The notes under the pieces are model-generated. The model had not been told where the DNA came from. It did no database searches and worked only from the letters and a program-made list of their open reading frames with translations. This document shows positions 1 to 64,000 of a stretch of DNA of 64,000 nucleotides, one piece after another. The translations under genes and the position numbers were made by a program. Source of the stretch: Bradyrhizobium sp. NDS-1 (lineage in GTDB: Bacteria; Pseudomonadota; Alphaproteobacteria; Rhizobiales; Xanthobacteraceae). Within the stretch, counting starts at the first letter, position 1. Each line of letters starts with the position of its first letter. Location: the NCBI RefSeq assembly GCF_032918005.1, contig NZ_CP136628.1, positions 2,837,501 through 2,901,500 on the forward strand, in the 5' to 3' direction.

Positions 1-868
1 GTAGCCCGGCCATGAGTAACGCAAGTACAAGCGTGTTGTTGTTGAATGCGAACGCGAGCAGAAGCGTTGCACCGGCGATAGCCGTCAGCAGCAAAATAGA
101 TCGTGTCGACAGATCGTTTGCGTGCCGCTCGGCATTGTTCATCAGCACGCCGAGAAACACGACACTGCTGGCGACAGCCAGGCTACCGTTTGTCATCAGG
201 ACAATAGCGTTGCCGGTCGCGGCAAAGAAGAAGGAGATCCACTTTCGCGGGGACGTGGAATAGATGCCTTGCACGAAGGCGTAGGACGCCAACAGGAAGA
301 ACAGGATTGAGAAGAAGCGATATGTCCAGTTGAATCTCAGAAGATCCAGGCCGAGCGTTCCAGCGAGGGAGCCTGCGAGTGCCGAGCGAAGATCGACATA
401 GGATTGGGCCGCGTAGGGATTGATGACGCCACCGTCGGCGTACTCCTGCGCGGTCTTCATCCAGTGAACATCCGCGCCGATGTCCCCGTAAGGAAAGCTC
501 GAAAATGCGCCGAAGGACCACCACCACGTCAGGAGCGCGATCGGCACCGCCAGGATGCACCAAGTGGCCGCGGCGCGTGTCTCTCCGGGGCCGAGGCGCC
601 AGTTGGGCCATGACCATACGAGGCCGAAGCCGGAGACGGCAAGCATTGCAGCGAGGTGAAGCCGCATATCGCTTACGAATAGCGAGAGTAGTCCGAGCAG
701 GATGCCCGTTGTCGATGCGCCAACCGTAAATCCGAGAACGACGAGCTGAGCCCTCGTGAATCGGCACACCTCGACGAATTTCGTTGAGGCAATGGCCAGA
801 ATCGAAAACCCGGTGCCGAGCTGTATCAGGAAGAACAGGAACGTCAGGACAAATGTGGTCGTCCACAT
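1..868 (-). CDS. Polytopic membrane protein, unknown function (3' end outside window)
   Basis: Reading the minus strand from an ATG at 868 gives about 289 codons without a stop, running off the left edge. The product begins MWTTTFVLTFLFFLIQ and has at least six hydrophobic segments. A soluble loop of about 55 residues follows the fourth segment; it contains YGDIGADVHWMKTAQEYADG, resembling the acidic first periplasmic loop of GT-C-fold glycosyltransferases. That resemblance is only an inference. It starts about 50 bp after the methyltransferase stop on the same strand, so the two are probably co-transcribed. No clear Shine-Dalgarno was seen, so the start is provisional. Confidence 0.72.
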   Translation of the reverse strand, partial: MWTTTFVLTFLFFLIQLGTGFSILAIASTKFVEVCRFTRAQLVVLGFTVGASTTGILLGLLSLFVSDMRLHLAAMLAVSGFGLVWSWPNWRLGPGETRAAATWCILAVPIALLTWWWSFGAFSSFPYGDIGADVHWMKTAQEYADGGVINPYAAQSYVDLRSALAGSLAGTLGLDLLRFNWTYRFFSILFFLLASYAFVQGIYSTSPRKWISFFFAATGNAIVLMTNGSLAVASSVVFLGVLMNNAERHANDLSTRSILLLTAIAGATLLLAFAFNNNTLVLALLMAGL

Positions 869-919
869 CGGGAGATCTCTACAATGGGCTTCTGCCAAGC
901 AACCGGGAGATGGCGATCT

Positions 920-1804
920 TCAGTTTCCTTTCGATAGCTCGGCCGGGCGGCCAACGATCAGCGAGCCGAGCGTAAAAAGGTCCTCTTCGGAGAAGTCTCT
1001 GAAATATGGTGCCAGTCGTTCCAGGATATGCTGTTCCGGCGGCCGGCGGTCGGGCTGGTCGCTCAGCAGTTGAAACCCTGCCTCCCTGAACAGCTGCAGA
1101 TATTCGCTGTGGCGCAAACGATTGACGTATTGGAAGCGCGACTGAAAAGGCGCCCAATCCTCCTCGGAATAGGTCAGGAAGTTGAACGAACTGATGGACG
1201 GATCGAAGCCCTTGAAATGATCGCCATAGTCGATCTGCATGAGGATCAGTCCGTCAGGACGCATGATGCGTCGCAGCTCCTTCAAGATTGCCGCGATGTC
1301 GCGCTTGGGAATGTGCTCGAGCGTTTCGACGGAGACCGCGCAGTCGATCGAGGCGGCGGGCAGGCCGGTCGTCCGGGCATCGGACGGTGCGCGATAGTCG
1401 ATCCTCCACGAAGGCTCGAGATCCTCCAGGGAATTTATCTCGGGGTGGTCAGTGCCGCTCAGTCGAGAAACGATGGCGGCGTTGGAGCGGATCAGTTCCA
1501 GCTTGGCCAAGCGCTCGATGTCGACGGTGATGAAGCGCCGTGCGCCGTGGGCGCTGAAAGCCAGCGGAACGATCAGATCGCGTCCCGCGCCGAACTCGAA
1601 GCAGGTCGAATCCCGCAGCGGCCGCAAGCTGTACGTCTCGTGGACTGCCAGTAGCCGCTGGGCAAGGGTGTAGATGGATCTGACCTGCTTCTCGGGTCGT
1701 GGCAGTCGTCGTGTGACGTAGCGCTGCAGGGCATAGTGCAAGTCTTCGCCCCAGGGGATATTCGACAGCACCGAGAACGCTCGCGCCTTTGTCTGCCAGC
1801 GCAC
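920..1804 (-). CDS. Class I SAM-dependent methyltransferase
   Basis: A 294-residue protein with a class I methyltransferase core. The glycine-rich motif FEFGAGRDL lies near residue 70, an acidic strand VDIERL follows, VETLEHIPK is the motif of the Ubie/type-11 group, and RRIMRPDGLILMQID is the motif V strand. About 65 residues precede the core. The substrate is unknown. Start chosen as GTG at 1804 because AGGAA lies about 9 bp upstream and a 21-codon frame ends immediately before it. It is transcribed toward the membrane protein at the window edge. The upstream DNA is a degenerate copy of the 5' region of the kinase gene at 12.5 kb, which ties it loosely to the surface-sugar locus. Confidence 0.8.
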   Translation of the reverse strand: MRWQTKARAFSVLSNIPWGEDLHYALQRYVTRRLPRPEKQVRSIYTLAQRLLAVHETYSLRPLRDSTCFEFGAGRDLIVPLAFSAHGARRFITVDIERLAKLELIRSNAAIVSRLSGTDHPEINSLEDLEPSWRIDYRAPSDARTTGLPAASIDCAVSVETLEHIPKRDIAAILKELRRIMRPDGLILMQIDYGDHFKGFDPSISSFNFLTYSEEDWAPFQSRFQYVNRLRHSEYLQLFREAGFQLLSDQPDRRPPEQHILERLAPYFRDFSEEDLFTLGSLIVGRPAELSKGN

Positions 1805-1805
1805 G

Positions 1806-1871
1806 TCAGCGGTTCCTCGGCGGAATGGACGCCGTGATTGGAGTGATGCGCACGAGCAGTCGCTGAAGCAC
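1806..1871 (-). pseudogene. 21-codon remnant resembling the start of the CBS-kinase gene
   Basis: From GTG at 1871 the frame reads VLQRLLVRITPITASIPPRN and stops just before the methyltransferase GTG. The kinase gene at 12475 begins VLERTLVTISETETI. The surrounding DNA matches too, so this looks like the truncated 5' end of a duplicated gene. It could alternatively serve as a coupled leader peptide for the methyltransferase. The protein match is short, so this remains tentative. Confidence 0.35.
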
Positions 1872-1942
1872 GGTTTTGATCCAGGATAGGCCGATGTTCC
1901 GGCCTGTTTTCAAGCGGGTACCAGGTCCCGTAGCCGGATTCG

Positions 1943-1971
1943 GTCATACGGGAGCCGCAGGGGCATTGCAA
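1943..1971 (-). promoter_or_regulatory. Sigma-70-like promoter, copy A of a duplicated element
   Basis: On the minus strand there is a -35 box TTGCAA (1966-1971), a 17-nt spacer and a -10 box TATGAC (1943-1948). The spacer is nearly the same as that of the promoter before the kinase gene at 12.5 kb, with CCCTGC-GCTCCCG conserved. It points to the methyltransferase, about 140 bp downstream. Confidence 0.45.
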
Positions 1972-2282
1972 GGATTCCAGGGCAGGGAAGTCGTGGGCGC
2001 CTGTACAGCATCATCTTGTCCGGCTGCCGCGCGTTTTCCGGCTGCCACGCGGCTGAAGAAAACCGGCTGCTCGTGAGCATGACGACGGTGCTCGTGCCGT
2101 GGCTTTCGAGCTGCGCGATGCGACGCCGTTCCCGGTTGATTCTCCTGTCGGCTCAGCGTAAACAAGCCTGAAATCGCGTCGACGTTTTAGCATGCGGGCA
2201 AGAACATCGCGTATGATTTGTCCAGAGCCGCCGGCCGGTTCGGTCCATGCCGATCCCTTGCTCTCCCGCCGAGTCCTGTCGC

Positions 2283-3023
2283 ATGCCCGGTGAATTGCTG
2301 ATTGGCGAGGCCGTCGCAAGGGGCTATCCGCCCGCCGTGCTATACCTGCGCAACGACGAGATCGTCACGACGGAAATCTGCGCCTTCAACTACTTCTCGG
2401 TTTTCATGAAGGATCATCCGGAGGTGGATGCTCATGTCTGGCTCTTCGACGGGGCGGGCAAGCCGGCCGGATATTTCCACAGGGAACTCGGCGTCAACGG
2501 ACAATTGCAATTGCAGACGTCGGAGCTGTGTTCACGCGTTTCGGGAACGGTCGCGATGACGCTGGTCCCGAAGCACGAGACCAAGCTTCGTCCCGGACGG
2601 AAGGTGACGACCGGCTATTACGCACAATATTTCTCGCAGCACGGCGCGATAACGCTGTCGCACGAGCGCGAACCGGTCGCCGCAGCGCCGTTCCCGACCT
2701 CCGCCTGGATGCAATCCTATCTTACGCGGTTCTTGAAGGAGTCCGGCGTGGTGCTCGTGAACTCCTGCATCGCATCCGAGGGCGTCTCGGTCGGGACGGC
2801 CAGGCTCGTGGCCCTGGACGGCACCGAATTGGGTCAGCGTGCGCTGCCTGAGATCGCACCGATGGGCGCCGTTCGCATCGGCACGCTGGACCTTTTCCCC
2901 GAGGCTGAAGGGCTGATCGGCGCGGCCGAAGGTTTCGCCCTGGAGTTCAAGGGAACCAACATCGCCAGTCCGTTCAGTTATTATGAATTTGCCAACGGCA
3001 AGTTCAGCCTGCATCATTTTTAG
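2283..3023 (+). CDS. Beta-rich protein of unknown function, paralogue of the next gene
   Basis: A 246-residue protein with no signal peptide or membrane segment and no family I recognise. It carries two similar modules. The first, around HVWLFDGAGKPAGYFHREL, and the second, around ARLVALDGTELGQRALPEI, share a hydrophobic strand, a DG turn, a glycine, an E-L/I pair and a closing T-x-D/E-L strand. The neighbouring protein has the same two-module plan. ATG 2283 was preferred because the upstream alternative (ATG 2247) adds 12 residues with atypical codons. A DG-turn beta-sandwich role such as carbohydrate or ligand binding is possible but not shown. Confidence 0.62.
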   Translation: MPGELLIGEAVARGYPPAVLYLRNDEIVTTEICAFNYFSVFMKDHPEVDAHVWLFDGAGKPAGYFHRELGVNGQLQLQTSELCSRVSGTVAMTLVPKHETKLRPGRKVTTGYYAQYFSQHGAITLSHEREPVAAAPFPTSAWMQSYLTRFLKESGVVLVNSCIASEGVSVGTARLVALDGTELGQRALPEIAPMGAVRIGTLDLFPEAEGLIGAAEGFALEFKGTNIASPFSYYEFANGKFSLHHF

Positions 3024-3033
3024 GGGCGCATTC

Positions 3034-3957
3034 GTGACACGTTTCTCGTCCAGTCCCTGGAAGCCCTACGAGCCCCGATTCATGTTTCCGACTTTCGCGG
3101 GTGTCGAGTCGCGCATGGGTTTCTCGATCCCTGCCTGGTACCGTCCGGTCGACGTCAGGTATCTTCGTAGCCTCGTCGCCGGCAGCCTGCGCAAGAATCT
3201 TCGTGAAACGGTCAAGGATCTCGTGCCCGAGCTCGCCAGTCTGGTCGCCTCGGGCTTCAGCAAGAAGCTCCGGTTCAGGCTACACATCCTGTCGCGCGAT
3301 GGCGAGTACCGGGCGACCTACGCGTTTCCGGAAAGCTACGCGCCTGGCGCCTCCGTCGAGATCGAGCTGTCGCGCCTTTTCGCCTCGCTCGAGCTGCCGC
3401 AGGACGATTATCTGGTCATTGCCGTGATGTCGCGCGGTCGCATGGACGGCTTCCGATCCTCGCCTGCCAGCTATTCGATGACCTATGTCGATCGGGACAA
3501 CGTCGCGATCTACCGCACCGGCGCGTTTGCCCGCCCCTTGAACGAGGGCAGGCTCAAGGCGCATGTCGGGTTCACCGGAATTAATCCGAAGATCATTGCG
3601 ACCAGTGACATTGTCAGCAGCGTGATGCTGATCAATCACTCCTCTGATCCCGAATATGCTCATTCGGCGCGGCCGACCTCGAAGCTGATCCGCGAGGATG
3701 GCGAGCAGATCGAGGGCGATTTCGGCGAAATTCCGCCGCTCGGTGCGCGCGAGATGTCGGTCGTCGACATGTTCGGCAGTCGCGTGTTCGATTTTCTCAA
3801 GCCGTTCGGCGGTCGCGGGACCACGGTTACCACTTGCGTCGGAATGACACTCGCCAGCCTGCACTTGCAGCGCACGAACGATAATCGGCGGACGTTGCTG
3901 GGCATCGAGCACTCGCGTCCGGCGCACATGAATCTCGCCGGTATTCTGCAGCATTAG
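3034..3957 (+). CDS. Beta-rich protein of unknown function, tandem paralogue
   Basis: A 307-residue protein when started at GTG 3034, which has AGGGGC about 8 bp upstream; that Shine-Dalgarno overlaps the TAG stop of the preceding gene, suggesting coupling. It contains the same two-module layout as its neighbour: a first module around LHILSRDGEYRATYAFPES and a second around SKLIREDGEQIEGDFGEIP, each ending in an acidic-hydrophobic strand (ELSRLF, VVDMFG). The N-terminal 70 residues (FMFPTFAGVESRMGFSIPAW onward) are unique to this copy. No enzyme motif is visible. The pairing suggests the two proteins act together. Confidence 0.65.
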   Translation: MTRFSSSPWKPYEPRFMFPTFAGVESRMGFSIPAWYRPVDVRYLRSLVAGSLRKNLRETVKDLVPELASLVASGFSKKLRFRLHILSRDGEYRATYAFPESYAPGASVEIELSRLFASLELPQDDYLVIAVMSRGRMDGFRSSPASYSMTYVDRDNVAIYRTGAFARPLNEGRLKAHVGFTGINPKIIATSDIVSSVMLINHSSDPEYAHSARPTSKLIREDGEQIEGDFGEIPPLGAREMSVVDMFGSRVFDFLKPFGGRGTTVTTCVGMTLASLHLQRTNDNRRTLLGIEHSRPAHMNLAGILQH

Positions 3958-3987
3958 CTGGACGGGCCAATTTTCGGGGCGAGGGTG

Positions 3988-5178
3988 ATGCTGTCATCAA
4001 GTGGCGCACTTGGACGATTTTGGACTTCTGAGGCGGTCGTGAAGACACCATCTCTCGGCCTGGTACTCGGGTTCTGGATTGTCTCGAACATTCTGGTCAT
4101 TGCCTGGTATTGGGTAAATATATCCGACAGGTATCTCCCGGGTCTGCTGCGGTATGCCGGAATAGCCTTCTACGTGGCCGTCGCACTCGTTCCGCTGCTG
4201 CTCCTGTTCAAGGTGAGAAGAAGCTTCTTCAATCCGGTCACGCTGGGACTGCTCGTCAGTTGCTGCCTTGCGCTGTCCATCACTGCACACGAAGCCAACT
4301 TGCTTCGCGAGCAACTGCAGTTCAGTCTCGATCGCGAGCGCGAGTTTGCCCATACTGACGCTGTCGAGGGCGTCATGCGGCCGTTGTTCGCCAAGATTAC
4401 CGAGGCCTACGTCCAGATACTCGGCGACGATCGCACCCACGGGGGCTCGACCTTCTACACCCACATCGTCGCCAACTATCTGTTCGATTCCCTGTCGTTC
4501 CTCGCCGTATTTGCGTTGGCGACGCTGCTTCTCTCGCCGACTGCGACATGGCTCTGCCTACTCACCTTTGCGTTCTACACGCAGATCGCGATCTATCCGG
4601 GGCGCATGGGTCCCGTGTTCATCGCGGGCGGGTTGTTGTGGCAGCTCTTTCTGCTGACGTCGCGGCGATATCCCGCCGCGATCATTTCAGGACTGATCAT
4701 CAGCTTCGGGCGGACCGACGTCGTGTTCGCTTCAGCGTTCTCGCTTCTGAGCCTTGCAGCTTTCGAGCGGCGATGGCCGACCCTGAAGGAATGGGCTGTG
4801 TTCGGGCTGCTGATCGGTATCTCACTGGCCGTGCCGAAGGCGCTGATCTGGATGCATCCCGGAACGGACTACAAATCGTTCCTGGTCACGAATGGCGACT
4901 TCAGCAAGCTGGTTGGAAATCTGCAGACCATGAAACTCGTGGTCGCGATCGCAAGTCCCGTACTCGCGATCGCGATCGTGAGGACGCTTGCGCTGACCCG
5001 AACGATCGCCGTGGTCGGTTCGGCGTGTCTCGTTCATGTCGGGCTCGTCTTTTTCATCGCGGATTTCTCCGAGACGCGGCTCATCATCCCTGGACTGGCG
5101 GGGCTCGTGTTCGTGGCGAGTGAAGGACTTGGGAAATTGCTGGAAGGCAAGAATGACGGGAAAGCCGACAGCGGCTGA
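3988..5178 (+). CDS. Polytopic membrane protein, unknown function
   Basis: A 396-residue protein with about nine or ten hydrophobic segments, starting at ATG 3988 (GTG 3985 is directly in front). A long hydrophilic loop around residues 105-155 contains acidic clusters (SLDREREFAH, EGVMRPLFAKITEAY). The size and a large early extracytoplasmic loop are compatible with a GT-C glycosyltransferase, a wall-like transporter or an O-unit handling protein, but no diagnostic motif was found. It lies 30 bp after the paralogous beta-rich pair on the same strand and is probably in their operon. Confidence 0.68.
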   Translation: MLSSSGALGRFWTSEAVVKTPSLGLVLGFWIVSNILVIAWYWVNISDRYLPGLLRYAGIAFYVAVALVPLLLLFKVRRSFFNPVTLGLLVSCCLALSITAHEANLLREQLQFSLDREREFAHTDAVEGVMRPLFAKITEAYVQILGDDRTHGGSTFYTHIVANYLFDSLSFLAVFALATLLLSPTATWLCLLTFAFYTQIAIYPGRMGPVFIAGGLLWQLFLLTSRRYPAAIISGLIISFGRTDVVFASAFSLLSLAAFERRWPTLKEWAVFGLLIGISLAVPKALIWMHPGTDYKSFLVTNGDFSKLVGNLQTMKLVVAIASPVLAIAIVRTLALTRTIAVVGSACLVHVGLVFFIADFSETRLIIPGLAGLVFVASEGLGKLLEGKNDGKADSG

Positions 5179-5255
5179 GGCTGGGGCTGCTTGAGGATCA
5201 GCGCGAGGAGGTGGCGCGCGCGGCCTCGCCGTCCGCATGCGAGCTCTGCGTGCTG

Positions 5256-6095
5256 CTACCAGACGCTCCGCCCACCATCCATGACCAGATTCTGTCCCGT
5301 CATGTAGCTCGATGCGTCCGAGCAGAGGAACTGCACAGCCGCGCGGTATTCGTCGACATCGGCCATGCGGCCCATGGGGATCAGGCGCGTCAGTCGTTCG
5401 ACGAAGGCCGGATCCTGGTTGTTGAAGACGCCACCCGGCGAGATCGCGTTGACGCGCACGCCATGATCGGCCCAATAGGTCGCCAGATATTTCGTCAGGC
5501 CGATCAGGCCGTGCTTGATCACCGAATAAGTCACCGGCTTCACCGGCTGTTCTTCTTCGCGCGTCACCTGCGGCTGACGGTACAGCCGCTGGTCCGGTGC
5601 AATCACGCCGAGATCGGAGGCGATGTTGAGGATCGCGCCGCGACGGCGTTTGGCCATCTCGCCGCCGAACACCTGCGCACACAGCATCGCACCGGTCAGG
5701 CCAACGGCGATTTCGGTCTGCCATTGCGGCACCGGGAACGCCTCGAAGCGCGAGGAGTGCATGATTCCCGGGCTCGACGTCACCTTCGGGTCGATCGCGG
5801 CGTTGTTGACGAGGATGTCGACGTTGATGCCACGGCCGGCAAGCTGATCGTTTGCGGCGCGCACCGATTCGAGCGAGGTGACGTCGATCTCGAGCGCGAT
5901 CAGATCGGCTGAAGGCGCAGACTGCTTCAGCGCCGCGACTGCAGCTTCGGCCTGCGCCAGTTTGACGTCGGTGACGACCACGCGCGCGCCGGCTTCGCTG
6001 AGCGCTGCGACGTGCTGCCTGCCCAACAGGCCGCCGGCGCCGGTCACGAGCGCGGTCCGTCCGGTCAGGTCGTAGCGGGAGGAGGGGTTTGCCAT
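5256..6095 (-). CDS. Short-chain dehydrogenase/reductase, PtmA-like
   Basis: A 279-residue classical SDR. The Rossmann motif TGAGGLLG lies near residue 18, NNAA near 98, a catalytic YSVIK motif near 190, and MTGQNLVMDGG at the C-terminus. The GLLG variant of the cofactor loop and the TPLGR/MGRMA-type tail resemble PtmA, an SDR found with flagellin nonulosonic-acid genes in Campylobacter; that is family resemblance only. ATG 6095 has AGGAG 6 bp upstream and lies 13 bp after the previous SDR stop, which excludes the longer frame from 6131. It is the last gene of the seven-gene sugar operon. It probably oxidises or reduces a sugar intermediate. Confidence 0.85.
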   Translation of the reverse strand: MANPSSRYDLTGRTALVTGAGGLLGRQHVAALSEAGARVVVTDVKLAQAEAAVAALKQSAPSADLIALEIDVTSLESVRAANDQLAGRGINVDILVNNAAIDPKVTSSPGIMHSSRFEAFPVPQWQTEIAVGLTGAMLCAQVFGGEMAKRRRGAILNIASDLGVIAPDQRLYRQPQVTREEEQPVKPVTYSVIKHGLIGLTKYLATYWADHGVRVNAISPGGVFNNQDPAFVERLTRLIPMGRMADVDEYRAAVQFLCSDASSYMTGQNLVMDGGRSVW

Positions 6096-6108
6096 CGAAG
6101 GCTCCTGT

Positions 6109-6870
6109 TCAGCTTCTGAGCTGGCCGCCATCGGCTACCATCACGCTGCCGGTGATGAAGGCGGCGCGGGGCGAAGCAAGGAAGGCGACGATATCGGCGA
6201 TCTCCTCGGGCGTGCCGAGCCGGCGCAGCGCCACCTCGCGCTGGAGCATGTCATCGACCGCCTGCTTGTTTTCGGCGATCTTGCGCGCCCAGGTGCCGTC
6301 CGCAGCCAGGATATTTCCGGGGGCGACCGCATTGATGCGGATGCCATCGAGCGCGAGCGGCCGCGCCAGGCCGCGCACGGTCGCATTGAGCGCGGCTTTG
6401 GCGGCATAGTAGGTGACGGGTGCACCAAGCGCCGCCATCCCTGCGATCGAGGAGATGCAGACGATGGCCCGGTCACCGCTGCCTTGGGCCATCAGCGGCC
6501 GCGCCGCTTCGATCATGTTGGTCGCAGCGAACAGATTCAGGTCGATGATCCGCGACCATTCCGCCGCAGTTTCCATGCCCGGCGGGACGGAGGCGCCGCT
6601 GCCGACATTGCAGACCAGGATATCGAGCCGACCCCATTGCTTGTCGACGCTTTCGACCAGTGCTTTCGCCGCGGCCGGATCGGTGACGTCTGCGATGTGG
6701 GCAGACGCGTTGATGCCGATCGTTGCGCGCGCAGCGTTCACCGCGTCGGCGCCACGCGCCGCGAGCGCGACATTGGCACCTTCCGCCGCGAGCGTCCTCG
6801 CGATCGCAAGTCCGATGCCGCGGCTGGCGCCGGTGACGAGCGCAACGCGATCGTTCAGCTCGAGCCTCAT
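6109..6870 (-). CDS. Short-chain dehydrogenase/reductase
   Basis: A 253-residue classical SDR with TGASRGIG at residues 14-21, the NNAG position replaced by CNVGSG, SSIAGM before the active site, and catalytic YYAAK. It ends with ITGSVMVADGG. The start overlaps the stop of the upstream isomerase by 4 nt (ATGA), indicating translational coupling. CNVG in place of NNAG is a mild divergence seen in a subset of SDRs. The substrate is unknown. As one of three SDRs in this operon it probably acts on a sugar or sugar-acid intermediate. Confidence 0.85.
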   Translation of the reverse strand: MRLELNDRVALVTGASRGIGLAIARTLAAEGANVALAARGADAVNAARATIGINASAHIADVTDPAAAKALVESVDKQWGRLDILVCNVGSGASVPPGMETAAEWSRIIDLNLFAATNMIEAARPLMAQGSGDRAIVCISSIAGMAALGAPVTYYAAKAALNATVRGLARPLALDGIRINAVAPGNILAADGTWARKIAENKQAVDDMLQREVALRRLGTPEEIADIVAFLASPRAAFITGSVMVADGGQLRS

Positions 6871-7715
6871 CGCGCTGCGTCCTCGATCCAGCCGACCGTC
6901 ATGTCGCGATATCGTGCCAGCGCGCCGGCATGGTCGCCGTCGGTTGCCCGGGCCGTCTGCAGGATGTATTGGCCCTTGTAGCCGGAGCGCTCGATCAGCC
7001 GGATCGTCTTGGCAAGGTCCGCATTGCCGGTGCCGAGCGGCACGGTGGTGCCGCCGCGGATGCGGTCCTTCACGTGTACATTGAGAATGCGGCGTGCATA
7101 GGCGGCGATCTCCTCGTCGCTGTCGTAGCCGAGCGAGGCGCTGTTGCCACTGTCGTAATTGATGCCGAAGGTCTCGGCCGGAAATGCCTCCATGAACCGG
7201 GCAAGCTCGTCCGGCGGCAGATCGGATTCGAAGACGATTTTGACGTTTCGTCTCGTCAGCAGCTCGGAGCGGGCAAGCAGCACGCGCTTCAGCGTATCGC
7301 TCTCGCTCTTGCGCTCGATCTTGCCGTTGTCGACCAGCGGGATCACGACGAACTCGATGCCAACGCGGCTACAGGCGGCGATCAGGAGATCGAGGTCGGC
7401 GACGAGCGCGTCGCGCACGACGGCATCGACCTTCCAGAACGGCGCCTGCATGAAGCAGTCGCCGGTCAGGCTCGGGATGCGCACGCCGTTCTCGCGCGAC
7501 AAGGCCAGAATCTCCTGCTGCCCCGGCTCGGTCGCCAGCGGGTTCTCGCGCAACCGTTCCTGATCGATGGTCCATTCCATCCGCGTCAGGCCGAGCGCCT
7601 TCGCGCGAGCGAATTCCTCCCGCCACTCGTCCCAGGGGAATGCCTGGATCTTGCCGTCGACCAGAGCCGAGAGCCGTCCCTGCATGAAGCCGATGCGTTG
7701 CAGCGTTGCGGTCAC
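6867..7715 (-). CDS. Sugar phosphate isomerase/epimerase-like TIM barrel
   Basis: A 282-residue protein of the xylose-isomerase-like TIM-barrel superfamily (AP endonuclease 2 fold). It begins GFMQGRLS, and conserved strands include RMEWTID, IEFVVIPLVD, KIVFESD, GINYDSGNS, LNVHVKDR and GQYILQTA. The acidic and histidine residues (E in FESD, D in YDSGN, H in VHVKDR, with a terminal Q/E position) fit a divalent-metal site. The GTG start at 7715 forms a GTGA overlap with the stop of the upstream SDR. Relatives include inosose dehydratases and ketose epimerases. Its partner barrel is fused to the NeuB-like synthase in the same operon. Confidence 0.8.
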   Translation of the reverse strand: MTATLQRIGFMQGRLSALVDGKIQAFPWDEWREEFARAKALGLTRMEWTIDQERLRENPLATEPGQQEILALSRENGVRIPSLTGDCFMQAPFWKVDAVVRDALVADLDLLIAACSRVGIEFVVIPLVDNGKIERKSESDTLKRVLLARSELLTRRNVKIVFESDLPPDELARFMEAFPAETFGINYDSGNSASLGYDSDEEIAAYARRILNVHVKDRIRGGTTVPLGTGNADLAKTIRLIERSGYKGQYILQTARATDGDHAGALARYRDMTVGWIEDAAR

Positions 7716-8476
7716 GATTTGGTATCCGAGCTGATGGCGAGACCTTTGGCGATCCAGCCGCCGTCGACGAAGATCTCCTGGCCGGTCACATAGGCGGAGG
7801 CGTCCGATGCCAGGAAGATCGCCGCTCCCACCATGTCGGCGGGCTGTCCCCACCGGCCGAGCATGGTGTGGCGTCGCCTGTCTTCGTGCATGACCGGATC
7901 GGCAAAACTCTTCGCGGTCATCTCTGTCGCGACGTAGCCCGGCGCAAGCGCGTTGACGCGGATGCCGTCGGGCGCGTAGTCGGCGGCGAGCGCGCGCGTC
8001 AGCCCCGCAAGACCCGCCTTCGCCGCCACGTAGCCGGGGTTGCCGGGAAAGCCCCGGATCGAATTGATGCTGGTGACGTTAACGATCGCAGCCGAGCCCG
8101 CCTTCTTCAAGAGCGGATACGCGGCGAGGATGGTGGCGTAGACGCCGGTGAGATCGGTCGCGACCGTGTCGCGAAAGCGCGCAAGCTCGCTTTCATCGCC
8201 TTGTGCGGGGAGGCTGATGCCGGCGGCGTTGACCAGCGTGTCGATATGCCTGCCTTGCGCCGCGATCATGCCGAATGCGTTTTCGATCGCCTTGTCGTCG
8301 GAGAGGTCGCAGGCAATCGGGGTCACGTCCTGCGGCGCGGTCCCGGAGCGGCTGAGGCCGAACACCATGGCGCCCGCGTCTTGCAGGCCGGTCGCAATGG
8401 CCGCGCCAATCCCCCGCGAGGCGCCGGTGACTACCGCGATCTTGCCTTTGAGCGAGAAGGCGCTGAGGTCAGGCAT
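7712..8476 (-). CDS. Short-chain dehydrogenase/reductase
   Basis: A 254-residue classical SDR. It has TGASRGIG near residue 17, CDLSDD for the adenine-binding Asp, NAAG near 82, SINS before the catalytic YVAAK, and YVTGQEIFVDGG at the C-terminus. It is the most conventional of the three SDRs. Its start overlaps the cytidylyltransferase stop by 8 nt, and its stop overlaps the isomerase start, so the genes are translationally coupled. It is likely a sugar or polyol oxidoreductase in the pathway; the substrate cannot be read from sequence. Confidence 0.87.
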   Translation of the reverse strand: MPDLSAFSLKGKIAVVTGASRGIGAAIATGLQDAGAMVFGLSRSGTAPQDVTPIACDLSDDKAIENAFGMIAAQGRHIDTLVNAAGISLPAQGDESELARFRDTVATDLTGVYATILAAYPLLKKAGSAAIVNVTSINSIRGFPGNPGYVAAKAGLAGLTRALAADYAPDGIRVNALAPGYVATEMTAKSFADPVMHEDRRRHTMLGRWGQPADMVGAAIFLASDASAYVTGQEIFVDGGWIAKGLAISSDTKS

Positions 8477-9158
8477 AGCCGTAACTTCGCATGATGGCGG
8501 CGCAAAGCTTGACGTCCTCGGGGCGGTCGATCTGGAACATCTTGTGACGCTCCATCATATGGAAGCCGATCTTGCCGCCGAGACGATTGTTCTGCTCGCG
8601 CAGGAGGGATGGGATCAGGACGTAGAACGAGCCGTTCTCCAAATAGCGCTTCTCGATTTGCTGCCGCATGCGGCGATTGCGAAAATCGTAGTTGATCGGC
8701 TCCGGTCCGTTTTGGCCGATCCGCCAGTTGAAATAATCCTCGACCTCGCAGACCGAGAGCAGGCTGTCGAGATGGTCGCGATCGAAGGCCGCAAGCGCGC
8801 TCTCGATGTCGCCGGGTTCGCGGATCGGCGAGGTGGCCTGGAGTGCGACGATCCGCTCGAACCGTCCCATCCGCTCGTCGATCGCATCGAGCGCATGTAG
8901 CCAAGCGGATTCGGAGGAGGCGAGGTCGCCCGAAATGTCGTCCGGACGCCGCACGCCGACGGCGCCGGCGGCCTCGGCCGCGGCGAGAATCTGATCGCTG
9001 TCCGAAGACACGGCCACCACATCGACGCCGCGGGCGGCGCGCGCCTGCTCGACCGTCCACGCGATCAGCGGTTTGCCACAGAGATCGAGCAGGTTCTTGT
9101 GCGGGATGCCCTTGGAGCCGCCGCGCGCGGCGATCACGGCCAGCGTCTTGCGCGCCAT
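8469..9158 (-). CDS. CMP-nonulosonate-type cytidylyltransferase (NeuA/PseF family)
   Basis: A 229-residue protein with the CMP-sugar synthetase fold. The nucleotide-binding loop IAARGGSKGIPHKN is at residues 9-22, followed by VAVSSDSDQI (metal and base contacts), RRPDDISGD and LQATSPIR. NeuA-family enzymes use CTP to activate a sialic-acid-like or Kdo-like ulosonic acid as a CMP-sugar. ATG 9158 overlaps the synthase stop by one base (TGATG), so the two are coupled. It lacks the C-terminal esterase domain of some NeuA proteins. The preceding synthase and this activator define the core of an ulosonic acid pathway. Confidence 0.85.
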   Translation of the reverse strand: MARKTLAVIAARGGSKGIPHKNLLDLCGKPLIAWTVEQARAARGVDVVAVSSDSDQILAAAEAAGAVGVRRPDDISGDLASSESAWLHALDAIDERMGRFERIVALQATSPIREPGDIESALAAFDRDHLDSLLSVCEVEDYFNWRIGQNGPEPINYDFRNRRMRQQIEKRYLENGSFYVLIPSLLREQNNRLGGKIGFHMMERHKMFQIDRPEDVKLCAAIMRSYGYA

Positions 9159-11083
9159 CAGATGTGCCCCTCGAGACGCTCGAGCGCGGTCCAGAAGCCT
9201 TCGCCCATGTTCTTGTGGCCCTGCCAAATCTCGGGAATGAACGACGCCGTCGGCGCATGCCGGCGGAGCACCTGTCCGATCTCGTTGAAATCGATCTCGC
9301 CTTCGCCGATCTGAAGTCCTTCGCCGTCGAGTCCCTTGGCGTCGCCGAAATGCAGATGCGCGGTGTGCGGGCCGAGCTGGGCGAGCCCTTGCGCGAGATC
9401 GAAGCCGAAATGATTGGCAGCTAGCTTCGTGTGGGAGATATCGACGCACATCCGCAAATCGTGCTTGGCGCAGAACGCGGCCGATTCCTCCGGGAAGATG
9501 AAGATGTTCTGGTGGCGCTGACCGCCGAAATGCCAGGGGAACGGCGCCATGGTCTGCGGCGTCAGCTCGACGCCGTCCATGTCGAGCTCGGTCAAGCTCT
9601 GCGCGAAGATGCGGTAGCGCTCGGCTTTCTCCTCCGGCGGCAGCGGCTCGTCCATGGTGAAGCCGCCGATATTGGCGACGATGGGCGGGCGCTTGGTCTT
9701 GGGAAAGTACTTCTTCAGGCCGCGGGTAATGTCGATCACGGCCTGTGTCTGCTCCAGCGAATAGCGCCGCAGGGCCTCGTCCGGCGTTGCGAGGTCCATC
9801 AGCTTGGAGCCGGCAAACAGCTCCGGCGCATGCACGACGAAGCCGAGATCGTAGGTGCCGGACAGATACGCTGCGGGATCGCGCTCCATGTCGCTGTAGC
9901 TGAGATGGAACTCGATGATGTCGGGCTCGCAGATCTCCAGGAAGCGCTCGGTGTCGTGATAGCGGACCGGCACACCCCAGGGGCGGTCGAAGCGGTATCG
10001 CCGTGCTTTCGCGGTGCCTTCATCGAGATCGCTCTGGAAGAAATAGTCGTCGGCCCCCATGCTCCGCGCCAGCTTGCGGCCGAGCAGCGCCGGCATCTTC
10101 AGCGGCGAGAGCCCCTGTCCCGGGCTCTTCACCGCGATGTCGGCTTCGGAGATCACGGTGCCGGCCGAAAGATCGCGCGCGGCCACCAGGCTCTTGGCGA
10201 GGTTCTCGCGGTTGATCAACTCGCCCTGGCTCAGCGCGCGCTCGGCCAGTTTCTCGCCGCGCGCCGCCTCCACCTCGCGGATGCCGGAGACCAGCGATCT
10301 GAATTCCTCCGGCTCCAGGCTCGCGGCATGGTCCGGGCCTTCCATCTCCCGGTCGAGGGTGATGTGGCGTTCGATGACGACGGCGCCGAGCGCGACGGCG
10401 GCCGTTGAAACGGCAATGCCGCGCTCGTGGCCCGAATAGCCGACGACCGGATGGATCTCGCGCAACGTTTCCATGAAGCGGAGATGGATGTTGTGGAGCG
10501 CGGCCGGATAGGTGCTTTGGCAATGCAGGAGCACGTAGCTAGCGTTGCGGTCGTCGAGGAACTTCGCCGCGGCCTTGATCTCGTCCGTCGTGCTCATGCC
10601 GGTCGAGACGATCAGCGTCTTGCCGGTGGCGGCGAGGCGCGCGAGCAGCGGCAGGTTGGTAAGGTCGGCGGAGGCTACCTTGTAGGCTTGCACGCCGAAG
10701 CCTTCGAGCACGGCGACGCTGCTCGCGTCCCAGGGCGTGCAGAGATACTGGATGCCCTTCGCCGCGCAGTACTCGGCGATTTTCTTTTGCTGCGCGGTCG
10801 GAAGCTCGAAACGGCGCAACAGGTCGAGCGTATACTCGACTGCGAGGTCGTCGTCCTTGCCCGAGAGGCTCGACGCACGGTAGACCTCGTCCAGCTTCCG
10901 CATCTGGAACTTGGCGCAATCGGCCCCGGCCGTGACCGCGGCATCGACCAGGGCAATGGCGCGATCGAAGTCGCCATTGTGGTTGTTGCCGATCTCGGCA
11001 ATGACGTAGCAGGGTTCGCCGTTGCCCAGAAGATGGTTGCCGATGCGGACCTGAGAGGGCTGTTTGGGCGATGTCATCAACAT
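9158..11083 (-). CDS. NeuB-like PEP-condensing sugar acid synthase fused to a TIM-barrel isomerase domain
   Basis: A 641-residue two-part protein. Residues 10-285 are a NeuB barrel: AEIGNNHNG (29-37), STGMST (160-165), HCQSTYPA (187-194), GYSGHERG (215-222) and ERHITLD with GPDHAASLEPEE (238-260). Residues 291-350 are the antifreeze-like SAF domain (NRENLAKSLVAARDLSAG). NeuB enzymes join phosphoenolpyruvate to a sugar aldehyde and normally end here at about 350 residues. Residues 360-641 add a second barrel of the sugar phosphate isomerase/epimerase type, with VDISHTK (547-553), HLHFGDAKG (576-584) and PEIWQGHK. The fusion suggests that the second barrel prepares or processes the substrate. 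It starts 15 bp after the kinase stop. Confidence 0.87.
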   Translation of the reverse strand: MLMTSPKQPSQVRIGNHLLGNGEPCYVIAEIGNNHNGDFDRAIALVDAAVTAGADCAKFQMRKLDEVYRASSLSGKDDDLAVEYTLDLLRRFELPTAQQKKIAEYCAAKGIQYLCTPWDASSVAVLEGFGVQAYKVASADLTNLPLLARLAATGKTLIVSTGMSTTDEIKAAAKFLDDRNASYVLLHCQSTYPAALHNIHLRFMETLREIHPVVGYSGHERGIAVSTAAVALGAVVIERHITLDREMEGPDHAASLEPEEFRSLVSGIREVEAARGEKLAERALSQGELINRENLAKSLVAARDLSAGTVISEADIAVKSPGQGLSPLKMPALLGRKLARSMGADDYFFQSDLDEGTAKARRYRFDRPWGVPVRYHDTERFLEICEPDIIEFHLSYSDMERDPAAYLSGTYDLGFVVHAPELFAGSKLMDLATPDEALRRYSLEQTQAVIDITRGLKKYFPKTKRPPIVANIGGFTMDEPLPPEEKAERYRIFAQSLTELDMDGVELTPQTMAPFPWHFGGQRHQNIFIFPEESAAFCAKHDLRMCVDISHTKLAANHFGFDLAQGLAQLGPHTAHLHFGDAKGLDGEGLQIGEGEIDFNEIGQVLRRHAPTASFIPEIWQGHKNMGEGFWTALERLEGHI

Positions 11084-11098
11084 TCTCGTCTCATATCG

Positions 11099-12475
11099 TC
11101 AGGCCAATCGCGCGGGAAAGCGCGACTTCCACGTTCGCAGCCCGTTCTCTTCGAACATGATGCGCGAGCAGCCATGCCCCTGTTGTTCCAGCGCAGCGAT
11201 GAGCTGGTAGCGTTCGAACGGCCGTACGAAGAACATGAAATAGCCGCCCCCGCCGGCGCCCAGCAGCTTGCCGCCGACCGCGCCATGCTGCTTGGCGAAA
11301 TCGTAGATCGCATCGATCGCGTCCGAAGAGATCTTCGAGCTCAGCTTCCGCTTGGCGTGCCAGGCCTCGTCGATCAGTCGGCCGCATTCAAGGAGCTGGC
11401 CGCGCAGGAGATGCCGCCGGATGTCGCGCGTCACTTCCTTCTGCTTGGCAGCGGCGGCGACCGCGTCGCGGGTCTCGTGCTGAGCCTTCTGGTCGCGGTG
11501 GATGGCGCCGGAATCGCGGCCGGAGCCCGTGTAGCAGAGCACCAGGCTCTCCTCGAGCTCGGCGATGATATTGGGGTCGAGACGCAGCGGCACGATGGTA
11601 TTCTGGTCGGAGAAGAACTCCATGTGATTGAAGCCGCCGAACACGGTGGCGTATTGATCCTGCCAGCCGCCGGGGATGTTGAGCATCAGCCGCTCGGCCT
11701 GGAACGCCATCTCCGCGATCTCGTGGCGGTCCCACTGGTCGCCGCGGAATTCGTTGAAGCAGCCGATGATGGCAGAGGTGACCACCGCAGAGCCGCCGAG
11801 GCCGGAGCCGACCGGGAAGTCGGCGGAGACCTCGAGCTCGAATCCATAGGTCGGCTTGATCAGGCGCACGACGGACTTGATCAGCGCAAGGTCTCCGTCC
11901 GTTCCGAGTTCTGCGAGATTGTTGGCCTCGATCGTACGACGAAAATCGTGTGAATAGATCCGGATGCTTGAATCGTTCCGGCGCCGCAACGTGGCGTGAG
12001 CGTACATCTTGATCGTGGCATTGATGACCGCGCCGCCATCGTTCTCCACGAAATAGTGTGTCAGGTCGGTGCCGCCGCCGGAGAAGCTGATCCGCACCGG
12101 CGAGCGCGCGCGCGCGAACACCTCGCTCTCTTCGGACAGATTGAACAGCTCGCGGCTGAACACGTCGACGAGTCGTCCCTCGCCATCCAGGATCGGCACC
12201 ACGTGCACGCGTTGGTCGAGCAATTTGAGGATCTGTTCGCGCGGACCGCCGGTACGTGCCCAGACGAAGTTGCGATTGATGCAGGTCGCAACCCGGTCCT
12301 GGATCGTTGTGCCGGCCAGCATGCGCCTGCGGATGTCGCCGTCCGTCACCGCGCCGACAATTCGTCCGCTCGCGTCCTGCGCGAACAGGATGCCGAGCAT
12401 ATTTGCATTGAGGCGCCGGAAAGCTTCCTCAATTGTCTCGGTCTCGGAGATGGTGACGAGGGTTCGTTCAAGCAC
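11099..12475 (-). CDS. CBS-domain pair fused to a GHMP-family sugar kinase (HddA-like)
   Basis: The start GTG 12475 gives 458 residues; longer frames would run through the promoter. Residues 5-110 are a CBS pair (VLERTLVTIS, MLGILFAQDASG, GAVTDGDIRRRML, HVVPILDGEGRLVDVFSR). Residues 124-455 are a GHMP kinase: RSPVRISFSGGGTD, the phosphate loop PVGSGLGGSA near 221, GWQDQYATVFGG near 270, and the C-terminal GAGGGGY near 406. Its closest named relatives are D-glycero-D-manno-heptose 7-phosphate kinases (HddA). In legionaminic acid clusters the CBS pair is joined to a nucleotidyltransferase (PtmE), not a kinase. CBS pairs often bind adenine nucleotides and may regulate the kinase. First gene of the seven-gene operon. 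Confidence 0.85.
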   Translation of the reverse strand: MLERTLVTISETETIEEAFRRLNANMLGILFAQDASGRIVGAVTDGDIRRRMLAGTTIQDRVATCINRNFVWARTGGPREQILKLLDQRVHVVPILDGEGRLVDVFSRELFNLSEESEVFARARSPVRISFSGGGTDLTHYFVENDGGAVINATIKMYAHATLRRRNDSSIRIYSHDFRRTIEANNLAELGTDGDLALIKSVVRLIKPTYGFELEVSADFPVGSGLGGSAVVTSAIIGCFNEFRGDQWDRHEIAEMAFQAERLMLNIPGGWQDQYATVFGGFNHMEFFSDQNTIVPLRLDPNIIAELEESLVLCYTGSGRDSGAIHRDQKAQHETRDAVAAAAKQKEVTRDIRRHLLRGQLLECGRLIDEAWHAKRKLSSKISSDAIDAIYDFAKQHGAVGGKLLGAGGGGYFMFFVRPFERYQLIAALEQQGHGCSRIMFEENGLRTWKSRFPARLA

Positions 12476-12525
12476 GTTTTGGGGTCCAGGAAGGGCCAAT
12501 TCCAGGCCATATCGCAGCCGAGTTC

Positions 12526-12554
12526 GTAATACGGGAGCGGCAGGGACGATGCAA
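12526..12554 (-). promoter_or_regulatory. Sigma-70-like promoter of the ulosonic acid operon, copy B
   Basis: Minus-strand -35 TTGCAT (12549-12554), 17-nt spacer and -10 TATTAC (12526-12531). Transcription would begin near 12519, leaving a leader of about 44 nt before GTG 12475. This is why the shorter kinase start was chosen. The same boxes, spacing and spacer sequence recur at 1943-1971. Confidence 0.5.
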
Positions 12555-12672
12555 GGTTCCTGGCCCCGGGGCATCGCGCCCAAATGGCGGCCATCGAGCG
12601 CTCCGGCCACGGGGTGGCCGATTTACTTTGGCGGAGGTTTCTATAGAAGGCTCCGCAAGGGGGCTCGGCGAC

Positions 12673-14310
12673 ATGTATGTGATCGGAATCAGCTCTGGGA
12701 TCAAGCACGGGCACCATGATGGTGCGGCGGTGTTATTGCGCGACGGAGAGTTGATCGCTGCCGCGGAGGAGGAGCGTTTCACGCTGGCGAAGCATGCACG
12801 TGGCGAACTGCCGCGTGGCGCGATCGGCTTCTGCCTGAAGCAGGCCGGCATTACCATGCGTGAGGTCGATTGGATCTGCTCGCCGCTGAAGACCTACACC
12901 AACTACACCCAGCGTCTCACCGAATATTTCAACTATCAGTTCGGCCACAGCCCTAAGATCGAACTCTACGACCATCACCTCTGTCATGCCGCGAGCTCGT
13001 TCTACGGCTCCGGTTTCTCGGAGGCGACCGTTGCCTGCTTCGACTTCTCGGGCGATTCCAGCTCGGGCCTCGTCGCCCATGCGCGCGGCAACGACTTCCG
13101 CGTGCTGACGCGGTTCGCCCGCAACAACAGCCTCGGGCTCTATTACGGGATGCTGACGCAGTATCTCGGCTATCAGATGACCAACGACGAGTACAAGGTG
13201 ATGGGCCTGTCTTCCTATGGCAGCCCTGAATACCTCGACAAGTTTGCCAAGCTCCTGCGGCCGAACGGCATCAACTACGAGCTCGATCCCGATCTCGACA
13301 AGCGCAGGCGCGACGCCGAGATTTTCACCAGCGATTTCTCGACCCGGCAGGAGCGCATCTTCACCGAGAAGATGGAGGAGATTTTGGGGCCGCGACGACT
13401 GCGCGGCCAGCCGCTCGATCCGCGGCTGACCAACATCGCCGCAAGCGGCCAGAAGCAGCTCGAGATCGTCACCACCGAAGTGATCCGTTCCGCGATCGCC
13501 GAGACCGGCTGCGGCGACGTCTGCATCGCCGGCGGTGTCGGCCTGAATTGCAAGATGAACATGGAGATTGCGGCCGAGCCGTCCGTGAAGCGTCTCTACG
13601 TTCCGCCTGTGCCGCACGATGCGGGCGTGGCGCTCGGCGCCGCGATGATGAAATGCGCGGAGGCGGGCCACGCGATCGCGCCGCTGACCCACGCTTATTG
13701 GGGACCGGATTATTCCAACGACACGATCCGGGAGACGCTCGACAAGATCGGGGCGCGGTTCGAGCTGCTCGACGATCCCGTGTCGCGCTGCGTCACCGAT
13801 TTGACCGAGCAGAAGACGGTGGGCTGGTTCCAGGGCCGGATGGAGTACGGTCCCCGCGCGCTCGGCAACCGCTCGATCCTGGCCGATCCCAGGCATGCGG
13901 GCATGAAGGACCGCATCAACCTCACCATCAAATACCGCGAGGAATTCCGCCCGTTCTGCCCGTCGGTGCTGTACGAGCGCCAGGCCGAATATTTCGAGGA
14001 CACTTTCGACGCGCCCTTCATGGTGGTGACGTTCCCGGTCAATGAGAAGGTCGCCGAGACCATGCCCGCGGTGGTCCATGTCGACAACACCGCGCGCATC
14101 CAGAGCGTCCATGCGGACAGCAACCCGCTCTACAGCCGACTGATCGGCGAATTCGCGAAGGCGACCTCGTTGCCGGTTCTGATCAACACCAGCCTCAACA
14201 TCAACGAGCAGCCGACCGTGAACGCCCCGCTGGAGGCGCTCCACACCTATTTCTGCTCGGGCCTGGACGTGCTGTATCTCGGCAATTACCGACTGTCGAA
14301 ATCGAATTGA
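12673..14310 (+). CDS. Carbamoyltransferase, NodU/CmcH family
   Basis: A 545-residue protein. The N-terminal half is the ASKHA-fold (YrdC-independent Kae1-like) domain with GISSGIKHGHHDGAAVLL, AAEEERFTLAKHARGE, YDHHLCHAASSFYGSGF and SYGSPEY. The C-terminal half includes GGVGLNCKMN and EYGPRALGNRSILADPR, then NTSLNINEQP. The family transfers carbamoyl from carbamoyl phosphate to hydroxyl groups via carbamoyl-adenylate, for example on Nod factors and cephamycins. ATG 12673 has AAGGGGG about 10 bp upstream. It diverges from the ulosonic acid operon, and a TATAGA box at 12642-12647 may be its -10. It probably O-carbamoylates a surface sugar. Confidence 0.9.
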   Translation: MYVIGISSGIKHGHHDGAAVLLRDGELIAAAEEERFTLAKHARGELPRGAIGFCLKQAGITMREVDWICSPLKTYTNYTQRLTEYFNYQFGHSPKIELYDHHLCHAASSFYGSGFSEATVACFDFSGDSSSGLVAHARGNDFRVLTRFARNNSLGLYYGMLTQYLGYQMTNDEYKVMGLSSYGSPEYLDKFAKLLRPNGINYELDPDLDKRRRDAEIFTSDFSTRQERIFTEKMEEILGPRRLRGQPLDPRLTNIAASGQKQLEIVTTEVIRSAIAETGCGDVCIAGGVGLNCKMNMEIAAEPSVKRLYVPPVPHDAGVALGAAMMKCAEAGHAIAPLTHAYWGPDYSNDTIRETLDKIGARFELLDDPVSRCVTDLTEQKTVGWFQGRMEYGPRALGNRSILADPRHAGMKDRINLTIKYREEFRPFCPSVLYERQAEYFEDTFDAPFMVVTFPVNEKVAETMPAVVHVDNTARIQSVHADSNPLYSRLIGEFAKATSLPVLINTSLNINEQPTVNAPLEALHTYFCSGLDVLYLGNYRLSKSN

Positions 14311-14312
14311 GC

Positions 14313-15536
14313 CTACCGCTCGTCCGCGATCACCTTGCCGTCGTTCGGCAGCGCGCCGGGACCGACCAGATCGACGCTTCCACCGAGTTTCGTCACGGCG
14401 CGCAAGCTGGCTGTGACCTCTTCGCGCAGGGCGTCGTTGGCGGTCGCAGTTTCCGCCTTCAGCGTCATCGCGTCGGTTTCTCCCTGTCGTGTAACGACGA
14501 GACGTAGTCTTCCGAGCGCGGAATGACGCTTGCCGATCTCGGCGATCTGTTCGGGGCGGATGAACATGCCCTTGACCTTGGTGGTCTGGTCGGCGCGGCC
14601 CATCCAACCCTTGATGCGCATGTTGGTGCGGCCGCAAGCACTTACGCCTGGCAGCGCCGCGGTAAGGTCGCCGAGAGCAAGCCGGATCCAGGGATGATGC
14701 GGGTCGAGCGAGGTCACCACGATCTCCCCGACGTCGCCGGGCGCCACGGGATCGCCGGTGCCGGGCTTGACGATCTCCAGGATCAGGTCCTCGTTCAGGA
14801 TCATGCCTTCACGAGCCTCGGTCTCGAACGCGATGAGGCCGAGATCGGCGGTGCCGAAGGCCTGGTAGGCGTCGATGCCGCGCGCCTTGATCTCGGCCTG
14901 GAGCGAGGGCGGGAACGCGGCGCCCGAAACCAGCGCGCGCTTGATCGAGGAGACGTCGCGGCCGGCGCTTGCCGCGGCATCGAGCAATATCTTCAGGAAA
15001 TCCGGCGTGCCGCTGTAGCCAACCGGGCGGTAAGCCTCGATCAGCTCGAACTGTTGCTCGGTATTTCCGGGCCCTGCCGGGATCACCGCGCAGCCAAGCG
15101 CACGCGCCGACGCATCGAAGATGAAGCCGCCAGGGGTGAGATGATAGCTGAAGGTGTTGAGGACGACGTCATCGGGGCGGAACCCGGCCGCGAACAGCGC
15201 CCTTGCGCCGCGCCAGGGATCGGCCTGCCGTCCCTCCGGCTCGAAGATCGGGCCGGGCGAGGTGAAGAGACGGGCAAACGAGCCGGGCGCGGCCGCCACG
15301 AAGCCTCCGAAGGGCGCAGAGGCCTTGTGCAGAGCGGGCAGTTCCGACTTGCGCAAGACCGGCAGGCCTGCCAGTGCCGCTCTGGAGGTCACGGCGGCGG
15401 GATCGACACCCCTGAGCCGGTCGGCATAGGCCGGGGCGGCTATCGCGGCTCGCAGCACCTCCGGCAGGCGGGAGAACAGATCGACCTCGCGCGCTGCTGG
15501 CTCACGCGTCTCGCGGGCGTCGTAATGGGCGGTCAT
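14313..15536 (-). CDS. Phenylacetate-CoA ligase (PaaK)-like adenylating enzyme
   Basis: A 407-residue protein of the PaaK branch of adenylate-forming enzymes. The C-terminal landmarks are good: YQAFGTADLGLIAFE (substrate/AMP site), GDVGEIVVTSLD, PWIRLALGDLTA, GRADQTTKVKGMFIRPEQI and the final lysine-bearing GKVIADER. The usual Ser/Thr/Gly-rich phosphate loop is replaced by FTSPGPIFEP, a variant seen in divergent PaaK-like proteins. It would activate a carboxylic acid, possibly with CoA. It ends 2 nt from the carbamoyltransferase stop, convergently. It may supply an acyl group for sugar decoration or may belong to unrelated aromatic catabolism. Confidence 0.75.
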   Translation of the reverse strand: MTAHYDARETREPAAREVDLFSRLPEVLRAAIAAPAYADRLRGVDPAAVTSRAALAGLPVLRKSELPALHKASAPFGGFVAAAPGSFARLFTSPGPIFEPEGRQADPWRGARALFAAGFRPDDVVLNTFSYHLTPGGFIFDASARALGCAVIPAGPGNTEQQFELIEAYRPVGYSGTPDFLKILLDAAASAGRDVSSIKRALVSGAAFPPSLQAEIKARGIDAYQAFGTADLGLIAFETEAREGMILNEDLILEIVKPGTGDPVAPGDVGEIVVTSLDPHHPWIRLALGDLTAALPGVSACGRTNMRIKGWMGRADQTTKVKGMFIRPEQIAEIGKRHSALGRLRLVVTRQGETDAMTLKAETATANDALREEVTASLRAVTKLGGSVDLVGPGALPNDGKVIADER

Positions 15537-15622
15537 GGCTGTTCTTTCCGTGTTGGCATCCGTTGCGCACCGCCACCGGCATGGGTATCAGACCGCCATT
15601 GGCGAGGCCTAGAGGGGACCCG

Positions 15623-16777
15623 ATGGCGGACGTAGGAAACATTGCGGTGGATGAGGCTGCGGACGTGGTCGCGCGCCTGAAGCGCCGCATGATCAACGAG
15701 GCGCTGCCGCTGTGGTCGACGGTCGGCTGGGATCATTCCGCGGGCGGCTTCATCGACCGGCTGCATCGCGACGGTACTGCGGATACGGCCGCGCCGCGGC
15801 GCGTGTTCGTGCAGGCACGCCAGATCTGGTGCTACGCCAAGGCCGCGCAGATGGGCTGGTATCCCGAGGGGCGCGAAACCGCGCTGAAGGGGCTGGAGCA
15901 TTTGCTGGCCAAGGCCAAAGCGCCTGACGGCAGGCCGGGTTATGTGCACAGGCTGACGCCGGACGGCGCGGTGCTCGACGGCCGGCGCGATGCCTACGAC
16001 CATGCCTTCATCCTGTTCGCGCTCGCGACCGTCTACGGGCTCGACCAGGACGCGCAGGTTCGTGCGGAGATCGACGCGCTGCTGGCTTTTCTCGATGGCC
16101 GCCTCCGCTCGCCGCATGGGGGCGTGCACGAAGGCCTTCCGATGTCGCTGCCGCGCCGGCAGAACCCGCACATGCATCTGTTCGAGGCGATGATTGCCTG
16201 CTTCGACGCGACACACGATCTTTCGTTCCAGAACCGTGCCGGCGAATTCTTCGCGCTGTTCCTGGCCAATCTCTACGACAAGCAGAAGCGCATCCTGACG
16301 GAGTATTTCGAGGAGGACTGGTCGAAAATCGAACCGGTCAGCGTCGAGCCGGGGCACCAGGCGGAATGGGTCTGGCTGCTGAAGGGTTTCGAACGCATCA
16401 CGGGATGTCCGACCGGGCAGCGGCGTGCCGAACTCCTGGCGACCGCGCTGCGCTATCGCGACGAGGCCACCGGCTGCCTGATCGACGAGGGGGACGACAT
16501 CGGCAACATTCGCCGCAGCACGCGCCGGCTTTGGCCGCAGACCGAAATCGCGAAGGCGTGGATTGCACAGGCCGAATCCGGCGAGGCGGGCGCGGCTGAC
16601 GAGGCGCGCGCGGCGCTGGTGCGGCTCGAACGACATTATCTCAGCCATCCCGTGAGGGGTGGCTGGTACGACCAGTTCGATCGCGACGGCAAGTCGCTGA
16701 TCGACACCATTCCCGCGTCGTCGTTCTATCATGTTCTCTGCGCAGTCACGGAAGCGGAGCAGGTGCTTGAAAGTTAA
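15623..16777 (+). CDS. AGE-family N-acylglucosamine 2-epimerase / mannose isomerase-like protein
   Basis: A 384-residue (alpha/alpha)6-barrel protein. Family landmarks are RRVFVQARQIWCYAKA, DAYDHAFILFAL, NPHMHLFEAMI, SVEPGHQAEWVWLL (catalytic His) and RRLWPQTEIAKAW. Members interconvert free sugars such as GlcNAc/ManNAc, mannose/fructose or cellobiose. The start ATG 15623 has AGAGGGGA 5 bp upstream, which favours it over a frame beginning at 15563. Its stop overlaps the convergent LivF stop by 4 nt (TTAA). Next to an ulosonic acid operon it may feed an epimerised sugar into that route, as AGE does for ManNAc. Confidence 0.85.
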   Translation: MADVGNIAVDEAADVVARLKRRMINEALPLWSTVGWDHSAGGFIDRLHRDGTADTAAPRRVFVQARQIWCYAKAAQMGWYPEGRETALKGLEHLLAKAKAPDGRPGYVHRLTPDGAVLDGRRDAYDHAFILFALATVYGLDQDAQVRAEIDALLAFLDGRLRSPHGGVHEGLPMSLPRRQNPHMHLFEAMIACFDATHDLSFQNRAGEFFALFLANLYDKQKRILTEYFEEDWSKIEPVSVEPGHQAEWVWLLKGFERITGCPTGQRRAELLATALRYRDEATGCLIDEGDDIGNIRRSTRRLWPQTEIAKAWIAQAESGEAGAADEARAALVRLERHYLSHPVRGGWYDQFDRDGKSLIDTIPASSFYHVLCAVTEAEQVLES

Positions 16778-17613
16778 AGCCAGCGCTTGCGCCGCTTGAA
16801 GCTCTTGAGGTTCTTGAAGCTCTTGCGCTGGTCGCCCGCACCTCCGAGGTAAAATTCCTTGACGTCCTCGTTGTCGCGCAGCTCATCGGCGGTGCCGTCG
16901 AGCACGACCTTGCCTTGCTCCATGATGTATCCGTGGCTCGCCACCGACAGCGCGGCGCGCGCATTCTGTTCGACCAGGAGAATAGTGACGCCGAGGTCGC
17001 GGTTGATCTTCTGGATGATCGAGAACACCTCTTTCACCAGCAGTGGCGACAGGCCCATGGAGGGCTCGTCCATCAGGATCATCTTCGGGCGCGCCATCAG
17101 CGCACGGCCGATCGCGAGCATCTGCTGCTCGCCGCCGGAGAGGTAGCCGGCAAGCCCGGTGCGCTCCTTCAGGCGCGGGAAATAATTGAAGACCATGTCG
17201 AGGTCGGCGTCGACCCCGCGGTCCCTGCGGGTGAAGGCGCCCAGCTTGAGGTTTTCCAGTGACGTCATGTCGGCGACGATGCGCCGCCCCTCCATCACCT
17301 GGAAGATGCCGCGGCGGACGATCTTGTCGGGGTCGATGCCGTCGATCCGCTCGTTGTCGAACACGATTTCGCCGCGCGTGACCTCGCCGTCCTCGGTCTT
17401 GAGCAGCCCGGAGATCGCCTTCAGCGTCGTCGACTTGCCGGCGCCGTTGGCGCCCAGCAGCGCCACGATCGCGCCCTTGGGCACGTCGAGGCTGAGGCCG
17501 CGCAGCACCAGGATGACGTCGTCATAGACGACCTCGATGTTGCGCACGGCGAGGAGGGGGGCCGACGCCAGGGCGGTTGTCTTGGTGCGAGATGCTTCGA
17601 GGGTGTCAGTCAT
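16774..17613 (-). CDS. livF: Branched-chain amino acid-type ABC transporter ATPase (LivF)
   Basis: A 279-residue ABC ATPase with Walker A GANGAGKST, Q-loop region GIFQVMEGRRI, signature LSGGEQQML, Walker B MILMDEPSMGL and switch His replaced in VEQNARAAL, as is normal for LivF proteins. It energises import with the LivG ATPase encoded upstream. The C-terminus carries an unusual lysine-rich tail (RKSFKNLKSFKRRKRWL). Last gene of the operon LivG-ligase-LivH-LivM-binding protein-LivF, but separated from the binding protein by a 117-bp gap holding a palindromic repeat. Confidence 0.92.
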   Translation of the reverse strand: MTDTLEASRTKTTALASAPLLAVRNIEVVYDDVILVLRGLSLDVPKGAIVALLGANGAGKSTTLKAISGLLKTEDGEVTRGEIVFDNERIDGIDPDKIVRRGIFQVMEGRRIVADMTSLENLKLGAFTRRDRGVDADLDMVFNYFPRLKERTGLAGYLSGGEQQMLAIGRALMARPKMILMDEPSMGLSPLLVKEVFSIIQKINRDLGVTILLVEQNARAALSVASHGYIMEQGKVVLDGTADELRDNEDVKEFYLGGAGDQRKSFKNLKSFKRRKRWL

Positions 17614-17632
17614 TGGGGAGCCTTGCTACGCT

Positions 17633-17718
17633 CGTCATGCCCGGGCTTGTCCCGGGCATCCACGTACTTAGTGCCGTGAGGTCAGACGTGGATGGCCGGG
17701 ACAAGCCCGGCCATGACG
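17633..17718. repeat. Palindromic intergenic repeat, family 1
   Basis: The ends CGTCATGCCCGGGCTTGTCC and its near complement (GGACAAGCCCGGCCATGACG) form a long inverted repeat with arms of about 35 bp. A second copy lies at 36336-36416. Such elements are common between Bradyrhizobium genes. It may fold in the mRNA between the binding protein and LivF genes. Confidence 0.85.
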
Positions 17719-17730
17719 TCTGAGTTTGCG

Positions 17731-19014
17731 TTACCAGCCCAGCAATTCCGGCTTACGCGGCAGCTCGACGGTCTTGACCTTCTCGAGCTTGATCGTGCCC
17801 TTGGTCATGAGATCGTTGAGGTCGCCGTCGGTCGCGCCCGAGATCTTGGTGCGATAGAGATCGACCTTCATCGTGCCGCGATGGTCCTTGTCGGTCCAGG
17901 TCGAGGGATTGCAGACGCCTTCCATTCCGGCCGGCACCCAATCCTTCTTCTGGTAAAAGCCCTTGGCGACGTTCTCACCGGTGGCACCGCCATTCTTGGC
18001 GGCCCAGTCGATCGCCTCCTTCATGTAGAGCGCCGAGCAGACGGCCGCGACGTAGTGCACGGGGCGATAGACCTTGCCGCTGGCGTCGGACATCTTCGAG
18101 ATTTCCATCAACGTCTTCATGCCGGGCGCATCGCCCCCCCAGCTCACCGCGGTGCGCAAGGGGAAGATCACGCCGTTGGCGGCATCACCTGCGGTCTTGG
18201 CGGCGTTCTCGTCCATGCCCCAGACATTGCCCATGAACTGGATTTCGACGCCGGCGGTCTTGCAGGCCTTCAGAACCGAGATGTTGGAGGCGGCGGTGTT
18301 GCCGAGATAGGCGTAGTTGGCTCCCGAAGATTTCAGGCTCAGGCACTGGGCGCTGTAGTCGCCCGGCGCGAGCGCGAACACCAGCGGCGGCAGCACCTCG
18401 AAGCCGAGCTCCTGCGCCATCGCTTCACCGGCAGCCTTCGGCGCGTTCGGATAGGGATGGTTGGCGCCCATATGCACGAATTTCGGCTTGCCGGACTTGC
18501 CCTTGGCCTTCCAGTCCTCGGCGGCCCACATCAGCATCGCGCGCAATGCGTCCGAATAGCTCGGGCCATAGAAGAAATTGTAGGGCGCGGGCTTGGCCTT
18601 GCCGCTGATGCCTCCGGGATCGGTGAGGGCGGCGGCGTAGGAGCCGGACATGTCGGGGATCTTGTCCTGGGCGAGGAAGCCGGTCAGCGCCTCGGTGTCG
18701 GCGGTCCCCCAGCCCATGATCGCGGCGACCTTGCTGTCCGGCGCCGACCACTTCTTGTAGAGCGCGATCGCGCGGGGCACCTGATAGCCGTAGTCGTTGG
18801 TGTCGAGGTTGAGCTGCTTGCCGCCGACGCCGCCTTTCTTGTTGACCCAGGCGAAGGTGTCGGCGACGGCCTGGCCAAAGGGCGTGCCGACATCGGAGGT
18901 GCCGCCAGAATAGTCGGCGAGGTGCCCGATCGCGATCTGCGCCTGCGCGCCCGCCGAAAATGCGGCGATCGCGATGGCGAGCGATGCGGTGCTCAAAAGG
19001 GACTTCATCGTCAT
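17731..19014 (-). CDS. ABC transporter periplasmic substrate-binding protein (Liv/Urt type)
   Basis: A 427-residue periplasmic binding protein. A signal peptide spans about residues 1-25 (LLSTASLAIAIAAFSAGAQA, cleaved after AQA), then the mature N-terminus IAIGHLADYSGGTSDVG typical of type 1 Leu/Ile/Val-binding folds. ATG 19014 has AGGAGG 9 bp upstream. The ligand cannot be read; the acyl-CoA synthetase in the same operon suggests an aromatic or aliphatic carboxylate rather than an amino acid. It lies 44 bp downstream of LivM. Confidence 0.9.
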   Translation of the reverse strand: MTMKSLLSTASLAIAIAAFSAGAQAQIAIGHLADYSGGTSDVGTPFGQAVADTFAWVNKKGGVGGKQLNLDTNDYGYQVPRAIALYKKWSAPDSKVAAIMGWGTADTEALTGFLAQDKIPDMSGSYAAALTDPGGISGKAKPAPYNFFYGPSYSDALRAMLMWAAEDWKAKGKSGKPKFVHMGANHPYPNAPKAAGEAMAQELGFEVLPPLVFALAPGDYSAQCLSLKSSGANYAYLGNTAASNISVLKACKTAGVEIQFMGNVWGMDENAAKTAGDAANGVIFPLRTAVSWGGDAPGMKTLMEISKMSDASGKVYRPVHYVAAVCSALYMKEAIDWAAKNGGATGENVAKGFYQKKDWVPAGMEGVCNPSTWTDKDHRGTMKVDLYRTKISGATDGDLNDLMTKGTIKLEKVKTVELPRKPELLGW

Positions 19015-19058
19015 GGGTCGGTTCCTCCTGTTTATTGTTTAAGTGAAGTTGCCCGCGC

Positions 19059-20132
19059 TCAATGCGAGAACGGGTAGAGTTTCCAGTATGCCTTGATCTG
19101 CCGCCAGCGATGCGCGAGCCCGTCAGGCTCGAACATCAGGAATGCGATGATGATCACCCCGATCGCGATCTCGCGCAGGAAGGTGATGTTGGTGTTGAGC
19201 GACAGCGCCTTGTCGATCACGCCGCCCTTCAAATAGTGGCTGATGAACTCCATCCCCTCGGGCAGGAGCACCACGAAAGCGGTGCCCATCAGCGTGCCCA
19301 TGATCGAGCCGGTGCCGCCGATGATGATCATGGCGAGGAACAGGATCGAGCGCTCGATGCCGAATCCTTCCTGGGAGACCACGAGCTGGTAGTGCGCATA
19401 GAGCGCGCCCGCGATGCCGGCGAAGAAGGCGGCGAGGCCGAACGACAGCGTGCGGTACTTGGTGAGGTTGATGCCCATGATCTCCGCGGAGAGATAATGG
19501 TCGCGGATCGCCACCAACGCGCGGCCGTCGCGGGTGCGCATCAGATTGGTGACCAGGATATAGCTCGCCAGCACATAGGCCAGCACGACGTAGAAGTACT
19601 GTTTGTCGCCGCGCAGCGTGTAGCCGAAGATCGAGAACGGGTTTGCGCTTGCCGGCACCGAGCCGCCCGAAAACCATTCGGCACGGGAGAAAAAGTCGAG
19701 CAGGATGTATTGCGCCGCGAGCGTCGCAATGACGAGGTACAGTCCCTTCAGCCGCGCGGCCGGGATGCCGAAGACCAGGCCGACCAGCGCGGTGACGACG
19801 CCGGCGAGCGGGATTGCGAAGAATACGGGGATCGGCGCGTTGTTGGAGATGTAGGCCGAGGTGAAGGCGCCGAGCAGGAAGAAGGCCGCGTGCCCGATCG
19901 AGATCTGGCCGGTAAAGCCGACGAGGATATTCAGACCGAGTGCCGCGATCGAGAAGATGCCGATCTGGATCAGGATGCTGAGCCAGTAGCCGCTGAAGAA
20001 CTGCGGCGCTAGGCACAGCAGAAGCACGCCCGCGATAGCGAAGTTGCGGCTGGTGGTGGTCGGGAAGATCGTGGTGTCCGCCGCGTAGGAGGTACGGAAG
20101 TCACCAGCAGGAATGAGGGCAGGGCCGGCCAT
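19059..20132 (-). CDS. livM: Branched-chain amino acid-type ABC permease (LivM)
   Basis: A 357-residue inner-membrane permease with about nine transmembrane segments. Family motifs are GLNILVGFTGQISIGHAAFF, RLKGLYLVIATLAAQ, RDGRALVAIRDHYLSAEIMG and the closing MFEPDGLAHRW. It forms the channel with LivH, encoded 3 nt upstream. An N-terminal extension of about 30 polar residues precedes the first helix. Confidence 0.92.
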   Translation of the reverse strand: MAGPALIPAGDFRTSYAADTTIFPTTTSRNFAIAGVLLLCLAPQFFSGYWLSILIQIGIFSIAALGLNILVGFTGQISIGHAAFFLLGAFTSAYISNNAPIPVFFAIPLAGVVTALVGLVFGIPAARLKGLYLVIATLAAQYILLDFFSRAEWFSGGSVPASANPFSIFGYTLRGDKQYFYVVLAYVLASYILVTNLMRTRDGRALVAIRDHYLSAEIMGINLTKYRTLSFGLAAFFAGIAGALYAHYQLVVSQEGFGIERSILFLAMIIIGGTGSIMGTLMGTAFVVLLPEGMEFISHYLKGGVIDKALSLNTNITFLREIAIGVIIIAFLMFEPDGLAHRWRQIKAYWKLYPFSH

Positions 20133-20135
20133 GGG

Positions 20136-21029
20136 TCAGATCCGCTCGATGTCGTGGGTGCCGAACAGGCCGTAGGGCTTGATCATCAGCACGATGATGA
20201 GGACGTAGAACGGCGCGATCTCGTACAGATTGCCCCAGTGCAGGTACTCGCTGTCGACATATTGCGCGACATTCTCGAGCAAGCCGATGATGATGCCGCC
20301 GAGCACGGCGCCGCCGACGGAGTCGAGCCCGCCGAGGATCGCCGCGGGAAACACCTTGATGCCGTAGCCGGCAAGGCCCGAGGACACGCCGTTCACGACC
20401 GCGACGACGACGCCTGCCACCGCGGACACCGTCGCCGAGATCGCCCAAGCCATCGCGAACACGCTCTTCACGGAAATGCCGAGCGACTGCGCGACCTGCT
20501 GGTTGAACGCGGTAGCGCGCATTGCGAGGCCATATTTCGATGCGCGGAAGAACCAGGCCATTCCGATCATCATGGCGACGGAGACCACGAGGCTCATGAC
20601 ATAGACGGTCTGGATCTGGAGGCCGAGCAGGCTGACGGACTGGCTCTCGAACACGCGCGGGAACGGCTGCGGATTGACGCCGAACATCCATTTCAGCGTC
20701 GCCTGGAGCACGGTCGACAGGCCGATCGTCACCATGATCACGGAAATGATGGGCTCGCCGATCATCGGACGCAAGATCAGGACCTGGATCGCGATGCCGA
20801 ACACGAACATGAACACCAGCGTCATCGGCATGCCGATCCAGAACGGCACCTGGTACTTCGCCAGCAGGGCCCAGCACACCCAGGCCCCGACCAGAAGCAG
20901 CTCGCCTTGCGCGAAATTGACGACCTGCGTCGCCTTGTAGATCAGCACGAACGACATCGCGACCACGCCATAGAGCGTGCCGACCACGAGGCCGTTGACC
21001 AGGAGCTGGATGAGGAAAGCGGTGTTCAT
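20136..21029 (-). CDS. livH: Branched-chain amino acid-type ABC permease (LivH)
   Basis: A 297-residue permease with about eight transmembrane segments. Motifs are GLVVGTLYGVVAMSFVLIYKA, VNFAQGELLLVGAW, GLAMRATAFNQQVAQSLGI and the C-terminal LMIKPYGLFGTHDIERI. It pairs with LivM directly downstream (3-nt gap). A 217-bp gap with a palindromic repeat separates it from the acyl-CoA synthetase gene upstream. Confidence 0.92.
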   Translation of the reverse strand: MNTAFLIQLLVNGLVVGTLYGVVAMSFVLIYKATQVVNFAQGELLLVGAWVCWALLAKYQVPFWIGMPMTLVFMFVFGIAIQVLILRPMIGEPIISVIMVTIGLSTVLQATLKWMFGVNPQPFPRVFESQSVSLLGLQIQTVYVMSLVVSVAMMIGMAWFFRASKYGLAMRATAFNQQVAQSLGISVKSVFAMAWAISATVSAVAGVVVAVVNGVSSGLAGYGIKVFPAAILGGLDSVGGAVLGGIIIGLLENVAQYVDSEYLHWGNLYEIAPFYVLIIVLMIKPYGLFGTHDIERI

Positions 21030-21059
21030 GTGATGCTCGCGGACAAATGCGGCGCGCTC

Positions 21060-21210
21060 TTCCCCTCTCCCCTTGTGGGAGAGGGTGGCTTCGTGAAGCG
21101 AAGACGGCTGAGGGGGTGTTTCGGCAGTGACGGTGCGGAGAGACGACCCCTCGCCCGAGTGAGGATGTGGCTGATATCGGTGAGGCCCTCTCCCACAAGG
21201 GCAGAGGGCG
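21060..21210. repeat. Palindromic intergenic repeat, family 2
   Basis: The left end CCCCTCTCCCCTTGTGGGAG and right end CCCTCTCCCACAAGGGCAGA are inverted copies enclosing about 100 bp with further partial symmetry. It lies inside the Liv operon between the acyl-CoA synthetase and LivH and could form an RNA hairpin there. Confidence 0.8.
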
Positions 21211-21246
21211 CATCATCCGGCATCGCGCGCTGGGCGGGAAGCGAGC

Positions 21247-23178
21247 TCACTCCGCAGCCTCCGCCATGTGCCCGTGCCCGCCGAGATCCACCACGCGCAG
21301 CGTCGTGCGGACACGCTGCGTGGTGCCGTCCTGGAAGCGGATAACGGTGTCGACGGGGATGTCGGCATCGCCGCGGTAGATGGCGTCGATGATCCCGGCG
21401 TATTTCTCGTTGATGACGCTGCGGCGCACCTTTCTGGTGCGGGTGAGCTCGCCGTCGTCGGCGTCGAGCTCCTTGTAGAGCAGCAGGAAGCGCGAGATGC
21501 GCTGGGCCGGCGGCAGCGTCGCGTTGACGGTCTCGACCTCCTTGTGGAGCAGCGCATAGACTTCGGGCCGCGAGGCGAGGTCGCTGTAGGTCGTGAACGA
21601 GAGGCGGTTCTTCTCCGCCCATTTGGAGATGATGGAGTAGCGGATGCAGATCATTGCTGCGAGCGCGTCGCGACCAGCCCCGAGCACCACGGCTTCGGCG
21701 ATATAGGGCGAGAATTTCAGCTTGTTCTCGATGAATTGCGGCGAGAAGCGCTCGCCGCGCGAGGTTTCGGCGAGGTCCTTGATTCGGTCTATGACGACGA
21801 GCTGCTGGTTCGCGTTGAAATAGCCGGCGTCGCCCGACAACATCCAGCCGTCCTTGATGTCGGCGACGCTTGCCTCCGGGTTCTTGTAATAGCCAAGGAA
21901 CATGTTGGGGTGCCGCACCACGATCTCGCCGACGCCGTGGATGTCGGCGTTGTCGATGCGGATCTCGACGCTGTCGGACATCGGCACGCCGGTGGTGTCA
22001 GGATCGACCTTGCCCTCGGGATGCAGCGTATAGGCTCCCAGCAGCTCGGTCTGGCCGTACAGCGTGCGCAACGGCACGCCCATCGCCTGGAAAAACTTGA
22101 AGGTCTCTGGGCCGAGCGCGGCGCCGCCGGTCGCCGCCGAGCGCAAGCGCGTGAAGCCAAGGCGGTCGCGCAGCGCGCGGAACAGGATCGCGTCGGCAAG
22201 ACCGGAGCGCTTGCCCTGCGCGAGAGCGGCCAGACCCGACTTCATGCCGACATCGAACATGCGCTGCTTTAGGGGCGTCGCGTCCATCACCTTGGCGCGA
22301 ACGTCCGCGGCGATCGACTCCCAGACGCGGGGCGCGAACAGAACGAACGTCGGCGCGATCTCGCGCAGATCGTTCATCATGGTGTCCGGCTCTTCGACGA
22401 AGTTGATCTTCATCCGGCACAGGAGGCCTTTGCCGAGCACGTAGACCTGTTCCATGATCCAGGGCAAGGGCAGCACCGAGACGTATTCGTCGTCGGGGCC
22501 CTTCGGGTCAAAGGCGAGATAGGTGGCGCAATGGCCGAGCACGCGGCCAGCCGCAAGCATCGCCAGCTTGGGATGCGAGGTCGTGCCCGAGGTTGTGCAG
22601 AGGATCGCGACATCCTCGCCCTTGGTCGCGTCCACTAGGCGATCGTAAAGCTCCGGCTCCCGCGCGGCACGTGCCCGGCCGAGCTCGGCAAACGTCTCCG
22701 CGGACATCAGTCGCGGGTCGTCGTATTTCCTCATTCCGCGCGGATCGGAATAGATGATGTGCTTCAGCTTCGGCGCGCGCTCGGCGAGGGTGAGGAGCTT
22801 GTCGACCTGCTCCTCATCCTCGGCGAAGACGAGCTGCGCCTCGCCATAGTTGAGGAGATAGGAGGCCTCCTCGTCGAGCACGTCGCGATAAAGTCCGAGG
22901 CTGAGGCCGCCAATGGCGTGTGTCGCCACTTCCGCCGCCACCCAGTCCGGCCGGTTGTCGCCGATGATGCCGATGACGTCGCCGCGGCCAAGGCCCACTT
23001 CGAGAAGACCGAGTGCAAACTCGCGCACGCGGGTCTGATAGTCGTTCCAGGTGAACACCCGCCAGAGCCCGAGATCCTTCTCGCGCAATGCGATCTCGTT
23101 GCCATGCTCCTTCGCGTTGAGCCGGAGCATCTTCGGATAGGTGTCGGCCTTCGCCACGCGGCCTGCGTAATCCATCAT
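21247..23178 (-). CDS. AMP-dependent (long-chain type) acyl-CoA synthetase
   Basis: A 643-residue adenylating enzyme. The phosphate loop is CTTSGTTSHPKLAML, followed by ATGGAALGPETFKFFQ, the LYGQTELLGAY motif, LSGDAGYFN, DRIKDLAETSRGERFSPQ (hinge), and a C-terminal lid with TRTRKVRRSV. It resembles FAA/long-chain synthetases but the context indicates activation of whatever carboxylate the Liv transporter imports, making the CoA thioester on entry. It overlaps LivG by 4 nt (ATGA). Similar ligases sit in Liv operons of many alphaproteobacteria. Confidence 0.9.
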   Translation of the reverse strand: MMDYAGRVAKADTYPKMLRLNAKEHGNEIALREKDLGLWRVFTWNDYQTRVREFALGLLEVGLGRGDVIGIIGDNRPDWVAAEVATHAIGGLSLGLYRDVLDEEASYLLNYGEAQLVFAEDEEQVDKLLTLAERAPKLKHIIYSDPRGMRKYDDPRLMSAETFAELGRARAAREPELYDRLVDATKGEDVAILCTTSGTTSHPKLAMLAAGRVLGHCATYLAFDPKGPDDEYVSVLPLPWIMEQVYVLGKGLLCRMKINFVEEPDTMMNDLREIAPTFVLFAPRVWESIAADVRAKVMDATPLKQRMFDVGMKSGLAALAQGKRSGLADAILFRALRDRLGFTRLRSAATGGAALGPETFKFFQAMGVPLRTLYGQTELLGAYTLHPEGKVDPDTTGVPMSDSVEIRIDNADIHGVGEIVVRHPNMFLGYYKNPEASVADIKDGWMLSGDAGYFNANQQLVVIDRIKDLAETSRGERFSPQFIENKLKFSPYIAEAVVLGAGRDALAAMICIRYSIISKWAEKNRLSFTTYSDLASRPEVYALLHKEVETVNATLPPAQRISRFLLLYKELDADDGELTRTRKVRRSVINEKYAGIIDAIYRGDADIPVDTVIRFQDGTTQRVRTTLRVVDLGGHGHMAEAAE

Positions 23179-23999
23179 GCCGCGCTCTCCTGCGCTGGCG
23201 GAGCGTCGTCGGGATCGACCAGCACCTCGTCTTCCTCGCCGAGATAGGCGCGCCTGACGTGGGGATCGGCAAGCACGGTCGCCGGGTCACCCTCGGCGAT
23301 CTTCTTGCCGAAATCCAGCACCATGACCCGATGGGAGATGTCCATCACCACGCCCATGTCGTGCTCGATCATCACCACCGTCATCCCGAACTCCTCGTTG
23401 AGGTCGACGATGTAGCGGGCCATGTCCTCCTTCTCCTCGAAGTTCATGCCGGCCATCGGCTCGTCGAGGAGGATGAGACGCGGCTCCAGCGCCATGGCGC
23501 GGGCGAGTTCCACGCGCTTGCGCAGGCCGTAGGAGAGGGTGCCGGCGGTGGCTTTTCGCACCGACTGGAGGTCGAGGAAATCGATGATCTCCTCGACCTT
23601 GCGGCGGTGCGCGAGCTCTTCCTTGCGCGCGCCGGTGAGCCAATACAGCGAGCCCGTGAGGAAATTGTTCTTCAGAAGGTGATGACGCCCGACCATGATG
23701 TTGTCGAGCACGCTCATGTGGTGGAACAGCGCGAGGTTCTGGAAGGTGCGGCCGATGCCGAGCGAGGCGCGGGCATTCGGCGTCAAGCCGGTGATGTCGC
23801 GACCCTGGTAGAAAAGATGGCCCTCGGTCGGCTTGTAGCGGCCGGAAATACAGTTCACGATCGAGGTCTTGCCGGCGCCGTTGGGGCCGATGATCGAGAA
23901 CAGCTCACCCTCCCTGATGGCGAAGCTGACGTCGGTCAGCGCGCGGACGCCGCCGAACCGCAAGGACACGCCGCGCACTTCAAGACTGGTAGCCACCAA
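23175..23999 (-). CDS. livG: Branched-chain amino acid-type ABC transporter ATPase (LivG)
   Basis: A 274-residue ATPase with Walker A GPNGAGKTS, IGRTFQNLALF (Q-loop), LSYGLRKRVELARAM in place of LSGGQ (usual for LivG), Walker B LILLDEPMAGM and switch VMIEHDM. First gene of the operon, coupled to the acyl-CoA synthetase by an ATGA overlap, and divergent from a Crp/Fnr regulator. Confidence 0.92.
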   Translation of the reverse strand: MVATSLEVRGVSLRFGGVRALTDVSFAIREGELFSIIGPNGAGKTSIVNCISGRYKPTEGHLFYQGRDITGLTPNARASLGIGRTFQNLALFHHMSVLDNIMVGRHHLLKNNFLTGSLYWLTGARKEELAHRRKVEEIIDFLDLQSVRKATAGTLSYGLRKRVELARAMALEPRLILLDEPMAGMNFEEKEDMARYIVDLNEEFGMTVVMIEHDMGVVMDISHRVMVLDFGKKIAEGDPATVLADPHVRRAYLGEEDEVLVDPDDAPPAQESAA

Positions 24000-24334
24000 A
24001 CGAATCCCTCCCGGTGATGGCGCACTTCAGTGGCGCTCTTCGTCCGTTCCTTCCGGGCGATCCTAGTACGGTGGTGCCGGTGAGGCCATGCAGCAGATGG
24101 TCTCGACCGGAGCCCGCGCCACTCTCGTTCCCGTTTGGGATCAAAAGCCGCATTGCCCGAGGTGGTCCTCAATAGGGGATAGCGCTATTTTGAAATGTCT
24201 CCCGGCTGACAATTCTGCGACAAAGTTTGCCGGGCGGCTGTGGCCTTCATCTTTCGTCGGATGGCGGTCGAAATCATCATGCTGCATTGCAGCAGAAGGC
24301 GGAGCGACGGATCGGTGCGGCTGGCGGCGAGATC
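24000..24334. other. Divergent intergenic region, no element identified
   Basis: 335 bp between the LivG operon (leftward) and the Crp/Fnr gene (rightward). It should hold both promoters. I looked for FNR/CRP-type boxes (TTGAT-N4-ATCAA, TGTGA-N6-TCACA) and saw none that is convincing. Confidence 0.4.
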
Positions 24335-25009
24335 ATGATTTCCGAAGATCATCTGAAGCGCGTCGCCGCCTGGTCGCGCGAGCTCACGCGAGCGGAGATC
24401 GAGGTCGCGCGGGCCGGAATCACCGAGCGGTCATACGGCACCGGCGAGACCGTGTTCATGCGCGGCGATATTTTTGCCTATTGGGCCGGCATGGTGGGCG
24501 GCCTTGCCCGCATGGGCGGCGTCTCGCGGGACGGCAAGGAGACCAGCCTTGCCGGGCTGACGGCGGGGGCCTGGTTCGGCGAGGGCAGCGTGCTCAAGAA
24601 CGAGCCGCGCCGCTATGACGTGGTCGCGCTACGCGACAGCCGCGTCGCTCTGATGGAACGCAGTGCCTTCATGTGGCTGTTCGAGAACAGCGTCGGCTTC
24701 AACCGCTTTCTGGTGCGCCAGCTCAACGAACGGCTCGGCCAGTTCATCGGCATGCTCGAGGTCAACCGCACGCTGGATGCCACCGCGCGCCTCGCCCGCA
24801 GCATCGCCTCGCTGTACAACCCGATCCTCTATCCGGAATCGACGGCGCATCTGGAGATCACCCAGGAGGAAATCGGCGCGCTCTCCGGCATGTCCCGCCA
24901 GAACGCCAACCGGTCGCTGAACCGGCTGGAGAAGGAGGGACTGCTGCGGCTGGAATATGGCGGCATCACCATCCTCGATATCGAGCGGCTGCGCGGGTAC
25001 GGTGACTAG
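24335..25009 (+). CDS. Crp/Fnr-family transcription regulator
   Basis: A 224-residue protein. An N-terminal cyclic-nucleotide-type beta-roll spans about residues 10-125 (FMRGDIFAYWAGMVGGLARM, TAGAWFGEGSVL) and a dimer helix follows (FNRFLVRQLNERLGQFIG). The winged helix-turn-helix is about residues 165-215 (LEITQEEIGALSGMSRQNAN then RSLNRLEKEGLL). No FNR-type N-terminal cysteine cluster is present, so it is not an oxygen sensor of that class; the effector is unknown. ATG 24335 was chosen because it begins at the domain boundary. It is divergent from the LivG operon, a plausible target. Confidence 0.85.
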   Translation: MISEDHLKRVAAWSRELTRAEIEVARAGITERSYGTGETVFMRGDIFAYWAGMVGGLARMGGVSRDGKETSLAGLTAGAWFGEGSVLKNEPRRYDVVALRDSRVALMERSAFMWLFENSVGFNRFLVRQLNERLGQFIGMLEVNRTLDATARLARSIASLYNPILYPESTAHLEITQEEIGALSGMSRQNANRSLNRLEKEGLLRLEYGGITILDIERLRGYGD

Positions 25010-25106
25010 AGCGTTTTCGAGCGAAGTGGATACCGGTTCGCGTCAAGAAACCGCGTCAGAACGAGAATCCAGAATCTCGTTCCGATTCATCAGAACGAGA
25101 CTCTAG
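25006..25106. repeat. Palindromic intergenic repeat, family 3, overlapping both stop codons
   Basis: CTAGAGCGTTTTCGAGCGAA begins the element and ...CAGAACGAGACTCTAG ends it, with internal ACGAGAATCCAGAATCTCGT forming a hairpin. This is a typical Bradyrhizobium/Rhodopseudomonas intergenic sequence. The TAG of the Crp/Fnr gene and the TAG of the convergent MFS gene both fall in its ends. It may act as a shared transcription end. Confidence 0.8.
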
Positions 25107-26365
25107 CGCGCATTGGCGGGGGCGTGCGTCGGCCAGAGATCAGCGCGCCAGCGGATCGCGATCGCCAGCATCGCGATGAAGCCCGCGGCGGCATAGAGCG
25201 AGCCGGTCGCGGAATAGCCGATGATGTCGATCAGGCTGCCGGCGGCGAGCAACCCCAGCGGCAGGCCATAGATCACCATCATGCGCACACCCATGACGCG
25301 GCCGCGCAGATGGGCACTCGCCGTTCGCATCAGGATCACGGCGGCCGAGATCATCGACATGCTCTGCGCGATACCGGCGAGAACGAGGCAGGCCATCGCC
25401 ACCGGCATGGTCCTGACCTCGACGAAGATCAGTAGCATGGCGTACCAGGCCAGCGTCGCGCCGATCAGAAGCCGGGCAATGCGCAGCCCGCTGACGAGAC
25501 TGAGCGTGATAGAGCCGATCAGCGAGCCGACGGCGAAGCTCGCCGAGAGATAGCCGAGGCCGGTCTGGTCGGTCTGAAAGATCTCTCGCGCGATATAGGG
25601 CAGCAATCCGCCGGTGAAAGGAAAAGCGGTGAGGTTGGCAAGGAAAGCGACGCAGAGCGCCGCGCGCATTCCCGGGCCGTTCCACGCGTAGACGATCCCC
25701 TCCTTGAGGTCGCCGAACAATCGCGAAATGGCGCGGCTGTCGGCGGGAAGATCGGTCGTGGTGATAATTCTCTTCGGCCGGGTCAGGCAGAGCATGAGAA
25801 GCGCGGCCGAGAAGTAGAGACAGGCGATCGCCACATAGACGAGGCCGATGCCGAGGACGGCGAACAGCCCGGCGCCCGTCAACGCTCCGGCGATGCGGGC
25901 GCTGTCCTGGGTGGTGCGTGCAACGCTGATGGCGCCCACCAGTTGCTCGGGCGGCATGATCTCGGCGAGCAGCGCGCCCCGGACGCCCAGATCCGAAGGG
26001 CGGATCAGGCCCATGATCGCGACGATGATCATGACGCTCAGCGGCGACAAATGACCGGTCAGCGCCAGAACCATGATGGTCGACGAGAGCACCGTATAGG
26101 CCAGACGCATCACGACCAGCAGATCGCGATGGCCCATGCGGTCGCCGATCATGCCGAACACCGGCGCGACCAATGTCCCGACGAACTGGAGCGAGGCAAG
26201 CACGGTGAGCAGCAGCACCGAGCCGGTCTCGACCAGGATGTACCAGCCGAGCACCAGCGTCTCGACCTCGAAGGCCCAGGAGGTGAGCAGGTCGGACGGC
26301 CACTGGAAGCGATAGTTGCGGATGCGGAATGGCGCGAGCGCGGAAGGTCGTGCGGCTGTGTTCAA
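25103..26365 (-). CDS. MFS transporter (EntS/MFS_3-like)
   Basis: About 420 residues with 12 predicted transmembrane segments. MFS landmarks are GMIGDRMGHRDLL (loop 2-3 signature), RPSDLGVRGALLAEIMPPEQ, and a long central loop (PKRIITTTDLPADSRAIS). The family contains enterobactin and macrolide exporters; substrate unknown. The frame stays open to TTG 26452, but that TTG is part of a TTGACA -35-like box, so TTG 26365 (LNTAARPSALAPFR) is preferred. Convergent with the Crp/Fnr gene, both ending inside a repeat. Confidence 0.85.
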   Translation of the reverse strand: MNTAARPSALAPFRIRNYRFQWPSDLLTSWAFEVETLVLGWYILVETGSVLLLTVLASLQFVGTLVAPVFGMIGDRMGHRDLLVVMRLAYTVLSSTIMVLALTGHLSPLSVMIIVAIMGLIRPSDLGVRGALLAEIMPPEQLVGAISVARTTQDSARIAGALTGAGLFAVLGIGLVYVAIACLYFSAALLMLCLTRPKRIITTTDLPADSRAISRLFGDLKEGIVYAWNGPGMRAALCVAFLANLTAFPFTGGLLPYIAREIFQTDQTGLGYLSASFAVGSLIGSITLSLVSGLRIARLLIGATLAWYAMLLIFVEVRTMPVAMACLVLAGIAQSMSMISAAVILMRTASAHLRGRVMGVRMMVIYGLPLGLLAAGSLIDIIGYSATGSLYAAAGFIAMLAIAIRWRADLWPTHAPANAR

Positions 26366-26702
26366 GATGCGATGACGGGTTTCACGGCGATTCCCTGCCC
26401 TTATTATTCGTTCTTCTGTTCGTGAGCGTAGTACCGGTGACGCGCGTGTCAATTGACGCTACGGCATGCCGCCATGCTTGCCGACAATTTGCGCTGCGCC
26501 ATGAATCACTTCGCGCTGCGGCCGGCTTTCGATCCGCCAGTGCACCCGCAGCATTGCTTCGCCGTCTGATCCGCTACGAAGGGGGGACCAGTCGCCGCCG
26601 CTTGCTCTTCCGGTCCGTCGAGCCCATTCTGGTCCGCATCCTGGGCCCATGAGGTCGGGCTCAGCGGATAGCGCCATCGCGGCTCCCGCGAGGTTTTGGG
26701 CC
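26366..26702. other. Divergent intergenic region before the large cyclase
   Basis: About 337 bp. On the minus strand a TTGACA at 26447-26452 may be the -35 box of the MFS gene. No clear element was seen for the rightward cyclase gene apart from a GAGG Shine-Dalgarno about 10 bp before its ATG. Confidence 0.35.
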
Positions 26703-29700
26703 ATGAACTGCTCGGGTTGCGGTTTCGAGGTTCAGAGCGGCTTTGCCTTCTGCCCGCAGTGCGGCACGAAGCAGCCGAGCGCGTGCCCTGGTTGCGGCTT
26801 TCCATGCGCACCGGATTTCGCGTATTGCCCGAAATGCGGCACTCTCGTCGCTGCGGCCCCCAAAGGCGGCGGGCAGGCAGCGGTGCGGACGGACTCGACG
26901 GCAGTCCCGTCGAGCTCCTCTTCGCCACCGCTCGTGCTCACGCCCGAGGCCCAACACGCATTTCGACGGCCGTCGGACAAAATCGATAGCGAAGCGAACC
27001 GCCGCACCATCACCGTGCTGTTTGCCGACCTCAGCGGCTTCACTGCGATGAGCGAGCGGCTCGACCCCGAGGACATGCAGACGCTTCAGAACGAATTGTT
27101 CGCGGAGCTGACGGCCGCGGTGCAGAGCTTTGGCGGCTTTGTGGACAAATTCATCGGCGATGCGCTGCTCGCACTGTTTGGTGCGCCAGCCGCGCACGAG
27201 GACGACCCGGAGCGGGCAGTCCGCGCTGCCCTCGACATGATCATCCGGACGGCGCGACTTAGCGAGCGCGCGAAGGCCTATGCCGGTTCGCCGCTGCTGC
27301 TCCATGTCGGCATCAACACCGGACACGTCGTTGCGGGCGGGCTGGGCGTGGGCGTTGCCAAATCCTATTCGGTGACCGGCGACACCGTGAATACCGCCCA
27401 GCGGCTGCAGTCGATGGCGCCTCCGGGCGAGGTGCTGGTCGGACCGTTGACCTACCGTCTGACGCGGCATGCGTTCGCCTATGATTCGCTTGGCGAGGTC
27501 TCGCTCAAGGACAAGATGGGCAGCGTTCTGGTCCATCGTCTGAAGGGACCGCTCGATACGCCCCGTGCGGCACGAGGCCTCGACACGCTGGGCATTGATG
27601 CGCCGCTGATCGGACGCGACGCTGAGCTCGCGCGCGTGATCGGCAGCCTCGATCGCGCGTGCGGCGGCGCGGCTCAGCTGGTGCGGCTCGTCGGCGAGGC
27701 CGGCATCGGGAAGACACGCCTGGTGAGCGAATTCGTCGTCCGCATCGGCGAAGAGGATCGCTTCGCAGGCGTGGCGATCCGGCAGGCGGTCTGCTCGCCG
27801 CTCGGCGAACAATCCTATGGCACACTCGCCGCCGTGCTGCGCAGCGCCTATGGCATCGCACAGAAGGCCGGCGCCGCAGAGGCGGAGGCGAAGGTTGCCG
27901 AAGCGCTGTCGGAGCTTGGCCTCGCGACCGACGAGGCCGACCGCCTGATGCCTCTCTATCTGCACGTTCTTGGCCACGGCGACCGCGACGCCGTGCTCAG
28001 GCACGTCGAGCCCGAACAGCTCCGTCGGCAGATCTTTTTCGCGATCCGTACCATCTTCGAACGCCGGCTCGCGCTGTCGCCGCTGCTGATCATCGTCGAG
28101 GATCTGCATTGGGCCGATGCGGTGTCGCTCGAAGCTTTGCGGTTCCTGATGGACCGGCTGGAGCGGTCGCGGCTGATGCTGCTGTTCACACATCGGCCGA
28201 TGCTGGAGCTGGATCAGTTCGGTTCGAGCCGGATCAGTCACGCCACTCTTCGGCTGGCTCCGCTTGGCGACACTGACGGACAAAGGCTGATCGCGGCGTA
28301 CTTCGGTCACAGTCTGCGTGAACCGCCGGGACATTTGTTCAGCCGTATCCTCGAGCGCGCCGGCGGCAATCCGCTTTTCCTCGAGGAGATCATCCGCGGT
28401 CTCATCGAAGCCGGCACCCTCGTGCGTGACGGCGCGCAGTGGCGGATGAAGGCGGATGAGGCCGCCGCCGATATTCCAGCGAGCATTCAGGCGCTGTTGC
28501 TGGCGCGCCTGGATCGGTTGCCGCATCAGGTGAGGCGCCTGGCCCAGGAAGCCGCAGTGATTGGCCCGCGCTTCGATGCGGCCGTTCTCGGTGCGGCGGC
28601 AACCGAGCCGGCAAGGGTCGAGCCGGGGCTCGAACTTCTGTGCGACGCCGAGATCGTCGAGGAGGTCGCAGGCTCGAACTCGATTTCGCTGCGGACCTAC
28701 CGCTTCACGCAGACCATGCTTCAGGACGTGATCTATCAGAACCTGCTTCTGCAGCGCCGGATCGAGCTCCACGGACGGATCGGCGCCGCGCTGGAGCGGC
28801 TCTATGGCAACGAGCCCGAGCAGCTCGAAGATCTCGTCCTGCTTGGACACCATTTCAGTCTCAGCGCAAGCAAGCCGAAGGGCGCGCGCTATCTGCGCGC
28901 GGCCGGCGATCGCGCACGCGCGAGCTATGCCAACGACGATGCCATCCGCTTCTATCAGCAGTCTCTCGCCGTGCTGCTCGCCGGCGGCGAACGGAGCCCG
29001 GAACGCCTGGTCCTCTATGAGCGGATCGCGGATCTCTGTCGCGTGGCTGGCCGCCGAAGCACGGCCGAGGAGCACTACCGACGCGCCCTTGAGGAGCATC
29101 GCACGGCCGGGGACCGGATCGGCGAAGCGCGAATTCTTCGCAAGCTCGGCCACCTGTTGTGGGACGCCGGCAAGCGCACCAGCGCCGAGACACATTATGC
29201 CGAGGCGGCCGAGCGGCTTGGCGGGACAGATGCGCCGATCGAGTGGGCGCATCTCCTGCAGGAGCGCGGCCGTCTCGCGTTTCGTGTGGGGGATCACGTC
29301 GCCGCCGCCAGGTGGGCAGACGAGGCGCTCGGCTTCGCGCGATCCGCGCCGGCGAACGCGGACGAGCAAGTCGGGAGCGAGGCGGCGCGCGCCATTGCGG
29401 AGGCACTCAACACCAAGGGGGTTGCGCTGGCGCGGCTTGGGCGACACCAGGAGGCGGTGCGCGAGGTGGAGCAAAGTGTCGCGGCAGCCGAAGCCGCCGG
29501 CCTCCTCAACGTAGCGTGTCGCGGCTACACCAACCTTGGCGTGCTCTACACGATCGTCGATCCGGCGAGAGCGATGGAGGTTTGCAGACGCGGGCTCGAT
29601 GTCGCGCATCGTATCGGCGACCTCGGCTTCCAGGCCCGCCTTCTTGCCAATTATGCCGTGGCCTGTTGCACCTTCACGGACAGATGTGCCGAGGAGGGGG

Positions 29701-30026
29701 TGCCGGCTGCCGAAAAGGCGATCGAGATCGACCGTGCGCTCGATCAGCGCGAGCACCTCCCCGTACCCCTGATCGTGCTCGGGCAAATCCATCAATGCCA
29801 TTTCCGGCCCGATCAGGCTGCCCGCTGCTACAATCAGGCCATCGAGGTCGCCAGCGAAACCGGCGAGCCGCAGCAGCTCTTTCCATGCTATGATGGTCTC
29901 GCGACGCTGAACCTTGATCGCGGTGATTTGCCCGAGGCCGAGCGGTATTTCGCGCTGGCCGATGACGTCTGCACCAGGCACGGGCTTGATCCCGCCGGAC
30001 TGATTGTACTGCCATTTCTTGACTAG
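26703..30026 (+). CDS. Class III adenylate/guanylate cyclase with zinc ribbons, NTPase and TPR domains
   Basis: A 1107-residue signalling protein. Residues 3-45 hold two CxxC...CxxC zinc ribbons (C3, C6, C17, C20 and C28, C31, C42, C45). A class III cyclase domain (about 98-285) has metal aspartates in VLFADLSGFT and KFIGDALLALFG, and SVTGDTVNTAQRL supplies the catalytic Asn and Arg. A STAND-like NTPase follows: P-loop GEAGIGKTR near 333 and IIVEDLHWADAVS (Walker B/DLHWAD). The C-terminal 400 residues are helical TPR-type repeats. The architecture suggests signal-gated cAMP production with protein-protein sensing. ATG 26703 has GAGG upstream and directly precedes the zinc ribbon. Confidence 0.9.
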   Translation: MNCSGCGFEVQSGFAFCPQCGTKQPSACPGCGFPCAPDFAYCPKCGTLVAAAPKGGGQAAVRTDSTAVPSSSSSPPLVLTPEAQHAFRRPSDKIDSEANRRTITVLFADLSGFTAMSERLDPEDMQTLQNELFAELTAAVQSFGGFVDKFIGDALLALFGAPAAHEDDPERAVRAALDMIIRTARLSERAKAYAGSPLLLHVGINTGHVVAGGLGVGVAKSYSVTGDTVNTAQRLQSMAPPGEVLVGPLTYRLTRHAFAYDSLGEVSLKDKMGSVLVHRLKGPLDTPRAARGLDTLGIDAPLIGRDAELARVIGSLDRACGGAAQLVRLVGEAGIGKTRLVSEFVVRIGEEDRFAGVAIRQAVCSPLGEQSYGTLAAVLRSAYGIAQKAGAAEAEAKVAEALSELGLATDEADRLMPLYLHVLGHGDRDAVLRHVEPEQLRRQIFFAIRTIFERRLALSPLLIIVEDLHWADAVSLEALRFLMDRLERSRLMLLFTHRPMLELDQFGSSRISHATLRLAPLGDTDGQRLIAAYFGHSLREPPGHLFSRILERAGGNPLFLEEIIRGLIEAGTLVRDGAQWRMKADEAAADIPASIQALLLARLDRLPHQVRRLAQEAAVIGPRFDAAVLGAAATEPARVEPGLELLCDAEIVEEVAGSNSISLRTYRFTQTMLQDVIYQNLLLQRRIELHGRIGAALERLYGNEPEQLEDLVLLGHHFSLSASKPKGARYLRAAGDRARASYANDDAIRFYQQSLAVLLAGGERSPERLVLYERIADLCRVAGRRSTAEEHYRRALEEHRTAGDRIGEARILRKLGHLLWDAGKRTSAETHYAEAAERLGGTDAPIEWAHLLQERGRLAFRVGDHVAAARWADEALGFARSAPANADEQVGSEAARAIAEALNTKGVALARLGRHQEAVREVEQSVAAAEAAGLLNVACRGYTNLGVLYTIVDPARAMEVCRRGLDVAHRIGDLGFQARLLANYAVACCTFTDRCAEEGVPAAEKAIEIDRALDQREHLPVPLIVLGQIHQCHFRPDQAARCYNQAIEVASETGEPQQLFPCYDGLATLNLDRGDLPEAERYFALADDVCTRHGLDPAGLIVLPFLD

Positions 30027-30047
30027 GTCATGTGAAGGAGTTCAACC

Positions 30048-30728
30048 ATGTCAGAACGTCATGTCGATGGACCGCTGCAACCGGGTGATCGCGCACCGAA
30101 CATCGTGCTGGACGCCATCACGCGCGACGGGAAAATCGCGCTCGATGATTTTCGCGGGCAAAGTCCGATATTGGTCGGCCTGTTTCGGGGCCTGCATTGC
30201 CCGTTCTGCCGCCGCCATATTGCGGCACAGGCGCAGCTTGACGCGGCCCTGCGCGACAAGGGCGTCGAAAGTCTCACCGTCGTCAATACGCCGATCGATC
30301 GGGCGCGGCTCTACTTCCGATATCACCCATTGCCCAACCTGCTCGCTGCGTCCGATCCCGAGCGGGTTTCGCACCGCGCGTTCGGCCTGCCCAATCTCGA
30401 GTTCACGGAGAAGGAGACGGAGTGGCCGCGCAAGGTGGGCATGGACGTCATCATGAGCATGCAGGTGGACATTCCCGGAGAATTGCCCGGGCCGATGAAT
30501 CGCATGGCAGCTGCCGAGCAGCTCAACAACAAGGATGGCTACGAGATGATGGAAGCCGATCAGCGCATGGCAGCGACCGGCCAGGGCCAGTTGTTCGGCC
30601 AGTTCCTGCTCGATCGGGAAGGGGTCGTACGCTGGACCTTTACCGAGGTACCCGAAGGCGGCCAGCGCATGTTCGGGATGCCGAGCCCGCAGGAGTTGAT
30701 GTCGGCTGCTTCGCAGGTGGCAGGCTAG
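30048..30728 (+). CDS. Peroxiredoxin/thioredoxin-like (AhpC-TSA, redoxin) protein
   Basis: A 226-residue thioredoxin-fold protein: GDRAPNIVLD at the N-terminus, DDFRGQSPILVGLFRGLHCP and the redox motif CPFC near residue 52. The CxxC arrangement is thioredoxin-like rather than the single peroxidatic Cys of typical 2-Cys peroxiredoxins. A methionine-rich stretch (GMDVIMSMQ, GYEMMEADQRM) follows. It starts 21 bp after the large cyclase, so the two are probably co-transcribed. It probably reduces peroxides or disulfides; the substrate is unknown. Confidence 0.8.
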   Translation: MSERHVDGPLQPGDRAPNIVLDAITRDGKIALDDFRGQSPILVGLFRGLHCPFCRRHIAAQAQLDAALRDKGVESLTVVNTPIDRARLYFRYHPLPNLLAASDPERVSHRAFGLPNLEFTEKETEWPRKVGMDVIMSMQVDIPGELPGPMNRMAAAEQLNNKDGYEMMEADQRMAATGQGQLFGQFLLDREGVVRWTFTEVPEGGQRMFGMPSPQELMSAASQVAG

Positions 30729-30842
30729 GCATCGTCGTCTGGTTGGCGCGTTGCCCTTGGCCGCAGGAGGCATGAGCCTTTGGCAGCCGTCGTTTTCCCG
30801 ACCTCGCCTGCACGTGACGAAGGTAATGATCCCGGGCGTACA

Positions 30843-32288
30843 ATGACCGAGATTCAGGAAAGGCTCCTCGAAAGCAAGATGACCGAGATCGAGCGGGCCC
30901 GATCCTGGAGCCCCCGCGTGATCTCCAAATTCGAAGCGCTCATCAGGAGCGGTGACGATTTATCGCTCTACCGCGTCAATCCTCTGGCATTCGCGCGCGA
31001 CCGTGCCATAGCAGAGCCGGAAAGCATAGACCTGTTTCTCTATGCGACGAGAAGCGGACTATTCGACATGAGCTGGGACGTTGTTTGTCCCCAATCCGGC
31101 ATGGTGCTCGATAGCTTTGGCGCCTTGCGCACGCTCAAAACCCATTATGTTTGCGGCTTGTGCGACGTCTCTGGCGAAACCGATCTCGACGACTTCATAG
31201 AGGTCACGTTTACGGTGTCGCCGCAGCTCCGGCGGCTTCCGTTTCATGATCCCGCCTCCCTTTCGGTCGAGGATTTCCATTGGAAGCTTCGATTTCTGAA
31301 TGACGCACGGATACCGGGCCAGCAAATCCGGTTTCTCGACCATTTACATGCGTTCGTTCGCGGCCTTTCGTTCTTGCCACCAGTCTGCGTCACGACCATT
31401 CGATGCGAGCTGGGTTCCGGAGCTCTGGCGGGGGTCAACATTCAAACCCAGGCTGCGTTCGTCGTTGCGGTGACCGGCGAGTCGACAACCGTGCCGACAA
31501 TCTTGCGAATTGGATACGATGGGCAGCGCTTTTCGTCTTCGCTGGCCGCCGTACCGCCCGGTCCCGTCATTGTCGAGACGGAGAACTCCGGAGCGATGCG
31601 AGGCTCCTTGCTCCTGATCAATTGGCCGCCTGAAGTTCTGGCTCAAGCGATCAAGCCGCCGCTTGATTTCGATCCCTACATGTCTGGAGGGATGTTGCTT
31701 GCGAGACAGACGTTTCGCCGCTTGTTCCGGTCAGAACGCGTGGACGAAAGGGAGGGCCTGGGTATCCGGCAGGTGACCTTGCTGTTCACGGATCTCAAAG
31801 GTTCGACCGCCATGTATGAACGGCTCGGCGATCTCAATGCCTATGCGCTGGTCCGCGAACATTTTGCCCTGCTCGGTGCGACCGTCCAGGAGCATTCCGG
31901 GGCGATCGTCAAGACGATTGGGGACGCGGTCATGGCTGTCTTCTCTCGTCCAACGGACGCGGTTTCGGCGGCGCTCGACATGCTGGGAGAAATTGAGCGC
32001 CACAACTCCGAGCATGGCGATCCAAGCATCATCCTGAAGATTGGAGCCCATTGCGGCCCCTCTATCGCCGTCACCCTGAACGACAATCTGGATTATTTCG
32101 GTCAGACCGTGAATGTTGCCGCGCGTGTGCAGTCGTTGGCGGACGCGGGCGAGATTTGTATCTCGGAGGCGCTGTATGCGGCGCCAGGAGTGAGTGATCT
32201 CCTCTCCGGGCATCCGATCGCAGTATTCGATGCACCTCTTCGCGGCGTTGAAGGAAACGCCAGCGTGTATCGTGTCTTGCGCGCGTAG
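30843..32288 (+). CDS. Class III adenylate/guanylate cyclase with a DUF5939-like N-terminus
   Basis: A 481-residue protein. Residues 1-290 resemble the DUF5939 region often fused to cyclases: a helical part, then a CPQSGMVLDSFG...THYVCGLC segment with paired cysteines that may bind metal. The C-terminal cyclase (about 300-480) has LLFTDLKGSTAMYERLGD, KTIGDAVMAVF and YFGQTVNVAARVQ with the catalytic Asn and Arg. It is the second cyclase within 6 kb, unrelated in domain plan to the first. ATG 30843 chosen over an upstream TTG at 30780. It is convergent with the hemD-like gene, 5 nt apart. Confidence 0.88.
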   Translation: MTEIQERLLESKMTEIERARSWSPRVISKFEALIRSGDDLSLYRVNPLAFARDRAIAEPESIDLFLYATRSGLFDMSWDVVCPQSGMVLDSFGALRTLKTHYVCGLCDVSGETDLDDFIEVTFTVSPQLRRLPFHDPASLSVEDFHWKLRFLNDARIPGQQIRFLDHLHAFVRGLSFLPPVCVTTIRCELGSGALAGVNIQTQAAFVVAVTGESTTVPTILRIGYDGQRFSSSLAAVPPGPVIVETENSGAMRGSLLLINWPPEVLAQAIKPPLDFDPYMSGGMLLARQTFRRLFRSERVDEREGLGIRQVTLLFTDLKGSTAMYERLGDLNAYALVREHFALLGATVQEHSGAIVKTIGDAVMAVFSRPTDAVSAALDMLGEIERHNSEHGDPSIILKIGAHCGPSIAVTLNDNLDYFGQTVNVAARVQSLADAGEICISEALYAAPGVSDLLSGHPIAVFDAPLRGVEGNASVYRVLRA

Positions 32289-32293
32289 GACTC

Positions 32294-33133
32294 TCAGCTC
32301 TCTCGTGATGGCTGCTTCTCCGCGAGCGCTACAGCCATTGCCGAGATCAGTGGCCGCATGAAATAAGCGTCCTCCGCCGGCACGATGTCGGTGCGCAAGC
32401 CATGTCCGGCGAGCTCGCCGGATACCGCCGGTCCCACCGACGCAATCAGCGTCCGCTCCAACCCCGCGCGCAACTTCGCCTCGCTGCCATCGGCCTTCGC
32501 CGCTTCGATCAGGCGGCGGACCTGGCCGAGATTGGTCAGCGCGATGCAATCGATCCGTCCCTCCGCCATGTCGTCGATGGCGGCGACGATGTTGGCGTCC
32601 GCTGCCTTGGAGTCATAGACATAGGGCAGCACGATATCGACCTCGGCACCCTGTGCCGAGAGCGCGCCGGTCAGCTCGCCATGATCCTTGTCCGGATAGA
32701 GCTGGAGGCCGAGGCGCCGTCCCTTCAGGTCGAGCTTGCCCAGCATCTCGATCACGCCTTCGGTGGTCGGTTTCTCCGTGGTCTGCTGCGTTTCCAGCCC
32801 GACCTCGCGCAACGCCTTGCCGGGCTTCGGGCCGCGGGTGAATTTCCGCGCTCTGGCGAGCGCCGCGACGAGAGCGGCGTCGAGCTCACGGGCGCGCGCG
32901 AGCTTCATGATCCGCCGCAGGCCTTCGCCGGTCATCAGCACGAGGTCGTCAAGAGGCTTGTCGATGGCGCGGCGGATCCAGGCCTCGATCGGCGCCGGGT
33001 CTGGCGCGTCGTGAATGGTGAACATCGGGCACTGCACGACCTCGGCGCCTTGCTCGGCCAGCAGTTTTGAGAACTGCGCCTCCTCGCGCGTTTCCAGGAT
33101 GAGGATGCGGGTGCCGTTCAAGCGGTCGGCCAT
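32294..33133 (-). CDS. hemD: Uroporphyrinogen-III synthase-like protein
   Basis: A 279-residue two-domain HemD-fold protein. It begins [20 protein letters not shown], with [15 protein letters not shown] (the usual (I/V)FTS position), [15 protein letters not shown] in the linker, [27 protein letters not shown] and [15 protein letters not shown]. HemD closes hydroxymethylbilane into uroporphyrinogen III for haem, sirohaem and cobalamin. Isolated from other haem genes, it may be a divergent paralogue rather than the main enzyme. ATG 33133 begins the domain; the frame extends to 33199. Confidence 0.72.
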
Positions 33134-33282
33134 GGGTGTGCTCCGGTCAAAAATCGCAATTGTCCGTTCATCCTGACTCCGCGTGCGGGATTGGCGCAAG
33201 GCCAGGGTCGGTGCTAGAGCAGGCGCAAATCGCGGACAGTTCCGCTGCCCAATCCTTCATCAAGAGCCAAGCCGTTCATCAC

Positions 33283-34146
33283 ATGCCCGATCATCAATAT
33301 GTCCTGACCCTGTCCTGTCCGGATCGTCCCGGCATCGTGTCGGCGGTGTCGACGTTCCTCGCACATAACGGACAGAACATCCTCGATGCCCAGCAGTTCG
33401 ACGACATCGAGACCAAGAAGTTCTTCATGCGGGTGGTGTTCACCGCGGCGGATCTCGCGGTGGAACTATCGGCGCTGCAGACCGGCTTTGCGGCGATCGC
33501 CGAGCGCTTCGGCATGGACTGGCAGATGCGCGACCGCGCCGCGCATCGCAAGGTGATGCTGCTGGTGTCGAAGTCGGATCACTGCCTGGTCGACATCCTT
33601 TATCGCTGGCGCACCGGCGAGTTGCCGATGAAGCTGACGGCGATCGTCTCCAATCACCCGCGCGAGGTCTATGGCGGGCTCGATTTCGGCGGCATCCCGT
33701 TCCACCATTTGCCCGTGACCAAGGACACCAAGCACGAGCAGGAGAGCCAGATCATGGACCTCGTCGGCAACACGAAGACCGATCTCGTCGTGCTCGCCCG
33801 CTACATGCAGATCCTGTCGGACGATCTGTCGGCGAAGCTTTCGGGACGCTGCATCAACATCCACCACTCCTTCCTGCCGGGCTTCAAGGGCGCAAAGCCC
33901 TATCATCAGGCCCATGAACGTGGCGTCAAGCTGATCGGTGCCACCGCGCATTACGTCACGCGCGACCTCGACGAGGGCCCGATCATCGACCAGGACGTCG
34001 AGCGCATCAGCCATCGCGATACGCCCGAGGATCTGGTCCGCAAGGGCCGCGACATCGAACGCCGCGTGCTCGCCCGCGCGATCCGCTACCATCTCGACGA
34101 CCGCGTCATCCTCAACGGCCGCAAGACCGTGGTGTTCGTGGATTAG
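33283..34146 (+). CDS. purU: Formyltetrahydrofolate deformylase (PurU)
   Basis: A 287-residue protein. An N-terminal ACT domain ([20 protein letters not shown]) is followed by a formyltransferase-fold hydrolase domain with [20 protein letters not shown] (catalytic Asn-His) and [16 protein letters not shown] (catalytic Asp). PurU releases formate from 10-formyl-THF, balancing one-carbon pools. ATG 33283 starts just before the ACT strand. It diverges from the hemD-like gene. Confidence 0.95.
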
Positions 34147-34148
34147 TG

Positions 34149-34225
34149 GTAGCGAATAGGGAGTGGCGAGTAGCGAATGGAGCAGGGCAGCCCTCTATTC
34201 CCTACTCCCTGTTCGCCATTCGTCC
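34149..34225. repeat. Imperfect inverted repeat after purU
   Basis: A tandem GCGAATAGGGAGTGGCGAGT / AGCGAATGG run faces an inverted CTATTCCCTACTCCCTGTTC / GCCATTCG run across about 77 bp. It lies between the convergent purU and lipoprotein genes and could serve as a terminator-like hairpin for both. Confidence 0.6.
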
Positions 34226-34226
34226 T

Positions 34227-34526
34227 TTATCGCGCCGCGCCGGCCGACGTAGCCCCCGCGGCGCTCTTCTCGGCCTGCTCTTCCTTCTCGCGATCCGCAG
34301 CGGGCAACAGCCGCTTGCGTTCGCGTTCCCGCATGTAGGCGTCGTATTGCGGCGTGCCCGCGCGCGGCGGGGCATCGGCCGGCAGGCCGCCGGCCCATTG
34401 CGGGACGTAGTCGCCCATGCCGGCGGAGAGTTTTTCGTTGACCGTCCCGCAGCCGGACAGCCCCGCGGCGAGCGCGACGAGGATGAGGGCGGAACGAAAA
34501 GTCTTGGACCGAAAAAATTCGGACAT
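34227..34526 (-). CDS. Small lipoprotein, unknown function
   Basis: A 99-residue protein. A lipoprotein signal ALILVALAAGLSGC has its lipobox Cys near residue 25; the mature part is proline/alanine-rich with a basic-acidic helix (YMRERERKRLLP). ATG 34526 gives a normal-length signal; ATG 34553 is possible. The much longer open frame that runs on into the binding-protein gene is antisense and not coding. Probably outer-membrane anchored. Confidence 0.72.
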   Translation of the reverse strand: MSEFFRSKTFRSALILVALAAGLSGCGTVNEKLSAGMGDYVPQWAGGLPADAPPRAGTPQYDAYMRERERKRLLPAADREKEEQAEKSAAGATSAGAAR

Positions 34527-34790
34527 TGTCTGGGCGCGCACGCGTTCGGTCATTGGACGCCAGCTCGGGCCGGAGGAAGAGTAGCCTTCAACAAGGTAAA
34601 ATAGGCTTATTCGAGGTAGGTATTTTATTACCGAAATGCAGCCTGCCAAGTCGCGCGGATGTCCGAATTCTGCAAAGGAAAGACGAAATCCTCCATCCAC
34701 GCGGTCGCTGCCGCTTCTAGACTGCGATGCGAGGCCCGCGGCAGCATGGTTTGGTCGCCGGGAGGGGTTTTCGTTGACAAGTCCATTTTC

Positions 34791-34808
34791 TTTGTACATT
34801 CGTACAAA
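34791..34808. promoter_or_regulatory. Operator-like perfect palindrome next to a TTGACA box
   Basis: TTTGTAC-ATTC-GTACAAA is a perfect 7-bp inverted repeat with a 4-nt spacer, 11 bp downstream of TTGACA (34774-34779). A TACATT inside it (34795-34800) could be the -10 at a short 15-bp spacing. The shape suits a TetR- or GntR-family dimer. A protein bound here would probably block the promoter of the Liv operon at 35052. Confidence 0.5.
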
Positions 34809-34829
34809 TGAAAGCCCAGTGATCGAATT

Positions 34830-34856
34830 GCTCGAGTTACCCGAGGTAACCCGAGC
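34830..34856 (+). promoter_or_regulatory. Hairpin in the leader of the second Liv operon
   Basis: GCTCGAGTTACC and GGTAACCCGAGC are inverted arms with one mismatch around a 3-nt loop. It lies between the presumed promoter and the coding start, with about 195 nt of leader beyond it. No T-run follows, so it is not a simple terminator. Confidence 0.4.
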
Positions 34857-35051
34857 GACGGACCTCCGGTCGATGGGACATTGGAACGCCCGGCTTGCGC
34901 CGAAGGGTCGCCAAACGTCCGATTGACAAGGCAGGCGCGAAAGACGCCCATGTGGCGCGCGAGCGCCAGCCGCGAGCGGGCTAGGTTTAAGACAAGGGCC
35001 GGGCACTCGGTCCAGGACACAAGAGTCAGGAATGAAGGGGAGGGACATCTG

Positions 35052-36269
35052 ATGTTCGAACGCAAACAACCGTCTCATATGGCGTCTTCCAAGGCTGCTC
35101 GTTCCAAGGCTGCTTGGGCAGCTGCCGTTGCGGCCATCGCAAGCCTTGCGGCGATCGTGCCGGCGAAGGCCCAGGACAGCGTCAAGATCGGCCTGATCCT
35201 GCCGATGACCGGCGGCCAGGCCTCGACCGGCAAGCAGATCGAGAACGCGATCAAACTCTACATGCAGCAGAAGGGCGACACCGTCGCCGGCAAGAAGATC
35301 GAGATCATCCTCAAGGACGACGCTGCGATCCCGGACAAGACCAAGACCGCCGCGCAGGAGCTGATCGTCAACGACAAGGTCAACTTCATCGCCGGCTTCG
35401 GCGTGACGCCGGCCGCGCTCGCCGCCGCGCCGCTGGCGACGCAGGCCAAGATCCCGGAAGTCGTCATGGCGGCCGGCACCTCGATCATCACCGAGCGCTC
35501 GCCCTATATCGTGCGAACCAGCTTCACGCTGGCGCAGTCCTCCACCATCATCGGCGACTGGGCCGTCAAGAACGGCATCAAGAAGGTGGCGACCCTGACT
35601 TCCGACTATGCGCCCGGCAATGACGCGCTGAACTTCTTCAAGCAGCATTTCACCGCCGGCGGCGGTGAGGTGGTCGAAGAGGTCAAGGTGCCGCTGCAGA
35701 ACCCCGACTTCGCACCGTTCCTCCAGCGCATGAAGGACGCCAAGCCCGATGCGATCTTCGTGTTCGTGCCGGCCGGTCAGGGCGGCAACTTCATGAAGCA
35801 ATATGCCGAGCGCGGCCTCGACAAGGCCGGCATCAAGGTGATCGGACCCGGCGACGTCACCGATGACGATCTCCTCAACAATATGGGCGACGCCGTGCTC
35901 GGCACCGTCACCGCGCATCTCTACTCCGCGGCGCATCCCTCGCAGATGAACAAGGATTTCGTTGCCGCCTACAAGAAGGCGTTCGGCAATCGTCCGGGTT
36001 TCATGGCGGTGGGCGGCTATGATGGCATCCATCTGATCTACGAGGCGCTGAAGAAGACGGGCGGCGACACCAACGGCGACAAGCTGATCGAAGCCATGAA
36101 GGGGCAGAAGTGGGAAAGCCCGCGCGGCCCGATCTCGATCGATCCCGAGACCCGCGACATCGTGCAGAACATCTACATCCGCAAGGTCGAGAAGGTCGAT
36201 GGCGAGCTCTACAATGTCGAGTTCGCGACCTTCGAAGCCGTCAAGGATCTCGGCAAGACCAAGAAGTGA
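35052..36269 (+). CDS. ABC transporter periplasmic substrate-binding protein (Liv type)
   Basis: A 405-residue type 1 periplasmic binding protein with a long signal region: basic start, hydrophobic AAVAAIASLAAIVPAKA cleaved after AKA near residue 40. The mature part begins DSVKIGLILPMTGGQASTGK, as in Leu/Ile/Val-binding proteins, with TLTSDYAPGND and FVFVPAGQGGNFMKQYAE. ATG 35052 has AGGGGAGGG upstream; the longer frame runs through the leader. The ligand is unknown. Confidence 0.9.
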   Translation: MFERKQPSHMASSKAARSKAAWAAAVAAIASLAAIVPAKAQDSVKIGLILPMTGGQASTGKQIENAIKLYMQQKGDTVAGKKIEIILKDDAAIPDKTKTAAQELIVNDKVNFIAGFGVTPAALAAAPLATQAKIPEVVMAAGTSIITERSPYIVRTSFTLAQSSTIIGDWAVKNGIKKVATLTSDYAPGNDALNFFKQHFTAGGGEVVEEVKVPLQNPDFAPFLQRMKDAKPDAIFVFVPAGQGGNFMKQYAERGLDKAGIKVIGPGDVTDDDLLNNMGDAVLGTVTAHLYSAAHPSQMNKDFVAAYKKAFGNRPGFMAVGGYDGIHLIYEALKKTGGDTNGDKLIEAMKGQKWESPRGPISIDPETRDIVQNIYIRKVEKVDGELYNVEFATFEAVKDLGKTKK

Positions 36270-36335
36270 TGCGCGAAAGCGCGTCATCCCGGAGCGCGCT
36301 TAGCGCTCATCCCGGATCTCGCGAGCCACTTTCTG

Positions 36336-36416
36336 CGTCATGCCCGGGCTTGTCCCGGGCATCCACGCAAAGCCCAGACAAGAACGTGGATGGCCGGGAC
36401 GAGCCCGGCCATGACG
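36336..36416. repeat. Palindromic intergenic repeat, family 1, second copy
   Basis: Same ends as the element at 17633-17718 (CGTCATGCCCGGGCTTGTCC ... GCCCGGCCATGACG), differing mainly in the loop. A shorter CGTCATCCCGGAG fragment precedes it at about 36283. It lies between the binding protein and LivH genes of the second Liv operon, so both Liv operons carry the same repeat beside their binding-protein gene. Confidence 0.85.
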
Positions 36417-36435
36417 ATAACTCCAAGCTGAGACG

Positions 36436-37305
36436 ATGACCGCAATCCTCACCAACCTGTTCGATGGCGTTGCCTACGGCATGCTGCTGTTCGTGCTCGC
36501 TTGCGGGCTCGCGGTCACCCTCGGATTGATGAACTTCGTCAATCTCGCCCACGGCGCCTTCGCCATGGCCGGCGGCTATGTTTGCATGGTGCTGGTCAAC
36601 CGGATGGGCTGGCCGTTCTTCGCAGCACTGCCGCTCGCTTTCCTCTCCGCGGCCGCGATCGGGATCGCGCTCGAACGCACGCTCTATCGCCACCTTTATG
36701 CCCGCAGCCATCTCGACCAGGTGCTGTTCACCATCGGCCTGACCTTCATGTCGGTGGCGGCCGTCGACTACATCCAGGGCTCCTCGCGCGTCTTCATCAA
36801 TTTGCCGGCCGCGCTCCAAGGCCAGTTCGACCTGTTCGGCGTCGGGATCGGCCGCTATCGGCTGATGATCATCGTGATCTGCGGCCTGCTCACCATTGGT
36901 CTGCAGATGGTGTTGGCCAAGACGCGCTTCGGCAGCCGCTTGCGGGCGGCGGTTGACGACCCCCGCGCCGCCAGCGGCCTCGGCATCAACGTGCCGCAAG
37001 TGTTTGCCTTCACGTTCGCATTCGGATGCGGGCTCGCCGGCCTCGGCGGCGCGCTGAGTGCCGAGATCCTGGGCCTCGATCCGTACTTCCCGCTGAAGTT
37101 CATGATCTACTTCCTGATCGTGGTCACCGTCGGCGGGTCCTCCTCGATAACAGGTCCGTTCCTGGCCTCGCTGCTGCTCGGCATCGGCGACGTCGCCGGA
37201 AAGTATTACGTGCCCAAGATGGGCCCCTTCGTGATCTACACCATGATGATCGTGATCCTGATCTGGCGCCCGAACGGCCTGTTCGGCCGCACCGCCGCGC
37301 GTTGA
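36436..37305 (+). CDS. livH: Branched-chain amino acid-type ABC permease (LivH)
   Basis: A 289-residue permease with about eight transmembrane segments. It has GVAYGMLLFVLACGLAVTLG, MNFVNLAHGAFAMAGGY, RLRAAVDDPRAASGLGINV, TVGGSSSITGPFLASLLLGI and closing IWRPNGLFGRTAAR. It pairs with LivM, which begins 8 bp downstream. Confidence 0.92.
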   Translation: MTAILTNLFDGVAYGMLLFVLACGLAVTLGLMNFVNLAHGAFAMAGGYVCMVLVNRMGWPFFAALPLAFLSAAAIGIALERTLYRHLYARSHLDQVLFTIGLTFMSVAAVDYIQGSSRVFINLPAALQGQFDLFGVGIGRYRLMIIVICGLLTIGLQMVLAKTRFGSRLRAAVDDPRAASGLGINVPQVFAFTFAFGCGLAGLGGALSAEILGLDPYFPLKFMIYFLIVVTVGGSSSITGPFLASLLLGIGDVAGKYYVPKMGPFVIYTMMIVILIWRPNGLFGRTAAR

Positions 37306-37313
37306 GTTCGCCG

Positions 37314-38342
37314 ATGAGCGCTGCTTCCGACGTCGGTTATCACGCCCAGCGCCAGGCGCGCTGGCACTACGGCGAAATCGCCTTCTGGCTGGTCGTGCTG
37401 GCCTGTGGTTTCCTGTTTCCCTCCCGCTACCTGATCATGACCGACATCCTGCGGCTGGCGCTGTTCACGATGTCGCTGGACCTCATCCTCGGTTATGCCG
37501 GCATCGTCTCGCTCGGCCATGCCGCGTTCTTCGGCGTCGGCGCCTATGCCGCAGGGCTGCTTGCCCTGCACGGCATCGTCAAGGAGCCCGTGCTGGCGTT
37601 GATCGTCGCTGGTCTCGCCGCGATGGTACTCGGCTTTGCCACCAGCTTCCTGGTGATCCGGGGCGTCGACCTGACGCGCCTGATGGTCACGCTCGGCATC
37701 GCCCTGCTGCTGGAAGCGCTCGCCGAACGATTCTCCAACATCACCGGCGGTACTGACGGCCTGCAGGGAATCGAGATGCAGCCGATCTTCGGCGAGATCC
37801 CGTTCGACATGTTCGGCAAGGCCGGCTTCTTCTATTCGCTGGCCGTGCTGTTCCTCCTCTTCCTGTTCGCCCGTCGCGTGGTGCATTCGCCATTTGGGCT
37901 GTCGCTGCGCGCGATCAAGAACAATCCGCTGCGGGCCGCCGCGATCGGCATCCCCGTCAACCGCCGCCTGATCGCGATCTACACGCTGGCGGCGTTCTAT
38001 GCCGGAATCGCCGGCGCGCTGTTCACCCAGACCACGGCGATCGCCTCGCTCGATGTGTTTGCCTTCGAGCGCTCGGCCGATCTGATGCTGGTGCTCGTCA
38101 TCGGTGGCACCGGCTATCTCTATGGCGGGCTGATCGGCGCAGTGGTGTTCCGCATGCTGCAGGAATTGTTCTCCACCATCACCCCGCAATACTGGCAGTT
38201 CTGGATCGGCCTCGTGCTGGTCGTGATCGTGCTGGTCGGCCGCCAGCGTCTGCATCGCTGGGCGCTCTACGTGCCCAATCTGATCATCAAGAAAATCGCC
38301 GGGCGCAAGGCCGTCGTCGCCGTTCCGGAGAGCGACGCATGA
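37314..38342 (+). CDS. livM: Branched-chain amino acid-type ABC permease (LivM)
   Basis: A 342-residue permease. ATG 37314 gives MSAASDVGYHAQRQARWHYG, then about eight membrane segments with SLDLILGYAGIVSLGHAAFF, FLVIRGVDLTRLMVTLGIAL and LRAIKNNPLRAAAIGIPV. The frame is open upstream across LivH but only as a shadow. It overlaps LivG by 4 nt (ATGA). Confidence 0.92.
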   Translation: MSAASDVGYHAQRQARWHYGEIAFWLVVLACGFLFPSRYLIMTDILRLALFTMSLDLILGYAGIVSLGHAAFFGVGAYAAGLLALHGIVKEPVLALIVAGLAAMVLGFATSFLVIRGVDLTRLMVTLGIALLLEALAERFSNITGGTDGLQGIEMQPIFGEIPFDMFGKAGFFYSLAVLFLLFLFARRVVHSPFGLSLRAIKNNPLRAAAIGIPVNRRLIAIYTLAAFYAGIAGALFTQTTAIASLDVFAFERSADLMLVLVIGGTGYLYGGLIGAVVFRMLQELFSTITPQYWQFWIGLVLVVIVLVGRQRLHRWALYVPNLIIKKIAGRKAVVAVPESDA

Positions 38343-39094
38343 CCATCGTGCTCGAAACCCAAAATCTCGAAAAGCAGTTCGGCGGCCTGCGCGTCACGCG
38401 CGATCTGTCCTTGAAGATCGAGCAGGGCGCCCGCCACGCGCTTATCGGCCCGAACGGTGCCGGCAAGACCACGGTCATCAATCAGCTGACCGGCGTCCTC
38501 AAGCCGAACTCGGGCCGCATCCTGCTCGAAGGCCAGGACATCACCGATCTGCCCGTGCACGAGCGGGTGCTGCGCGGGCTCTCGCGCACCTTCCAGATCA
38601 ACCAACTCTATCCCGATCTGACCCCGCTCGAGACCATCGGCCTTGCCGTCTCCGAGCGCCTAGGCCATGGCGGCGATTGGTGGCGGCGGATGGGCACGCG
38701 CAGCGACGTCAACGGTGAGATCGCCGATCTGCTCTCGCGCTTCCATTTGCTCGACGTCATGAACGAGCAGACCGTGACGTTGCCTTATGGCAAGCAGCGC
38801 CTGCTCGAGATCGCCGTCGCGATCGCCGCCAAGCCGCGCGTGCTCCTGCTGGACGAGCCCGCCGCCGGCGTGCCCGAGAGCGAGCGTCACGACATCCTTG
38901 CCGTCGTCGGCAGCCTGCCGCGCGGCGTCACGGTGCTCTTGATCGAGCACGACATGGACCTCGTGTTCTCCTTCGCCGACCGCATCTCGGTGCTGGTCTC
39001 CGGCGCGCTGCTCACCGAGGGCCCGCCCGAGCAGGTCGCGCGCGATCCGCAGGTCAAGGCGGTCTATCTCGGCGAGGAGGCGGTCAATGTCTGA
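38339..39094 (+). CDS. livG: Branched-chain amino acid-type ABC transporter ATPase (LivG)
   Basis: A 251-residue ATPase: Walker A GPNGAGKTT, LSRTFQINQLYPDLT (Q-loop), LPYGKQRLLEIAVAI in place of the signature, Walker B VLLLDEPAAGV and LIEHDMDLVF. Coupled to LivM (4-nt overlap) and to LivF (8-nt overlap). Confidence 0.92.
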   Translation: MTIVLETQNLEKQFGGLRVTRDLSLKIEQGARHALIGPNGAGKTTVINQLTGVLKPNSGRILLEGQDITDLPVHERVLRGLSRTFQINQLYPDLTPLETIGLAVSERLGHGGDWWRRMGTRSDVNGEIADLLSRFHLLDVMNEQTVTLPYGKQRLLEIAVAIAAKPRVLLLDEPAAGVPESERHDILAVVGSLPRGVTVLLIEHDMDLVFSFADRISVLVSGALLTEGPPEQVARDPQVKAVYLGEEAVNV

Positions 39095-39803
39095 CCTGCT
39101 CGCGATCGATTCATTGCGGGCCGGCTATGGCGAGGCGGTCGTGCTGCCAAACATGTCCTTGCGCCTCGCCGAGGGACAGGTGCTGGCATTGCTCGGCCGC
39201 AACGGCACCGGCAAGACCACGCTGATCAATTCGATCGTCGGCGTCACCCGCCGTTTCGCAGGGACCATCGCGCTCGCCGGTGTGGACGTCACCTCGCTCC
39301 GGCCCGATCAGCGGGCGCGCGCGGGCATCGGCTGGGTACCGCAGGAGCGCAACATCTTCCGCTCGCTCACGGTGGAGGAGAACATGACCGCCGTGGCGCA
39401 GCCGGGTCCCTGGACCGTCGAGAAGGTCTACGAGATGTTCCCTCGACTGAAGGAGCGGCGGAGCAATTTCGGCAACCAGCTCTCCGGCGGCGAGCAGCAG
39501 ATGCTGGCGATCGGCCGCGCGCTGACCCTCAACCCGAAAGTGCTGCTGCTGGACGAGCCGACCGAGGGCCTTGCCCCCATCATCGTCGAGGAGCTGCTCA
39601 AGGCGATCGGCACCATCACCCGGGCGGGCGGCATCTGCTCGATCATCGTCGAGCAGAACGCCCAAAAGATTTTGGGGCTCGCCGACCGTGTTGTGATATT
39701 GGAGCGCGGAACGATCGTCCACGACGCCCCGAGTGCGGCGTTGAAGGCCGATCCGTCGGTCCTGGAGCGCCACCTCGGCGTCGCAGGGGCGGCGGCCCAC
39801 TAG
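39087..39803 (+). CDS. livF: Branched-chain amino acid-type ABC transporter ATPase (LivF)
   Basis: A 238-residue ATPase: Walker A GRNGTGKTT, WVPQERNIFRSLTV, LSGGEQQMLAIGRAL signature, Walker B VLLLDEPTEGLAP, and IVEQNAQKIL. It completes the second Liv transporter. A MetE-like gene follows after 21 bp. Confidence 0.93.
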   Translation: MSDLLAIDSLRAGYGEAVVLPNMSLRLAEGQVLALLGRNGTGKTTLINSIVGVTRRFAGTIALAGVDVTSLRPDQRARAGIGWVPQERNIFRSLTVEENMTAVAQPGPWTVEKVYEMFPRLKERRSNFGNQLSGGEQQMLAIGRALTLNPKVLLLDEPTEGLAPIIVEELLKAIGTITRAGGICSIIVEQNAQKILGLADRVVILERGTIVHDAPSAALKADPSVLERHLGVAGAAAH

Positions 39804-39824
39804 AACAATATCCGGGAGTAACGA

Positions 39825-40943
39825 ATGCAGCGAACCAAAGCCCCCTTCCGCGCCGACGAGGTCGGCAGCCTCCTGCGTCCGGCCAAGATCAAGGAAGCCC
39901 GCAGCCGTCTCGAGAAGGGCGAGATCTCGGCGGACGATCTGCGCAAGATCGAGGACCTGGAGATCGAGAAGGTCGTGCACAAGCAGGCCTCGGTCGGCCT
40001 GAAGCTTGCGACCGACGGCGAATTCCGCCGCTCCTGGTGGCATTTCGACTTCCTGGCCAAGCTCACCGGCTGCGAGCTGTTTCACCCGGACGCCGGCATT
40101 CAGTTCGCAGGCGTGCAGACCCGGCATGACGCGGTGCGAGTGATCGACAAGCTCGATTTTCCCGACGACCACCCGATGCTGGACCACTTCCGCTTCCTGA
40201 AGAAGGTCGCCGACCAGGCCCACGTCACCGCCAAGATGACCATTCCGTCGCCCGCGGTGCTGCACTTCCGCGGCGGTCGCAAGTCGATCTCCAAAGATGT
40301 CTATCCCGATCTCGACGTATTCTACGAGGATCTCGGCAAGACCTATCGCAAGGCGGTGAAGGCATTCTACGACGCCGGCTGCCGCTATCTCCAGTTCGAC
40401 GACACCGTGTGGGCCTATCTCTGCTCGCAGGAAGAACTGCAGAAAGCGCGCGAGCGCGGCGACAATCCGGACGGCCTCCAGCAGATCTACGCCCGCATCA
40501 TCAACTACGCGCTGGCCGAAAAGCCCGCCGACATGGTGGTGACGACGCATGTCTGCCGCGGCAATTTCCGCTCGACCTGGATTTCCTCGGGCGGCTACGA
40601 GCCGGTCGCCGAGACCATGCTCGCGGGCACCAATTACGACGGCTATTTCCTCGAATACGACAGCGACCGTGCCGGCGGCTTCGAGCCGTTGCGCTTCCTG
40701 CCCAAGGGCAACAAGGTCGTCGTGGTCGGCGTCATCACCTCGAAGTTCGGCGAGCTCGAGAAGAAGGACGACATCAAGCGCCGCCTGGAAGAAGCCGCCA
40801 AGTTCGCGCCCTTGGAGCAGCTCGCACTCTCCCCGCAATGCGGCTTTGCTTCGACGGAAGAGGGCAACATCCTCTCCGAGGAGGAGCAGTGGGCCAAGCT
40901 GAGCCTTGCGGTCGAGATCGCAAAGGAAGTGTGGGGTAACTGA
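39825..40943 (+). CDS. Cobalamin-independent methionine synthase-like protein (MetE C-terminal domain only)
   Basis: A 372-residue barrel corresponding to the catalytic C-terminal half of MetE (full enzymes are about 750 residues). Zinc ligands appear in THVCRGN (His, Cys), a Glu in GYFLEYD, and Cys in SPQCGFAST. DEVGSLLRP at the N-terminus and YLQFDDTVWAYL match this short family, whose members have varied methyl-transfer roles. It is the last gene of the second Liv operon (21-bp gap), hinting that the imported substrate may be a methyl donor or acceptor. Not necessarily a methionine synthase. Confidence 0.85.
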   Translation: MQRTKAPFRADEVGSLLRPAKIKEARSRLEKGEISADDLRKIEDLEIEKVVHKQASVGLKLATDGEFRRSWWHFDFLAKLTGCELFHPDAGIQFAGVQTRHDAVRVIDKLDFPDDHPMLDHFRFLKKVADQAHVTAKMTIPSPAVLHFRGGRKSISKDVYPDLDVFYEDLGKTYRKAVKAFYDAGCRYLQFDDTVWAYLCSQEELQKARERGDNPDGLQQIYARIINYALAEKPADMVVTTHVCRGNFRSTWISSGGYEPVAETMLAGTNYDGYFLEYDSDRAGGFEPLRFLPKGNKVVVVGVITSKFGELEKKDDIKRRLEEAAKFAPLEQLALSPQCGFASTEEGNILSEEEQWAKLSLAVEIAKEVWGN

Positions 40944-41446
40944 GCGCCGCAGCTAGGCTTAAGCCTCGCTCGTGTCCCGGACGCGCTGCAGCGCTTTTGC
41001 GTTGCTTGCTGCGCAGAGCCGGGACCCCTGCTGCTGGACTTGCGCTTGGAGGATATGGGCCCAGCTCTGCAGCGTACCGCTGAAGAAGCGCTGCACTGCG
41101 TCCGGGGCACGGAAGTTATCTCACTTCGCGGGCCAGACTGACCTCGCCCGGCATCGACCACGCATCGGCTTATTCGTCGTGGCCGACACCAACCCCCAGC
41201 CCGCACCCCGTCATGATCGGCTGAACCTCCAGACCTGGCGCGCCGCATATGGCGCGAAAGGGCGGCGGCGAGGTCGCGCCTCTGTTGTCGAGCGCAACTG
41301 GGGTCGAGCGTAACCTGGTCGGCGCCGTCGCGCCGTCCGAGGCGGAATGGGGATCACCACGGGACGCGCCCGATCCACTATTCCCTGAGTGGGCAGAATT
41401 TGCTAGGACGCAGGTCCCAATCTTTCTGCCCACTGCGGCCCACTTC
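40944..41446. other. Intergenic region before the HTH/methyltransferase-like gene
   Basis: About 500 bp. The first part is the family 4 repeat. In the remainder (41112-41446) a frame is open in phase with the downstream gene from ATG 41249, but its amino acid composition is unlike the rest of the protein, so it is treated as leader. No promoter was convincing. Confidence 0.4.
40971..41111. repeat. Palindromic intergenic repeat, family 4
   Basis: It starts CGTGTCCCGGACGCGCTGCA and ends GCACTGCGTCCGGGGCACG, with further inverted segments inside (GCTGCAGCGCTTTT against GAAGAAGCGCTGCA; CAGAGCCGGGACCC). It resembles the roughly 140-bp Bradyrhizobium elements. Confidence 0.75.
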
Positions 41447-42802
41447 ATGAAGAACGACGAAATCCTGAGCCAGATCACGGAGTTCTGCCGCAAGGCGGAC
41501 ATGGCGGAATCGACCTTCGGCCGGCGCGCGGTGAACGATGGGAAGCTGGTGCATCGTCTGCGCGAGGGCAAGCGCATCACCATCGACACGCTGGAGCGAA
41601 TCCAGGCCTATATGGCGGCATCGATGGCTGGCGGCGTGCCACCCCCGCGGGGGCTGCAGGTGCCGCCGGAAAAGCGCGATCCGCGCGGCAATTTCCGTTT
41701 CTTCGAGAACCGCCAGAAATACCTGCTGTTCGTCCACACCTGCAGTGAAAAGCGGGTGGTCGCGGATCGGGTTGCCCTCGAGCTTGCCTCCATTCATCCG
41801 CGGCCGCCGGCCCTGCGTCTGTTCGATGCCGGCGTCGGCGATGGCACGGTGCTGGCGCGCGTGCTGCGCGCAACGCATCAGCGCTTTCCACACATGCCGT
41901 TCTACGTCGCCGGCAAGGAGCTCAGTCTCGAGGACCTGCGCCTGACGCTGGACAAGGTGCCGGATCGCATTTTCGAGCATCCGGCCTCGGTGTTCGTCTT
42001 CACCAACATGTTCTACTCAGAGGCGCCTTGGCTCACGCCGGCATCGCCTGCGGCGGCGGCTGCAACGGTCTGGCACGAGGTCCCGCTGCGGGGCGCCTCA
42101 TCCGGCGAGTTCGAGCAGCAGATCGCGGAGCTGAGGCCGTTTCTGGAGCAGAACTGGCGCGCCGCGATCAGCCCGCGCACCGCCATGCCGTTGTATGAAC
42201 GGCCCGTGGTTCTGGTGCTGTATCGCGAGGACCACAGGTTCCTGCTGGATTCGACCATTCCGCGGCCGGGCCAGACCGAAGCCAATTTCGACCTCGTCAT
42301 CGCGTCCCAGCCCTACCGGGCCCTATCCTCGGTCAATTTCCGGGCCAAGCGGATCATAGCACCCCTGGCCCGGGCGCTTCGGCCTGGCGGCCGGCTGATC
42401 GGAATTCACTCCCACGGCCAGGATCCGGGCATGGAAATGATCCAGGCGATCTGGCCGGGAGAAAATCCTTTCGCAGTGAGCCGCCATGAGCTATTGCGCG
42501 CCGTTAAGTATGAACTCGGGTCGGTGGGCCGCGACTTAAATTTTAATGCTTATGCGGATAACCGCTCGATCTTCAGGTATGATATGGAAGCGCTGCCCAA
42601 CGAGGTAACCGGGACGATCGGAACCTCGACGGCCTTTGCAGCGTGGAATGCGGCGGTGTATGTCGCTCAGATTGAGGACGACCGGTTGACGGAAATGACT
42701 CAAAACGGCCGCACTCTGGACGCCGCCAGGGACGTGCTGCGAAAGTACAATGGGCTCTGGTTTCTCGACGAATCCTACGTCATCTCGCGCCGGCGTGATT
42801 GA
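41447..42802 (+). CDS. HTH-like plus SAM-dependent methyltransferase-like protein
   Basis: A 451-residue protein. Residues 1-60 look like a small helix-turn-helix: MKNDEILSQITEFCRKADMA, then STFGRRAVNDGKLVHRL and ITIDTLERIQAYMA. After a linker (PPRGLQVPPEKRDPRG) comes a methyltransferase-like fold with motif I LRLFDAGVGDGTVLARVLRA and a late strand LARALRPGGRLIGIHSHG. It lies 62 bp upstream of metK, followed by ahcY, the genes that make SAM and clear SAH. It may be a regulator that senses SAM/SAH or a methyltransferase. I do not recognise a characterised member. Confidence 0.75.
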   Translation: MKNDEILSQITEFCRKADMAESTFGRRAVNDGKLVHRLREGKRITIDTLERIQAYMAASMAGGVPPPRGLQVPPEKRDPRGNFRFFENRQKYLLFVHTCSEKRVVADRVALELASIHPRPPALRLFDAGVGDGTVLARVLRATHQRFPHMPFYVAGKELSLEDLRLTLDKVPDRIFEHPASVFVFTNMFYSEAPWLTPASPAAAAATVWHEVPLRGASSGEFEQQIAELRPFLEQNWRAAISPRTAMPLYERPVVLVLYREDHRFLLDSTIPRPGQTEANFDLVIASQPYRALSSVNFRAKRIIAPLARALRPGGRLIGIHSHGQDPGMEMIQAIWPGENPFAVSRHELLRAVKYELGSVGRDLNFNAYADNRSIFRYDMEALPNEVTGTIGTSTAFAAWNAAVYVAQIEDDRLTEMTQNGRTLDAARDVLRKYNGLWFLDESYVISRRRD

Positions 42803-42831
42803 CACCATCCACAGGTAAACATCGCAAACGC

Positions 42832-42849
42832 CCGCCGGGTTAGCGGCGG
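42832..42849 (+). promoter_or_regulatory. Perfect hairpin in the metK leader
   Basis: CCGCCG-GGTTAG-CGGCGG, a perfect 6-bp stem, ends 4 nt before the AAGGGG Shine-Dalgarno of metK (42853-42858). A CCC run just before it could pair with the Shine-Dalgarno. It does not match the SAM-II or SAM/SAH riboswitch layouts as I know them, so it is noted only as possible translational control. Confidence 0.35.
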
Positions 42850-42864
42850 AACAAGGGGTTACTG

Positions 42865-44061
<1,197 letters not shown>

Positions 44062-44069
44062 TTCACTTG

Positions 44070-44160
44070 CGTCATTCCGGGGCGCCGCGAGAGCGGCGAA
44101 CCCGGAATCTCGAACTGCTGGATTCCGGGTTCGCTCGTTTCACGAGCGCCCCGGAATGAC
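44070..44160. repeat. Palindromic intergenic repeat, family 5
   Basis: CGTCATTCCGGGGCGCCGCG at the left and GCGCCCCGGAATGAC at the right are inverted, and internal GAACCCGGAATC / GATTCCGGGTTC form a second stem. It separates metK from ahcY. Confidence 0.85.
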
Positions 44161-44185
44161 CAGCCAAACAAACAGGAACCTCCCT

Positions 44186-45607
44186 ATGAACGCGAAGCCC
44201 GGCTTCACCGATTACATCGTCAAGGACATTTCGCTCGCCGATTTCGGCCGCAAGGAGCTCTCGCTTGCCGAGACCGAGATGCCGGGCCTGATGGCCACCC
44301 GCGAAGAGTATGGCCCGAAGCAGCCGCTGAAGGGCGCCCGCATTGCCGGCTCCCTGCACATGACGATTCAGACCGGCGTGCTGATCGAAACGCTGGCGGC
44401 GCTCGGCGCCGACATCCGCTGGGTCTCCTGCAACATCTATTCGACGCAGGACCACGCTGCGGCCGCGATCGCGGCCGCCGGCATCCCGGTGTTCGCCGTC
44501 AAGGGCGAGACGCTGACCGAGTACTGGGACTACACCGCAAAGCTGTTCGACTGGCATGGCGGCGGTCATCCGAACATGATCCTCGACGACGGCGGCGACG
44601 CCACCATGTATGTCCATCTCGGTCTGCGCGCCGAGAAGGGCGACACCGCCTTCCTCGACAAGCCCGGCTCCGAGGAAGAGGAAGTCTTCTTCGCGCTCCT
44701 GAAGAAGCAGCTCAAGGAAAAGCCGAAGGGCTACTTCGCCGCGATCGCCGAGAGCATCAAGGGCGTCTCCGAAGAGACCACCACGGGGGTGCATCGTCTC
44801 TATGACATGCAGAAGGCTGGAACGCTGCTGTGGCCGGCGATCAACGTCAACGACAGCGTTACCAAGTCGAAATTCGACAACCTCTATGGCTGCCGTGAAT
44901 CGCTGGTCGACGGCATCCGCCGCGGCACGGACGTGATGCTGTCGGGCAAGGTCGCGATGGTCGCCGGCTTCGGCGACGTCGGCAAGGGCTCGGCCGCATC
45001 GCTGCGCCAGGCCGGTTGCCGCGTCATGGTGTCGGAAGTCGATCCGATCTGCGCGCTGCAGGCCGCGATGGAAGGCTACGAGGTCGTGACCATGGAAGAT
45101 GCCGCGCCCCGCGCCGACATCTTCGTCACCGCCACCGGCAACAAGGACATCATCACCATCGAGCACATGCGCGCGATGAAGGATCGCGCCATCGTCTGCA
45201 ACATCGGTCACTTCGACAACGAGATCCAGATCGCGTCTCTGCGCAATCTGAAGTGGACCAACATCAAGCCGCAGGTCGACGAGATCGAATTCCCCGACAA
45301 GCACCGCATCATCATGCTGTCGGAAGGCCGTCTCGTGAACCTCGGCAACGCGATGGGTCATCCGTCCTTCGTGATGTCGGCGTCCTTCACCAACCAGACG
45401 CTGGCGCAGATCGAGCTGTTCGCCAACAACAAGGACGGCAAGTACAAGAAGGAAGTCTACGTGCTGCCGAAGACGCTCGACGAGAAGGTCGCGCGCCTGC
45501 ATCTCGCCAAGATCGGCGTCAAGCTCACCGAGCTGCGTAAGGACCAGGCCGACTATATCGGCGTGAAGCCGGAAGGCCCCTACAAGTCGGATCACTACCG
45601 CTACTGA
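44186..45607 (+). CDS. ahcY: S-adenosylhomocysteine hydrolase
   Basis: A 473-residue Ahc[21 protein letters not shown] and [15 protein letters not shown] are in the substrate domain, [20 protein letters not shown] is the NAD-binding motif, and GHFDNEIQI and [13 protein letters not shown] are at the end. It splits SAH into adenosine and homocysteine. ATG 44186 (MNAKPGF) with GGAA upstream is preferred to 44156, which lies in the repeat. Followed by a strong terminator. Confidence 0.97.
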
Positions 45608-45630
45608 TGCGAAAGCGATTGCGACCCGAA

Positions 45631-45661
45631 GGCCCCGGAGCGATCCGGGGCCCTTTTTTTT
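45631..45661 (+). terminator. Rho-independent terminator after ahcY
   Basis: GGCCCCGGA-GCGA-TCCGGGGCC, a perfect 9-bp stem with tetraloop, followed by C and eight T residues. It ends the metK-ahcY block. Confidence 0.95.
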
Positions 45662-45772
45662 GGCCGGTCCTGTGATACGCTCGCAGGTAGAGCCAAAACA
45701 AGCCTGCCACTTTCGAAGCGGGCGGCCGCTTTTCTCACGTTCATTGTCAGGAATGCATATGGAGGGAATGCG

Positions 45773-46189
45773 ATGTCCAGCGAAGCAAACGTTGCGCTGT
45801 TGAAGGACGCCTATCGCGAGTGGAACGACAGCAAGGGTCTGAACGTCGACTATTGGTTCGACAACGTCATCGGCCCGGAGATCAAGTTCGATTCGGTTCC
45901 GCGAGGAGCCGAGCCGATGCCCTTCGCCAAGCATTACGACGACCGCGCCGAGCTCCGCAGCTACTTCGCCGACCTGCTGGCCGACTGGAGCATGCAGTAC
46001 TTTACGATGAACGAATATGTCGCGCAGGGTGATACCGTGGTTGCGCGCGGGGAATGTGCCTGGACGAACAAGCGGACGGGGAAAGTCGCGAAGACGCCCA
46101 AGGTGGATTTCTGGAAGTTCAAGGACGGCAAGGCAGTCGAATACCACGAGTTTTTCGATACGGCTTCCGTGGTCGCTGCCGCATCCTGA
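45773..46189 (+). CDS. SnoaL/NTF2-like protein
   Basis: A 138-residue single-domain NTF2-fold protein (NVALLKDAYREWN ... DYWFDNVIGPEIKFDSVPRG ... GDTVVARGECAWTNKRTGKV ... DFWKFKDGKAVEYHEFFDT). The fold covers polyketide cyclases, isomerases and binding proteins, so function is open. It lies 49 bp before the monooxygenase gene and may work with it. Confidence 0.8.
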   Translation: MSSEANVALLKDAYREWNDSKGLNVDYWFDNVIGPEIKFDSVPRGAEPMPFAKHYDDRAELRSYFADLLADWSMQYFTMNEYVAQGDTVVARGECAWTNKRTGKVAKTPKVDFWKFKDGKAVEYHEFFDTASVVAAAS

Positions 46190-46238
46190 TGGTTGCAATT
46201 TGGTGCGGCGCTGCCATCCTGTGTGGCGGGAGGACGCC

Positions 46239-47705
46239 ATGTCCGAAAGCAAAGAACATTTCGACGTGCTGATCGTCGGTGCCGGCTTGTCCGGCATCGG
46301 CGCTGGTTACCATCTTCAGACCAAATGCCCGACCAAGAGCTACGTCATCCTCGAGGGCCGCGACTGCATCGGTGGCACCTGGGACTTGTTCCGCTATCCC
46401 GGCATCCGCTCCGACAGCGACATGTTCACGCTCGGCTATTCGTTCAAGCCGTGGACCGATCCGAAGGCGATCGCCGACGGGCCGCAGATCCTGAACTATG
46501 TGCGCGAGACCGCCGGCGAGAACGGCATCGACAAGCACATCCGCTTCCACCATCGCGTCAAGCGCGCGGCTTGGTCGACGAGCGAGGCGCGCTGGACCAT
46601 CGAGGCCGAGCGCACGACAGGCGAGGGCGCAACCGAGCTCGTGCGCTTCACCTGCAATTTCCTGTTCATGTGCTCAGGCTATTACAAATATGAGGCGGGC
46701 TACACGCCGGAGTTCAAGGGTACGGCAGATTTCGCCGGCCGCATCGTGCATCCGCAGAAGTGGACCGAGGACATCGACTATGCGGGCAAGCGCGTCGTCG
46801 TGATCGGCTCGGGCGCGACCGCGGTGACGCTGGTGCCGGAGCTCGCCAAGAAGGCGGCGCAGGTTACCATGCTGCAGCGCTCGCCGACCTATGTCGTATC
46901 GCGTCCGGCGCAGGATCCCCTCGCCAACAAATTGCGCCGTAATCTGCCAACGCGGCTTGCCTATCATGTCATCCGCTGGCGCAATGTGATGTGGGGGATG
47001 TTCTTCTTCCAGCTCAGCCGGCGCAGGCCGGACAAGGTGAAGGGTCTGATCCTCGGAGGCGTCCGCATGGCGCTCGGCCCCGACTACGACGTCGCGACCC
47101 ATTTCACCCCGCGCTACAATCCCTGGGACCAGCGGCTGTGTCTCGTGCCCGACGGAGATCTCTTCAAGGCGATCCGCGAGCAGCGGGCTTCCGTGGTCAC
47201 CAGCGAGATCGACACGTTTACGCGCGACGGCATCCGTCTCAAGGACGGCCGCGAGCTTGCCGCGGACATCATCGTCACTGCGACGGGGCTGGTGCTCCAG
47301 GTCGTCGGGGGCCTCGAAGTTACCGTCGACGGGCGCGCGGTCGATTTCGCCAGCACGCTGACCTACAAGGGCATGATGTATGCCGACGTGCCGAACATGG
47401 CCTCGGCCTTCGGCTACACCAACGCGTCCTGGACGCTGAAATGCGATCTCACCTGCGAATATGTCTGCCGGCTCATCAATTACATGGACCGGCACAATTT
47501 CCGCCAGTGCATGCCGCACAATGACGACCCCGAGATCACCGCGCAGCCGTCGCTCGATTTCACTTCGGGCTATGTGCAGCGCTCGGTCGCCAGGATGCCG
47601 AAGCAGGGCTCGAAGCAGCCGTGGCGGCTGTACCAGAACTACGCGCTCGACATCGTCACCCTGCGCTTCGGCCGGATCGACGACGGTGTGATGCGGTATT
47701 CCTGA
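46239..47705 (+). CDS. FAD-dependent Baeyer-Villiger-type monooxygenase
   Basis: A 488-residue flavoprotein: FAD motif VGAGLSGIGAGYHL, IGGTWDLFRYPGIRSDSDM, the Baeyer-Villiger fingerprint FAGRIVHPQKW near residue 165, the NADPH motif VIGSGATAVTLVPELA, and VTATGL near 350. It would insert oxygen into a ketone or oxidise a hydroxyl-free carbonyl compound. ATG 46239 has GGGAGG 7 bp upstream. The frame open before it is a shadow of the SnoaL-like gene. Confidence 0.9.
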   Translation: MSESKEHFDVLIVGAGLSGIGAGYHLQTKCPTKSYVILEGRDCIGGTWDLFRYPGIRSDSDMFTLGYSFKPWTDPKAIADGPQILNYVRETAGENGIDKHIRFHHRVKRAAWSTSEARWTIEAERTTGEGATELVRFTCNFLFMCSGYYKYEAGYTPEFKGTADFAGRIVHPQKWTEDIDYAGKRVVVIGSGATAVTLVPELAKKAAQVTMLQRSPTYVVSRPAQDPLANKLRRNLPTRLAYHVIRWRNVMWGMFFFQLSRRRPDKVKGLILGGVRMALGPDYDVATHFTPRYNPWDQRLCLVPDGDLFKAIREQRASVVTSEIDTFTRDGIRLKDGRELAADIIVTATGLVLQVVGGLEVTVDGRAVDFASTLTYKGMMYADVPNMASAFGYTNASWTLKCDLTCEYVCRLINYMDRHNFRQCMPHNDDPEITAQPSLDFTSGYVQRSVARMPKQGSKQPWRLYQNYALDIVTLRFGRIDDGVMRYS

Positions 47706-47860
47706 TCGCGCCGTCGTTACCGAACATGATGGCAATGCGTCGTTTTGCGTATACGGCCGCCGGACTGAATCGGCCAAGCTGGCGGACGGTTAACGCCGGA
47801 TTAAGGGATGAGTCCTAGCCTGTCTCGGCCGGGGTGACTCGCAAGGCCGAGGTAAGCCCA

Positions 47861-48016
47861 ATGGAAGCCCAGAGAATCGCAGTCGACGCCGTCGTCGCCC
47901 TGACCGATTGTGACCGCGACGCCGTCATCGCCTTCATCCGCCGTCTCTATCTCGCCGGCGTCACCGACCCCAAACGCCTGACTTTCAAGGGCCTCCAGGC
48001 GTTGTCCCGGGCCTGA
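47861..48016 (+). CDS. Small conserved-looking protein, unknown function
   Basis: A 51-residue protein beginning MEAQRIAVDAVVALTDCDRD. ATG 47861 has GAGGTAAG 7 bp upstream. Composition is helical, with a short repeat of an alternating hydrophobic pattern and a LTFKGLQAL tail. It stands alone between the monooxygenase and LpxO-like genes. Nothing suggests a toxin or membrane segment. Confidence 0.55.
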   Translation: MEAQRIAVDAVVALTDCDRDAVIAFIRRLYLAGVTDPKRLTFKGLQALSRA

Positions 48017-48162
48017 TCTGGCTCGGTCCCCATCCCGTTAGGCCTCCATTTCGTTCCCGTGCTCTCGCCGGTGTGAACCTCAACCTGGCGGTGAATATCT
48101 TGCCGCTCGGGCCGGTGCGGAGTAGATGACGTCCCCGGCTGGGTTCACTGGGGAACGGGGAG

Positions 48163-49092
48163 ATGTTGAAGCAGCTTATTGCGCCGCAACTTGTCATTCT
48201 TTATGTCCTGGCAGCATCGACCATTTACGTTCACTTCCGCGGCAAGCAGAGGCTGCGCTTTGCGCGCCAGCTCGGCGACCACTCGACCTATCTGGCGCCC
48301 TATAACGTGCTGATGTATGCGGGCTCGGCGGTCCCGAACAAGCCGGTGATCCCGGTCGAGCAGTTTCCGGAGCTGAGGCCGCTGAGCGAGAATTGGGAAA
48401 CCATCCGCGACGAGGCCGTGCGCCTGTTCGACGAAGGTTTTATCCGCGCGGCAGCCAAGAACAACGATTGGGGCTTCTACTCGTTCTTCAAGAGCGGCTG
48501 GAAGCGATTTTACCTGAAATGGTACGACGACTTCCTGCCCTCGGCGAACACGCTGTGCCCGAAGACGGTGGAGCTGCTCAAGTCGATCCCGAGCGTGCAC
48601 GGCGCGATGTTCGCGATGCTGCCGCCCGGCGGCAAGCTGGGGGCCCACCGCGATCCGTTCGCGGGCTCGCTGCGCTACCATCTCGGCCTGGTCACGCCGA
48701 ACTCGAACAAGTGCCGCATTCTGGTCGACGGCGTCGAATGCGTCTGGCGCGACGGCGAAGCCTTCATGTTCGATGAGACCTTCATCCACAGCGCGGAGAA
48801 CGCGACCGACGTCAACCGCATCATCCTGTTCTGCGACGTCGAGCGTCCGATGAAGTTCGGCTTCATGACCGCGGTCAATCGCTGGGTCAGCCACCACATC
48901 GTCAAGGCGTCGGCGACCCAGAACGTCGACGGCGAGAATGTCGGCGTGCTCAACAAGGTGTTCGGCAAGCTTTACGAGATCCATCTCGCCACCCGAAAGG
49001 TCAAGGAATGGAATCGCAACGTCTACTACACGCTGAAATACTCGCTGACGGCGCTGATCCTCGGCCTCATCGTGTGGTCGGCACTGCGATGA
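48163..49092 (+). CDS. lpxO: LpxO-like aspartyl/asparaginyl beta-hydroxylase family protein
   Basis: A 309-residue Fe(II)/2-oxoglutarate dioxygenase with an N-terminal transmembrane helix (LVILYVLAASTIYVHF) and a C-terminal one (YSLTALILGLIVWSAL). Metal ligands are in GAHRDPFAGSLRYHLGL (His-x-Asp) and FDETFIHSAENATDVNRIIL (second His, with the 2-oxoglutarate Arg). LpxO hydroxylates the 2-position of lipid A acyl chains at the inner membrane. It fits the LPS genes 5-15 kb to the right. Confidence 0.9.
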   Translation: MLKQLIAPQLVILYVLAASTIYVHFRGKQRLRFARQLGDHSTYLAPYNVLMYAGSAVPNKPVIPVEQFPELRPLSENWETIRDEAVRLFDEGFIRAAAKNNDWGFYSFFKSGWKRFYLKWYDDFLPSANTLCPKTVELLKSIPSVHGAMFAMLPPGGKLGAHRDPFAGSLRYHLGLVTPNSNKCRILVDGVECVWRDGEAFMFDETFIHSAENATDVNRIILFCDVERPMKFGFMTAVNRWVSHHIVKASATQNVDGENVGVLNKVFGKLYEIHLATRKVKEWNRNVYYTLKYSLTALILGLIVWSALR

Positions 49093-49105
49093 TCGGGGAC
49101 TTGCA

Positions 49106-49564
49106 ATGAGTTCCTTGCCGGTCGCGAATACCGAGATCGAGCGGTTCTTCCGCCAGTGGCTGGAGACCTTCGCGGGCTATGTTCGCGAGGTCGACTACGC
49201 TTCGGCGCGGCCGCTGTTTCATCCGGACGTGCTCGCCTTCGGCACGCATAACGATGTCATTCCCGGCCTCGATCAATGGGTCTCGACGCAATGGGACAAT
49301 GTCTGGCCGAAGACGACGGACTTCGGTTTCGTCCTTGATCAAGTCTCGATTCTGGCATCGTCCGACGGCACGATGGCGACGGTGATCGTGCCGTGGACGA
49401 GCACGGGCTACCATCCCGATGGCAACGCGTTTCCACGCCCTGGCCGGGCCACCATGGTATTTGCGAGGAATGCCGAGGGGTGGCTGTGTGTGCATTCCCA
49501 CATGTCCCTCAATCGCGGTGTGCCGCAAGCGAGCCACGCCAATCGGGCGGTGAAGGCCTGGTAG
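49106..49564 (+). CDS. SnoaL-like / ketosteroid isomerase-like protein
   Basis: A 152-residue NTF2-fold protein (IERFFRQWLETFAGYVREVD, LFHPDVLAFGTHNDVIPGLD, WTSTGYHPDGNAFPRPGRAT, HSHMSLNRGV). Proteins of this type (DUF4440/SnoaL) are found as enzymes or binding proteins. It lies 13 bp after the LpxO-like gene, so possibly co-transcribed, but the link is unclear. Confidence 0.78.
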   Translation: MSSLPVANTEIERFFRQWLETFAGYVREVDYASARPLFHPDVLAFGTHNDVIPGLDQWVSTQWDNVWPKTTDFGFVLDQVSILASSDGTMATVIVPWTSTGYHPDGNAFPRPGRATMVFARNAEGWLCVHSHMSLNRGVPQASHANRAVKAW

Positions 49565-49599
49565 ATCGACGACGTCCGCGATCATGTGCTCGAAATGCA

Positions 49600-49627
49600 A
49601 AAGGCCCCGGACGCGTCCGAGGCCTTT
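49600..49627. terminator. Bidirectional terminator between convergent genes
   Basis: AAAGGCC-CCGGACGCGTCCGA-GGCCTTT is a palindrome with an inner GGACGCGTCC stem. T-runs flank it on both strands, so it can end the SnoaL-like gene rightward and the FAH gene leftward. Confidence 0.8.
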
Positions 49628-49648
49628 CGATCTACAGTCGCCGCAAGT

Positions 49649-50350
49649 CTATTCCGGCTGGCCGATGCTCACCTTCAGCGTTCCAACGCCGTCGACGCCG
49701 CATTCGAGCTTGTCGCCCGCCTGGAGCTGCGACACGCCGGCCGGCGTGCCCGTCATGATGATGTCGCCGGCGGCGAGCTTCACCTGCTGCGAGAGCTGCC
49801 AGATGATTTCAGGCACGTTCCAGATCAGCTCGGTGAGGTCGCCCTTCTGCGCTTCCTTGCCGTTGACCGTGAGCCAGATCTTGCCCTTGGCGGGATGGCC
49901 GATCTTCGACGCCGGCTGAATCGCGGAGCACGGGGCGGAGCCGTCGAACGACTTGCCGATCTCCCAGGGACGCTCCTTCTTGCGCGAGGCGATCTGGAGG
50001 TCGCGGCGGGTGAGATCGATGCCGACGGCGTAGCCGTAGACGTGGTCGAGCGCCTTGTCGGCGGGGATGTTGAGGCCGCCGCTCTTCATCGCGACGACCA
50101 GCTCGACCTCGTGATGCAGATCCTTGGTCAGCGGCGGATAGGGGATGGTGGCGCCGTCGGGCACCAGCATATCCGCGTGCTTGGCGAAAAAGAACGGCGG
50201 AGCGCGCTCGTCATTGCCCATCTCGCGGATGTGCTCGAGATAGTTGCGGCCGACGCACCAGATGCGGCGCACCGGATAGCGGCCGCTTTCCCCGACGACG
50301 GGAAGCGAAGCCTGAGGCGGAAGCGGGATGACGTAGGAGGCGGCGTTCAT
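49649..50350 (-). CDS. Fumarylacetoacetate hydrolase family protein
   Basis: A 233-residue FAH-fold protein: RIWCVGRNYLEHIREMG, HHEVELVVAMKSG (metal glutamates), GYAVGIDLTRRDLQ (metal Asp), PWEIGKSFDGSAP, and GDIIMTGTPAGVSQLQAGDK. Members hydrolyse or decarboxylate acylpyruvate-type compounds in aromatic breakdown. It lies 35 bp after the ABC exporter gene, which may be chance. Confidence 0.9.
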   Translation of the reverse strand: MNAASYVIPLPPQASLPVVGESGRYPVRRIWCVGRNYLEHIREMGNDERAPPFFFAKHADMLVPDGATIPYPPLTKDLHHEVELVVAMKSGGLNIPADKALDHVYGYAVGIDLTRRDLQIASRKKERPWEIGKSFDGSAPCSAIQPASKIGHPAKGKIWLTVNGKEAQKGDLTELIWNVPEIIWQLSQQVKLAAGDIIMTGTPAGVSQLQAGDKLECGVDGVGTLKVSIGQPE

Positions 50351-50385
50351 GTAGCGGTCTCGCTGCTCTTGAGGTGGAACGAACT

Positions 50386-52188
50386 CTATGCCGTTGCGCT
50401 GATCGGCGCCAGAGCGCCGGCGTCGTGATGCTGCAGGCGGAAGAACGAGGCGTAGCGCCCGCCGCGGCGGAGCAGCTCGTCGTGCCGGCCCTGCTCGACG
50501 ATCTCGCCGCCCTCGACCACCAGGATGGCATCTGCGTGCATGATGGTGTGCAGGCGATGCGCGATCACGATGGTGGTGCGGTTCTGACAGAGATGCTCGA
50601 TCGCCTCCTGCACCTGCCGCTCGGATTCCGAATCGAGCGCCGCGGTGGCTTCGTCCAGGAGGATGATCGACGCGTTCTTGATCAATGCGCGCGCGACCGC
50701 AATGCGCTGGCGCTGGCCGCCGGAGAGCTGCGTACCGTGCTCGCCGACCGGGGTGTCGTAGCCGAGGGGGAAGGCCATGATGAAATCATGCGCGCAGGCC
50801 GCCTTCGCGGCTTCGATGATCTCGTCCTCGCTTGCGCCCGGTTTGCCGAAGGCGATGTTGCTGCGGATGGTGTCGCGGAACAGATAGACGTCCTGGCCGA
50901 CATAGGCGGTCTGCGCCCGCAGCGATTTGCGCGAGACCGCGCCGATCGACTGGCCGTCGATCACGATGTCGCCTTGCGTCACCTCGTAGAAGCGCAGCAG
51001 CAGCGCCAGCACGGTCGACTTGCCGCCGCCGGAGGGCCCGACCAGCGCGGTGACCTTGCCGGGCTCGGCCACGAAGCTCATGCGATTGAGCACGGTCTCC
51101 CCGGTGCGGTAGGCGAAGCTGACGTCGCGCAGCTCGATGCGCGCGGCGGAGAGCTTCAGCGCCGGCTTGTCGTCGTCCGACCGTTCGCTCGCGGGGCTGT
51201 CGACGACTTCGAGCAGCATGCGCGCGCCGACCAGCTGGCTGTTCAGGTCGATGTTGAGCCGGGCCAGCCGCTTGGCCGGCTCGGTCGCCATCAGGAAGGC
51301 GGTCATGAAGGAGAAGAACGCGCCGGGCGTGGCGTTGAGCGCGACCACGCTGTAGCCGCCGTACATCAGGCAGCCCGCGACCGCGAAACCGCCCAGCATT
51401 TCCATCAGCGGATTGGAACGGTTGGCGACGCGCGCCATCTTGTTGGCGTTGCGCTCGACGATCGCGATGTTTTCGTCGATGCGCTTCTGCATCGTGTCTT
51501 CGAGCGTGAACGCCTTCACGGTACGGATGCCCTGCAGCGATTCCTGCATGGTCTCCATGATGTCGGCGGTGCCGGTAAACTGGTTGAAGGCGAGGCCTTT
51601 GATGCGCTTGACCAGCTTGCGCAGCACCAGCATCGCCGGCGGCACTACGACGAGGCCGATGAACGACATCACGGGGTCCTGCCACACCATCACGCCGATC
51701 ATCGCGAGCAGCATCAGCAGGTCGCGCCCGATGGCGTTGACCAGCATGTTGAGCACGTCGGTGATCGACTTGGCGCCGGCCGTCAGCCGCGCCAGGAATT
51801 CCGAGGAGTGCCGCTCGGAGAAGAAGCCGACGCTCTCGCGCATCAGCTTTGCGAACAGCTGGCGCTGGTTGGTGGCGAGGATGGCGTTACTGATCTTGGT
51901 CAGGATCACCATGTGGCCGTAGGTCGCCACGCCCTTGATGAAGAGCAGGAGCACCGTGATCCCTGAGAACATCGCGATGCCCGGGATGTTCTTGTCGACA
52001 TAGGCCTGGTTGATGACCTGGCCGAGCACATAGGTCGCGCATGCGGTCGCGCCCGCGGCCACCGCCATCAACGCGAAGGCGACGAGGTAGCGCCGCCAGT
52101 AGACGATGCCCTGTTCGGTGACGAGGCGGCGAATCAAGGTCGCTGCCGCATAGGGATCGTCGGTGATTTTCTTTGGAAACTGGGCCAT
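50386..52188 (-). CDS. ABC exporter, MsbA/lipid A-type (fused TMD-NBD)
   Basis: A 600-residue half-transporter: six transmembrane helices over residues 20-310, then an ATPase with Walker A GPSGGGKST, SLRAQTAYVGQDVYLF (Q-loop), LSGGQRQRIAVARAL and Walker B IILLDEATAALD. MsbA-type proteins flip lipid A-core across the inner membrane; close relatives export other lipids or glycans. ATG 52188 (MAQFPKK) is preferred to a TTG at 52215. Next to GalE and LPS genes, an LPS role is likely but unproven. Confidence 0.85.
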   Translation of the reverse strand: MAQFPKKITDDPYAAATLIRRLVTEQGIVYWRRYLVAFALMAVAAGATACATYVLGQVINQAYVDKNIPGIAMFSGITVLLLFIKGVATYGHMVILTKISNAILATNQRQLFAKLMRESVGFFSERHSSEFLARLTAGAKSITDVLNMLVNAIGRDLLMLLAMIGVMVWQDPVMSFIGLVVVPPAMLVLRKLVKRIKGLAFNQFTGTADIMETMQESLQGIRTVKAFTLEDTMQKRIDENIAIVERNANKMARVANRSNPLMEMLGGFAVAGCLMYGGYSVVALNATPGAFFSFMTAFLMATEPAKRLARLNIDLNSQLVGARMLLEVVDSPASERSDDDKPALKLSAARIELRDVSFAYRTGETVLNRMSFVAEPGKVTALVGPSGGGKSTVLALLLRFYEVTQGDIVIDGQSIGAVSRKSLRAQTAYVGQDVYLFRDTIRSNIAFGKPGASEDEIIEAAKAACAHDFIMAFPLGYDTPVGEHGTQLSGGQRQRIAVARALIKNASIILLDEATAALDSESERQVQEAIEHLCQNRTTIVIAHRLHTIMHADAILVVEGGEIVEQGRHDELLRRGGRYASFFRLQHHDAGALAPISATA

Positions 52189-52306
52189 CCGGTGTCCATT
52201 GACGGCGCAGGACAAAGCCTGCCCGCGCGTCAGGGATCGATGGGCCTCTGTGCCCGCTCAAGCGGGGTTTTTCAAGCCCAATTAAGGGCTTGCGTCGCAG
52301 GGGAAT

Positions 52307-53320
52307 CTAGGCCGAGGCGGCCTGGCGGAGCTCGCCATGGCGCTCGCGGAACAGCTTGTCCTCCCATGCCAGAGCGTGGGCCGCGATCGTCTCGAGGTCC
52401 TCGTATTGCGGCTTCCAGTCGAGCAGTCCGCGGATGCGGCTGGTGTCGGCGACCATGGTCATAATGTCGCCGGGTCGCCGCGGGGCGTATTGCACGGCGA
52501 AGCTGCGGCCTGAAACCCGGCGCACGGCGTCGATCGTCTCCAGCACCGAATAGCCGCGGCCATAGCCGCAATTGAGCGTCGTCGAGGCGCCGCCATTGCG
52601 CAAGTAAGCCAGCGCCGAGCGATGCGCCTGCGAGAGGTCGGTGACGTGGATGAAGTCGCGGATGCAACTGCCGTCGGGCGTCGGATAGTCGGTGCCGAAC
52701 ACGTCGATCTTGGCGCGCTGGCCGGTCGCGGCTTCCACCGCGATCTTGAGCAGGTGCGTTGCGCCGACGGTGGCAAGACCGATGCGGGCGTGCGGATCGG
52801 CGCCGGCGACGTTGAAATAGCGCAAGGTCACGTACTGCATGCCGTAGGCGGCGGCGACGTCGTGCAGCATGATCTCGGTCATCAGCTTCGACGAGCCGTA
52901 AGGTGACAGCGGCCGCGTCGGCGCGTGCTCGGGCACCGGGACCTGGTCCGGATTGCCGTACACGGCGGCGGTCGAGGAGAAGATGAAGCGATTGATGCCG
53001 CGCTTCACTGCGACGTTGAGCAGGTTACGCGCGGTCATGAAGTTGTTGCGGTAGTAGCCGAGCGGATCGCGCATCGAATCCGGCACGACGACGGAGCCCG
53101 CGAAATGGATGATGCTCTCGATGTTGTGCTGCGCGATCACGCCTTCGAGCAGATTCTCGTCGCCGGCATCGCCGATGAACAGCGGTACGCCCTCGGGCAG
53201 ATAGGCGGAGAAACCAGTCGAGAGATCGTCGATCACGACGACGTCCTCGCCGGCTTCCGCCAGCGCGAGAACCGTGTGACTTCCGATATAACCGGCGCCG
53301 CCGGTGACTAGCACAGTCAT
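52307..53320 (-). CDS. galE: UDP-glucose 4-epimerase
   Basis: A 337-residue extended SDR: TGGAGYIGSHTVLALAEAGE at the N-terminus, FSSTAAVYGNPD, catalytic SPYGSSK, LRYFNVAGAD, IRDFIHVTDLSQAH and LNCGYGRGYSVLE. It interconverts UDP-glucose and UDP-galactose for polysaccharide. In rhizobia the orthologue is called exoB. Confidence 0.93.
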   Translation of the reverse strand: MTVLVTGGAGYIGSHTVLALAEAGEDVVVIDDLSTGFSAYLPEGVPLFIGDAGDENLLEGVIAQHNIESIIHFAGSVVVPDSMRDPLGYYRNNFMTARNLLNVAVKRGINRFIFSSTAAVYGNPDQVPVPEHAPTRPLSPYGSSKLMTEIMLHDVAAAYGMQYVTLRYFNVAGADPHARIGLATVGATHLLKIAVEAATGQRAKIDVFGTDYPTPDGSCIRDFIHVTDLSQAHRSALAYLRNGGASTTLNCGYGRGYSVLETIDAVRRVSGRSFAVQYAPRRPGDIMTMVADTSRIRGLLDWKPQYEDLETIAAHALAWEDKLFRERHGELRQAASA

Positions 53321-53446
53321 GATCTCACCCGTCTTCGATCAACGCGCAAAGCTAACGCTTACGTGGTGAAGAGGGGGTATCGGCGCGGCCGAACTGGTCA
53401 CTATGCTTAATGTTGCGTATAGGGGACCTTCGAAACGGAGCGTGAC

Positions 53447-54484
53447 GTGGCGAATCTCCCCGGCGATCTCGAAGTGATCGTGCCAAATCTGCACAGGCGC
53501 TATTCCGGGGTCACCGCGACCAACCGGATGGTGGCGCCGCGACTGGCGAAACTGTACCGCGCCGCCTGGTTCGGGTCCGATGCGCCGGCGGGGATCGCGC
53601 GGCTGACCGTTGCTGATTTCCTGAAGCTGTGGCGCCGCAAGGCGCCACTGATCTGGCATGCGCGCCGCAACAACGAGATGATCGCAGGCGTTGCGTTGCG
53701 CGCGCTCGGCTGGCCGTTGAAGCTCGTGTTCACCTCGGCCGCGCAGCGGCACCATAGCTGGATCACGCGCTGGCTGATCCGGCGCATGGATGCGATCATC
53801 GCGACTTCAGACATCTCCGCCTCGTTCCTGAAGGTGAAGGCGACCGTGATCCCGCACGGCGTCGACACCGAAATCTACGCACCGCCGACAGATCGCGCCG
53901 CCGCCTTCGCGGAAGCCGCGCTGCCGGGCAGCTACGCCATCGGGTGCTTCGGTCGCGTGCGGGCGCAGAAGGGCACCGATGTGTTCGTCGATGCGATGTG
54001 CCGGCTGCTGCCGCGCTACCCGGATTTCACCGCTGTCATCGTCGGTCAGGTCACGGCCGAGCAGACTGGTTTCGCGAATGACCTGAAGAAGCGGATCGAG
54101 GCCGCCGGCCTGCAATCGCGCGTCGTCATCACCGGCGAACTGCCGATCGAAGCGGTGCAGCGCTGGTATCAACGGCTGACGATCTACGCCTTCACCTCGC
54201 GCAACGAAGGCTTTGGCCTGACGCTGATCGAGGCGATGGCGGCGGGCAGCGCTCTCGTCGCCGCACGCGCGGGCGCGGCCGAGCTCGTGGTTGAGGATGG
54301 GGTGAGTGGCGTGCTGATCCCGACGAATGATGCCGATGCGCTCGCCGCGGCACTCGAGCCGCTGATGCGCGACGTGGCCTCGGCGACGGCGATGGGCGAG
54401 CGGGGACGGGCGAGAGTGTTGGCAAAGTTCAGCCTCGATGCCGAAGCGGCGCGGATCGGGGAGGTCTATCGGCCGCTGCTTTGA
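53447..54484 (+). CDS. GT4-family glycosyltransferase, LPS core type
   Basis: A 345-residue GT-B glycosyltransferase. The donor-domain motifs are VIPHGVDTEIY, GCFGRVRAQKGTDVFVDAM, VVITGELPIEAVQRWYQ and the EX7E-type SRNEGFGLTLIEAMAAG. It resembles rhizobial LpcC-like core mannosyltransferases, though the sugar is not readable. GTG 53447 follows a GGAGCGTGAC stretch. It diverges from galE. Confidence 0.85.
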   Translation: MANLPGDLEVIVPNLHRRYSGVTATNRMVAPRLAKLYRAAWFGSDAPAGIARLTVADFLKLWRRKAPLIWHARRNNEMIAGVALRALGWPLKLVFTSAAQRHHSWITRWLIRRMDAIIATSDISASFLKVKATVIPHGVDTEIYAPPTDRAAAFAEAALPGSYAIGCFGRVRAQKGTDVFVDAMCRLLPRYPDFTAVIVGQVTAEQTGFANDLKKRIEAAGLQSRVVITGELPIEAVQRWYQRLTIYAFTSRNEGFGLTLIEAMAAGSALVAARAGAAELVVEDGVSGVLIPTNDADALAAALEPLMRDVASATAMGERGRARVLAKFSLDAEAARIGEVYRPLL

Positions 54485-54659
54485 GCCCGCTCTCGCACTG
54501 GCAAACAAAAATTGCGAAAACAACCCCATGCACAGTAGACGGGGCCAGCGAAATCAATGGGTTGGCGGTCGGCGCGAGGCGTTGCGGATTACACGAAAAT
54601 GATTTGACGCAGCGGGCAAAACATCGCCACGACCATCAATGCACAGGCCTCGCTGACGC

Positions 54660-55730
54660 TCACGTCGTTGCCTTCGCCCCCGCTTCTCCCAGCACCCTCT
54701 CAGCAATCCCCACCACCTCGCTCGCCGCGATGTTACGCATGCAGCGGTGGTCGTTCATTTTGCAGACCGTGCTCTGGCAGGGCTGGCAGGACAGCACTTC
54801 CTTGTCCTGCACCACGGTGGCGGCAAGGCCGTTGAGGGGGGCCCAGAGATAGGGGCTGGTCGGGCCGAAGATGCCCATGGTGGGCGTGCCCAGCGCGGCC
54901 GCGATGTGCATCAGGCCCGAGTCGTTGGAGATGGCGACGCCGGCCGCGGCCATGGCCAGCACGCCGTTGCGCAAGTCATTGCCGGTGAGGTCGCGCACGC
55001 CCGGGCCGCCTGCTGCGACGATCTCCTGGGCGAGGCCTTTTTCCCCGGGGCCCCCGACCACCCAGACCTCCAGCCCGCGCTCGACCAGGAGTCGGGCCGC
55101 CTCCGGATAGGACGTCCAGCGCTTTGAGACCCCCACCGAGCCCGGGGCGAGCGCCACCGCGGCGCCGGCGCTGAGGCCATTGGCCTGCCTCCAGCGGACA
55201 ATGTCCTCGGCCGGAACCCGCAATTGCGGGACCGGCCATTCCGGGGGTAGGGGCGCACCGTCGGGCTGGGCCAGGGCAGCGTTCTTGTCGATGAAGCGGG
55301 GCAGCTTTTTCTCGCCCCAGCGCCAGCGGTTGAGCAGGCCGAACCGGAATTCGCCGACGAAGCCGACCCGTTCAGGGATGCCGGCGAGGGCGGGCGCGAT
55401 GGCGGCCTTCCAGGTTCGCGGCAGCACCAGGGCCGTACCATAGTTCCGCTCGCGCAGGAGCTTGCCTAGAGCGAGCTGGCGGGCGACGGCCAGGCGGCCG
55501 CGCGGCAGGTCCCAGACGATGCCAGCGCGCACGCCGGGCATGTAATCGACCAGCGGGGCGCACAGGGAGGTGGTCAGCAGATCGACCGGGCGATTGGGCC
55601 AGCGCTCCTTCAAAACGCGGATGACGGTGTGATTCCGGACGAAATCGCCGATCCACATGTAGGGAATGATCAGGATCGGGCGAGTATCGTCCCGATCTAC
55701 CTGTCGACTAAACTGCGAATCTTGATTCAT
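54660..55730 (-). CDS. waaF: GT9-family heptosyltransferase (WaaF type)
   Basis: A 356-residue GT9 protein: ILIIPYMWIGDFVRNHTVIR (acceptor-domain start with the catalytic Asp), RVGFVGEFRFGLLN, VALAPGSVGVSKRW, VVGGPGEKGLAQEIVAAG, ISNDSGLMHIAAALGTPTMG and CMRNIA at the end. It transfers L,D-heptose to the LPS inner core. The HldD and HldE genes that make its donor ADP-heptose follow directly to the right. Confidence 0.9.
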   Translation of the reverse strand: MNQDSQFSRQVDRDDTRPILIIPYMWIGDFVRNHTVIRVLKERWPNRPVDLLTTSLCAPLVDYMPGVRAGIVWDLPRGRLAVARQLALGKLLRERNYGTALVLPRTWKAAIAPALAGIPERVGFVGEFRFGLLNRWRWGEKKLPRFIDKNAALAQPDGAPLPPEWPVPQLRVPAEDIVRWRQANGLSAGAAVALAPGSVGVSKRWTSYPEAARLLVERGLEVWVVGGPGEKGLAQEIVAAGGPGVRDLTGNDLRNGVLAMAAAGVAISNDSGLMHIAAALGTPTMGIFGPTSPYLWAPLNGLAATVVQDKEVLSCQPCQSTVCKMNDHRCMRNIAASEVVGIAERVLGEAGAKATT

Positions 55731-55889
55731 TCGTTGATGGAGCCGAAGGCAATCTGATTATGGCGTCCGGTTAGCCGCTCCGGGCCAGCAGGTAAAGCCG
55801 GCTGATAACTCAATCCCAAAACCGCTTACACTTTGGCGGCTCATGCGCTAGGGCAGGATCGGGCCGCAAAAATCGGGCAGGGTTTCGGA

Positions 55890-56870
55890 ATGTTGCTGGT
55901 GACCGGCGGGGCCGGTTTTATCGGGTCGAATGTCGTGGCCGCGCTCAATGACGCGGGCCGCAGCGACGTCGTGGTTTGCGATCTGCTGGGCAACGAGGGC
56001 AAATGGCGCAACCTCGCCAAGCGGCAGCTCGTGGATATCGTTCCGCCGGCCGAGCTGATGGACTGGCTGAGGGGCCGCAAGCTCGACGCGATCATCCATT
56101 TCGGGGCGATTTCCGCGACCACCGCGACCGACGGCGACCTCGTGATCGAGACCAACTTCCGTCTGTCGGTGCGCCTTCTGGACTGGTGCACGATGAACGC
56201 GGTGCCGTTCATCTACGCCTCCTCGGCCGCGACCTATGGCGACGGCATGGAAGGCTTTGACGACGACGCCTCTCTGCCGGCACTGAAGAAACTGCGGCCG
56301 ATGAATCTCTACGGCTGGAGCAAGCACCTGTTCGATCTCACTGTTGCCGAGCGCGTGGCGAACGGCGATCGACTGCCCCCGCAATGGGCCGGGCTGAAAT
56401 TCTTCAACGTGTTCGGCCCCAACGAATACCACAAAGGCTCGATGATGAGCGTGCTGGCGCGCCGCTTCGACGACGTCAAGGCCGGCCGCGTCGTGCAACT
56501 GTTCAAGTCGCATCGTGAAGGCATAGAAGATGGCGACCAGCGCCGGGATTTCATCTATGTCGACGACGTCGTGCGCGTCGTCATGTGGCTGCTCGCGACG
56601 CCGTCGGTGTCCGGACTCTTCAACGTCGGAACTGGCAAGGCGCGCAGCTTCAGGGACCTGATGTTGTCTGCCTATGCGGCGCTCGGCACCAGGCCCAACA
56701 TCGAATATATCGATATGCCCGAGCAGATCCGCGGAGCTTACCAGTACTTCACCCAGAGCGAGGTCGATCGCCTCCACCGCGCCGGCTATAACGGCGGTTT
56801 CACGACGCTCGAGGACGCGGTGAAGGCCTTTGTCGGGGATTATCTCGACCGGCCCGACCGCTTCCGCTGA
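55890..56870 (+). CDS. hldD: ADP-L-glycero-D-manno-heptose 6-epimerase
   Basis: A 326-residue extended SDR: TGGAGFIGSNVVAALNDAG, FGAISATTATD, SSAATYGDGMEGF, catalytic NLYGWSKHLFD, KFFNVFGPNEYHKGSMMSV and RDFIYVDDVVRV. The final step of ADP-L,D-heptose synthesis. ATG 55890 (MLLVTGGAGF) is chosen because the Rossmann motif starts at residue 4; the frame runs further upstream. HldE follows after 28 bp. Confidence 0.95.
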   Translation: MLLVTGGAGFIGSNVVAALNDAGRSDVVVCDLLGNEGKWRNLAKRQLVDIVPPAELMDWLRGRKLDAIIHFGAISATTATDGDLVIETNFRLSVRLLDWCTMNAVPFIYASSAATYGDGMEGFDDDASLPALKKLRPMNLYGWSKHLFDLTVAERVANGDRLPPQWAGLKFFNVFGPNEYHKGSMMSVLARRFDDVKAGRVVQLFKSHREGIEDGDQRRDFIYVDDVVRVVMWLLATPSVSGLFNVGTGKARSFRDLMLSAYAALGTRPNIEYIDMPEQIRGAYQYFTQSEVDRLHRAGYNGGFTTLEDAVKAFVGDYLDRPDRFR

Positions 56871-56898
56871 GGCCCCCAGGATCTGAGGCCAAAAGATC

Positions 56899-58383
56899 AT
56901 GCCGACGCCCATTCTCGATTTCGACGCCCTCGCGCAGGCCATCACGAGCCGCACGGTGTTGTGCATCGGCGACATCATGCTGGACGAGTTCGTCTATGGC
57001 GAGGTGTCGCGGATCTCGCCGGAAGCGCCGACGCCCGTCATCGCGGCACAGCGTAGCGAGATCCATATCGGCGGCGCCGGCAATGTCGCGCGCAATGTCG
57101 CCTCGTTGGGCGCGCGCTGCATCTTCATCGGCCTCGTCGGCGAGGACGATGCCGGTGCACGGCTCAAGGCGGCGCTGGATGAGTTCGCTGCAATCGAGAA
57201 CGTGCTGGTGCGCGACCCGTCGCGGCCGACCACGCGAAAGGTCCGCTTTGTCTCCGAACATTTTTCCACGCACATGCTGCGCGCGGATTGGGAGCAGGCG
57301 CTGCCTGCCTCCGATGAGATCGAGACCAGGTTGATCGAGGCGATCCTGCCGCAGATCGCGCGCGCCGACATCGTGCTGCTTTCGGACTACGCCAAGGGTG
57401 TGCTGACGGCGCGCGTGATCCGCCACACCATCGACGCGGCGCGGAAACTCGGCAAGCCCGTGATCGTCGATCCCAAGAGCCTGAACTGGGCGATCTATCG
57501 CGGCGCCACGCTGCTCACCCCCAACCGCAAGGAATTCTCGGAAGCAACGCGCAGCCGCGCCGACACGCTGCAGAGCATCGTCGACGCCAGCGAGGACGTG
57601 ATGCGGCTGGCCGATTGCGAGGCGATCCTGGTTACCCAAGGGGAGCACGGCATGACGCTGGTGCCGCGGAGCGGCGAGGCCGTTCACGTTCCGGCCTTTC
57701 CGGTGAAAGTGCGCGATGTCTCGGGCGCCGGTGACACCGTCGCCGCAGCGCTCGCGGCGTCGCTTGCGACCGGCACGGACTGGGATACGGCGTTGCGCAT
57801 GGCCAATGCGGCGGCCGCCGTCGCCGTCGGCAAGCAAGGCACCGCCAGTGTGAGCGCGGCCGAGTTGCGTCGCAAGATCCTTCCGCATGCCAGTCTCGCG
57901 GCCGAGGAGAAGATCGTGCTCGAGCCGACCGCCCTCGACGCGCAGCTCGCAGAATGGAAGCGGCAAGGCCAGCGCGTCGGCTTCACCAATGGCTGTTTCG
58001 ACATCCTGCATCCCGGCCACGTCAAGGTGCTGACCGCGGCGCGCGCGGCTTGCGATCGCCTGATCGTGGGGCTCAACAGCGACGCCTCGGTGCGGCGGCT
58101 CAAGGGTGCGGAGCGGCCGGTCCAGGACGAGCGTGCGCGTGCCGAGGTGCTCGCCGCTCTCGAGGCCGTCGATCTCGTCGTCATCTTCGAAGAGGATACG
58201 CCGATCGACCTGATCACACGGATCAAGCCCGGCGTGCTGGTGAAGGGCGGCGACTACACCCGCGAGCAGGTGGTCGGCCACGAGGTCGTCGAGGAAGCCG
58301 GCGGAACGGTCGTGCTGGTCGACATCCTCCAGGGCTTCAGCACGACGGCGCTGGTGCATCGCGCCCGGGGAGGCGACCAGTGA
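56899..58383 (+). CDS. hldE: Bifunctional heptose 7-phosphate kinase / heptose 1-phosphate adenylyltransferase
   Basis: A 494-residue fused enzyme. Residues 1-325 are a PfkB-type kinase ([17 protein letters not shown] near 55, [33 protein letters not shown] near 273), and residues 345-494 a cytidylyltransferase-fold domain ([42 protein letters not shown]). It phosphorylates D-glycero-D-manno-heptose 7-phosphate at C1 and later adenylylates it. Its stop overlaps the ligase GTG (GTGA). Confidence 0.95.
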
Positions 58384-59666
58384 CCGCCCTCGCACGCGAG
58401 ACGACCGGCGGAATGTTGATTCGCCGTCTGCGCAGCCCGGCTGCCTGGCGCGAGACCGTCGATATATTCGCGGTCCTGACCGCAGCCTCGCTGCCCTGGT
58501 CGACCTCGCTTGCGGGGATCTTCAATGCGCTGATGCTGCTCTGCATGGTGCCGTTCCTCGACGTCCGCGCGTTCCTGCAATCGCTGAAGCGTCCGATCTG
58601 CATTGCGCCGATCGCGCTGGTCCTGCTCGCGCTGGTGGGGACACTCTGGTCGGACGCGACCTGGGGCGCGCGCTTCTATGCGGTCAATCCGACCATCAAG
58701 CTGCTCGTGTTGCCGGTCCTGCTCTACCATTTCGAGCGATCGACGCGCGGCCACTGGGTATTCATCGCCTTCCTGGTGTCCTGCGCCTTGTTGTCGGTGA
58801 TGTCCTGGCTGGTCGCCTTCTACCCGGATCTTTCGCTCAAGCCCGATCCGCCCGAACGCGGCATCTTCGTCAAGAACTACATCGACCAGAGCCAGGAATT
58901 CGCGCTTTGCGCCGTCGCGCTCGCCTATCCGATCGTGACGCTGCTGCGCGAGAAGCGATACTGGTTCGCCGGGCTGCTCACGGCGCTGGCGCTGGGCTTC
59001 TTCCTCAACATGACCTTCGTGGTGGTGTCACGTACCGCGCTCGTCACCGTTCCGATCATGTTCGGCGTGTTCGCGCTGCTTCACCTCAAATGGCGCAGCA
59101 TTGCGCTCATCTCTGCCGCTTTGCTCGTCGGCGCCGTTTTGGCCTGGCAGACCTCGCCGCAATTGCGCCAAACTGCCGAGAGGTTTAGCAGCGACTACAC
59201 GCGTTATATGGAAAGGGGCGAGCCGAGCTCGGCGGGCTTGCGGCTCGAATTCTGGCGGAAGTCGCTCGGCTTCTTCGTGCAGGCGCCGATCATGGGGCAC
59301 GGCACCGGCTCGACGCGCGGATTGTTCGAACGCGCCGCGACGGCTGAGGGTCTGTACCAGGCCTCCGCCGAGGTGATCGGCAACCCGCACAACCAGACGC
59401 TCAACGTTGCCGTGCAGTGGGGCGTGATCGGCATCGCCGTTCTCTACGCGATCTGGATCCTGCATCTGCAACTGTTTCGCGGCGAGGGGCTTGTCAACTG
59501 GATCGGGCTTCTGGTGGTGGTGCAGAACGTCTTCACCTCTCTGTTCAACTCCCATCTGTTCGACTTCCACGAGGGCTGGATGTACGTCATCGGCGTCGGT
59601 GTCGCCGGCGGCATGGTGATCCGGGCACAACAGGGTGAGGCGAAGATGGGGGAAGCCGGTTCCTGA
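58380..59666 (+). CDS. O-antigen ligase/polymerase (WaaL/Wzy_C family)
   Basis: A 428-residue inner-membrane protein with about ten transmembrane segments and a large periplasmic loop (residues 275-350: [20 protein letters not shown] ... [15 protein letters not shown] ... [15 protein letters not shown]). That loop carries the Wzy_C landmarks GxGxGS and H-N-x-x-L. WaaL enzymes join O-antigen to core. GTG 58380 overlaps the HldE stop. It could alternatively be a Wzy polymerase. Confidence 0.85.
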
Positions 59667-59696
59667 GCGGCCGCGCGGCTGGCAAGTCTGGTCCAG

Positions 59697-61664
59697 ATGG
59701 GCTATCAGCGCGGTAAGGTTGCATCTAACTGGGCTTTCATCGGTCGGCGGATGACGCGTCTTTCGCATCTCACCCTGCGCAATTTCCTGATCGCGCTTCA
59801 CGACCTGCTGGCGACCGCGGCAGCGCTTTTTGCCGCCTTCTATCTGCGATTCGAGGGTGGCGACGGCTTCTTCGACCGCTTGCCGCTGCTGTTCCAGATC
59901 CTGCCCTACTTCCTCGCCTTCAGCGTGGTGGTGTTCTTCATCTTCAACCTGACCACGACGAAATGGCGCTTCATCTCGCTGCCTGACGCGCTGAACATCA
60001 TCCGCGTCGCGACCGTGCTGACGGTTGCCCTGCTCGTGCTCGACTACATCTTCGTCGCCCCCAACGTCCGCGGCGCCTTCTTCCTCGGCAAGGTGACGAT
60101 CGTCCTCTACTGGTTCCTCGAGATCTCCTTTCTCATCGCGCTGCGGCTGGCCTACCGCTACTTCCGCTATACGCGGGTGCGGCGTCACGCCAGAGGCGGG
60201 GAGGCCGCGCCGACGCTGCTGATCGGCCGTGCCGCGGATGCCGAGGTGCTGCTGCGCGGCATCGAGAGCGGAGCGATCAAGCGCATCTGGCCGGTCGGCG
60301 TGCTGTCGCCATCGAGCTCCGACCGCGGCCAGTTCATCCGCAACGTGCCGGTGCTGGGCGGCATCGACGACGTCGAGGACATCATCGCCGATTTCGCCAA
60401 GCGCAACAAGCCGATCGCGCGCCTCATCATGACGCCGTCGGCATTCGAGCCGGAGGCCCGTCCGGAATCGATCCTGATGCGGGCGCGCAAGTTGAGGGTG
60501 ATCGTCAACCGGATGCCCTCGCTCGAGAGCGGCGACACACCGCGGCTCACCGCCGTTGCGGTCGAGGACCTCCTGCTGCGGCCGAGCGAGACGATCGACT
60601 ATGCCCGCCTGGAAGCCCTGATCAAAGGCAAGGCGGTGATCGTCACCGGCGGCGGCGGCTCGATCGGGTCCGAGATCTGCGAGCGCGTCGTTGCCTTCGG
60701 CGCGGCGCGGCTCCTGATCGTGGAAAACTCGGAGCCGGCGCTCTATGCCATCACGGAAGCGCTCGCCGCGCGAGGCGCTGCCGCCGAGATCGAAGGGCGC
60801 ATCGCCGACATTCGCGACCGCGAGCGCATCATGCGCCTGATGGCGGTTTTCAAGCCCGACATCGTGTTCCACGCCGCCGCGCTCAAGCACGTGCCGATCC
60901 TCGAACGCGACTGGAGCGAGGGCGTCAAGACCAACATCTTCGGCTCCATCAACGTGGCGGATGCCGCCGTTGCCGCCGGCGCCGAAGCCATGGTGATGAT
61001 CTCGACGGACAAGGCGATCGAGCCGGTGTCGATGCTCGGCCTGACCAAGCGCTTTGCCGAGATGTACTGCCAGGCGCTGGATCACGACCTCGCAGGGACG
61101 GCGCACGGCGCCAAGCCGCCGATGCGGTTGATCTCGGTCCGGTTCGGTAACGTGCTGGCCTCGAACGGCTCGGTGGTGCCGAAATTCAAGGCGCAGATCG
61201 AGGCCGGCGGCCCGGTGACGGTGACGCATCCCGACATGGTCCGCTACTTCATGACCATCCGCGAGGCCTGCGACCTCGTCATCACCGCGGCCACGCATGC
61301 GCTCGGAGCGCCGCGTCCCGACGTCTCGGTCTACGTCCTCAACATGGGCCAGCCCGTGAAGATCGTCGATCTCGCCGAGCGCATGATCCGCCTCTCCGGA
61401 TTGCAGCCCGGCTACGACATCGAGATCGTGTTCACGGGCATGCGGCCGGGCGAACGTCTCCACGAGATCCTGTTCGCATCCGAGGAGCCGACCCGCGAGA
61501 TCGGCGTGGCCGGCATCATGGCTGCGCAGCCGAACGAGCCGCCGATGCAGACGCTGCGTAAATGGATCGCGGCGCTCGAGCAGGCGATCGCGCGCGACGA
61601 TCGCGCCACCATCAAGACCATCCTCAAGGATGCGGTGCCCGAGTTCGGGTCGACCGCGGCCTGA
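59697..61664 (+). CDS. WbpM/CapD-type nucleotide-sugar 4,6-dehydratase/epimerase
   Basis: A 655-residue membrane-anchored SDR. Residues 20-165 form four transmembrane helices, 165-290 are a CoA-binding-like Rossmann domain (TLLIGRAADAEVLLRGIESG), and 300-600 are the catalytic domain: VTGGGGSIGSEICERVVAFG, FHAAALKHVPILE, STDKAIEPVSMLGLTKRFAE (Ser-Met-Lys type active site) and RFGNVLASNGSVVPKFKAQI. It makes 4-keto-6-deoxy sugars such as UDP-QuiNAc/FucNAc precursors for O-antigen. ATG 59751 is an alternative start. Confidence 0.92.
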   Translation: MGYQRGKVASNWAFIGRRMTRLSHLTLRNFLIALHDLLATAAALFAAFYLRFEGGDGFFDRLPLLFQILPYFLAFSVVVFFIFNLTTTKWRFISLPDALNIIRVATVLTVALLVLDYIFVAPNVRGAFFLGKVTIVLYWFLEISFLIALRLAYRYFRYTRVRRHARGGEAAPTLLIGRAADAEVLLRGIESGAIKRIWPVGVLSPSSSDRGQFIRNVPVLGGIDDVEDIIADFAKRNKPIARLIMTPSAFEPEARPESILMRARKLRVIVNRMPSLESGDTPRLTAVAVEDLLLRPSETIDYARLEALIKGKAVIVTGGGGSIGSEICERVVAFGAARLLIVENSEPALYAITEALAARGAAAEIEGRIADIRDRERIMRLMAVFKPDIVFHAAALKHVPILERDWSEGVKTNIFGSINVADAAVAAGAEAMVMISTDKAIEPVSMLGLTKRFAEMYCQALDHDLAGTAHGAKPPMRLISVRFGNVLASNGSVVPKFKAQIEAGGPVTVTHPDMVRYFMTIREACDLVITAATHALGAPRPDVSVYVLNMGQPVKIVDLAERMIRLSGLQPGYDIEIVFTGMRPGERLHEILFASEEPTREIGVAGIMAAQPNEPPMQTLRKWIAALEQAIARDDRATIKTILKDAVPEFGSTAA

Positions 61665-61666
61665 CC

Positions 61667-62887
61667 ATGCAGCCTTCCGGCAAGATCGTCGTCGCGAGCC
61701 AGCATTATCCGCCGGATACCAGTACGACGGCGGCGATCATGGCCGAGATTGCCTGCCGTCTCGCCGCCGGGCACGAGGTCGTCGTGCTCTCGGGCTGGCC
61801 GGGCGCTTTGCCAGCCTCGCAGACCGGCCCGGGCACGCCCCGCGTCGTCGCAATCAAGAACCACATGGCGGGCAAGGCGGCGCTGGTGCGGCGCGGCGTG
61901 TCCGAGCTGCTGTTCGCGGCGCGCACGTTTTTCGCATTGCTGCGGCAGCTGAGGCGAGGGGATGTCGTGCTCACGGTCACCGCGCCGTTCATGCTGCCTT
62001 ATGCGGTGGCGGCGGCAGCCAGGTGCAAGGGCGCGCGCTCGGCGCTGATCCTGCACGACCTCTTTCCCGACGTGCTGGTGATGGCGGGCCTCTTGAAACC
62101 CGGCTCTCTGGTGACGCGGACGATGCGGGCCGCCAACGGCCTGATGTTCCGCGCGCTCAATGCCGTCATCACCATCGGGCGCGATGCGGAACGGCCGCTG
62201 CTGAGCTATTCCGGAATGAGGCGGAACAAGATCCGCTTCATCCCGAACTGGGCGACGCTGGTGCCCGCGCCGCGCCCGGTCACGCCGGACAATCCGTTCC
62301 GCAAGGCGATTGCCGCGCGCTTCATCGTCGGCCTGTCGGGCAATCTCGGCTTCACCCATGACCCGGAGATCGTGTTCGAGGCGGCGCGGCTTCTCAAGGA
62401 CGAGGCGGACATCCACTTCCTGCTGTCCGGCTGGGGCATCGGCTTCGAACGGCTGAAGCAGTTGCAGGCGGCGGCGAGCCTGCCCAATGTCTCCTTTGTC
62501 GGGCGCGTCGCGGATTCCGAGCTCGAGGCGTTTCTGTCGTCCGCCGATCTCTGGATCATTCCGTACCGGAAGGACGTTGCGGGGGTGTCGGTGCCGAGCC
62601 GGTTCTACAATCTGCTGGCGGTCGGCCGTCCCGTGGTGCTGGTATCCGAGCCGGAGGCGGAGGCTGCCATGACGGTGGTGGAGAACGGGCTCGGCTGGGT
62701 CGTGACGCCAGGCCGCGCCGATCAGCTCGCCGATGCGATCCGCGCGGCGTCCCGGTCCGACGACGGTACCATCGCGGCGCGCGCGGTGAAGGCGGCATCG
62801 CGGTTCGACAGGACGACCGCGATGAACGCTTATGCGGCGCTGATCGACGAATTGTTGCGCAACCCGGACCTGTCGGAGCAACGATGA
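61667..62887 (+). CDS. GT4-family glycosyltransferase (WbuB-like)
   Basis: A 406-residue GT-B enzyme: KIVVASQHYPPDTSTTAAIM at the start, LILHDLFPDVLVMAG in the acceptor domain, LSGNLGFTHDPEIVFEAARL, FVGRVADSELEAFLSSADLW, and the donor motif VSVPSRFYNLLAVGRPVV. WbuB-type enzymes add N-acetyl amino-deoxy sugars to O-units. ATG 61667 lies 3 nt after the WbpM-like stop. Its stop overlaps the epimerase start (ATGA). Confidence 0.87.
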   Translation: MQPSGKIVVASQHYPPDTSTTAAIMAEIACRLAAGHEVVVLSGWPGALPASQTGPGTPRVVAIKNHMAGKAALVRRGVSELLFAARTFFALLRQLRRGDVVLTVTAPFMLPYAVAAAARCKGARSALILHDLFPDVLVMAGLLKPGSLVTRTMRAANGLMFRALNAVITIGRDAERPLLSYSGMRRNKIRFIPNWATLVPAPRPVTPDNPFRKAIAARFIVGLSGNLGFTHDPEIVFEAARLLKDEADIHFLLSGWGIGFERLKQLQAAASLPNVSFVGRVADSELEAFLSSADLWIIPYRKDVAGVSVPSRFYNLLAVGRPVVLVSEPEAEAAMTVVENGLGWVVTPGRADQLADAIRAASRSDDGTIAARAVKAASRFDRTTAMNAYAALIDELLRNPDLSEQR

Positions 62888-63831
62888 ACGAGAAGAAACC
62901 GGTCGTGCTGGTGACGGGAGCGAGCGGCTTCGTCGGCCGTCATATCGTGCCGGCGCTCGTTCGCGAGGGATGGTCGGTCCGCCGCGCGGTTCGCAGTCCG
63001 GAAGGTGTCGCAGACGAGGTCGTGATTGAAACGATCGGCCCCGAGACCGATTGGCAGGCAGCGCTGGAAGGGGTGGACGCCGTCGTCCATCTCGCCGCAC
63101 GCGTGCACCGCAAGCGCGAGGAGCACGCGGTCCAGCTCTACCGCAACGTCAACATCGCCGGCACGCTGCATCTGGCGCGCTGCGCGGCGACGGCCGGCGT
63201 GCGCCAGTTCGTCTTCGTCAGCACCGTGCTCGTGCACGGCCGCAGCAACGAGGGCCGCGCCCCGTTCAGCGAGAACGACATCCTGACGCCGCGCGGCCTT
63301 TACGGCATGTCCAAAGCCGCGGCCGAGGCGGGCTTGAAAACGCTGGCGCGCGACAACGACATGAAGATCTCGGTGATCCGGCCGCCGTTGGTCTATGGCG
63401 CGGGCGCCAAGGGCAATTTCGCGCTGCTGACGCGCGCGGTCGATCTCGGGCTGCCGCTGCCCTTTGCAGCGATCCGCAACCAGCGCGCCTTCCTCGCCGT
63501 GCAGAACCTGTCGTCTTTCATCGTGCGCCGGCTCGGTCATCCCAATACCGACAGCAATTTCGAGATCTTCCTCGTGGCCGACAGGGAGCAGGTCTCGACA
63601 CCCGAATTCATCACGCGTCTGGCCGATGCGTCCGGCAAGCGCCTGCGGCTGTTCGGCATGCCGGCGGGCATGCTCAGCACGCTGCTCGGCGTCATGGGCC
63701 GGCAGGATACGCATGACAGCCTGATCGGCTCGCTCGAGCTCGACATCTCCAAGGCGATGGCGACCGGTTGGCAGCAGCAGGTCTCCCTCGACGAAGGCTT
63801 GCGGCTGGCGCTGGCGGCTCAGGACGCCTGA
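62884..63831 (+). CDS. NAD-dependent sugar epimerase/dehydratase-like SDR
   Basis: A 315-residue extended SDR: VTGASGFVGRHIVPALVREG, HLAARVHRKREEHAVQLYRN, FVSTVLVHG, catalytic GLYGMSKAAAE, IRPPLVYGAGAKGNF. The group includes WbpV/WbfT-like proteins next to WbpM homologues, which reduce the 4-keto intermediate to QuiNAc or FucNAc. It overlaps the GT4 gene by 4 nt. It converges on a WecA-like gene, with a 13-bp overlap of the two ends. Confidence 0.88.
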   Translation: MNEKKPVVLVTGASGFVGRHIVPALVREGWSVRRAVRSPEGVADEVVIETIGPETDWQAALEGVDAVVHLAARVHRKREEHAVQLYRNVNIAGTLHLARCAATAGVRQFVFVSTVLVHGRSNEGRAPFSENDILTPRGLYGMSKAAAEAGLKTLARDNDMKISVIRPPLVYGAGAKGNFALLTRAVDLGLPLPFAAIRNQRAFLAVQNLSSFIVRRLGHPNTDSNFEIFLVADREQVSTPEFITRLADASGKRLRLFGMPAGMLSTLLGVMGRQDTHDSLIGSLELDISKAMATGWQQQVSLDEGLRLALAAQDA

Positions 63832-64000
63832 GGGCGCGAGAAGCGCCGCAGCACGAAGGCGACCGCGACCGCGCCTGCGAGCAGGGACACGATCGTGACC
63901 GTCAGCGAGCCGGCGCGAACGGTGACGATGGCAAGTAATGAGAGCACCAGATTGAGCGCGAACACTTCGCCGATGACCTGGGGCACCGTGAACCCGTTGT
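63819..64000 (-). CDS. C-terminal end of a WecA/WbpL-like sugar-1-phosphate transferase (partial)
   Basis: The minus strand carries a frame open at the right edge and ending in TGA at 63819-63821. The last 60 residues read NGFTVPQVIGEVFALNLVLS, then a second membrane helix (LTVTIVSLLAGAVAVAFVLR) and RFSRPQAS. The NG-F-V-P-Q-V start of a last helix pair resembles the C-terminus of MraY/WecA/WbpL enzymes that load sugar-1-phosphate onto undecaprenyl phosphate. With the WbpM-like and epimerase genes adjacent, that role would initiate O-unit assembly. Short evidence, so tentative. Confidence 0.6.
   Translation of the reverse strand, partial: NGFTVPQVIGEVFALNLVLSLLAIVTVRAGSLTVTIVSLLAGAVAVAFVLRRFSRPQAS

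Follow-up and report, generated by a model that had tools for sequence, protein, structure and literature searches.

Closest described pathways

The described systems nearest to the operon analyzed here are the legionaminic and sialic acid routes (NeuB, NeuA, LegB/C/H/G) and the GDP-D-glycero-D-manno-heptose pathway (GmhA, HddA, GmhB, HddC); the companion enzymes of the legionaminic route we take to be those named PtmE, PtmF and PtmA. The operon lies in a window that comprises the whole 64,000-nucleotide stretch of Bradyrhizobium sp. NDS-1 DNA beginning at position 2837501 of its contig. Like the legionaminic and sialic routes it has a NeuB-family synthase with an SAF domain, a cytidylyltransferase, a related SDR and a CBS domain on a pathway enzyme, but it contains no dehydratase, aminotransferase, N-acetyltransferase or hydrolysing 2-epimerase, and it has serine for the N-acetyl-binding arginine, a TIM barrel fused to NeuB and an HddA-like kinase. 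That kinase and an HddC-GmhB fusion 13 kb away recall the GDP-heptose pathway, and relatives of all four genes of that pathway occur together in two loci of other taxa (L110, L138), but the kinase of the operon carries a CBS domain, scores below the equivalog cut-offs and is coupled to a NeuB synthase. The CBS-NeuB-SAF-TIM cassettes of cyanobacteria, proteobacteria and other bacteria have the same NeuB-SAF-TIM core and the same change of arginine to serine; they differ in carrying the CBS domain on the synthase and in having no CBS-HddA, stand-alone TIM, GmhA or HddC relative (0/64 loci with flanks covered). The D-tagatose, D-psicose and L-ketose 3-epimerases show low identity (10-22% among the matches listed), and the fused TIM barrel of the operon differs in being part of a NeuB fusion. 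Judged by titles and the beginnings of abstracts, searches of literature outside most subscription journals turned up nothing on a dec-2-ulosonic acid or on a pathway that joins NeuB to heptose, and, judged by titles, nothing on Bradyrhizobium O-antigen structures with ulosonic acids; in the available text of PMC4823718, the term legionaminic occurs once, in the reference list.

Gene content and conservation of the operon

Domain and profile searches confirmed the seven-gene operon of the original prediction, with its NeuB-like synthase, NeuA-like enzyme, three SDRs, two TIM domains and HddA-like kinase, as one close-packed unit at 5256-12475 on the minus strand. Four of its gene junctions are overlaps of 1-8 bases, the start of the cytidylyltransferase and the stop of NeuB sharing a single base, and the remaining two are gaps of 13-15 bases.

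11099..12475, minus strand: CBS domain plus GHMP kinase, HddA-like, operon gene 1 (Pfam CBS, GHMP_kinases_N/C); GTG start at 12475 picked by eye from comparison of homologs
9158..11083, minus strand: fusion synthase of NeuB, SAF and C-terminal TIM barrel, 641 aa in one chain (Pfam NeuB 284 bits, AP_endonuc_2)
9161..10045, minus strand: C-terminal TIM barrel of the synthase, sugar 3-epimerase fold (structural match across most of the domain)
8469..9158, minus strand: NeuA/PseF-like cytidylyltransferase (CTP_transf_3, 69.5 bits)
7712..8476, minus strand: SDR3 (Pfam adh_short_C2), kept in 18/18 fetched Bradyrhizobium type-1 loci
6867..7715, minus strand: stand-alone TIM-barrel epimerase/isomerase (AP_endonuc_2; 56% identity to a protein of L110)
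6109..6870, minus strand: SDR2 (Pfam), adjoining the TIM gene in other phyla
5256..6095, minus strand: SDR1 (longest ORF 5256-6131), 40% identical (E 8e-61) to the legionaminate-set SDR L004:7182-8171

The kinase matched the structures 3k85, 4n3o and 4usk/4usm in the PDB with E values of 1e-54 to 8e-60, and scored 262 bits against the equivalog for HddA heptose 7-phosphate kinase (NF049969), under its cut-off of 600; the cytidylyltransferase scored 101 bits against the PseF model, under the cut-off of 205.7. Profile comparison found no match between the fused and the stand-alone TIM barrels (probability 0.2%). Scans for promoters (0 promoter-like sites) and terminators (5 terminator-like sites versus 4.4 expected) were uninformative. 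All 18 close-homolog (type-1) loci that were fetched, out of 47 genomes with a close homolog, matched the same eight domain queries with order and strand unchanged, so the cassette is not a product of chance.

Seven of 240 genomes of the class, one of them the genome under study, have the TIM domain, as do 5 of 398 genomes of the phylum (four Bradyrhizobium and one other); because matches were this few, gene contexts outside the genus were drawn from a named genome collection. There the NeuB-TIM family is widespread, with at least 499 loci, of which the best 80 were taken. Because these 80 were selected by their match to a CBS-fused sequence, the proportion of 64 CBS-fused to 13 CBS-less loci is not a natural frequency; the class counts leave out three truncated loci (L094, L137, L140) and place L128, a long ORF with an N-terminal extension, in the CBS-less class by hand.

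Active site of the synthase

The synthase belongs to the NeuB family (PF03102, 284 bits against a cut-off of 22.1) and scores below the equivalog for N-acetylneuraminate synthase (TIGR03569, 336 bits against 399.65). By-eye mapping of residues of the meningococcal enzyme (NmNeuB), with N74 and F288 left out, indicates conservation of E25, Q55, T110, K129, Y186, S213, H215, E234, H236 and D247, and changes of F112 to Trp, N184 to Ser and R314 to Ser. Alignment to 1xuu/4ipi/4ipj places Ser320 of the window enzyme at the position of Arg314, the arginine expected of synthases of N-acylated nonulosonates. This position is Ser in 107 of 108 NeuB-TIM sequences and Cys in the other, and Arg in both LegI controls; L032, which is 31% identical over the synthase and has Ala in this column, was left out of the count and of the tree. 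According to the accessible part of PMC6795526, Arg314 of NmNeuB contacts ManNAc and helps to position its N-acetyl group. The replacement of Arg314 predicts a family of non-N-acyl ulosonates, even if the sugar proves to be C8 or C9. All 32 CBS-less NeuB-TIM sequences fall in one clade with the window enzyme (FastTree support 0.865), and residues of the Asp247 loop are specific to each class (GPDHAASL versus GNDHKVSL), the loop of the CBS-less class resembling that of LegI and not that of the CBS class.

Association with heptose-type genes

Among the 13 CBS-less loci of other taxa, 12 of which come from metagenome-assembled genomes and are not independent samples, relatives of GmhA are present in 9, of HddC in 10 and of CBS-HddA in 10, versus none of the 64 CBS-fused loci with flanks covered (Fisher p of 4e-9 to 3e-10, from loci that are not independent samples). 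The stand-alone TIM protein has relatives in 9 of the 13 versus 0 of the 64, and SDR1 in 8 of the 13, in other phyla; the SDR2 query also matched in 10 of the 64 CBS-fused loci, and SDR2 alone is therefore not specific. GmhB was matched in just two of the 13. The gene order in L110 is GmhB, HddC, CBS-HddA, NeuB-TIM, GmhA, further genes, TIM, SDR2 and SDR1; here HddA (247 of 600), HddC (108 of 300) and GmhA (169 of 209) score below the NCBIfam cut-offs, and GmhB (185 versus 149.6) is the sole heptose gene above a subfamily cut-off. The occurrence of these relatives beside the same synthase clade adds weight to the earlier guess of a heptose-type precursor, and suggests that the sugar acid has a longer chain than sialic acid. 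At the window locus, the GDP-heptose set consists of the kinase and the displaced HddC-GmhB fusion, which lies inside a neighboring legionaminate block and is also below the cut-offs (HddC 122.5 of 300, GmhB 129.9 of 149.6); an HddC-GmhB pair is likewise found near a cassette of the other type (type 2) that has no kinase (L033). The sole GmhA-like match in the genome scores a weak 88 bits and lies 0.6 Mb away.

In one class NeuB carries the CBS domain, in the other the kinase does. The two kinds of CBS domain are alike (L028: 42% over 96 aa; L034: 35% over 109 aa). Judged from CBS domains compared among these loci alone, it is as if the regulated step had shifted within one pathway.

The relatives of the kinase, HddC and GmhA all fall under their family cut-offs, so another sugar phosphate is possible, and a rather unlikely but serious alternative is that these enzymes act on non-heptose sugar phosphates and that the operon converts a hexose or pentose into a C8 acid or a deaminated, Kdn-like C9 acid. 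Many CBS-NeuB-TIM cassettes have no heptose-type gene within reach, and over the two classes together the gene found most often beside NeuB-TIM is one of the NeuA family (55 of the best 80 of at least 499 loci); the NeuB-TIM core therefore needs no heptose as such, and the loss of Arg314 would suit any aldose that has no N-acetyl group. What this alternative leaves unexplained is the strict division of GmhA, HddC and CBS-HddA between the two NeuB-TIM classes, together with the class-specific residues of the Asp247 loop, which point to a change of substrate tied to the heptose-type genes.

A neighboring legionaminate gene set

An apparently complete legionaminate gene set forms a separate block 3-12 kb to the left of the window start.

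G000:C1:2829366-2834447: LegB (495.5 bits, cut-off 475), LegC (527.8, cut-off 420), NeuC/LegG (447.7, cut-off 235.9), a second NeuB (459, cut-off 399.65) and a NeuD-type acetyltransferase (203.1, cut-off 160.8), all above the profile cut-offs

The absence of amino-sugar genes in the original prediction holds for the operon itself, in which domain and profile searches found no LegB, LegC, LegG or acetyltransferase; as a statement about the genome it is rejected, since the aminotransferase, N-acetyltransferase and 2-epimerase appeared to be missing because the edge of the window cuts off the legionaminate block. A pseudaminate route is not indicated in this genome, where the best match to PseB scored 160.1 bits versus a cut-off of 407.75. 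Because the legionaminate set comes with a separate synthase and cytidylyltransferase, the operon looks like a second pathway that runs parallel to the legionaminate route and is not part of it; its gene content supports the predicted non-canonical ulosonic acid pathway.

Of the 54 NeuB-TIM genomes in the genus sample, 53 carry exactly two NeuBs, which agrees with a parallel pathway. Every one of the 54 has LegB (39) or PseB (15) above the cut-off. This co-occurrence, the similarity of SDR1 to the SDR of the neighboring legionaminate set and the LegI-like Asp247 loop would fit an operon that is an accessory of the neighboring legionaminate or pseudaminate pathway, yielding a variant of those sugars. 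That interpretation is improbable, because the same type of cassette accompanies legionaminate genes in some genomes and pseudaminate genes in others (of the 47 type-1 synthases, 37 are in genomes with LegB and 10 in genomes with PseB), the operon has a synthase and a cytidylyltransferase of its own, and a loose match to LegB was found in just 14 of the best 80 of at least 499 loci of other taxa, flanks covered. Bradyrhizose or its precursor, a product to which the original prediction drew a speculative link, is very improbable and is rejected on distribution: C10 stoichiometry and the host genus, and nothing else, speak for it, and of 20 Bradyrhizobium genomes with the photosynthetic reaction center domain Photo_RC (two of them under 90% complete, and not matched one to one with the strains of PMC4743980, the available part of which suggests that photosynthetic strains make bradyrhizose with a cluster of eleven genes, a dTDP-glucose 4,6-dehydratase-like one among them, polar effects not excluded), 14 lack any NeuB match and just two have NeuB-TIM.

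Proposed pathway

We tentatively propose that the operon, in parallel to the legionaminate pathway, supplies a surface polysaccharide with a CMP-activated 3-deoxy-2-ulosonic acid built from a heptose-type precursor; the substrate, chain length, order of steps and destination of the sugar are what we infer from the genes. The HddA-like kinase, under control of its CBS domain, would commit a heptose-type sugar phosphate to the pathway, and the HddC-GmhB fusion together with the TIM-barrel protein and SDR1-3 may reshape the sugar by oxidation, epimerization and reduction. None of the families in the operon is a hydrolase of the kind needed to release an aldose from a nucleotide sugar. The NeuB domain is predicted to join the resulting aldose to PEP, the fused TIM barrel may prepare or epimerize the substrate of NeuB, and NeuA would use CTP to activate the acid so formed; with a C7 aldose as the starting sugar, this would be a C10 acid. 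A broader proposition is more doubtful: that a dedicated NeuB-TIM clade serves many bacterial phyla to make C10 (dec-2-ulosonic) acids from heptose and PEP, and that some bradyrhizobia make one beside legionaminic or pseudaminic acid, for a glycan with two interchangeable ulosonate slots. If true, it would add a new chain-length class to the sialic-acid-like sugars and account for many proteins now called merely "N-acetylneuraminate synthase"; the signature of CBS-HddA beside a CBS-less NeuB-TIM would predict which bacteria bear the sugar, and the labeling of every NeuB as a sialic acid synthase would be misleading.

Flanking genes

Four further genes near the operon were considered as pathway partners.

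12673..14310, plus strand: carbamoyltransferase, flank gene not specific to the cassette (Pfam)
14313..15536, minus strand: PaaK-like AMP-binding protein, probably a flank gene (Pfam AMP-binding)
15563..16777, plus strand: GlcNAc 2-epimerase-family (AGE) protein, probably a flank gene (Pfam)
920..1804, minus strand: methyltransferase, possible accessory of the pathway (Methyltransf_23)

The carbamoyltransferase and the AGE protein had been set beside the operon as partners, which the wider sample does not bear out. A carbamoyltransferase is found within 20-kb windows at 6 of 18 type-1 loci and stays near 6 of 7 type-2 loci, and relatives of the AGE protein occur, anywhere in the genome, in 13 of 20 photosynthetic Bradyrhizobium genomes, and seven of these 13 have no NeuB match; both are rejected as members on these grounds. 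The PaaK-like gene is within 20 kb of 14 of 18 type-1 loci and one of 7 type-2 loci, and its product is probably outside the pathway, on the thin evidence of that one type-2 locus (L033). A methyltransferase gene 77% identical to that of the window is located between the kinase and the synthase in L046 and L047.

Identification of the cassette

The cassette is real and conserved, and none of the papers found in literature searches describes it; it varies on the known ulosonate pathways, and a new class of substrate is plausible and testable. The coupled operon of the original prediction stands as seven minus-strand genes (12475-5256) with ends that overlap or lie at most 15 bases apart, assigned by Pfam and NCBIfam as follows:

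Kinase, first gene, minus strand: CBS domain plus GHMP kinase of HddA type (CBS-HddA)
Synthase, second gene, minus strand: NeuB-SAF fused to a TIM barrel (NeuB-TIM)
Cytidylyltransferase, third gene, minus strand: PseF/NeuA-like
SDR3, TIM-barrel protein, SDR2 and SDR1, remaining genes in that order, minus strand

Past the operon lies a divergent carbamoyltransferase gene, followed by those of a PaaK-like and an AGE-family protein, and the genes beyond these look, from the list of open reading frames, like a branched-chain amino acid transporter.

Residues 345-641 of the synthase match proteins assigned to many Bradyrhizobium species at 97-98% sequence identity (the best 120 of 6215 matches). 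Within the genus, 54 of 195 genomes have the TIM domain of the synthase: 47 with cassettes close to that of the window (type 1, 86-100% identity in this domain) and seven with distant cassettes (type 2, 45-47%). The order and strand of the kinase, synthase, cytidylyltransferase, SDR3, TIM, SDR2 and SDR1 genes are kept in all 18 type-1 loci fetched. All seven type-2 loci have a NeuA-like gene adjoining a longer synthase (open reading frames of 750-812 amino acids), which was confirmed in one of them (L034) to carry CBS at its N-terminus, and none has a match to the kinase, the SDRs or the stand-alone TIM protein within 20-kb windows.

A second, conventional nonulosonate pathway

Two NeuB proteins are encoded by the window genome, the second 17 kb to the left of the operon synthase. 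There, outside the window, are the conventional amino-sugar genes that had been thought absent: LegB, LegC, NeuC/LegG, LegI and a NeuD acetyltransferase, each above its NCBIfam cut-off, accompanied by genes that we take for PtmE (a CBS-nucleotidyltransferase), PtmF (a Gfo/Idh protein), LegF (a cytidylyltransferase) and PtmA (an SDR). Thus, a conventional legionaminate route, apparently complete and with its own synthase and cytidylyltransferase, lies beside the operon. An HddC-GmhB fusion that scores under its NCBIfam cut-offs adjoins LegB. Two weak LegB-family matches in the window genome (G000:C1:2740415-2741281 and 2808580-2809446), equal in score and open-frame length and 68 kb apart, suggest a duplicated segment near the surface polysaccharide locus.

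Exactly two NeuB proteins are found in 53 of the 54 genomes with NeuB-TIM, the exception (G311) being a 510-contig assembly. NeuB of any kind occurs in 86 of the 195 genomes; among the 141 without NeuB-TIM, 32 have another NeuB and 109 have none (53/54 versus 32/141, Fisher p = 5e-24, uncorrected for kinship of the genomes). Above cut-off, the legionaminate marker LegB occurs in 39 of the 54 and the pseudaminate marker PseB in 15 (37 and 10 with type 1, 2 and 5 with type 2); no genome has both and none lacks both. The markers are exclusive yet jointly complete, as if one glycan position needs exactly one conventional nonulosonate. We infer, most simply, that a surface glycan has two places for an ulosonate, each supplied by interchangeable cassettes.

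Two classes of NeuB-TIM synthase

A scan of named genomes identified at least 499 NeuB-TIM loci; the 80 best matches among them were used and belong to cyanobacteria, Proteobacteria, Bacillota, Bacteroidetes, Chlorobium, Nitrospirota, Verrucomicrobia and others. The domain order is CBS-NeuB-SAF-TIM in 64 loci (CBS-fused), CBS is missing in 15, and NeuB is missing in one. After three truncated loci were dropped, the CBS-less set numbered 13, of which 12 are from metagenome-assembled genomes. With the synthase of locus L113 as query, a protein search placed 119 others of 628-645 amino acids among the best 120 matches, 118 of which have NeuB, SAF and AP_endonuc_2 with no CBS listed. The CBS-less synthases, that of the window and its 18 type-1 relatives form one clade (32/32) with moderate FastTree support (0.865).

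Locus matches were accepted at E up to 1e-10 with half of the query covered, within the flanks searched. The 13 CBS-less loci contain relatives of GmhA (9), HddC (10), CBS-HddA (10), stand-alone TIM (9) and GmhB (2), versus 0/64 for each in the flanks searched of CBS-fused loci (p from 4e-9 to 3e-10 for GmhA, HddC, CBS-HddA and TIM), which links the CBS-less class to heptose-type genes. CBS-HddA directly precedes the synthase in all ten CBS-less loci that have more than 0.5 kb upstream. The order in L110 is GmhB, HddC, CBS-HddA, NeuB-TIM, GmhA, a protein without an NCBIfam match that we take from its sequence to be SpsF-like, a further protein that resembles a methyltransferase on inspection, a class IV aminotransferase, TIM (56% identical to that of the window), SDR2 and SDR1; its GmhB scores above the subfamily cut-off, but its GmhA, HddA and HddC score under theirs. 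A class III aminotransferase is found downstream of the synthase in L099, L113 and L120, and one of class IV in L110, L121, L128 and L138. With such an enzyme in 7/13 CBS-less loci, bacteria of other phyla likely make amino forms of the sugar. The CBS domains of the kinase, NeuB-TIM and the legionaminate-set nucleotidyltransferase, compared among these only, are alike, as if a single regulatory module marked the point of control in CMP-ulosonate pathways and had moved to the kinase in the CBS-less clade.

Predicted pathway and product

The most likely route is one in which a heptose-type sugar would be phosphorylated and then activated, the TIM and SDR enzymes would reshape it, the NeuB domain would join it to PEP, and the condensation product would be activated by CTP. 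The proposed pathway has gaps: it includes no hydrolase to free an aldose; the GmhA relative in the window genome is weak (88 bits) and distant; HddC-GmhB is placed in the legionaminate block, and likewise near the type-2 cassette L033; and in a loop close to the active site the CBS-less class resembles LegI. A C7 substrate and a C10 product therefore have independent support but remain a hypothesis and not a finding.

The suggested link to bradyrhizose is disfavoured. Photosynthetic reaction-centre genes occur in 20 of the 195 genomes, and 14 of these 20 have no NeuB match, which is a stronger point against bradyrhizose than the frequency of NeuB-TIM (2/20 versus 52/175 of the others, p = 0.07, not significant alone). 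PMC4743980 suggests a different, eleven-gene cluster for bradyrhizose.

Other genes near the cassette

By eye, a long hydrophobic stretch after an HldE-like gene (57954-59666) resembles an O-antigen ligase, which would fit the rfaL context that PMC4743980 describes. L043, L045 and L057 share with the window three plus-strand open reading frames without a Pfam match (2247-5178) next to the cassette, at 89-96% identity, and L042 and L056 do so partly. The methyltransferase of the window (920-1804) may methylate the operon product, since in two of the 18 type-1 loci a relative of it (L046:7643-8518 and L047:7411-8286) separates the kinase and synthase genes.
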